Of a DNA stretch of 29,802 nucleotides, positions 1 through 29,802 are shown piece after piece. The notes under the pieces were generated by a model. It was not told where the DNA came from, searched no databases, and worked only from the letters and a program-made list of their open reading frames with translations. This stretch comes from a virus: the IMG/VR virus record IMGVR_UViG_3300038738_000024, positions 1 through 29,802 of that record; one strand, 5' to 3'. The translations under genes and the position numbers were made by a program. The first letter of the stretch is position 1. Each line of letters begins with the position of its first letter.

Positions 1-33
1 CCTGTTGAATTCAGACGTCAGCTGTCGGTCTAA
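1..33 (+). pseudogene. C-terminal fragment of IS3-family transposase (OrfB), cut by the window edge
   Basis: Ten codons (PVEFRRQLSV) and a TAA stop at 31-33 are read in frame 1. The remainder lies off the left edge, so this is partial because of the window and not necessarily a broken gene. The transposase reads toward the convergently transcribed amidase gene. Confidence 0.55.
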
Positions 34-77
34 CGGTCGGGTTTTTTCTTACTGTCCACTAAATGGGGTCTTGACCA
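1..77 (+). mobile_element. 3' end of an IS3-family insertion sequence
   Basis: Positions 3-77 reappear as the exact reverse complement at 29728-29802. The shared sequence stops abruptly at position 77 (…TCTTGACCA), and the bases inside the window then differ at the two ends, which marks the edge of a repeated element. Positions 1-33 read P-V-E-F-R-R-Q-L-S-V-stop, the kind of C-terminus seen in IS3-family OrfB transposases (…SPVEYR…). The terminus TGTCCACTAAATGGGG resembles IS150-group inverted repeats. The repeat carries the transposase 3' side, and most of the element lies outside the window. The family is inferred from ten residues and the repeat style. Confidence 0.7.
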
Positions 78-108
78 ATGGCTCCGCAGGAGGGCTCTTC
101 TCATTTTT

Positions 109-981
109 TCATCGACATATGCAGCTTTTCGACAGTTTTACAGTTTTTATGGCTCCGTCCCATTCCACCTTCAAGCCAAGTGCCGAGGCGAGCTCTCGAG
201 CGGGAGCATATGCCGTCCCGGACTCAATCGTTCCGTTCAAAGCAAGCCCATTTACGCTGACCTGCTTCGCCGCTGGATTCCATGCAGGAACCACTCCAAC
301 CGCTTCCGCAACCGCTCGAACAGGCAGGAGGGAAACTCCGTTTTGGAGATACCCCTGAGCCGAAAGCCGAACTCCGTTTATTTCAATCGTTACCTTCTGA
401 GGCAGCGTACCTGCAGCGATTGCCCTTTTCAACCCATAAACTTCAGCAAGCCCGGTTACTATCGCTCTTGCACACGCACGCCGGTACGTATCGCTCTTCA
501 ACAGCTCAGCTTCTTCCCTATTGGTCATAAACCCGCACTCGGCGAGGATCGCGGTCATGTTTGTTTCCCGCAGCACATGGAAATTCTCTGCTTTGACCCC
601 GCGGTTCTTCCGGCCGGTAGCGAGGACAAGCGCACGCTGAACGGCTTCGGCCAGCTTTACGGCTGCGGGAGGCCGCGATGTGTAGACAAACGTCTCGATG
701 CCGTTTGCGTCGTTCCAATCATTCCCGAAGGCATTTGCGTGAATGGAGACGAATGCATCTGCCCTCCAGGCGTTGGCCTTGTCTGTGCGTTCCTGTAACG
801 GCACGTCCCGGCTGCCGTCGTCAGCGTGGGTAAACAGCGTCTCTACCCCATCGTATTGTTTCAATTCATCACGGACATAACGGGCGACCACGCTGTTGAA
901 GTGGAACTCCCGCATGCTGTCGTCCGGCGTTCGCTTTCCCGGTGTTTCCGGGCCGTGTCCTGCATCTATCGCTATCTTCAC
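109..981 (-). CDS. N-acetylmuramoyl-L-alanine amidase (Amidase_3) endolysin with C-terminal copper-amine-oxidase-N-like domain
   Basis: This 290-residue cell-wall hydrolase should cleave the bond between N-acetylmuramic acid and L-alanine in peptidoglycan. Residues about 1-175 form an Amidase_3 domain. The zinc ligands are visible as His9 (DAGHG), Glu25 (MREFHFN) and His81 (SIHANA), and the catalytic Glu148 lies in ILAECGFM. Residues about 198-285 resemble a copper amine oxidase N-terminal-like domain (INGVRL…LLPVRAVAEAVG), a module often found in Bacillota wall proteins and probably used here for wall binding. There is no signal peptide, as expected for a holin-dependent endolysin. The GTG start at 979-981 overlaps the holin stop by four bases (GTGA), so the two are translationally coupled. 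The C-terminus (SKSCICR) is unusual and lies 31 bp from the IS edge, but the stop codon belongs to unique sequence. Confidence 0.9.
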   Translation of the reverse strand: MKIAIDAGHGPETPGKRTPDDSMREFHFNSVVARYVRDELKQYDGVETLFTHADDGSRDVPLQERTDKANAWRADAFVSIHANAFGNDWNDANGIETFVYTSRPPAAVKLAEAVQRALVLATGRKNRGVKAENFHVLRETNMTAILAECGFMTNREEAELLKSDTYRRACARAIVTGLAEVYGLKRAIAAGTLPQKVTIEINGVRLSAQGYLQNGVSLLPVRAVAEAVGVVPAWNPAAKQVSVNGLALNGTIESGTAYAPARELASALGLKVEWDGAIKTVKLSKSCICR

Positions 982-1445
982 GACATATCACCATCCCCAT
1001 ACTTTTCCTTCTCCTGTCTCCGCTTGATGGCTCTGGCCAGCTTGTGTTCGATCTCATCCGAAACGGCATTCATCGCCCACTCCGGTACCCACTTTTCCCA
1101 ACCAGCTCGAACCACATTGGCCGTCATGCTTTTCCAAATGTGCAAGCCGAATGCCGCAATCAGAAAACCAAAGCCAATCCCCGGTGTTCCGATTACCGTA
1201 TCGATCAGGTGACCTACTGCCGGCATGAAGAGCAGGAATGCTGTCCGAAAAGCCCCGTTGATTCCGTATTCGGATGCGTAAGAACCATCAATTTTGGAGG
1301 CCCTGTATCCCGCTATCCAATCCATGGCGATCAGAAAGACGTACCATGTCATGATTAACATCCTCACGGGATTTTCTCCGTATAAAAAATGAAAAGCCGA
1401 GATACAAGCGGCGCCAGCTGCACCAGATATGATTGATTCTTTCAT
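978..1445 (-). CDS. Phage holin, TcdE/phi-type (Phage_holin_4_1-like)
   Basis: A 155-residue membrane protein directly upstream of and coupled to the endolysin. Holins form holes in the cytoplasmic membrane and release the endolysin. Hydrophobic segments lie around residues 3-20, 27-47, 70-85 and 88-105, followed by a charged tail (EHKLARAIKRRQEKEKYGDGD). The pattern M-D-W-I-A-G-Y-R followed by I-N-G-A-F-R and V-G-H-L-I-D matches the toxin-secretion/lysis holin family (known members have D-x-I-x-G followed by G-x-x-x-K and H-L-I-D). I chose the ATG at 1443-1445, nine bases after AAGGGAGGG. An in-frame ATG nine bases upstream sits right on the Shine-Dalgarno sequence, and a still longer reading would start inside the terminator. 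Confidence 0.85.
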   Translation of the reverse strand: MKESIISGAAGAACISAFHFLYGENPVRMLIMTWYVFLIAMDWIAGYRASKIDGSYASEYGINGAFRTAFLLFMPAVGHLIDTVIGTPGIGFGFLIAAFGLHIWKSMTANVVRAGWEKWVPEWAMNAVSDEIEHKLARAIKRRQEKEKYGDGDMS

Positions 1446-1466
1446 GCTTATCATCCCTCCCTTAGG

Positions 1467-1494
1467 AAAAAAAGTCGGGGAGCCGCAGCTCCCC
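1467..1494 (-). terminator. Rho-independent terminator between tail operon and lysis genes
   Basis: Read on the minus strand, GGGGAGC-TGCG-GCTCCCC (1477-1494) forms a perfect seven-base-pair GC-rich stem with a four-base loop. It is followed by GAC and seven T residues (1467-1473). It lies after the last small tail gene and immediately before the holin ribosome binding site, so it should reduce or condition lysis gene expression. Confidence 0.8.
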
Positions 1495-1535
1495 ATAAAA
1501 AAACGCCTTCACTCGTAGTTGAGGAATGGCGTCCG

Positions 1536-1667
1536 CTATTGTTGTTCAACTTGTGCGGCTAAAAGCTCGGCAACCGGAGCTTGATATTCTTCCGGAAGCG
1601 TCTCAATCTCGCGGCGTCCGGCTTTGATCAAATAGGCGAATACTTTTACCATGTAAGTCGCAACCAT
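1536..1667 (-). CDS. Small CD1375/XkdX-like phage protein
   Basis: A 43-residue product with the pattern Y-M-V-K-V-F-A-Y-L-I-K-A-G-R-R then I-E-x-L-P-E, ending in an acidic, Gln-rich tail. This resembles the short CD1375/XkdX family (M-x-K-x-Y-x-x-L-I-x-x-G-x-x-T-x-x-x-V-P) that sits between tail-fibre and holin genes in Bacillota phages. The function of the family is unknown to me. The ATG at 1665-1667 follows the AAGGAAGGGATG of the upstream gene's end by a few bases, and the upstream stop TAA (1670-1672) is two bases away. It is followed by the minus-strand terminator at 1467-1494. Confidence 0.7.
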   Translation of the reverse strand: MVATYMVKVFAYLIKAGRREIETLPEEYQAPVAELLAAQVEQQ

Positions 1668-1669
1668 CG

Positions 1670-1852
1670 TTACATCCCTTCCTTCGTCGTCTTGAGTTCT
1701 TCCCGTAATGCTGCCAGTTCCTTTTGCTGCAAAAGTGTCTGCTCGTATAAAGCGGCAATCGCTTCATAAGCATCAGTCAAATCAGGATTCGTCTCGACCT
1801 GCTGCCGAAACCGAAGCTCGGCAAGATCCGTTTGCTTAATGTGCTTTCCCAT
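1670..1852 (-). CDS. Small coiled-coil protein downstream of tail fibre
   Basis: A 60-residue hydrophilic protein. Residues about 27-55 (A-A-L-Y-E-Q-T-L-L-Q-Q-K-E-L-A-A-L) have heptad-like leucine spacing and should form a coiled coil. I do not recognise a family. The position after a large fibre gene suggests a fibre-associated accessory or assembly factor, but this is inferred from position only. The ATG at 1850-1852 is preceded by GGGAGGAAG that overlaps the end of the fibre gene, so it is coupled to it. Confidence 0.7.
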   Translation of the reverse strand: MGKHIKQTDLAELRFRQQVETNPDLTDAYEAIAALYEQTLLQQKELAALREELKTTKEGM

Positions 1853-1863
1853 CGGCTTCCTCC

Positions 1864-4800
1864 CTATTCGTAGCTTACACCAAATCCGTCAATTTCAACG
1901 GGACTGAATGAGCCGTTCGCTTCGATGGTAACCTTGATGTTCAGCCCCCACTGTATAGCCGTCTTGGCCTTGTTGACAAAGTCATAATACGAGCCTTTGA
2001 GGAAATAGGACGTGATATCTTCCCATTGCGGGAGAGCATCCATTCCATTGTTGGTCGCTTCGACCTTGAGTTTCGCCGGTGTCTCTGTCGTCACTGCCTC
2101 AAAGTAGTCAAGTGAAATAACGGTTCCGGACGATTCTTTATTTTTCTCCATAAGGGCCTGAATTTTGATGTTGTGCGTGCCATACGGAAGGTCCAGTTTT
2201 TCGTATAACGTTCCGTATTCCGGATCGATGCTGGCTGTGTACAAATCAACATCTCTTACTGGAATGCCGTTGATATAAACTCTGGCAATCCCGCAATTGC
2301 CATGCTTCGCCCCAACCCACCTGATGCCATTTCCGGTAAATGTAAACTCAACCGTCCCCGCAGCTGTGACACCGGTGTGACGTCCGCCAATGTCGTAGCC
2401 AGGAAGAGGCGAATCCTCCCAAACTCCCGTGTAGCTCAGCCGAACGTCATTCTGTTGTATGCGTTCTACGATCGAAGAGGTCAAAGGAACGGTACGCACA
2501 GCGTTGAGCACCAAACGCTTGACAACATCACTGGTTACAATTGGCTTCTTTAACTCGAATTGAAGCCTGTCCCCAATCCGGACAGTACTGGGGGTGTTAA
2601 TCGTAGCCTCTCCACTGCGATACGGAAATTTCAAGGCCAGATTTTCCCCTGTCCATCCCGGATCTTTCCCGATTTGCTTGTATTCCTCCTCGGGAACCTC
2701 ATAAACGCGTATTCCATCAAAGAATGCGTACTGCCCACCGATGCCTTCAACCATCAATTCCAGATCAACCGTGGTGTCGTAAGCAGGTTTTGCTTTAAAC
2801 CACTCGAACTTGTAATGGACCTGGTCCGTAACACCAGCCGACTCCCCGACGCCATACATTTTCAGGCATGCCTTTTTGGCATTGCCGTTTTTCACGTAGC
2901 CTCCGACAAAATAACAGCTTCCGCCGCGAAGCGACACTCGTTTGTAAATGGACCCGGATGACTTTCCTGCAGCTATGGAAACCTTCATGCTGTTGATGCC
3001 GACGACTTTGCCGTTTGCATCCAGAAGATGCGATGCATCCTTGACGCCCCAATCAGTCGTATTCGGCATGCTGCCTGAAGTCCCTAATTCATTTTTGAGC
3101 TTGCGTTGGTTCGACCAGTCCCCCATCGTACCTGTGGTAGCATCGATCCCCGCTACTCGCCAGTAGTACTTTTTGCCTTCGACAAGATCGTGTTGCGGCG
3201 TAAAGCGAACGGTGGTATAAGTTGCTGGTGAAACAATATCGACAGTAATTTGATCAACCCAAAACTCAGTATTGGCCGTATTGGCTCCGCTCGTATATGC
3301 CCGTACATACAGGACGTCGCAATCCTGTGGAACTGTCACTTCATCCATATACGTTTCATACTTGGTCGTAGCCCCACTGAGAACGATCCCGTTGGTGTTC
3401 ATCACAATCGTCGAATCCTTCTTTACGCCGAGAAGATCAATGTGGATTTGGGCACCAGAGTGTAAACGAATGGCGAAAACCGTTGCCTGCAATTTCAGTC
3501 TATCTCCCGGTTTCCATCCCTTCAATTCCTGCAAAACGCCAAGAGGAGCAGTACCACTATTGTTAATGACCCGCAGTGCATTATTTCCGGTCTTTGGTGT
3601 TGCGGCCATGTCGACGTAGTCATTGACTCCCTTCGTTCCCTGCAAGCGCCAAAATGCACTCGGAACATTTCCGCGATCCCCCGCGAATGAAGAGTCCACT
3701 ACCAGTTGTTTTCGATAGCGGACACCCTCCGCTGGGAAAGCTGTCCATGACTCACCGTCGTACACCTCCCAGCCAGTCCGATCAACCGATGTGTCGAATA
3801 ACAGCGTTCCTACCGTAAAAGCTGCATCCTCAGCGATTTGCAGTTGATAGTGCTGCTTGTCTCCTTCGCGGTCATTGTTGATCGCCATTTCAAAAACAGG
3901 GCGTTTTCCCTCTCGTACATTTTCCGTCGGTCCTGTAATCATGGGCGGTTTCGGAGGTATGTTTGTGATCAGGAAGTTTTCTGCTGACATGTCACTCCAC
4001 ATGACGGTGGAGTCGCTGCCGTTCATATACCATCCGTACACTTTGCCCGGCTCAAGGATGCCTTCGGGAACATCATAGCGGTTTGCTGTCCCCATAATTT
4101 CCCCTGAGTCATGAACGACCCCATTGGTTGCAACATCGCGAATATAGATGCGGAAAGAGCGCTGCCCGTGCCCCTCAGGATCACTGTACGTCCATTCGAG
4201 CCGCGGCGTTTCGTTTGTTCCGTATGGGAAGGTCCTTGTACCAATAGGAGACTTTGGCGTAAATACCGGTTTTTTCGTCGTCCGGAAATATTGATAGTTG
4301 GTGAAAGGACCGACGGCACCATAACGGTCCCATGTCCTCACACGCCATGCATACAGTTTGTCTGGAGACAGTTTGCCCGTCGGTACGATTACGCTTTGGG
4401 CTCCGCCTGCGACCTTTCCGCTGTTCCACACCGCGATGCCCGTATTGGTCCCATCCACCAGGTTTATCTCGTACGCCGATTGGGAATCGCCTGTCCCGTC
4501 AGGATCGCTGAATACCCAGCTAAGCGTTGGCGTGAGGGTTGATTGGACGGAAGGCGAAGCGGATGTGCCGGCTGGAGTCATGCCCGTTGAGCCGTTTGGC
4601 GATCGATTTAGTTTGAAAAAGTAATAGTTTGACCAGTCGCTCGATGCCCCGTAACGGTCATAGGTCCGTACACGGTATTTGTATAAAATGTTGTACGAGA
4701 GATTATCGGCTGATAAAACGTTGTAATACTGATAACCTGATGATTGGTACTTTGAAACAACGACCGCGTTGGTCGAAGAATTCACAATTTCAATATCAAA

Positions 4801-5730
4801 GGCAGACTGATAATCGCCTGTATTGCCATCACTGAACGTCCATGCCAGTTTTGGCAACAGCGTATTTGACACGACGGCAGGGGAGGAAGCGGATGTTGAG
4901 GCACTCGTTCCGTTTACGGTAAAGCCGGACGATGGTCTGTTTGGGTTAACATTTAGGCTGATCGTAAACAGCTTTTTTGTGCTTGGCGATGTTGACATCG
5001 TGTCTTTTGTAGCGGTAGCAACCCCTCCCGCCGAGGTCGATTCTGCCAAAGAAGGTACAGCAAATGCGGTTAAAGGAGTTGTGGTAACGGAACAATTGGT
5101 ATAAATATCAAACGCCTTTGCGTCAAGGTTGATATCATAGACTTTTTCATGCCAAAAGGTACTGCCAGAATACGCTTGCGAATAGAGATAAATGACGATT
5201 CTCCGGGTGTTTGCCCGCACGGCAAGCTTACTGTACGAATCGCCGCTATGGGGCTCTGTAAAAATAATCGCCCGAGGTACATAATCGTAGTATCCGTTTG
5301 TGCGTTTAGGCACCGAAATGCCGGTACCGCCGTCACTGACGGCGGTTCCAATATTTCTTGTGCTTCTTGAGGAGTAGCCCCCGTTTACTACCACAGCTCT
5401 CGAACCGTCACCTTGCAAATCAATTACTTGGCCATTCGCCCAGCCGGTATACGTAGATTTCCAGACAGTTTCAGAAGTAATGTTGTGGACATTCTCCAAG
5501 AAGTTAATGGAATCGTAATCCCAATGAAAGTCCTTATACTTTACATTTCCAAGCTGAAATTCGACGGGGGAAATAAAATATTTGCATGCACTATCATTCA
5601 AACTTGCATTGTCATACAACAGAGGAACTGTAGTTGCTGCGTCAAAGTATTGCCTAAGGGTTCCATTCGCATAATTATGCGAACTCTCTGTATACTCCGC
5701 TTGCAAGAAGCCTACTGCTAAAGTCGGCAT
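1864..5730 (-). CDS. Large tail fibre / host-recognition protein with FN3-like repeats and carbohydrate-binding-like domains
   Basis: The largest gene in the window (1288 residues), placed where contractile-tail clusters encode receptor-binding fibres. Residues about 1-230 form an N-terminal region of no recognised family, presumably attaching to the baseplate. At least three tandem fibronectin-III-like repeats follow (about 270-590), each with L-x-W-x-F/Y-S-D-x-x-G early and K-Y-R-V-R-T-Y/W-D-R-Y-G late. A fourth copy (from about 595) appears interrupted by a beta-rich insertion (about 690-850) and resumes with K-K-Y-Y-W-R-V-A-G. Two regions (about 690-850 and 890-1010) resemble CBM4/9-type jelly rolls. 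Residues about 1105-1235 resemble a galactose-binding-like fold (GGRHTG, FTGNGIRWVGAKHGN, YINGIPV, LPYGTHNIKI). The likely role is binding wall glycans or surface sugars. The ATG follows AGGAAAGGAG. The domain calls are pattern-based, and the exact ligand is unknown. Confidence 0.8.
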   Translation of the reverse strand: MPTLAVGFLQAEYTESSHNYANGTLRQYFDAATTVPLLYDNASLNDSACKYFISPVEFQLGNVKYKDFHWDYDSINFLENVHNITSETVWKSTYTGWANGQVIDLQGDGSRAVVVNGGYSSRSTRNIGTAVSDGGTGISVPKRTNGYYDYVPRAIIFTEPHSGDSYSKLAVRANTRRIVIYLYSQAYSGSTFWHEKVYDINLDAKAFDIYTNCSVTTTPLTAFAVPSLAESTSAGGVATATKDTMSTSPSTKKLFTISLNVNPNRPSSGFTVNGTSASTSASSPAVVSNTLLPKLAWTFSDGNTGDYQSAFDIEIVNSSTNAVVVSKYQSSGYQYYNVLSADNLSYNILYKYRVRTYDRYGASSDWSNYYFFKLNRSPNGSTGMTPAGTSASPSVQSTLTPTLSWVFSDPDGTGDSQSAYEINLVDGTNTGIAVWNSGKVAGGAQSVIVPTGKLSPDKLYAWRVRTWDRYGAVGPFTNYQYFRTTKKPVFTPKSPIGTRTFPYGTNETPRLEWTYSDPEGHGQRSFRIYIRDVATNGVVHDSGEIMGTANRYDVPEGILEPGKVYGWYMNGSDSTVMWSDMSAENFLITNIPPKPPMITGPTENVREGKRPVFEMAINNDREGDKQHYQLQIAEDAAFTVGTLLFDTSVDRTGWEVYDGESWTAFPAEGVRYRKQLVVDSSFAGDRGNVPSAFWRLQGTKGVNDYVDMAATPKTGNNALRVINNSGTAPLGVLQELKGWKPGDRLKLQATVFAIRLHSGAQIHIDLLGVKKDSTIVMNTNGIVLSGATTKYETYMDEVTVPQDCDVLYVRAYTSGANTANTEFWVDQITVDIVSPATYTTVRFTPQHDLVEGKKYYWRVAGIDATTGTMGDWSNQRKLKNELGTSGSMPNTTDWGVKDASHLLDANGKVVGINSMKVSIAAGKSSGSIYKRVSLRGGSCYFVGGYVKNGNAKKACLKMYGVGESAGVTDQVHYKFEWFKAKPAYDTTVDLELMVEGIGGQYAFFDGIRVYEVPEEEYKQIGKDPGWTGENLALKFPYRSGEATINTPSTVRIGDRLQFELKKPIVTSDVVKRLVLNAVRTVPLTSSIVERIQQNDVRLSYTGVWEDSPLPGYDIGGRHTGVTAAGTVEFTFTGNGIRWVGAKHGNCGIARVYINGIPVRDVDLYTASIDPEYGTLYEKLDLPYGTHNIKIQALMEKNKESSGTVISLDYFEAVTTETPAKLKVEATNNGMDALPQWEDITSYFLKGSYYDFVNKAKTAIQWGLNIKVTIEANGSFSPVEIDGFGVSYE

Positions 5731-5752
5731 ATCCCTTACTCTCCTTTCCTGA

Positions 5753-6076
5753 CTATTTCAGCACCACTCTTTTTGCCGTTGAATCAAACACCCCGCTCCA
5801 CAGCCTGATATCGCTGATTTCACGAAAGGTTTCGATGTATATATTCGCATTCACATTGTTCAGAGTGGCTCCCTTGAGGGTCTCCAGCTCGATGGCCAGG
5901 TCGACGATATTGCGTTCATCGTGCACAGCTCGTGTATTCAAGCTGAAAATATTTGCTTGGACATTGGCAAATTCCGAATCGATTAAGTCAAAGTTTCTGT
6001 TGATTTTGCCAGCCCCCGACATCAGGCTATCGGGAGCGGCTGGGTCAAGAGAAATTCGTCCATTGGTTACCGGCAT
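5753..6076 (-). CDS. Hypothetical small tail-region protein
   Basis: A 107-residue protein between two structural tail genes. It starts M-P-V-T-N-G-R-I-S-L-D, continues with I-N-R-N-F-D-L-I-D-S-E-F-A-N-V, and has a possible helical or coiled middle (residues about 25-70). The I-N-x-N-F-x-L-I-D motif is common near the N-termini of proteins that attach phage fibres, but I do not recognise the family. I chose the ATG at 6074-6076, eight bases after AAGGAGG. A GTG two codons upstream lies only two bases from the Shine-Dalgarno sequence. It sits in tight series with its neighbours (13 bp to the preceding stop, 22 bp to the fibre start). Confidence 0.65.
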   Translation of the reverse strand: MPVTNGRISLDPAAPDSLMSGAGKINRNFDLIDSEFANVQANIFSLNTRAVHDERNIVDLAIELETLKGATLNNVNANIYIETFREISDIRLWSGVFDSTAKRVVLK

Positions 6077-6089
6077 GTACACATCCTCC

Positions 6090-7211
6090 TTATGATGTAT
6101 GAACCATCAGATTTCGCGCTTTGGGCGTCACGACCGGCACGGTCGAGCTTTGTTTGATCCGAACGCGAAGCTTGGTGGAAGAGGCAACCGTTTTTTCAAA
6201 CTTCAATTGCGTAAAATCGGCGTCAATCGGTGTCTGTGCAACTGCGCTGCCCATACTCGTCCATGTTTTGCCGGCATCCAGGGAATATTCGACTGTCTGA
6301 CTCGTACCGCTTGGCGTACTCAGTTCCACATAAACGGTAATTCTCGTAAACGGTGCACTCGTAGTAATCTCCCGGCTTACATACATTCCTTCCGGCTTGT
6401 ATCCAAGAGCGATAGCGCCGACATTCTGTTGAACGACTGGAGAAGAGCCCTTTGATTTCAATAGAGCCCGGACGTGAATCATGTCAGTCGGTTGCCCAAG
6501 CTTGGTGACATCGATCTCGTCCAGCGCGTACCACGACATCTCATCAGTTGAGTATTGCCATTGCAGTTCAGCCTTTTGCGGAACGAGCTGGCTGCTGGCA
6601 AGCACGAGCTGAGTAGCCTGGGATACTTCCATCGGACGGAACCGCAAAATGCCGTCACTGGTAAACTTCGCGCCATACAGCCGAAATTTCAAATCCATAT
6701 CCTGGTGGGCTGTCCACGCCGAACCATTGGACGAGGAAAACAGCAATCCAACATCATATGGCTGACGTGCTACTGGTTTCTGTGTTATGAGGTCTTTTGC
6801 TCCCATTCGGGCGACAAAAGCTCTGTACTGCGAGGAAGGGGTCAGCAGGACGATGGCATATTCCGTGTTAGCTTGCAGCAGGACGGGGTCGGGGAAGGTT
6901 ACCTTCGTTGCCGTGGTGCCGTTGTTGGAGATGTTCACCTGATCGGGATTCAACGCGACGGATGTCAGAACAGTCATGGACGGATAACCGTTTACGACTG
7001 TTCGCAGCTGCACCGTCAGATCGGCTGCCGGATCCTTTGTTGCCAAAAACAGGTCCACAGCAGTGATATATCGCTCCTCCGTCAGGATAAACGTCTGCGC
7101 CAGCGGGTCCGTCAAACGCCAGGATGGTATCTGCCAAAATGTCTGTTCAATGACCTGTTTGCGGCCTATTCCGACATAGGATGCCTTTGCTTCGTTTTGC
7201 TTGGTAAACAT
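6090..7211 (-). CDS. Phage tail/baseplate-associated structural protein
   Basis: A 373-residue, beta-rich protein with no membrane segments. The middle (A-Q-T-F-I-L-T-E-E-R-Y-I-T-A-V-D-L-F) resembles receptor-binding or peripheral baseplate proteins that carry jelly-roll domains. A Y-S-L-D-A-G-K-T-W motif around residue 307 is like the repeated sandwich modules of phage tail proteins. In several Bacillota and cyanophage myoviruses such a protein follows a DUF4815 protein, as here. The ATG lies three bases after the upstream stop (TAG AAC ATG) with GAGGTG as ribosome binding site, so it is cotranslated. Assignment to the tail is secure from context; the exact role is not known. Confidence 0.65.
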   Translation of the reverse strand: MFTKQNEAKASYVGIGRKQVIEQTFWQIPSWRLTDPLAQTFILTEERYITAVDLFLATKDPAADLTVQLRTVVNGYPSMTVLTSVALNPDQVNISNNGTTATKVTFPDPVLLQANTEYAIVLLTPSSQYRAFVARMGAKDLITQKPVARQPYDVGLLFSSSNGSAWTAHQDMDLKFRLYGAKFTSDGILRFRPMEVSQATQLVLASSQLVPQKAELQWQYSTDEMSWYALDEIDVTKLGQPTDMIHVRALLKSKGSSPVVQQNVGAIALGYKPEGMYVSREITTSAPFTRITVYVELSTPSGTSQTVEYSLDAGKTWTSMGSAVAQTPIDADFTQLKFEKTVASSTKLRVRIKQSSTVPVVTPKARNLMVHTS

Positions 7212-7214
7212 GTT

Positions 7215-9284
7215 CTACACCTCGTTCCATAGATAGACTTCACGTGTTCCCGTACGGACATTAGGAGGAATCATGAACTTGCATGTGAACCGGCCATTCT
7301 TGTCCGCCCGGATAGTATTTGGCAACGTCCCTGCCAATGTTCCGTTCAACGGAACCAAGTGGACCGGGATTCCGTCAAATGTCCCTTTGATATTGTCGCT
7401 GAACGGCTCAAAGCCCTCGCCAGATACCGTAATCTCTCGCTGCCTGATGTATGGCACGTTCTCGTCCAAAATCATTTTTGTTTCCGTTCGTGTCGTTCCG
7501 GTAGTCCGCCAGTCGGCCCACCATCCCCACACCTTCTTGGTTACGATAGATTCTTCGACCCATGTATCGTGAGAGGGGGTCAGACGGATCGTCGCCAAAT
7601 TTCCAAACACCTGGTAAGGGTTCACGTTCATGGCCTCGGTCGCATACGTCTGATCGATCAGCACTTCCTCCTTGTAAGGCAGTGTCACCAGCCTTTCATG
7701 GAATCGAACCGTAGATGCCTGCTGCTCGACTTGCAGTTCAACAAACGTCTGCTCAAGCGGCAACTGCACCACCTTCTCCCTCGGATTCAACATGGCATCA
7801 AAAAGGGGGTGCGTCACATCCGCCCGTTCAAAGTTTGTAAAGTTATCAGTGAAAATTCCTTTTTTCAGGAGAGTGGGGTCGGAAATCTGGGCTTGTCTGT
7901 CCAAGTCGGCGATGGCTTGGTTGTACTCCGCCCGCTCCAGACGATCCAATAACGATCGGAGCTCCAACATGGTTAACCGTTTCGGCTTCCGGTTGGTCAC
8001 TACGACCGCATCGGAGTTGGGAGGCAGATATATTTCTCCCAGCTCCAGGACATCAGGGGGCGACGATGGCGGATAAGGAGAGATGTCTGACTGACCGTGA
8101 ATTACCTTCACTTCGCCCTCAAATGTTAGATAGTAAACGTCCTTGCGAGCCAAGTAAAACTCATACGTCGTCTGGAATGTCGTCCCTACGACCGGTTTGT
8201 CTCCGCTTAGCCATTTGATGCCGTCGTTCTCCAATTCCACATCGGTTCCTTCGACCATTACTTTCGTATACCGATACGTAACCGTGTAGGAGGTGCCTCC
8301 GGCTGGTTCGGCGCCAGCCAGGGACCAGTCCACTGTATCTCCGGAGAGTTGAAAGTCAACGCTCTTCTTGTACTCGGTGCTTCCCGCCCTCACGGAAACG
8401 ATGTCGACGACAGGCGTTTTCGGCAACATATCGGAAGTGCCCGCCACGTTGCCGCGTGTGATCGTATCGGTTCGCTCAACTGTCGCAGTCACCTGGCGAA
8501 TAGCCTTCACCGGCTTGGTATTAAGCGGATAATAGCTTGTTCCAGCGAGGTACGTCTTCGTTTCATTGACCACCATTCTCGTATCCAACGCCTTCGGTAT
8601 GGATACTCGAATCGGAACGAGCTTGTCAATCTGATAGCCGAGAACATATGCCCGTCCGGCATCGACCACCAGCGTCACATTTTCAGCATCCTTCGGCTCG
8701 ATATAACCATCCATGCCGGATACCAAAAAGGAACCGTTCGTATCATAGGTACGGCGTGCAAAGACCGGTGTAAAGCCTTCTAACTCCGGCGGAAGTTTCG
8801 CTGTCACCAACTCCCCGTCCACCAGTCGAAACATCGGCGTCGCCGCTTCATCGTTTAGTGTCCACGCCGGTTCAATGATAGTTCGCTGTCCACCGGGCAT
8901 TCCGTAATTGGAAAACCCAACCGCTGGATCGTACAGGGTTGGGTCATCTTCGTAAGTGAGGCTTCGTGTTTCGACTCGAAGGCCGATGCTCTCCTCTCCC
9001 GCCCCGCTGATGGTCAGCGTTGTTTCCGGCAGATCATGGATGATGCCGTCCAAATACACGCGGGCGGGAGAGATGCGCAAAAGTGTTTTGTCTGCACTAA
9101 TATAAAGTTGACCGCCGTCGATAATATGGCCGGCACCAAAAATCACATCGCCAATCTGCTTGTCCCTGAACAGCGACATAGCCTGCAGTTCATTCAGTTC
9201 GGCGGTTTGAATCCGTCTGCCACCGACAAAATCGATAGACTTCCATCGTTTCGAAGGATCAAAGCGATTATAAACCTGTTTCAT
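7215..9284 (-). CDS. DUF4815-like phage tail protein
   Basis: A 689-residue protein. The N-terminus (Y-N-R-F-D-P-S-K-R-W followed by G-R-R-I-Q-T-A-E-L-N-E-L-Q) is characteristic of the DUF4815 family of large structural proteins of myophages. These are thought to be peripheral baseplate or fibre-network components; that role is family knowledge and inference. The rest is beta-rich with a helical segment (about residues 445-480, ML-E-L-R-S-L-L-D-R-L-E-R-A-E-Y-N). The C-terminal part (about 590-689) includes an Ig-like stretch, T-V-S-G-E-G-F-E-P-F-S. AAAGGAGGTTTATC precedes the ATG. PBSX itself lacks such a protein as far as I recall, so the distal baseplate differs from the classical Bacillus tail. 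Confidence 0.75.
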   Translation of the reverse strand: MKQVYNRFDPSKRWKSIDFVGGRRIQTAELNELQAMSLFRDKQIGDVIFGAGHIIDGGQLYISADKTLLRISPARVYLDGIIHDLPETTLTISGAGEESIGLRVETRSLTYEDDPTLYDPAVGFSNYGMPGGQRTIIEPAWTLNDEAATPMFRLVDGELVTAKLPPELEGFTPVFARRTYDTNGSFLVSGMDGYIEPKDAENVTLVVDAGRAYVLGYQIDKLVPIRVSIPKALDTRMVVNETKTYLAGTSYYPLNTKPVKAIRQVTATVERTDTITRGNVAGTSDMLPKTPVVDIVSVRAGSTEYKKSVDFQLSGDTVDWSLAGAEPAGGTSYTVTYRYTKVMVEGTDVELENDGIKWLSGDKPVVGTTFQTTYEFYLARKDVYYLTFEGEVKVIHGQSDISPYPPSSPPDVLELGEIYLPPNSDAVVVTNRKPKRLTMLELRSLLDRLERAEYNQAIADLDRQAQISDPTLLKKGIFTDNFTNFERADVTHPLFDAMLNPREKVVQLPLEQTFVELQVEQQASTVRFHERLVTLPYKEEVLIDQTYATEAMNVNPYQVFGNLATIRLTPSHDTWVEESIVTKKVWGWWADWRTTGTTRTETKMILDENVPYIRQREITVSGEGFEPFSDNIKGTFDGIPVHLVPLNGTLAGTLPNTIRADKNGRFTCKFMIPPNVRTGTREVYLWNEV

Positions 9285-9296
9285 GATAAACCTCCT

Positions 9297-9827
9297 TTAC
9301 AGCTCCAGAATGTACTCGATGCTTTCCCGGTTTGTCGCTTCTCGCTCAACAGGCGATTGATTGGTAACTGTTAACAAAAAGCCCAAGTCAACGATTTCAT
9401 CCATGGTTGCAACCTGTTTGTTTACCGGCAATCCTTGAGCGAGGAGTGTCCCTGCATACACCCCTGTTTGACGGTATGTGCAAAGCGGAAACTCGTCGTA
9501 TCGAAGCCACGCCTGAATATAAACCCACCGGCAATCGGTGGCCCGCGCTTCCTCCTCGTCGATGATTCGCCATTTCTGCCCAACCTGTTCGATTGTCCCG
9601 TTTGTGTCGTCAGGCAAGACGAATCTCACCTGGTCGGCTCGTTTGAGAGCCACAATTTCGGAGATCGTTTGACCGTACTGCACATCTGGAACAATCTCGG
9701 GCGAATGGCTGTCCCAAGACGAAGTTCTTCCTACCGCTATAAAGACTTGACCGTTTCTGACCAGGTTAAAGGCCTGGAACGTTTTCATCCCTTTTACATC
9801 GCTTGTTTTCGTAGCTATGGGAAACAC
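9297..9827 (-). CDS. Possible gp8-like baseplate wedge protein
   Basis: A 176-residue protein with the stretch F-N-L-V-R-N-G-Q-V-F-I-A-V-G-R-T-S-S-W-D, followed by I-V-A-L-K-R-A-D-Q-V-R-F-V-L-P. The 'hydrophobic-G-R-x-x-x-W' pattern after an N-terminal strand resembles T4 gp8-like wedge proteins of cyanophages and jumbo myophages (…FYLAIGRSxPW…). The homology is my inference and needs profile confirmation. The start is uncertain. The GTG at 9825-9827 lies almost on top of its AGGGGG ribosome binding site, three bases after the preceding stop. An ATG at residue 14 (MKTFQAF) has only a weak AAAAGGG before it. It sits between YmfQ-like and DUF4815-like genes. Confidence 0.6.
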   Translation of the reverse strand: MFPIATKTSDVKGMKTFQAFNLVRNGQVFIAVGRTSSWDSHSPEIVPDVQYGQTISEIVALKRADQVRFVLPDDTNGTIEQVGQKWRIIDEEEARATDCRWVYIQAWLRYDEFPLCTYRQTGVYAGTLLAQGLPVNKQVATMDEIVDLGFLLTVTNQSPVEREATNRESIEYILEL

Positions 9828-9830
9828 CCC

Positions 9831-10553
9831 CTAAGTCGTTATCGATACATTGCTTTTTTGTATCCGTAATGTTTGAGTCAAATAGGTCGCCTGTTCAAGA
9901 AACGTGATATTTGGCGACCACCAGCTTTTCCGGTCGCACCCGGCAGTATGGAGGGCGTACTGTTCGACGTGATGACTCGACTGCTTTTCATTGCCGCTCA
10001 AGTCATCGTCGGTCCTGTCTGGCATCGTAACGGCGGTGTACAGGTTCATGCCTGCCCGAGAAGTTCCACGTTGATACTCTACGTGATGGGACAATGAAAC
10101 GGAAAACAGGTAACGAAATCCGGCCAGACCCATCAGTGCGACAAGACCACGGGCAATAGCCAGTGTTTCCGGTGTCGTATAGATAACAGACGACAACGGA
10201 GAAAACTCCCAACCGTCTGCAAGCACTCCCGATTCCGACAGTTCTACCCCCGCCTCCGGCATCAGCCTATACGATTCCTGCAAGCCGAAGCCTTGCGTCT
10301 TGAGTGTCTCGACGCTCATCGTTCCGTTTGACCGCAGCTTGGCAAGCAACTCTTCATCGTCTTTGGCGTCTAATTCTTTTCTCCATAACTCACGTGACGC
10401 ATCTGATTGCAGATGGACAAAAAACGCCTTCCACAGTTCGCCGTCAACGTCCGGAAGCTCTTTTCCCGCTGCATCCATGATTGCCCGGATATGACGACTC
10501 TTTCGGTAGTATCCGGGCAAATAGACCATTAATTTGTCACCTGGTGTGCTCAT
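9831..10553 (-). CDS. YmfQ/XkdU-like tail protein (DUF2313 type)
   Basis: A 240-residue protein beginning with L-M-V-Y-L-P-G-Y-Y-R-K-S-R-H-I-R-A-I-M-D, followed by E-L-W-K-A-F-F-V-H-L and A-S-R-E-L-W-R-K-E-L. This is the usual N-terminal layout of YmfQ/gpI-like phage proteins that follow baseplate J in PBSX-type and Mu-type clusters and are thought to connect the wedge to the fibres. It is followed by an unusual His-rich segment around residues 185-210 (SLSHH, KQSSHHVEQYALH). It overlaps the baseplate J gene by four bases (ATGA). Confidence 0.75.
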   Translation of the reverse strand: MSTPGDKLMVYLPGYYRKSRHIRAIMDAAGKELPDVDGELWKAFFVHLQSDASRELWRKELDAKDDEELLAKLRSNGTMSVETLKTQGFGLQESYRLMPEAGVELSESGVLADGWEFSPLSSVIYTTPETLAIARGLVALMGLAGFRYLFSVSLSHHVEYQRGTSRAGMNLYTAVTMPDRTDDDLSGNEKQSSHHVEQYALHTAGCDRKSWWSPNITFLEQATYLTQTLRIQKSNVSITT

Positions 10554-11302
10554 TCGATCGTCACCACCGGATCTATTTGAGCATCAGGGAAAAGAATCAC
10601 GTTTTCGGTCGGCGTGACCATGGATGCGTCCGCTGCTCCTGCGTTGATAACTGCCGACAAAATTCTGGCTGCGTAAAGTGTTCCGCCTACGCCGATTGTT
10701 CGGGTATAATCCAAAATCGCTTGTTTCGCTTTCTCGGCTTCAATCCCAATCGCCTGAACAATGATCGGTACCGTTTGCATGCGAACGCGGCGTACAACTG
10801 CATCCACTCCGCTTGGCTTGCGCCGATTGATCTCTTCCTGCACTCGCTCCACCAGATCGGGGATTGTGCCGCCCACGACGACGTCCACTGTGCCAATACC
10901 TCTTGCCATGTCTATTGCCTTGGCGTAAGTCGTACCCGTCACTTTGAGGGCCCACCGAACATAATCAGCTTCCGCTCCGCCACGCTCCGGGTTTCTCTTC
11001 TGCTGAAGGATCCGCTCACGCAAAGATTCGTCCGATTCTCCCGGCGCCCGCTTTAGACCATGATCTTCCGCAATCTGGTCCAGATACTCTCCTTTGGCAG
11101 TTACGGCAAAGGCTTGTTCCAATATCTCCCGGAACTTTTCCTGTTGAATGAACAATTCAAGGGCAATGGGGGCCAGTGCATCGTAAATGATCGATCCTTC
11201 GCTTTTATCCAGATCATCCGGGGCTGCTTGCAGCAAGCGATACAAGATTTCTTCAAAAGATTCCGACTCGATTCCCTTTACTGCTTTTACTGTTTCAGAC
11301 AT
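10550..11302 (-). CDS. xkdT: Baseplate J-like protein (XkdT family)
   Basis: A 250-residue protein of the gpJ/gp47/XkdT family, a wedge component of contractile-tail baseplates. Typical features are E-S-F-E-E-I-L-Y-R-L-L near the N-terminus, G-E-Y-L-D-Q-I-A-E-D-H-G-L-K-R (residues about 72-86) and E-S-D-E-S-L-R-E-R-I-L. R-G-I-G-T-V-D-V-V-V-G-G follows around residue 137. It is shorter than PBSX XkdT (about 350 residues) as I recall. The start lies eight bases inside the upstream XkdS reading frame and the end overlaps the YmfQ-like start by four, so translation is coupled at both sides. Confidence 0.85.
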   Translation of the reverse strand: MSETVKAVKGIESESFEEILYRLLQAAPDDLDKSEGSIIYDALAPIALELFIQQEKFREILEQAFAVTAKGEYLDQIAEDHGLKRAPGESDESLRERILQQKRNPERGGAEADYVRWALKVTGTTYAKAIDMARGIGTVDVVVGGTIPDLVERVQEEINRRKPSGVDAVVRRVRMQTVPIIVQAIGIEAEKAKQAILDYTRTIGVGGTLYAARILSAVINAGAADASMVTPTENVILFPDAQIDPVVTIE

Positions 11303-11732
11303 CGATCACCATCTCCACCGTTCCGTCTTCCACAATCAATAAAAAAAAGATTTGTAACGTATTGCCGCTCCACCGGAATGAAAACTTCTCGCACCGCTCT
11401 ACCCCAAACAGATACTCAACTGCCTCCCGGACCAACCGTTTGGCTTCCGCCTGCTTCCATTCCCTTGTGCCATCGCCGCGGATTAGCGTTTTTAGCTCAT
11501 TGCCGTAGTCCGATGAGTAGATCGGGAAGGTGTAGCGGTCAGTCATGAGCGCTTTTTTTACGTTTTGTATCAACGCGGCCTCCCCCTCAATAATGGAAGG
11601 CTTCCCTCCTGGACGGAGCACAAAATCTCCTGCATCAAAGTCAAACGCATATGTTCGCAATACAGGGACAATCGGCTTTTTTCCTTCTGTTCCCGGGTTT
11701 TCTACCCGGGTCATTTCCGGGAATATACTCAT
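11295..11732 (-). CDS. xkdS: XkdS-like baseplate protein (DUF2634, gp25-like)
   Basis: A 145-residue protein with the DUF2634/gp25-like signature: T-Y-A-F-D-F-D-A-G-D-F, G-E-A-A-L-I-Q-N-V-K-K-A-L-M-T-D-R-Y, P-I-Y-S-S-D-Y-G-N-E-L and V-R-E-A-V-E-Y-L. gp25-like proteins form the conserved core of the wedge where the sheath begins. It sits between XkdR and XkdT as in PBSX and overlaps XkdR by four bases. Confidence 0.85.
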   Translation of the reverse strand: MSIFPEMTRVENPGTEGKKPIVPVLRTYAFDFDAGDFVLRPGGKPSIIEGEAALIQNVKKALMTDRYTFPIYSSDYGNELKTLIRGDGTREWKQAEAKRLVREAVEYLFGVERCEKFSFRWSGNTLQIFFLLIVEDGTVEMVIDV

Positions 11733-12160
11733 AACCCCACCACCCGGTCCATAATGTAGTAAGCTGAATTGACGGAAAGAACGAGGACCTTATCATCCGG
11801 CTTCAGAACGTCCTCAAACTGCATCTCTACATAGCTGTGCTTGTACGATGTGAAAGGGGCAGCCAGATCGTCCGTATCCAAAAAGTCCTCCCGTTTCGCA
11901 TCTCCCAGGTCTCGCTCGGCCATCTCTTGATGGCTGATGGTCACAATGCGTTTGTGGCGTGTCAAATGTTCCGCCACCGTGAGGAATTCCTTCCCGAGTG
12001 GAACAGACATGCCGTCAATCAAGATTTTCAAATCGGGTGGAGGTGTTAATACCGTAGCCAGTTCGATCCTGATCTCTTTCGGAGCTGTTTTGAATGTTTT
12101 GCTTCCTTGGTCTTGACCAAGATTCGATAAGGCATACGCCAGCTTTTGGAATCCATTCAC
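11729..12160 (-). CDS. xkdR: XkdR-like tail protein (DUF2577)
   Basis: A 143-residue protein with L-A-T-V-L-T-P-P-P-D-L-K-I-L-I-D-G, L-T-V-A-E-H-L-T-R-H and L-K-P-D-D-K-V-L-V-L-S-V, the pattern of DUF2577/XkdR. In these clusters XkdR lies between the hub protein XkdQ and XkdS. Its role is usually assigned to the central spike/hub region; this is family-level knowledge and the sequence itself shows no enzyme motif. It overlaps both neighbours by four bases. Confidence 0.85.
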   Translation of the reverse strand: MNGFQKLAYALSNLGQDQGSKTFKTAPKEIRIELATVLTPPPDLKILIDGMSVPLGKEFLTVAEHLTRHKRIVTISHQEMAERDLGDAKREDFLDTDDLAAPFTSYKHSYVEMQFEDVLKPDDKVLVLSVNSAYYIMDRVVGL

Positions 12161-13149
12161 CTGCCGCTCACCTCCATCTGCAAATCCAATTTCATTTCAT
12201 GATAGCCAGGCCGTATCGTATGGCTGTCGCCAAAAACAGTGAAGATCCCGGAAAGCTTGGTCAGCTCCTCGTATATCTCGATCCGCGTACCCGCGATAAC
12301 ATCATCGATCCCGAGCGCTGTCACGGAAGCCTGCTCCTTCACGCGGCTCAGATTCTCCAGCTCTTGTTTGGCTATCGAGATTTTGTTGTCGCGATCTTCG
12401 TCTTGTAATTCGATTACTTTTACGAGGTGACCATACCGCTTGGCTTTGGCGGAGTCTACTTCATCGTGAAGAACAGAAACGTATTCACTGTCACTTCCGA
12501 TGACTCTCACGACCGTTCTCATTTCTGCTATCGATCGTTTCCGTTCTGCGCTTAGCAGGTTGCTGCCTTGCTGCAATGTCCATTGCTTGGTTTGGCCGCG
12601 CTGTGTACCCACAAATGCTTTTCCCTGATCAATCCAGCACCAGTAGCGGATTCCCGATGAACGGTACACCTGATTCAAAATGTCCGTTACCGCATCCCAT
12701 ACGCTTTTTCCGCGAATCGTTTGCTTTTCGACCGGAGGCATCTTGCCGATCCCTCCCACCGGTATCCCGCGCTGCTCAAAAATACGAAGGAGAAGCTGAT
12801 CGGCTGGTTCTCCTGTGGTCACGACAACGACATCGTTGTTTAACAAGTAGAAACCGAAGTCATAGGCAACCGGATTCAGATCACCCTTGGACGTGATCCC
12901 CAAATCAACAACCATACCCGTAAACAGAGTGCGTGGCGAACCTGATACGTACGATATCAATTCCATTAGGTCGCCTTCTTCGATAGCTGCGTCTGGCCAA
13001 AACCGGTCTCGTCCGTTATTTGTTTTGACCGCGAGCGTTCTTTTTGCCTCCTGACGGCTTCCAGACCAAGTTGCTTCCGTAAAAGGGAGTCGAACCGCCT
13101 GTTGGCCAGGCTTTTGAAATTGGATTTCATAATGGTACCTGGGCAGCAT
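12157..13149 (-). CDS. xkdQ: XkdQ/YqbQ-like baseplate hub protein
   Basis: A 330-residue homologue of XkdQ (gpD/gp27-like hub) that forms the central ring at the end of the tail tube. Visible family features are A-T-W-S-G-S-R-Q-E-A-K-R-T-L near residue 27, F-T-G-M-V-V-D around 75, L-L-N-N-D-V-V around 103 and S-V-W-D-A-V-T-D-I-L around 150. The C-terminal segment ends D-D-V-I-A-G-T-R-I-E-I-Y. Its length matches PBSX XkdQ (about 325). The ATG is preceded by AAAGGAG, and the XkdP gene ends six bases upstream. Confidence 0.85.
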   Translation of the reverse strand: MLPRYHYEIQFQKPGQQAVRLPFTEATWSGSRQEAKRTLAVKTNNGRDRFWPDAAIEEGDLMELISYVSGSPRTLFTGMVVDLGITSKGDLNPVAYDFGFYLLNNDVVVVTTGEPADQLLLRIFEQRGIPVGGIGKMPPVEKQTIRGKSVWDAVTDILNQVYRSSGIRYWCWIDQGKAFVGTQRGQTKQWTLQQGSNLLSAERKRSIAEMRTVVRVIGSDSEYVSVLHDEVDSAKAKRYGHLVKVIELQDEDRDNKISIAKQELENLSRVKEQASVTALGIDDVIAGTRIEIYEELTKLSGIFTVFGDSHTIRPGYHEMKLDLQMEVSGR

Positions 13150-13155
13150 CCGGAT

Positions 13156-13731
13156 CTACTCCTTTCCCTTTGACTTCGATCTCGAGAGATATTTTTCAAC
13201 GAGAGTTTGCTTCTCATCACTCGTTTTTTTTGTAGAGGAAACTTTGGCTTTTTTCGTATCCGGGCGTTTGCCTTTCCCTGTCGTTTGGAAAGGGATATTC
13301 ACGGAGCGGCTCTCCAGCGTAACGAACCGATACTCTTTCAGCGTTAAACTGAATTCAATATCAAAGCCATTCCACTCGTAACTGAAATCTCGGATGGTGA
13401 CAGGGACATTGATGTCGCTCCCGGTCACCGTAAAACGAATCGGGTATCCGGTGTTCTTCCAGCGCTTGATGGTCGACACGAACTCTTCTGGCGAGGGGAA
13501 GCCGTCGTAGTCACAAAATCCCGGATCGTATTGATCAGGCCAGATTGTCGAGAATGAATACTCCTCCAATTTTGGCTCACCAATGATCGTGGCTTCTCCA
13601 ATAGCTACAAGGTCGATATCTGTAAAACCGTGTCCGGTCTTTACCGATATAGTCGCCGGAATGACGGGCAGCCGAAGCTTTTCCGTGTTGTTGTTCCAAG
13701 TGAGCCAAAACTCAAGATGCTTGGTTTTCAT
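13156..13731 (-). CDS. xkdP: XkdP-like tail protein, apparently without LysM
   Basis: A 191-residue protein with the XkdP/gp53-type N-terminal domain: L-P-V-I-P-A-T-I, G-E-A-T-I-I-G-E-P-K-L-E-E-Y, S-P-E-E-F-V-S-T-I-K-R-W and V-T-I-R-D-F-S-Y-E-W. It should connect the hub to the distal tube. PBSX XkdP ends in a LysM peptidoglycan-binding domain. Here the last 40 residues are a lysine-rich, low-complexity tail (K-R-P-D-T-K-K-A-K-V) with no LysM pattern. I chose the ATG at 13729-13731, eight bases after GGAGG. A longer reading would start within the upstream terminator. Confidence 0.8.
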   Translation of the reverse strand: MKTKHLEFWLTWNNNTEKLRLPVIPATISVKTGHGFTDIDLVAIGEATIIGEPKLEEYSFSTIWPDQYDPGFCDYDGFPSPEEFVSTIKRWKNTGYPIRFTVTGSDINVPVTIRDFSYEWNGFDIEFSLTLKEYRFVTLESRSVNIPFQTTGKGKRPDTKKAKVSSTKKTSDEKQTLVEKYLSRSKSKGKE

Positions 13732-13749
13732 CTCACCTACCTCCAATGA

Positions 13750-13781
13750 AAAAGACGCCCCTCGCATGAAGAGCGTCTTTT
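13750..13781 (-). terminator. Rho-independent terminator after the YbjQ-like gene
   Basis: On the minus strand AAAAGACGC (13773-13781) pairs perfectly with GCGTCTTTT (13750-13758), and the T-run continues to 13749. It lies just after the stop of the 86-residue gene at 13787 and before the XkdP ribosome binding site, splitting the tail operon. Confidence 0.8.
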
Positions 13782-13786
13782 GGTAT

Positions 13787-14047
13787 TTACTTGTATTTTA
13801 CTGCGGTGCCGTAGCCAGTGTGCAAAGCCCCATTTAAACTATACCGAAAACAAATGACGGCATCTGCTCCTTGCTCTTTGGCCTTCTCCCCAATTAAATC
13901 CAGAATAAAATTAAAATCGTTTGTAACTTTTGGGGACGTTACAATTACTGTCCCTAGTGGCTCATAGTCCCGATTTAATTTATCCGAGGTTATGACCAAG
14001 ATACGAGACTCATTGTTCGGTTCTTTTTTTCCGCCAAAAATACCCAT
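13787..14047 (-). CDS. YbjQ-like small protein, moron-like insert in the tail cluster
   Basis: An 86-residue protein. After a basic start (M-G-I-F-G-G-K-K) it reads I-L-V-I-T-S-D-K-L then E-P-L-G-T-V-I-V-T-S, and later A-K-E-Q-G-A-D-A-V-I-C-F-R-Y and G-Y-G-T-A-V-K-Y. This is reminiscent of the YbjQ/UPF0145 family (A-x-x-L-G-A-D-A-V-I-x-V-R-Y…G-T-A-V). The similarity is weak, and the function of that family is unclear. It has no obvious structural role in a tail. With its own terminator, a candidate promoter and palindrome upstream, and more AT-rich DNA than the flanks, it fits the definition of a phage moron. TAAGGAGGGTATTGAT precedes the ATG. Confidence 0.65.
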   Translation of the reverse strand: MGIFGGKKEPNNESRILVITSDKLNRDYEPLGTVIVTSPKVTNDFNFILDLIGEKAKEQGADAVICFRYSLNGALHTGYGTAVKYK

Positions 14048-14082
14048 ATCAATACCCTCCTTAGCAGAAGATATTCTATGGT

Positions 14083-14113
14083 AGGTAAAATTTTACCTTC
14101 TAACCAATAACAC
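14083..14113 (-). promoter_or_regulatory. 16-bp palindrome and possible promoter before the YbjQ-like gene
   Basis: AGGTAAAATTTTACCT at 14083-14098 is a perfect palindrome 35-50 bp upstream of the start codon. On the minus strand it lies between TTAGAA (possible -35, immediately upstream) and TAGAAT (possible -10, 14074-14079), with a 19-bp spacer. This geometry is typical of a repressor operator. The promoter elements are weak, and operator function is inferred only from symmetry and position. Confidence 0.4.
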
Positions 14114-14192
14114 TCTACATGTTTCTATTGAATGACCTTCATTACAAGCCATTTTGGATCGCGATTGATTATGATAACCATTTTTCAAAATC

Positions 14193-16538
14193 TTACTCAA
14201 GGGCGACCGTACCGGTTCCTGATAAAACATGGTTCAATCGATTAGCAATGGTTTCGGCCAATCTCTCAGCGAGCTGATTCAAATCGTCTCTATTGTTTAA
14301 GTTGTCGGTTTTCAATGAAACCTGGATTGTTGGACGGAAATCAACATAGGTCTGATTTTTACCAGGTTGACTTACTCCATCCTGGGCAATCGCACTGCTG
14401 TTAGTCAAAGAAGGTGTGTAACTTGGAACTTGACTGAAGCTTCCTTCCAAAGCCTGAATCAAAGAATCATTGCCTGCCTCCACACCTATCGCCATAGTCT
14501 CGGGGATTGCCATACCGCTTTCAGTCAAACGCGAGAACGGTCCCAGCTCCGCATCAGAGTGAGGAAGGTATTGATCTGCTCCTCCAAACACTGCGACGAG
14601 AGCACTAGTAACAGTACCTCCAACCGACAATATACCGTCTACAAGTGTGGTAATGATACTCTGACCACTCCCAAACAATTTGCTGATCCAGCCGTCAAAC
14701 CAGCCGTCTATCGTAGTAAATGTGTTGAAGAACGTCGTTTTGATCGTATCCCAGGCACCTGACCAATCCCCGGTTATGAACTGGACGAAAGCTGTAAATA
14801 ATCCTCTCCAGAATTCAAATAGCGTTCTGAAGTAAGCAGATAATCCTTCCCAAATCGCAAAACCGACACTGCTGATCCATTGCCAAGTCGAAGCCAAATA
14901 GGCGCTGACCGTCCCCCAGTTATCATACAGCCACCAACCTGCGGCAATCAGCGCGATGACAGCAGCGGTAACCAAAAGAATCGGCCACAGCGCAGTCAAG
15001 GAAGCGAGTCCAAAACCGCTCATAACCCCAATCATTGCTGCGAACCCTTGCGTCAATGGTAGCCAAATTGTAGCCAAGAACATCAACGGGCCAGCAAGCA
15101 GACCCAAGACAGAAAGAAGCATCAGAAAAGACACCGCTACCTTCGTGATAAATGGATGTTCTTTCGCAAAAGACCCAATGCCTTTCGCTATCTCTGTTAG
15201 CACCCCGACAATTGGCTTTACAATATTCAATACGGTATCGCCAATTGGTTGGATGGCGAGCCTCATTTCATTTGCCATAGCTTTCCAATCATCCTTCACT
15301 TGGTCAACGATTGCCCCTGTTTTCCCAGCGAACTCCTCCAAAGGTCCAGCATTTAGCATAGCAAAAGTAGCTTCACGCCCAAGGTCGGCGTACTGTCCTT
15401 TAAAAATGGCGGACATGATGTTATCCTGTGCAGCCTGATCTTCTAACGACATAATCCCTTTTATAATGTCGGAAACGGCTGCCTCAGCCTCTTTTCCTCC
15501 CGCTTTTAGTTGATCCAGCATGGCAAACAGCTTTTCTTCCCCAAATATCGGCTCAAGTGCTTTCAAAGCCCCTTCGTCCAGTGCTTTGTTCAGGTTTTTA
15601 CTAAACCCCTGTTTGAACACTTCTCCCAGACCGCCGAAGCTGGACGCCCCTGCTTCTGTACCTGCTACAAACATGCCCATCATTTTTTCCGCGCTAATCC
15701 CGGCTTCTTTAAAATACGGGGAATACTTCCCGATGCTCTCTAGGATGTCACCCGCTTTCGTGCCGACTCTATCGTAAGCCGCAGTGATCAAATCGAGGCC
15801 TTTTACCGGGTCTGTTCCCCACTGTTCTTGCATCATATCCAGTGCTTTGGCTATATTGTCTTGATCAAGCTTGCCGAAAGAGATCTTTTCCAAAGCCAGC
15901 GCTCCCTCGGCCGCCTTTTCGATATCCTGGTGGGTGCCCGTCAACAGTTGGCGAAATCTACCGAAAGACTCTGTTGCCTGTCTTGGAACGTCTACCAAGC
16001 CCGAGGTGTACAACCCATGAACAGATTTGGACATGGAGATCATCTCCGCATCTGTTGCACCTACTTTAGCCTGAAGGATGTCCATGGATTGTTCCATGTC
16101 ATAGGCCGATGTCGCTGCAAAGGATAAACCATCCTTTACCATTTGTCCACCGGACGAAAGAATGTTCCCCAATTCTTGCATTTGACCGACAGCTTTCTCT
16201 ACAGACTCTATAGATTTAGCTGCATTTTCTCCTGCCTTCCCTGAATTCCGCAAAGCCCGATTCAAATGATCAATATTGCTGCTGTCAACTGAATCGACTG
16301 CTTGTTCAACCTGGGCTATCTTATTGGCTGCTTTGGCCGCGTCAAAATAAACCTCTGTGAAGGCTACACTTACATTCACAATGGAAATGTTGGTAATGCG
16401 ATTGATCGTTCTTGCTAAATCAGAAATGGCATCGTCGATTTTTTCCAATACGTCAAGAACGCTGTTCAAGCTTTTCATGAGAGAGGAGAGCTGCTTGGAC
16501 ATGTTCCCTTGAATTTCAGGATTTGTACTGTTTCCCAC
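14193..16538 (-). CDS. Tail tape measure protein (XkdO-like)
   Basis: A 781-residue protein in the usual tape-measure position after the chaperones. The N-terminal quarter is helical and Gln/Ala-rich. A TP901/PhageMin tail region (about 130-400) contains F-A-A-T-S-A-Y-D-M-E-Q, K-V-G-A-T-D-A-E-M and G-T-E-A-G-A-S-S-F-G-G-L-G-E-V-F-K-Q-G-F. Two or three long hydrophobic segments follow around residues 470-560 (VAVSFLMLLSVLGLLAGPLM, then WPILLVTAAVIALIAAGWWL). The C-terminal part ends in a conserved-looking V-D-F-R-P-T-I-Q-V-S-L-K segment. At about 0.15 nm per residue (a known rule of thumb), 781 residues predict a tail near 115 nm, shorter than PBSX. The GTG start follows GGAGGAGGT. Confidence 0.9.
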   Translation of the reverse strand: MGNSTNPEIQGNMSKQLSSLMKSLNSVLDVLEKIDDAISDLARTINRITNISIVNVSVAFTEVYFDAAKAANKIAQVEQAVDSVDSSNIDHLNRALRNSGKAGENAAKSIESVEKAVGQMQELGNILSSGGQMVKDGLSFAATSAYDMEQSMDILQAKVGATDAEMISMSKSVHGLYTSGLVDVPRQATESFGRFRQLLTGTHQDIEKAAEGALALEKISFGKLDQDNIAKALDMMQEQWGTDPVKGLDLITAAYDRVGTKAGDILESIGKYSPYFKEAGISAEKMMGMFVAGTEAGASSFGGLGEVFKQGFSKNLNKALDEGALKALEPIFGEEKLFAMLDQLKAGGKEAEAAVSDIIKGIMSLEDQAAQDNIMSAIFKGQYADLGREATFAMLNAGPLEEFAGKTGAIVDQVKDDWKAMANEMRLAIQPIGDTVLNIVKPIVGVLTEIAKGIGSFAKEHPFITKVAVSFLMLLSVLGLLAGPLMFLATIWLPLTQGFAAMIGVMSGFGLASLTALWPILLVTAAVIALIAAGWWLYDNWGTVSAYLASTWQWISSVGFAIWEGLSAYFRTLFEFWRGLFTAFVQFITGDWSGAWDTIKTTFFNTFTTIDGWFDGWISKLFGSGQSIITTLVDGILSVGGTVTSALVAVFGGADQYLPHSDAELGPFSRLTESGMAIPETMAIGVEAGNDSLIQALEGSFSQVPSYTPSLTNSSAIAQDGVSQPGKNQTYVDFRPTIQVSLKTDNLNNRDDLNQLAERLAETIANRLNHVLSGTGTVALE

Positions 16539-16541
16539 CGG

Positions 16542-17170
16542 CTACCTCCTCCTCCCTTTCATACGTCGTCCTTTCGTTCGCTCCATTTTCTCGGCTTGCT
16601 CCGCTTTCCTCTCAATCTCCATCGCTGTCGAAACTAAGATGAACTGTCTCTCCCGCTCTGTGAGCTGCATAATCTCGTGCGGGAAAATATTCTTTTCTTG
16701 CCAAATATACGAATAGAGAGCCAGCTCAGGGCTCTCTTTTATGAGTTTTTTACCTCTTCCTCTGCCTCCTCGTCGTCGGCAAAATCGCTGATTCGGGCAA
16801 TGGCCTCGTACAGCGAATCAATCTCACTTGGTCGGAAGATGCAAGGAATGACGTCAACAGCTGCAATTTTGCCGAATTTGGCGAGTACCTGCGGAGAGTC
16901 AATGCGGAAGTCGGTACGCTCTGTATCGATGCCGGCAATAATAATCTCCGCCTTCTGACGCAGGTCGTCAAACTCGACTTTGCGCTCCGCTTTGCCCTTT
17001 TTGCCCAACACGGATACCTTCAGAGCCGCCTTTCTTGCCTTGAAATATACCTCGCCAGATACGGAGCGGATGGGAAGCGCAACCTCTCTGCGCTTCCACA
17101 ACCATACATCCTTTACGTGCTCCTGGGTGTCCATACTCAAAAATTCTTCCATCGTCAAAAATTCACTCAC
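16542..17170 (-). CDS. Tail assembly chaperone, -1 frameshift fusion product
   Basis: A second reading frame downstream of the XkdN-like gene is open from the slip site (16745-16751) to the TAG at 16542-16544. It encodes S-P-E-L-A-L-Y-S-Y-I-W, F-P-H-E-I-M-Q-L-T-E-R-E-R and a basic end, G-R-R-M-K-G-R-R-R. It has no convincing start of its own. A -1 slip at A-AAA-AAC gives a fusion of about 209 residues, the analogue of lambda gpGT and of the frameshifted chaperones of other long-tailed phages, which bind the tape measure during assembly. The fusion stop lies three bases upstream of the tape-measure GTG start, and the purine-rich end of this frame supplies its Shine-Dalgarno sequence. Confidence 0.8.
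16715..16751 (-). promoter_or_regulatory. Programmed -1 frameshift site: slippery heptamer plus hairpin
   Basis: On the minus strand, A-AAA-AAC at 16745-16751 is in the correct phase (GTA AAA AAC TCA TAA). Seven bases downstream, AGAGAGCC (16730-16737) pairs perfectly with GGCTCTCT (16715-16722) across a seven-base loop. Slippery sequence, spacing and stem match the standard signal for -1 programmed frameshifting. Confidence 0.85.
16739..17170 (-). CDS. xkdN: XkdN-like tail assembly chaperone (unshifted product)
   Basis: A 143-residue protein of the XkdN type, placed between tube and tape-measure genes. It starts M-S-E-F-L-T-M-E-E-F-L-S, contains W-L-W-K-R-R-E-V-A-L-P-I-R-S-V and I-I-A-G-I-D-T-E-R-T-D-F, and ends in an acidic tail, D-D-E-E-A-E-E-E-V. 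This product is normally made in excess over the frameshifted form. The GTG start at 17168-17170 has AGGAGG eight bases upstream. Its stop codon (16739-16741) lies three bases downstream of the slippery heptamer. Confidence 0.85.
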   Translation of the reverse strand: MSEFLTMEEFLSMDTQEHVKDVWLWKRREVALPIRSVSGEVYFKARKAALKVSVLGKKGKAERKVEFDDLRQKAEIIIAGIDTERTDFRIDSPQVLAKFGKIAAVDVIPCIFRPSEIDSLYEAIARISDFADDEEAEEEVKNS

Positions 17171-17196
17171 GGTTGTTTCCTCCTCTTCCCCTATTT

Positions 17197-17598
17197 TTAA
17201 ATAAACTCGTAGTCGTCGACTGTGCCTTCCAGAGTCGTGTCTTCATCCAGCTCGCCATGCCCCCATTTTGCCAAAACGAGGGAGTCGGGAGAAAAGCCAG
17301 TAACAGCGACACGATACTTCCCAGCGACCGGATCATTTAGTTCGCCGATAAAATTGACCTTCTTTTCCGGATTAGCGGCGATTTCCTTAATAATTTCCTG
17401 GACGTCTGCCGTCCGTTCAAAAGTAGCAGTCATGCTGACCGAAGAAGACAATACGCGGTGACTTTTGCGGAGTCGACCCGCACGCTTGCTTTCTCCTTTT
17501 TCAAATTCCTCGGTAAGCTCAAATCCGATGCATTCCGGAAGCTCTTTGCCGTTTTGGTTGTAAAAATGCCCATGGGTACCCGAAAAAGTTGCTGCCAT
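17197..17598 (-). CDS. xkdM: Tail tube protein (XkdM-like, DUF2001)
   Basis: A 133-residue inner tube subunit. Family features are F-S-G-T-H-G-H-F-Y at the N-terminus, E-C-I-G-F-E-L-T-E-E-F-E-K and the central K-S-H-R-V-L-S-S-S-V-S-M-T-A. The C-terminal segment is G-E-L-D-E-D-T-T-L-E-G-T-V-D-D-Y-E-F. Its length and its position after the sheath gene agree with XkdM of PBSX, which stacks as hexameric rings inside the sheath. GAGGTGAAGTGAC precedes the ATG. Confidence 0.9.
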   Translation of the reverse strand: MAATFSGTHGHFYNQNGKELPECIGFELTEEFEKGESKRAGRLRKSHRVLSSSVSMTATFERTADVQEIIKEIAANPEKKVNFIGELNDPVAGKYRVAVTGFSPDSLVLAKWGHGELDEDTTLEGTVDDYEFI

Positions 17599-17609
17599 GT
17601 CACTTCACC

Positions 17610-19025
17610 TCAATTCGATTTGTTGTAAATATAGATTTTTTCGAGCGCATCTTGGTGCCGGAAGCCGGCGATAAAATGTCCAGCGTTGCGAGCCGGCGTA
17701 TAAATGGCGTTATCCCCGTGGTAATCCGGGTCCTCGATGTACTCGTAGTCATCAGCGATTACCTCAAGCATTGCCAGAGGCTTGAACACTTCCCGTTTCA
17801 TCATCTGACAAAAAGCCGCACGCCGTGCAGGACTGTTGCTATTGGGCTGCTGACGAATCCATTCCTTTCCTGCCTTCTCTTCCGCGTGCAAAATGGTATG
17901 GAATGTATCAGCTACTCGGATTTTTCCGTAGTCTTTTGACTGGTTGGGCCCCGGAATCGTCAGCGTGTTTACAGGCTCCTGAATGATCACCCGGTTGTTG
18001 TCCGTGTTCAGCATGAGAACGCCAGCTTGTACCATTTCAATCAAGTCTGTACCTTCATCCCACTCCACAGTCAGAGACTCAAATGGTGTGATGTACAGAG
18101 CCATCGTATAATTGAGCGGCATGGATGCCATGAGTGAGGCAATATAGATAGCAAGCTTGGCACTGTGATAGGTTTTTCCTCTCCAGTGAACCCCGCTCCC
18201 CACATTGACAACGGCCATATGGTTGGCATCCGTAGATGCTTTCATGGTCGCCTTCTTGTCTTTATCTCTGTTGCTGTCGCCGCCAAAAACAAACTTGACG
18301 TAGTTTCCGATCTCACATTGCTGCTTCGTCCAGTCCTCTGCAGCAGCGTTCAAAGCCGGGTCGGCGATTCCCAATGTAAACACACCGAATTTGCCTTTCT
18401 GTGTAGCCAAAGCGTTTTGATAGGCGGTATACTTTGTGGCCTCCACGCTTGTTCCGCTGTTTCCGCCAGACAGGATGACCCCCGCCGTTGGATCAGGCAG
18501 CCCATCGGCCAGCTTTTTGAGTACAACAAATTCACTGCCTTGGAAAGCTTCGACCAGCTCGTCGACGGTCCCGCCTGTCTGATTGTCTACCAACTCCGCA
18601 CCTCGATAAACGAGTACATCGATTTTCGTATGGTCGATGAGATTAGGCTGTACGACAACTTTCAGGCTGTTGCCCAACTCGCCTTTGTGCTTTGCTTCCA
18701 CCTTCAAAACTTCGGTGGCAGCGCCCTTCAATGTTGCGCTTGCGGCAGCAGCGCTCTCACCAGCCACCCGATAGAGCAAAACTTCTGTCGGATGCGGATC
18801 GGACGCCCAAATCAACTCAAATTCTTCCGTCGCACCAAAAATTTTCTGAGCAGAGGCTTTTGTACGGACGGTTACAAACTCCCCGATCGGCCCCCAATGA
18901 GCCACGATAGGAAGAGCCAGCTTCCCGCGAATCCCCATTGTTGTCTGCTCTTTGATAAACGACTTTAAAAAAGAGTACACGCCGGACAGCGCTTTTTCTT
19001 CTCCCGGTTGATATAGTCCCGCCAT
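17610..19025 (-). CDS. xkdK: Contractile tail sheath protein (XkdK-like)
   Basis: A 471-residue sheath subunit, the defining protein of a contractile (myovirus or R-type) tail. Visible features are G-I-R-G-K-L-A-L-P-I-V-A-H-W-G-P-I at about 30-46, the A-T-E-V-L-K-V-E-A-K-H-K-G-E-L-G-N strand region near 110, and K-T-Y-H-S-A-K-L-A-I-Y-I-A-S-L-M-A-S around 290. The C-terminal domain includes N-T-D-N-N-R-V-I-I-Q-E-P-V-N-T-L-T. The length matches PBSX XkdK (about 466). The ATG directly follows the stop of the small upstream gene (TAAATG), indicating translational coupling. Confidence 0.92.
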   Translation of the reverse strand: MAGLYQPGEEKALSGVYSFLKSFIKEQTTMGIRGKLALPIVAHWGPIGEFVTVRTKASAQKIFGATEEFELIWASDPHPTEVLLYRVAGESAAAASATLKGAATEVLKVEAKHKGELGNSLKVVVQPNLIDHTKIDVLVYRGAELVDNQTGGTVDELVEAFQGSEFVVLKKLADGLPDPTAGVILSGGNSGTSVEATKYTAYQNALATQKGKFGVFTLGIADPALNAAAEDWTKQQCEIGNYVKFVFGGDSNRDKDKKATMKASTDANHMAVVNVGSGVHWRGKTYHSAKLAIYIASLMASMPLNYTMALYITPFESLTVEWDEGTDLIEMVQAGVLMLNTDNNRVIIQEPVNTLTIPGPNQSKDYGKIRVADTFHTILHAEEKAGKEWIRQQPNSNSPARRAAFCQMMKREVFKPLAMLEVIADDYEYIEDPDYHGDNAIYTPARNAGHFIAGFRHQDALEKIYIYNKSN

Positions 19026-19229
19026 TTAAACCGCCTTCCTTTCCTTAAACTTCTGAATCCATTGCTCTGCCTCGGCGACCGTCATCTCCGCCGGTGCATC
19101 AAAAAAGGCGGCAATTGCTTCGGTTCGGTTTACCCCAAACTTTTGCTCAGCCACCTTCATGATTTGGTCTTTCGCATACGTTACCGATGCTTGGTCCATG
19201 TCAATTTCCTTTGATTTTGCGCGAGCCAT
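19026..19229 (-). CDS. Small hypothetical protein before the tail sheath
   Basis: A 67-residue protein with a basic N-terminus (M-A-R-A-K-S-K-E-I-D), a helical middle (T-Y-A-K-D-Q-I-M-K-V-A-E-Q-K-F-G) and W-I-Q-K-F-K-E-R-K near the end. Small helical proteins commonly occur just before XkdK in PBSX-type clusters, but I do not recognise the family. The start overlaps the upstream gene by 29 bases, with AAGGAG nine bases before the ATG. Confidence 0.7.
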   Translation of the reverse strand: MARAKSKEIDMDQASVTYAKDQIMKVAEQKFGVNRTEAIAAFFDAPAEMTVAEAEQWIQKFKERKAV

Positions 19230-19695
19230 ACATCTTGTCTCCTTTTCTTAATGTCTCATCGTACCGTCGATGAATCACTTCCAATGGATCGTATTCCATC
19301 GGGGTATACGGGATATATGCCGTATACACAAGCTCGATTGATCGGTCAAAGCCATTTGGTTTGTACATCGTCAATCGACATTCCCGCAGAAACCCTACCT
19401 GCTGCTTGTCTGCACTGTAGAGCGGGAGGATCCAGCCCCGGTCTGCAAGACTCTGTCTAATCAGCAGAGACACATCCGTAAGCTGTTTATCATCCATTGC
19501 CATCAGGACAACATTCATTGTCGCCTTTTCCCGATAGACATCTGCCCTACGTGGTTCCGCGGTGCGCGAGGGCTCCTCGACGATCCACAATGGGCGTTGA
19601 AACTCATCTGGAGCCCTGAATGTTTCGGTTGGAATGCCCGTTGCGAGATTCAGCCAGCTGCATACCGAGAATACATCATCGCCCATGTTTCCCAC
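19201..19695 (-). CDS. XkdJ-like tail completion/terminator protein
   Basis: A 164-residue protein immediately upstream of the sheath region, where PBSX carries XkdJ. It contains V-C-S-W-L-N-L-A-T-G, R-P-L-W-I-V-E-E-P-S-R and Y-R-E-K-A-T-M-N-V-V-L-M-A. L-L-I-R-Q-S-L-A-D-R-G-W-I-L-P-L-Y and E-L-V-Y-T-A-Y-I-P-Y follow. These resemble tail-completion proteins that cap the tube and would join a head; the assignment rests mainly on position. I chose the GTG at 19693-19695, about ten bases after AAGGAGG. Its first codons overlap the end of a truncated upstream reading frame. Confidence 0.65.
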   Translation of the reverse strand: MGNMGDDVFSVCSWLNLATGIPTETFRAPDEFQRPLWIVEEPSRTAEPRRADVYREKATMNVVLMAMDDKQLTDVSLLIRQSLADRGWILPLYSADKQQVGFLRECRLTMYKPNGFDRSIELVYTAYIPYTPMEYDPLEVIHRRYDETLRKGDKMYGSRKIKGN

Positions 19696-19816
19696 TCGGA
19701 ACAAACCTCCTTGCTAATTGGTTGAACTTCACTGTTACCAACTCATCCATGGTTGACTGCTCTACGTTGCTTCCCGTATTAACCACCTTTGAAAGCACCA
19801 CCACCCCATTGAATCG
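19676..19816 (-). pseudogene. 46-codon remnant upstream of the XkdJ-like gene
   Basis: After an in-frame TAA (19817-19819) the frame reads R-F-N-G-V-V-V-L-S-K-V-V, then S-T-M-D-E-L-V-T-V-K-F-N-Q-L-A-R-R-F-V-P and ends K-H-G-R-stop. The stop overlaps the next gene in the coupled style of the rest of the tail cluster. No ribosome binding site or ATG precedes it except an internal M-D-E-L. It looks like the C-terminus of a lost head-tail joining gene (XkdH/XkdI region), which would mark the break point where the head module was removed. The family is not recognised. Confidence 0.45.
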
Positions 19817-19857
19817 TTATAAGCCAGAAAGCCGGACATCCATGGTAAGAAAACAGA

Positions 19858-19888
19858 AAAGCCACTCGGATTGATTCCGGGTGGCTTT
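19858..19888 (-). terminator. Rho-independent terminator upstream of the tail module
   Basis: AAAGCCAC (19858-19865) pairs with GTGGCTTT (19881-19888), extended by CGG/CCG with a bulge. On the minus strand it is followed by TTTTCTGTTTTCTT. It would block minus-strand transcripts entering the tail operon from the right, and it has no obvious gene to serve there. Confidence 0.7.
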
Positions 19889-19889
19889 C

Positions 19890-20340
19890 CATATTTGCTT
19901 ACAGTACAAGATTATCATGGGTTTGGGAAAAAGGTTTCTCAGTTCTGTTTCAAAAGTAGATCAAGATTATATCGTCGGTGGGTCGGCTAAAACCGTAGGG
20001 AAGCTGCTTTTTATCAAGGAGGAGCAGATGTTTCGCCGAATATCCGACAGGTGGGGCAGTAAAAATTACTGTAAACAGCCCTTCTGATATCAAAACAGAG
20101 CGTTGGATTTGATAATCGACAGCAGTTTAAAAGACTCGAACTTTGATTTGTTTCTCCGCTCTTGTTCCCCCATTACAAATCGATTGCTTTGTTAAATCAG
20201 CCTTCCGGTGGTTCGCACGCTACCTTCTCGGCAGGTAGGGGAGCATCACGCTCGGAATAATAAATGATTTTGTTAAATAGACCCTCCACTTGCTAACTGA
20301 CTTCGTGTCCTATACCCTTGTTTATGTCGAAGAAGGGAGG
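19890..20340. other. Intergenic region, no convincing gene
   Basis: About 450 AT-rich bases between the terminator before the tail genes and the oxidoreductase gene. I see no supported coding sequence on either strand. It contains an inverted repeat CAGTAA-AAA-TTACTG (20057-20071), a CTACCT…AGGTAG stem (20220-20238) and two TTTGTTAAAT copies 81 bp apart. It may hold the promoter of the tail operon, but I cannot identify one with confidence. Confidence 0.6.
20188..20278. repeat. 10-bp direct repeat (TTTGTTAAAT) bounding a GC-rich stem-loop segment
   Basis: TTTGTTAAAT occurs at 20188-20197 and 20269-20278, with similar following bases (CAGCC and AGACC). The 71 bases between are GC-richer than their surroundings and include the CTACCT/AGGTAG stem. 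It could be a small structured RNA or an excision or insertion footprint; nothing decides between these. Confidence 0.35.
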
Positions 20341-20352
20341 GCAAAATAAATC

Positions 20353-21336
20353 ATGTATGCTCAGGTTGTACGGTACTATCAATTTGGCGATCCCCAAAAC
20401 GTGTTGAAAGTAGAACAGCGAATTATTGAACCTTTGAAACAAGATGAAATCTTGGTAAAAATGGATGCTCGGCCTATTAATCCTTCTGATTTAATTCCAA
20501 TTCGTGGTGCATATAGGCATCGAATATGTCTGCCCGCAGTACCAGGATATGAAGGGGTAGGTACCGTTGTAGAAACAGGTCCCTTAGCTTCCTCCACTTT
20601 AATAGGGAAACGTGTTCTGCCCTTACGAGGTGAGGGGACATGGCAAGATTACGTCATATCAAGAGCGGTTTTAGCGATTGAGGTTCCTGACCAAATCAAC
20701 GATGATGCAGCCAGCCGCTTGTACATAAATCCAATAACTGCGTGGGTTATTTACACGGAGACGTTAAAGATTACTTCTGATCAGGTTTTGCTAGTCAATG
20801 CCGCTAACTCATCAATTGGCCGTCTATTCATTCAATTATCCTCTCTATTTGGGTTCAGAGTTATCGCGATCATCCGTCATACACGATATGCAGAGGAGTT
20901 GCTTAATCTTGGAGCGTGGCATGTAATCGATAGCTCAAGAATGTCTATTTACGATGCAACGATGAGTGTTACAAATGGACAAGGCGCTGATGCCTCTATT
21001 GATTCGATCGGTGGTTTAGATGGTTTTGAGTTGGCTCGGTCAACACGTCCCGGGGGGACTTTCTTGGCTTTGGGTCTTTTATCTGGGACTCAAGTAGATT
21101 GGGCGAGAATTTCAAAAGAACTTAGCGTTCATCCACAATTATTCTTGTTGCGACACTGGATTCAACAAATTTCCTTGTCTAGATGGCACGACACTTTTGA
21201 GAAGGTCATCGAACTTGTACAAAATGGTCAACTTAATTTCACAGCACCTACCGAAAGATTTGCTTTGCATTGCGTAAAAGAAGCAGTGCAGTTTGCTGAA
21301 AGCAATAAACGGACCGGAAAAATATTATTAGTTTAA
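20353..21336 (+). CDS. Zinc-type alcohol dehydrogenase-like / MECR-like enoyl reductase (MDR superfamily)
   Basis: A 327-residue medium-chain dehydrogenase/reductase without zinc ligands, closest in pattern to quinone oxidoreductases and mitochondrial-type trans-2-enoyl-thioester reductases. N-P-S-D-L-I-P-I-R-G-A-Y lies in the N-terminal domain, followed by P-A-V-P-G-Y-E-G-V-G-T-V-V-E. The nucleotide-binding loop is N-A-A-N-S-S-I-G-R-L (about residue 150), later G-A-D-A-S-I-D-S-I-G-G and a T-G-K-I-L-L-V end. It would reduce an enone, quinone or enoyl substrate with NAD(P)H; the substrate cannot be told. It is the only plus-strand gene and is AT-richer than its neighbours, suggesting separate acquisition. 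GGGAGGG stands 11 bases before the ATG. Confidence 0.85.
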   Translation: MYAQVVRYYQFGDPQNVLKVEQRIIEPLKQDEILVKMDARPINPSDLIPIRGAYRHRICLPAVPGYEGVGTVVETGPLASSTLIGKRVLPLRGEGTWQDYVISRAVLAIEVPDQINDDAASRLYINPITAWVIYTETLKITSDQVLLVNAANSSIGRLFIQLSSLFGFRVIAIIRHTRYAEELLNLGAWHVIDSSRMSIYDATMSVTNGQGADASIDSIGGLDGFELARSTRPGGTFLALGLLSGTQVDWARISKELSVHPQLFLLRHWIQQISLSRWHDTFEKVIELVQNGQLNFTAPTERFALHCVKEAVQFAESNKRTGKILLV

Positions 21337-21402
21337 AAGTATTCAATAAGCGCCCGAAATTTCGACTTTTGCAAAATGTTTGCAAACAGACATTAACAAA
21401 AG

Positions 21403-21441
21403 AATGGCGCGGGTAGCTATCCAGCTGAAACCCGCGCCATT
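21403..21441. terminator. Bidirectional terminator between oxidoreductase and tRNA-Arg
   Basis: AATGGCGCGGGT (21403-21414) pairs perfectly with ACCCGCGCCATT (21430-21441). It is followed on the plus strand by TCTACTTTT and on the minus strand by CTTTTGTT. It can serve both the convergent oxidoreductase gene and the tRNA. Confidence 0.85.
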
Positions 21442-21454
21442 TCTACTTTTCCAA

Positions 21455-21531
21455 TGGCGTCCCCGAGAGGATTCGAACCTCCGACCTACAGTTTAGGAAA
21501 CTGACGCTCTATCCTGCTGAGCTACGGGGAC
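21455..21531 (-). tRNA. tRNA-Arg (anticodon CCU)
   Basis: The 77 bases include an encoded CCA (complement of 21455-21457). The acceptor stem GTCCCCG pairs with CGGGGAC, the D-stem is GCTC/GAGC, the T-arm is GGAGG-TTCGAAT-CCTCT, and the anticodon loop TTCCTAA gives anticodon CCU, reading AGG. Position 27:43 looks mismatched (T-T). Its 3' end points toward the phage tail module. Confidence 0.93.
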
Positions 21532-21552
21532 ATATTCGTTTACACTCCTTCT

Positions 21553-21581
21553 ATTATAGGGCGATTTCGCGCATTTTGCAA
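21553..21581 (-). promoter_or_regulatory. Sigma-A promoter of tRNA-Arg
   Basis: On the minus strand, TTGCAA (21576-21581), a 17-bp spacer and a perfect TATAAT (21553-21558) lie about 22 bp upstream of the mature tRNA 5' end. Confidence 0.8.
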
Positions 21582-21584
21582 ACG

Positions 21585-21613
21585 AAGGACCAGAGAGCTT
21601 ATCCCTGGTCCTT
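21585..21613 (-). terminator. Probable terminator after aceA
   Basis: AAGGACCAG (21585-21593) pairs with CTGGTCCTT (21605-21613), about 30 bp after the aceA stop. The minus-strand T-run behind it is weak (CGTTTG), while the plus strand has a T-rich tail. It is a strong stem with imperfect U-tract support for the aceA direction. Confidence 0.6.
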
Positions 21614-21642
21614 TCCCTTTTTATTTACTTTAATTAAACACC

Positions 21643-22923
21643 TTAATGGTGAGTAAACTGCTCTTCCTCAGTAGAACCAGTCAATGCCGTCGTCGACGAT
21701 GTGCCTCCTGCAATTACCTGCGCGACCTCATCAAAATACCCGGTGCCTACCTCCCGCTGGTGGCGCGTAGCCGTGTAGCCGTACGCCTCGCTCGCAAACT
21801 CCGCTTGCTGCAACTCAGAGTAAGCAGCCATGCCGCGGTCGCGATAGCCCCGTGCCAGTTCAAACATGCTGTAGTTGAGGGCGTGGAAGCCGGCCAGCGT
21901 GACAAACTGGAACTTGTAGCCCATATCGCCCAGCTCGTTTTGGAAACGGGCGATGTCTGCTTCATCCAGCTTCTTCTTCCAGTTGAAGGACGGCGAGCAG
22001 TTGTAAGCCAGCAATTTGCCAGGGTATTTGGCGTGAATCGCTTCGGCAAAACGGCGTGCTTCCTCGAGGTTCGGCTCAGACGTTTCGCACCAGATCAAAT
22101 CGGCGTATGGAGCATAGCTGAGTCCGCGGGCGATCGCGGCATCGAGTCCGCCTCTCATGCGGAAGAAGCCCTCTGGTGTCCGCTCCCCGGTCAAAAACGG
22201 CTTGTCGCTGTCGTCGATGTCACTTGTGATCAAAAACGCTCCGTTTGCATCGGTCCGGGCTACGATCACAGTCGGCACACCCATGACATCTGCCGCGAAA
22301 CGGGCCGCTACCAGGTTGCGAATGGCCGCCTGTGTCGGGATCAATACCTTGCCGCCCATATGGCCGCATTTTTTCTCTGATGCGAGCTGATCCTCAAAGT
22401 GTACACCCGATGCTCCCGCTTCGATCATGCCTTTCATCAGCTCAAAGACGTTGAGCGGTCCGCCAAAGCCGGCTTCCGCATCTGCCACGATGGGTGCAAA
22501 CCAATAGGTGTCGCCCGTCCCTTCGGACTGTTGGATCTGATCTGCCCGCTGCAGTGCCTGATTGATCCGTTTGACCACCTGTGGGACACTGTTTGCCGGG
22601 TACAGGCTCTGGTCCGGGTACATCTGTCCGGCCAGATTGGCGTCGGCGGCTACTTGCCAGCCGCTTAGATAGATGGCTTTCAATCCCGCTTTTACTTGCT
22701 GGATCGCCTGATTCCCGGTCAAAGCGCCAAGCGCCTTGATGTGATGCTCCGTGTTGAGCAACTGCCACAGCCGCTCTGCCCCGATCCGGGCAAGCGTATG
22801 CTCGATTTGGACCGAGCCCCGCAGTCTGACTACATCTTCCGCCGTATACGGACGCTGCACCCCTTTAAACCGGTCTGTCTTCCAGCTTTCCTCTAATTGT
22901 CGAATAGCCTCTTGTTTGTTCAT
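21643..22923 (-). CDS. aceA: Isocitrate lyase
   Basis: A 426-residue cytosolic enzyme of the glyoxylate shunt that splits isocitrate into succinate and glyoxylate. The catalytic signature K-K-C-G-H lies near residue 190 within [23 protein letters not shown] and [15 protein letters not shown] are typical. A late [10 protein letters not shown] motif is also present. The length is usual for bacterial AceA. I chose the ATG at 22921-22923, about eight bases after GGGAG. An in-frame GTG nine bases upstream overlaps the Shine-Dalgarno sequence. It follows aceB after 17 bp and is probably in one operon with it, so growth on acetate or fatty acids is likely. Confidence 0.97.
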
Positions 22924-22940
22924 TTCTCCCACTCCCTTTT

Positions 22941-24551
22941 TTAATCAAGATAGGCATAGCCTGGAACGGTCAAAAACTCGGAAAACTCGTCGGCCGTCAC
23001 CAGCTGGAGGAACAATTCCCCTGCCAGCTTGTATTTGCCGGTTTCGTACCGCTCCTGGCCGATTTGCTGTTTCAAGGTTTGCAGCTCTTCGCTCAGCCAC
23101 TGGGTGACCAAAGCAGTCGTAATCTTGCGGCCATCCGGCAAAACACCCCGGCGGTGCTTGATCCATTGCCACACCTGAGCGCGGGAAATTTCCGCTGTTG
23201 CGGCGTCTTCCATCAGGTTGTTGATCGGCACGGCGCCATAGCCGCGAAGCCATGCCTCGATGTACTGAATCCCTACCCTGATGTTGGTGCGGACTCCTTC
23301 TTCGGTGATCTGGCCTTCCGGTACGGCCAGCAGGTCAGCGGCAGTTACATGGACGTCCTCGCGCTTATACCAGATCTGGTTTGCTTCCGGCATCAGGCGA
23401 TTAAAGACTTCCATCGCCACCGGAACCAGTCCGGGGTGGGCCACCCAGCTTCCATCGTGTCCGTCGTACGCCTCCCGCTCTTTGTCTGCTTTCACTTTTG
23501 CCAGCGCTTCCTCGTTTTTTGCCGGGTCGTTTTTTACCGGAATTTGTGCGGCCATCCCGCCGATGCATGGTGCTCCCCGCCTGTGGCAGGTCTTGACCGC
23601 CAGTGTCGTGTACGCCCGCATAAAGGGCACCGTCATAGTCACCGTTGACCGGTCAGGCACAATCACATCGGGCCGGTTCCGCAGCTTTTTGATGTAGCTG
23701 AAGATGTAATCCCAGCGGCCGCAGTTTAGCCCTGCACTGTGTTCTCTCAGCTCGTACAGGATTTCTTCCATTTCAAAGGCGGCCAAAATCGTCTCGATCA
23801 AAACCGTTGCCTTGATAGTGCCTCGCGGTATGCCCAACTCATCCTGGGCAAAGCAAAAGACGTCGTTCCAGAGCCTCGCTTCCAGATGATTTTCCAGCTT
23901 GGGCAGATAAAAATAGGGGCCGCTTCCCGAATCGAGCAATATCCGGGCATTATGGAAGAAATAAAGGCCAAAATCGAACAAGCTGCCGGACATCGGGTTT
24001 CCGTGAAGCCTTATGTGCTTTTCATCCAAATGCCAACCGCGCGGCCTTACAATCAGTACGGCTGTTTTCTCCTTGAGGGCGTACTGTTTTCCCTCAGGGC
24101 TGGTATAGGAAATCGTTCTCCTTACGGCATCCCGCATGTTGATCTGGCCTTCGATCGTATTGGCCCATGTGGGAGAATTGGCGTCTTCAAAATCAGCCAT
24201 GAATACCCGAGCTCCGGAATTGCACGCATTGATGACCATTTTTCGGTCTCCGGCAGGACCGGTAATCTCCACTCTCCGGTCCTGGAGATCGGTCGGCAAA
24301 TCGTTCACTTTCCAATCGCCGTTGCGAATATGGGCTGTTTCAGGCAAAAAATCAGGGAGCTGCCCTGAGTCGATGAGCTCCTGCTTCTTTCTGCGCAGCT
24401 CCAAGAGCTCACTCCTCCTGCCGCCAAAGGCGCTCTCCAGCTTGATCAGAAACGAGATCGCTTCCGGCGTAAGTATATCGGCGTACTGTGGCGGCATTTC
24501 GCCTGTAATCAAAACATCTGCCGGGTACTGATTGGTTTGAATCGCAGTCAA
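22941..24551 (-). CDS. aceB: Malate synthase A
   Basis: A 536-residue enzyme that condenses glyoxylate with acetyl-CoA to malate. The family signature [15 protein letters not shown] lies around residue 270. Other typical segments are [25 protein letters not shown] and the C-terminal [16 protein letters not shown]. The length is normal for MSA-type enzymes. The start is TTG at 24549-24551, six bases after AGGAGGAG. It is first in the aceB-aceA pair, and an inverted repeat and a partial cre-like site lie upstream. Confidence 0.97.
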
Positions 24552-24584
24552 TATGATCTCCTCCTCTCCTTGTGCAGGAAACGT

Positions 24585-24618
24585 TATAATACAGGTAAAT
24601 TAATCTTTGTGTATTATA
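24585..24618. promoter_or_regulatory. Inverted repeat upstream of aceB (possible operator)
   Basis: TATAATACA (24585-24593) and TGTATTATA (24610-24618) are exact inverted copies 16 bp apart, between the zinc-finger miniprotein and aceB. Each arm resembles a -10 element on the minus strand. An AACGTT core at 24580-24585 resembles a degenerate catabolite-responsive element. Regulator and promoter use are inferred. Confidence 0.4.
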
Positions 24619-24644
24619 GTACAGTAGGTTCAAAAAAAATGGCT

Positions 24645-24797
24645 TTAATCCAATAGCCCGCTTCCACTGCAATGACTGCAGGAGATACATCCGTCACCAT
24701 GGCAGTGATGGCATGCTGACCCGTGATCATCGCGCCCGGCGCCGCCGCACTGGGGACAATTCTGCTCACCGTTTCCTTCACAACGATAACAATTCAT
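24645..24797 (-). CDS. Miniprotein with DnaJ-like CxxCxGxG zinc-finger repeats
   Basis: A 50-residue protein. Cysteine pairs C3-x2-C6-x-G-x-G, C14-x2-C17-x-G, C29-x2-C32-x-G and C40-x2-C43-x-G-x-G give four CxxCxG knuckles, as in the DnaJ zinc-binding domain but free-standing. It should bind two zinc ions; its role is unknown. It is similar in style to short YuiA-like proteins of bacilli. GGAGGAG lies six bases before the ATG, and a near-consensus promoter lies upstream, so it is very probably expressed. It is upstream of aceB in the same direction, with about 93 bp between them. Confidence 0.8.
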   Translation of the reverse strand: MNCYRCEGNGEQNCPQCGGAGRDDHGSACHHCHGDGCISCSHCSGSGLLD

Positions 24798-24850
24798 CCT
24801 TAACTCCTCCCATCAACTGTAGTAATACAATATTCGTAATGTTTGAAGTT

Positions 24851-24879
24851 ATTATATAACAGTCATTTCTGTTGTGCAA
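24851..24879 (-). promoter_or_regulatory. Sigma-A promoter of the zinc-finger miniprotein gene
   Basis: On the minus strand, TTGCAC (24874-24879), a 17-bp spacer and a perfect TATAAT (24851-24856) stand about 54 bp upstream of the start codon. The -35 is embedded in a small dyad, TGTTG-TG-CAACA. Confidence 0.75.
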
Positions 24880-24931
24880 CACATTTTCTAAAAATTCCGC
24901 CACTCATTTAACTCTTTGTTTTTGCAGACAA

Positions 24932-24969
24932 AAAAGCAGCTTTCTGTATTAGAACAGAAAACTGCTTTT
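24932..24969 (-). terminator. Rho-independent terminator of serS
   Basis: AAAAGCAG (24932-24939) pairs with CTGCTTTT (24962-24969), with an inner TTTCTGT/ACAGAAA stem. On the minus strand it is followed by TTTTTT. It lies about 30 bp after the serS stop. Confidence 0.85.
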
Positions 24970-24999
24970 CTAGATAGCCAGAAATCATTTTGATCTGCA

Positions 25000-26280
25000 T
25001 TATTTGGGAGCGATTTTCTCCAGACCACCCATATATGGACGAAGCACTTCCGGAATCAGGATGGTGCCGTCCTCCTGCTGATAGTTCTCCATCAGCGCGG
25101 CAACTGTCCGGCCAATCGCCAGTCCCGATCCATTCAATGTGTGCACGAACTCCGGCTTCGATTTGCTGTCGCGGCGGAAACGAATGTTGGCCCGACGCGC
25201 CTGGAAATCCTCAAAGTTGGAACAGGACGAAATCTCCCGGTACGTATTGTAGCTCGGAATCCACACTTCCAGGTCGTACTTTTTCGCCGCTGTAAACCCG
25301 AGGTCGCCGGTGCACATGCTCATGACACGGTAAGGCAGACCGAGCAGCTGCAGGATCTTCTCCGCATTTTTCACCAGCTTTTCCAGTTCCTCATAGGAAT
25401 CTTCCGGCTTGACGAACTTCACCATCTCGACCTTGTTGAATTGATGCTGGCGAATCAGTCCGCGCGTATCGCGGCCTGCCGATCCCGCTTCCGAACGGAA
25501 ACAAGCGCTGTATGCCGCATAGTAGCGAGGCAGCTCTGCACCATCCATGATCTCGTCGCGGTGCATGTTGGTTACCGGCACCTCTGCTGTCGGGATCAGG
25601 AAGTAATCTGGTCCTTCCAGCTTGAATGCGTCTTCCTCGAATTTTGGCAATTGACCTGTTCCCGTCATGCTTGTCCGGTTCACGATATACGGCGGCAGAA
25701 GCTCTTCATAGCCGTGCTCCGTCGTATGCAGATCGAGCATAAAGTTCATCAGCGCGCGCTCCAGACGGGCACCCAGTCCTTTGTAGAAAACAAATCGGCT
25801 GCCGGTCACCTTTGCCGCTGTTTCGAAGTCGATGATGCCCAGTTCTTGACCAAGCTCCCAGTGCGGTTTGGGCTCAAAAGAAAACTTTCTTGGCTCGCCC
25901 CACGTCCAGGCAACGACGTTGTCATCCTCCGACGTGCCTACCGGAACGCTCTCATGAGGAAGGTTGGGCAAGCTCAGCAGAATTTGCTCAAGCTGTTCAT
26001 CGAGCTGGCGCAGTTCTTCGTCCAGCACCTTGATTCGGTCGCTTACTTCCTTCATCTCTGCGATCAGATGGTCAGCGTTCTCTTTGTTGCGCTTCAATAC
26101 CGCTACCTGTTCGGATACAGTATTTCGTTTGTTCTTCAAGCCTTCCGCTTCCTGGATCAACTGGCGGCGCTTTTCATCCACCTCGGCAAACTGATCCAGT
26201 GCAGAAATATCCTCATTGCGATCCGCCAAACGGCGTCTTACTCCGTCTAAATCGTTGCGCAACACTTTTACGTCTAACAT
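25000..26280 (-). CDS. serS: Seryl-tRNA synthetase
   Basis: A 426-residue class II synthetase that charges tRNA-Ser. Residues about 1-110 form the long antiparallel coiled-coil arm that recognises the tRNA ([18 protein letters not shown]). Motif 2 reads [15 protein letters not shown], and motif 3 contains [18 protein letters not shown]. The length equals that of Bacillus SerRS. I chose the ATG at 26278-26280, seven bases after GGAGGGG; thirteen further upstream codons fall in the leader. Expression is controlled by the serine T-box leader. Confidence 0.97.
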
Positions 26281-26325
26281 AGATACCCCTCCAACATCGT
26301 TGATTCTTCTTGCACGCAATGAAAA

Positions 26326-26358
26326 AACACCCGTCCCCTATGGTAAGGGACGAGTGTT
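26326..26358 (-). terminator. T-box-controlled terminator before serS
   Basis: A twelve-base stem with one mismatch and a nine-base loop, followed on the minus strand by six T residues (26322-26327 overlap the stem base). It is the regulated terminator of the T-box leader. Confidence 0.85.
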
Positions 26359-26544
26359 GGTAACCCGCGTTGCCACCCTTGTTGATATATGCCTGCTTCC
26401 GTTTCCCGGCATATACCCGCTTGAATCCGCCGTAACGGGGCGGTGCCGGGCAAAGTTGATCCTTTGCCACTCAGAGATGGATTCCCTTGCAGACTGGGTC
26501 GGTTTTCACCTGCCACCGACTCTCTGGGCCAAGCGCTTGCAAAG
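26326..26544 (-). promoter_or_regulatory. Serine T-box riboswitch leader of serS
   Basis: On the minus strand the leader contains the stem I base CTTTGC/GCAAAG and AGAGA/TCTCT, with the specifier codon UCC (26479-26481) just before ATCTCT. A stem III TATATGCC/GGCATATA pairing follows (from about 26387). The conserved T-box AAGGGTGGCAACGCGGG follows at about 26365-26381. A terminator (AACACCCGTCCC at 26326-26337 pairing with GGGACGAGTGTT at 26347-26358) ends in a T-run. Uncharged tRNA-Ser(GGA) should bind and allow readthrough. Confidence 0.93.
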
Positions 26545-26630
26545 TACTAGTCTCTTCATCGCGTTCCTTGTTTGTTATCTTCTATTGTTAACTGTACTAC
26601 AGGTTCTATACCTGTGTAAAGATCGTGAAA

Positions 26631-26660
26631 AAAACCGGCACCATTATCGGTACCGGTTTT
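26631..26660 (-). terminator. Rho-independent terminator of pdxS-pdxT
   Basis: AAAACCGG (26631-26638) pairs with CCGGTTTT (26653-26660), with an inner ACC/GGT pairing. The minus strand continues with TTTTTTT. It lies 24 bp downstream of the pdxT stop. Confidence 0.85.
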
Positions 26661-26683
26661 GGACATGCATCTTTTACGGACAA

Positions 26684-27259
26684 TCAGCCGCGGTATTCCT
26701 TCACCATGTCGACGAAGTATTGATGCAACCGTGCATCCTCCGTCAACTCCGGATGGAATGCTGCCGCCAAATAATGTCCTTGCCGAGCAGCCACGATCTT
26801 TTCTTCATACTTGGCAAGTACCTGACCGGCTTCGCCTACTTCCATGATATACGGCGCGCGGATGAAAACGGCTGGATAATCCGCCGCTACTCCTGCGACA
26901 GGAAGCTCGACTTCAAAGCTTTCCTTTTGGCGGCCAAAGGCATTGCGCTCCACCTTGATATCCATCAATCCGAGATGGCAGTCGTCTTGGCCGTTTATGC
27001 GTTTGGCGAGCAAAATCGCTCCCGCACATGTACCGAATATCGGTTTTCTGGCTTGGCCAAACTCGCGCAGCGCTTCGATAAAACCGTATTTATGCATCAG
27101 CTTGCTGATGGTCGTGCTCTCTCCGCCGGGAATGACCAATCCGTCCAGATCTTCAAGCTCGTCCACTTTTTTAACTGCGACTGCTGTCGCACCTGCTGCC
27201 TCCAGCATGCGGATATGCTCAGCGACAGCTCCCTGCAAGGAAAGAACGCCAATTTTCAT
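26684..27259 (-). CDS. pdxT: Pyridoxal 5'-phosphate synthase glutaminase subunit
   Basis: A 191-residue class I glutaminase that releases ammonia for the PdxS synthase in the DXP-independent vitamin B6 pathway. The catalytic triad is Cys78 (F-G-T-C-A-G) with His169 and Glu171 (F-H-P-E-L-T). The G-G-E-S-T-T motif around residue 46 and S-L-Q-G-A-V near the N-terminus are diagnostic. It starts 11 bp after the pdxS stop and forms an operon and a protein complex with PdxS. Confidence 0.97.
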   Translation of the reverse strand: MKIGVLSLQGAVAEHIRMLEAAGATAVAVKKVDELEDLDGLVIPGGESTTISKLMHKYGFIEALREFGQARKPIFGTCAGAILLAKRINGQDDCHLGLMDIKVERNAFGRQKESFEVELPVAGVAADYPAVFIRAPYIMEVGEAGQVLAKYEEKIVAARQGHYLAAAFHPELTEDARLHQYFVDMVKEYRG

Positions 27260-27270
27260 GATCGGTCACC

Positions 27271-28155
27271 TTACCATCCGCGCTCTTGCATGCGGTCTGC
27301 TTCACGCAGCTTGGAGATTTCCAGACCCGGCATAGCTGTACCCAGTCCTTTGGAGACGCGGGCAATCAGTTCATAGTCAGTGTAGTGTGTGGTTGCTTCT
27401 ACGATCGCGCGAGCAAATTTCTCCGGATTTTCCGATTTGAAAATACCGGAACCTACGAATACGCCATCAGCGCCGAGCTGCATCATCAGAGCCGCATCGG
27501 AAGGGGTCGCTACACCGCCTGCTGCGAAGTTGACCACTGGCAGCTTGCCGTTTTTGTGTACGTATTCCAGCAGATCGTAAGGAGCACCGAGGTTTTTCGC
27601 TTCTGCCATCAATTCATCGTAGGACATGCTTTGCACTTTGCGAATTTGCGACTGCATGGTGCGCATGTGACGAACAGCTTCCACGATGTTTCCTGTACCT
27701 GGCTCACCTTTGGTACGGATCATGGACGCGCCTTCACCGATGCGGCGAAGAGCTTCGCCGAGGTCGCGTGCGCCACAGACAAACGGGACAGTGAATTCTT
27801 TTTTATTGATATGGTACATGTCATCAGCAGGAGTCAGGACTTCGCTCTCGTCGAGATAGTCAACACCCATGGATTCGAGAACGCGAGCTTCGACGAAATG
27901 TCCGATCCGAGCTTTTGCCATAACCGGAATCGATACAGCATTCAATACTTCTTCCACGATACCCAGATCAGCCATCCGGGCTACCCCGCCTGCTGCACGA
28001 ATATCAGACGGTACGCGCTCCAGTGCCATAACGGCAACAGCGCCGGCTGCTTCTGCAATTTTTGCCTGTTCCGCATTGACAACGTCCATGATGACGCCGC
28101 CTTTTTGCATTTCCGCCATACCTCTTTTAACGCGGGAAGTTCCTACTTGTACCAT
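27271..28155 (-). CDS. pdxS: Pyridoxal 5'-phosphate synthase lyase subunit
   Basis: A 294-residue (beta-alpha)8 barrel that makes PLP from ribose 5-phosphate, glyceraldehyde 3-phosphate and ammonia. The conserved start is [17 protein letters not shown]. Active-site Asp24 (V-I-M-D-V) and Lys81 (M-A-K-A-R-I-G-H) are at the family positions, and the second lysine lies in [10 protein letters not shown] chose the ATG at 28153-28155, which gives the standard family length and has GTAGGGGG before it, not the longer in-frame reading with 14 extra codons. Confidence 0.97.
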
Positions 28156-28224
28156 TTCTAAGCCCCCTACCCAATTGTCTTGTAATGCCTGCATCACATT
28201 GTAATGGCTGTCTTAATATTCACC

Positions 28225-28254
28225 ATTGTAATCCAAGTTTGATTTTGGGTACAA
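28225..28254 (-). promoter_or_regulatory. Probable promoter of pdxS
   Basis: On the minus strand, TTGTAC (28249-28254), an 18-bp spacer and TACAAT (28225-28230) lie about 70 bp upstream of the start codon. It begins immediately at the dacA stop region, and no terminator separates dacA from pdxST. Three ATTACAA copies (28180-28186, 28199-28205, 28226-28232) stand in this leader. Confidence 0.5.
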
Positions 28255-28256
28255 CC

Positions 28257-29576
28257 TTATTTGCCGGTTAAGCTGCTGAAAATATTGCTAAAGAACTGGA
28301 TGATGCTGCGGAAGAACAGGCGGATCCAGCTGCCTTCCTCGACTTCTTGTCCAGCTACGAGGTCGACTCCAGCCTTGGCCATGTCCTCTGGCTGCAGGTA
28401 GTCGGTTTCTTTTGTTCCCTCTTCTACAAAGGCTACCTTTCCGATTACCTGATCTTTTTTCAATGGAGCAGTGAGCTCCTGGAACGTGACGGTTGGGGTG
28501 AATTTGCTCTCTGACCCGATTTTTGTCAGAGTCATTACCGCATTGCTTGTAACTGCCGGCACAGTCAGCTCCACGCCGTTTTTCACAGGAGCGGTTTCAT
28601 ACCCCTTGATTGGCACGCCTTTGTCGAGTTGTTTGGTTAGCTTGAAGTTGCTGAAGCCGTAATCAAGCAGTTTTTTCGTTTCGACAAAACGCTTGGTTAT
28701 TTCTGCGTTTTTACCCCCAGCTCCCATTACAACACTGATGACACGCATATTGTCTCGTACTGCTGTACCTGTAAAGCAATAACCCGCAGCGGCAGTATAC
28801 CCTGTCTTTAAACCGTCTACACCTTCATAATAGTTGGGAAGGCCGGGAAGCATCCAGTTGTAGTTTGCCTTTTTTATTTCATTTGGCATACCTGCCCGGA
28901 ATGTTAAACGAGGAATTTTTGCTATTTCCAGTGCTTCTGGGAAGTCCCGGATCAACGCTCTAGCCAAAATAGCCGAATCCCGTGCAGACATCAGGTTTTC
29001 TTTTTGGTCGCTTTGAATGGAGTAGGGACCTAATTCATCAGCCGGCAATCCTGTTGAAGTTAGAAACTTTGTGTTCTTCATCCCCAGTTCTTGGGCTTTT
29101 TTATTCATCATAGCTACAAAGTTTTGTTCACTGCCTGCTATTTTTTCAGCCAGCAAGACAGTTGCATCATTTGCTGACAACACCGCCATTGCCTTATACA
29201 GTTCTTTTACGGTATGTGATTCGCCCAAATTTAAGTAAACACCCGACGAATCTGACATTTTAGCAATAAAAAACGCATATTCACTTACCGGAACTTTCTC
29301 GTCCCAGGTAATCTTTTTTTGTTTTACCGCTTCATTGACCAGATACTCCGTCATCATTTTACTCATGCTGGCAGGTGGCAGTGGTTGGTCAGGGTTGAGG
29401 CTATATAATACCTTACCTGTAGAAACCTCCACTAAAATCGCCGAACTGGCAACCAACTGCAAGTCAGCCTGCGGGGCAGCTCCTGCATTTGCTGTCATGG
29501 AACCCCACGCAGTGATAAAAACAGCGACAGAAAGGAACAGACCCGTCAATCGCTTCGTCCATGTTCTCGGTTTCAT
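28257..29576 (-). CDS. dacA: D-alanyl-D-alanine carboxypeptidase (PBP5-like)
   Basis: A 439-residue penicillin-binding protein that removes the terminal D-alanine from peptidoglycan pentapeptides on the outer face of the membrane. A signal peptide (basic M-K-P-R-T-W-T-K-R, then a hydrophobic stretch and an A-N-A-G-A-A cleavage region) covers residues about 1-34. The serine hydrolase motifs are S70-M-S-K73, S134-A-N136 and K257-T-G. A beta-rich C-terminal domain follows, and the last 20 residues (W-I-R-L-F-F-R-S-I-I-Q-F-F-S) form the amphipathic membrane anchor. The order dacA-pdxS-pdxT-serS is common in bacilli. GGGAGGG stands 13 bases before the ATG, a rather wide spacing. Confidence 0.96.
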   Translation of the reverse strand: MKPRTWTKRLTGLFLSVAVFITAWGSMTANAGAAPQADLQLVASSAILVEVSTGKVLYSLNPDQPLPPASMSKMMTEYLVNEAVKQKKITWDEKVPVSEYAFFIAKMSDSSGVYLNLGESHTVKELYKAMAVLSANDATVLLAEKIAGSEQNFVAMMNKKAQELGMKNTKFLTSTGLPADELGPYSIQSDQKENLMSARDSAILARALIRDFPEALEIAKIPRLTFRAGMPNEIKKANYNWMLPGLPNYYEGVDGLKTGYTAAAGYCFTGTAVRDNMRVISVVMGAGGKNAEITKRFVETKKLLDYGFSNFKLTKQLDKGVPIKGYETAPVKNGVELTVPAVTSNAVMTLTKIGSESKFTPTVTFQELTAPLKKDQVIGKVAFVEEGTKETDYLQPEDMAKAGVDLVAGQEVEEGSWIRLFFRSIIQFFSNIFSSLTGK

Positions 29577-29727
29577 TTGAATCTCTCACCCTCCCACTTC
29601 TGTCGGTCTTGGCCACTAAAGGCACGGACACACATTTGTAAGTGTACCATAGAAAGCAACCCCACTTGAAGCTTGTTTCCACTAGTTTCCCGGTAGGAAT
29701 GGCTAGAAAAAAACCCCTTTCGCAAAA

Positions 29728-29802
29728 TGGTCAAGACCCCATTTAGTGGACAGTAAGAAAAAACCCGACCGTTAGACCGACAGCTGACGTCTGAATTCAA
29801 CA
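29728..29802 (-). mobile_element. 3' end of IS3-family insertion sequence, inverted relative to the left copy
   Basis: An exact reverse complement of positions 3-77. The IS edge lies at 29728, about 150 bp upstream of the dacA start. The transposase end (29772-29801, read V-E-F-R-R-Q-L-S-V-stop) points into the window, toward dacA. The rest of the element is outside. Confidence 0.7.
29772..29801 (-). pseudogene. C-terminal fragment of IS3-family transposase, cut by the window edge
   Basis: Nine codons and a TAA stop (29772-29774) identical to the left-end fragment. Partial because of the window edge. Transcription from the element would run in the same direction as dacA. Confidence 0.55.

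Follow-up and report, generated by a model that had tools for sequence, protein, structure and literature searches.

The stretch of viral DNA analysed here (29,802 nucleotides, referred to as the window) carries at the 3′ end of its tail assembly chaperone gene a site which we consider, with a probability of about 95%, to be a programmed −1 ribosomal frameshift signal of the lambda G/G-T kind. A minority of translation events would then yield a G-T fusion protein of 209 aa. The positions of the relevant features are summarized in Table 1.

Table 1. Chaperone gene, elements of the putative frameshift site and neighbouring tail genes in the window
Feature	Position	Strand	Basis or remark
G, XkdN-like tail assembly chaperone, zero frame, 143 aa, GTG start	16739..17170	(-)	Pfam, PHROG and PDB profile matches
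Slippery heptamer A_AAA_AAC, in phase (GTA AAA AAC)	16745..16751	(-)	Identical in 187/190 relatives
Zero-frame stop TAA, one codon past the heptamer	16739..16741	(-)	
7-nt spacer TCATAAA	16738..16744	(-)	
Stem-loop, 8 bp with 7-nt loop	16715..16737 (arms 16737..16730 and 16722..16715, loop 16729..16723)	(-)	
T, -1 frame, 69 codons, C-terminal part of the G-T fusion	16542..16751	(-)	Begins KKLIKESPELALYSYIWQEK, ends GRRR before the stop
Tape-measure protein, GTG start at 16538	14193..16538	(-)	PHROG 28, E 1.5e-42
Tail tube protein (XkdM-like, DUF2001)	17197..17598	(-)	Pfam PF09393, E 4.1e-26
Tail sheath protein	17610..19025	(-)	Pfam PF17481, E 1.7e-15

Architecture of the putative frameshift site

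G was identified by its match to the Pfam model PF08890 (Phage_TAC_5; 66.1 bits versus a cut-off of 27, E 4e-18), by its assignment to PHROG 389 ('tail protein XkdN-like') and by a profile match to PDB entry 3klu (YqbN, E 4.6e-25). When we searched with its structure (Foldseek), 3klu was also the best match, but a weak one (E 0.024). The gene sits between the tail tube and the tape-measure genes, the order being tail tube, G, T, tape measure.

The 3′ end of G reads GAG GTA AAA AAC TCA TAA, and A_AAA_AAC occurs only once in the whole gene. A reading of the window made from the letters alone (the sequence-only reading) had described an in-phase A_AAA_AAC, a seven-base spacer and an eight-base-pair stem directly before the stop of this gene. 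All of these elements are present on the minus strand, but the stem follows the stop codon, since the stop falls within the spacer. For the stem-loop (16737..16715), a folding energy of −13.1 kcal/mol was predicted. The −1 frame, which had been described as open for about 66 codons up to the tape-measure start, indeed comes close to it: its 69 codons, both lysine codons of the heptamer included, end at a TAG (16544..16542) that is separated from the tape-measure GTG by 3 nt. The fusion would add 67 codons past the slip to reach its 209 aa.

Within the window's genes (8,884 codons), A_AAA_AAC was found in phase three times, and the copy in G is the sole one near a gene end. From base composition, an open frame of 69 codons has a probability of about 0.013. 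The stability of the stem-loop in this sequence by itself was not significant (z −1.62), and since the stem is unremarkable in one sequence the case rests on the comparison with relatives. GGGAAAG, another heptamer close to a stop (gene at 13156-13767), was discarded as a candidate; its −1 frame stops after only 13 codons.

Conservation among close relatives

Close relatives were found with the G protein in Brevibacillus borstelensis, B. porteri, B. fulvus and viral contigs. The sequence-only reading had made its case depend on conservation in close homologues, and we found that heptamer, 8-bp stem and second frame were all kept in 14/14 other distinct close relatives. It had also proposed an alignment of the −1 frame as a check for purifying selection. 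This alignment, carried out with 15 distinct close sequences (window included), was in its favour: the pooled pN of the T frame was 0.10 and pS 0.67, with a dN/dS of 0.066. Synonymous sites of T are near saturation in these sequences and the amino acids are held. For the remaining two frames of the same DNA, pN/pS values of 1.5 and 2.0 were obtained, and stop codons interrupt them in nearly all sequences. Compared with B. borstelensis NRRL NRS 818, the window shows a few synonymous and zero amino-acid changes in G and T.

All 8 stem pairs are kept in the 15 distinct close sequences, where the only changes are from A-U to G-U and from C-G to U-G. Fully compensatory stem changes were thus absent from the window's own group, which counts against the stem and the frameshift. 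Of the degenerate codons with an invariant amino acid, 3/7 were frozen in the stem region and 1/19 elsewhere in T, which is a small sample.

Heptamer and stop in the wider XkdN family

For a broader comparison, 190 loci with a readable stop were gathered with the Pfam model or through tblastn searches with the G protein, together with phage records; the motif was not used for selection. The set contains some redundancy; T is represented by 161 distinct DNA sequences and 132 distinct proteins. When the window's G was used in tblastn against phage records it gave zero matches; a more typical family member retrieved 35 records. In 187/190 loci an exact in-phase A_AAA_AAC was found, and the stop codon ends 3 or 6 nt away from it. 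The zero-frame stop is the next codon after the heptamer in 170 loci and comes one codon later in 17. Judged from these sequences, conservation of the putative shift site in the XkdN family is far beyond chance.

The three exceptions differ in kind. At L039 the site is present and the stop comes later; translation gave the frame pair VVEDLKNSS / KKLIRTDG, which ruled out that this locus lacks the heptamer. At L121 the zero frame is broken. In Streptococcus phage EJ-1 (L081, 1841-1920), G and T are joined in-frame by one additional A ahead of the heptamer, a fusion absent from the close relative MismyG; the shift may not be indispensable there, or the record may be in error (natural fusion versus sequencing error). 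Apart from these, the T frame is broken at L060.

RNA structure downstream of the heptamer

The 50 nt past the site were compared in 68 clusters (80% T identity) with shuffles that preserve the T protein and its codons. The downstream RNA was more stable than these synonymous shuffles (mean z −1.66, SE 0.21), and p<0.05 was reached in 47% of the 68 clusters. Most relatives, the main sister group among them, carry a stem that is different from and longer than that of the window, with the same 7-8 nt spacer. Pairing in the main sister group was quantified by direct pair counting in 48 sequences taken as in register: 71% of the cells were paired as compared with 44-60% in slid controls, and compensatory types occurred at some pairs. 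Since no stable downstream structure was found in some clusters (L036, L065, L067, L085), the stem appears to be helpful but not universal.

GAGGAGG, located 13 nt before the heptamer, was considered as a Shine-Dalgarno-like stimulator and rejected. In L007, L009 and L032 this motif is interrupted or shifted in position, and something similar was found in only 32/187 loci. Probably these letters are just acidic codons.

The T part and its annotation

T forms one homologous family of 38 aligned members in which KKL is invariant. The structural model of T consists of helices (mean pLDDT 83); since a structure search with it gave no match below E 0.001, no fold is claimed. It had been stated that the downstream frame has no start codon of its own. 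This is correct for the first 27 codons, but ATGs occur from codon 28 onward (16670, 16622, 16586, 16562), the first of which has no obvious Shine-Dalgarno sequence when judged by eye. The residues upstream of residue 28 include ESPELALYSYIWQEK, a tryptic peptide. In most members T is conserved from its first residues, ahead of any start codon.

No model in Pfam or NCBIfam covers T. Four PHROG families of 'unknown function' (20560, 10943, 33439, 5646) match 16 to 31 of the 38 T-frame relatives, and the window's own T alone falls below threshold against them. From these matches, the four families very probably are detached T parts. The prediction that ordinary gene calling would miss T was accurate for five of the eight annotated phage records checked (MismyG, phiC2, phiOH2, jlb1, AQ113), but in Jimmer1 (gp22) and Abouo (gp18) a short piece is called from an internal start. 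The remaining record is that of EJ-1 with its in-frame fusion.

The tail gene cluster

The site lies in a cluster (109-19704) that includes sheath, tube, chaperone, tape-measure, baseplate and fibre genes as well as genes for holin and endolysin; family-library scans recognised no genes for head, portal or terminase there. In B. borstelensis, host genes flank the cluster on both sides. The headless cluster (window as well as L212/L213) has aceA/aceB/serS on one side and, in B. borstelensis, a sigma-factor-like gene pair on the other. These flanks were read as open frames, part of which were scanned against family libraries. In B. porteri and B. fulvus, the sister elements are prophages that possess portal and head genes. 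Because of the tail genes without head genes, the host flanks and the headed relatives, we regard the cluster as a candidate contractile tailocin that descends from a headed prophage of this kind. Since G and T differ only synonymously from their counterparts in NRRL NRS 818, the frameshift arrangement would have been kept after head loss.

Several other features of the cluster were recorded. The tape-measure gene is 78% identical to that of NRRL NRS 818, whereas the other cluster genes exceed 99%. The divergence begins right at the junction between T and the tape-measure gene, and the two proteins are nearly equal in length (781 vs 780 aa), which looks like an allele swap. Behind the tape-measure gene, the NRRL strain (L212 6359-7045) carries about 590 bp more than the window does around 14100-14190, and this extra segment holds an open frame of 180 aa that the window lacks. 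At 1864-5730 the window encodes a probable fibre protein of 1,288 aa with a match to an Ig-like Rha78A_N domain; it is possibly the target-binding part.

Discussion

According to the proposed mechanism, most ribosomes would terminate at the TAA at 16739 and release G. The stem, and perhaps the adjacent stop codon too, would hold a minority of the ribosomes at the heptamer. These would slip one base back on A_AAA_AAC and read on in the T frame to complete G-T. Both the occurrence of slippage and its rate are inferred. In tandem slippage of the HIV/IBV type, the Lys and Asn tRNAs are chosen in the zero frame before the slip. The main junction should therefore read V-K-N-L-I-K-E, both tRNAs having already been chosen. 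V-K-K-L-I-K-E, the junction put forward by the sequence-only reading, would be a minor form that fits a shift preceding A-site decoding and is not the main form expected from textbook tandem slippage. One observation that counts against the mechanism comes from E. coli, where A_AAA_AAC allows far less slippage than A_AAA_AAG does (Atkins et al., 2016; PMC5009743).

The fusion might also arise without any ribosomal slippage if RNA polymerase slipped on the A run and added a base to the mRNA. In bacteria, RNA polymerase is known to slip on runs of A or T, and a six-A run is present at the site. However, such slippage would favour longer runs, and in 187/187 loci the run consists of exactly six A with a C behind it, and the base ahead of it is never an A (T in 132, C in 55). 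Nor would it depend on codon phase or on a stem at a distance of 7-8 nt downstream, and we regard this explanation as very improbable. Even less credible is that ribosomes restart at an internal ATG and thereby produce T as a small protein of its own. ATGs are available from 16670 onward and Jimmer1 gp22 and Abouo gp18 have been called in this way, but the conservation of T begins about 20-28 codons ahead of the usual first start codon, a few T frames lack any start codon, and restart leaves the invariant heptamer unexplained.

One might further argue that a cluster without head genes could be a decaying prophage, in which a frame-breaking mutation left an open frame behind and the motif is accidental. 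Conservation across Bacillota together with the low dN/dS has already refuted this idea, and the exclusively synonymous differences in G and T between the window and NRRL NRS 818 also speak against it; we assign it next to no weight. A programmed −1 ribosomal frameshift is thus the reading that we prefer.

The closest parallel is lambda, where G coats the tape measure and T binds the tube subunit, neither protein is found in the finished tail, and G and G-T are produced at a molar ratio of 30:1 (Atkins et al., 2016; PMC5009743). For a cluster of HK97-like chaperones, 6-7% slip was measured (Antonov et al., 2013; PMC3711429). As here, the lambda gene lies between the tube and tape-measure genes, the −1 shift takes place at a heptamer in the 3′ end of the first gene, and near the site the short second frame lacks a start codon of its own. 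Different from lambda are the contractile tail of the PBSX/XkdN kind, the heptamer that is always A_AAA_AAC, the stop that abuts or nearly abuts it and the presence of a downstream stem; the likeness is one of gene order, −1 phase, heptamer and short second frame. By analogy, G of the window would coat the tape measure, its T part would recruit the tail tube subunit, and G-T would link both. The ratio of G to G-T would matter for this reason.

For the XkdN/YqbN family of PBSX-like elements (PF08890; 3klu), the models and the phage records examined cover only the zero-frame part of the gene. The four PHROG families that match T relatives are not linked there to the chaperone gene. The PBSX-like phage tail-like particle of B. 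laterosporus (PMC9406221) likewise involves a Brevibacillus contractile tail cluster with XkdN, but that is a different cluster with a terminase gene nearby, and frameshifting is not mentioned there. A description of frameshifting in XkdN genes was not found in the open literature; an earlier mention is possible, as Xu, Hendrix and Duda (2004) was outside the scope of this search.

A tentative and rather doubtful extension is that the XkdN family follows one fixed design, in which A_AAA_AAC is abutted or nearly abutted by the stop and stems of differing shape have re-evolved at a constant spacer of 7-8 nt. The stop itself may then belong to the signal, in that slow termination would make slips more frequent and thereby set the G:G-T ratio for contractile tails, and the design would persist in tail clusters after head loss.

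Frameshifted tail chaperones are already known from lambda, and the XkdN case is a well-supported further example. To these chaperones, the XkdN/PBSX-like contractile tails of Bacillota would add a large and uniformly coded branch. This would explain the gap before the tape-measure gene, which is blank in the phage records examined or is occupied there by a truncated hypothetical protein. The four PHROG families now have a likely role and could be renamed, and the invariant heptamer makes the putative slip site easy to find.
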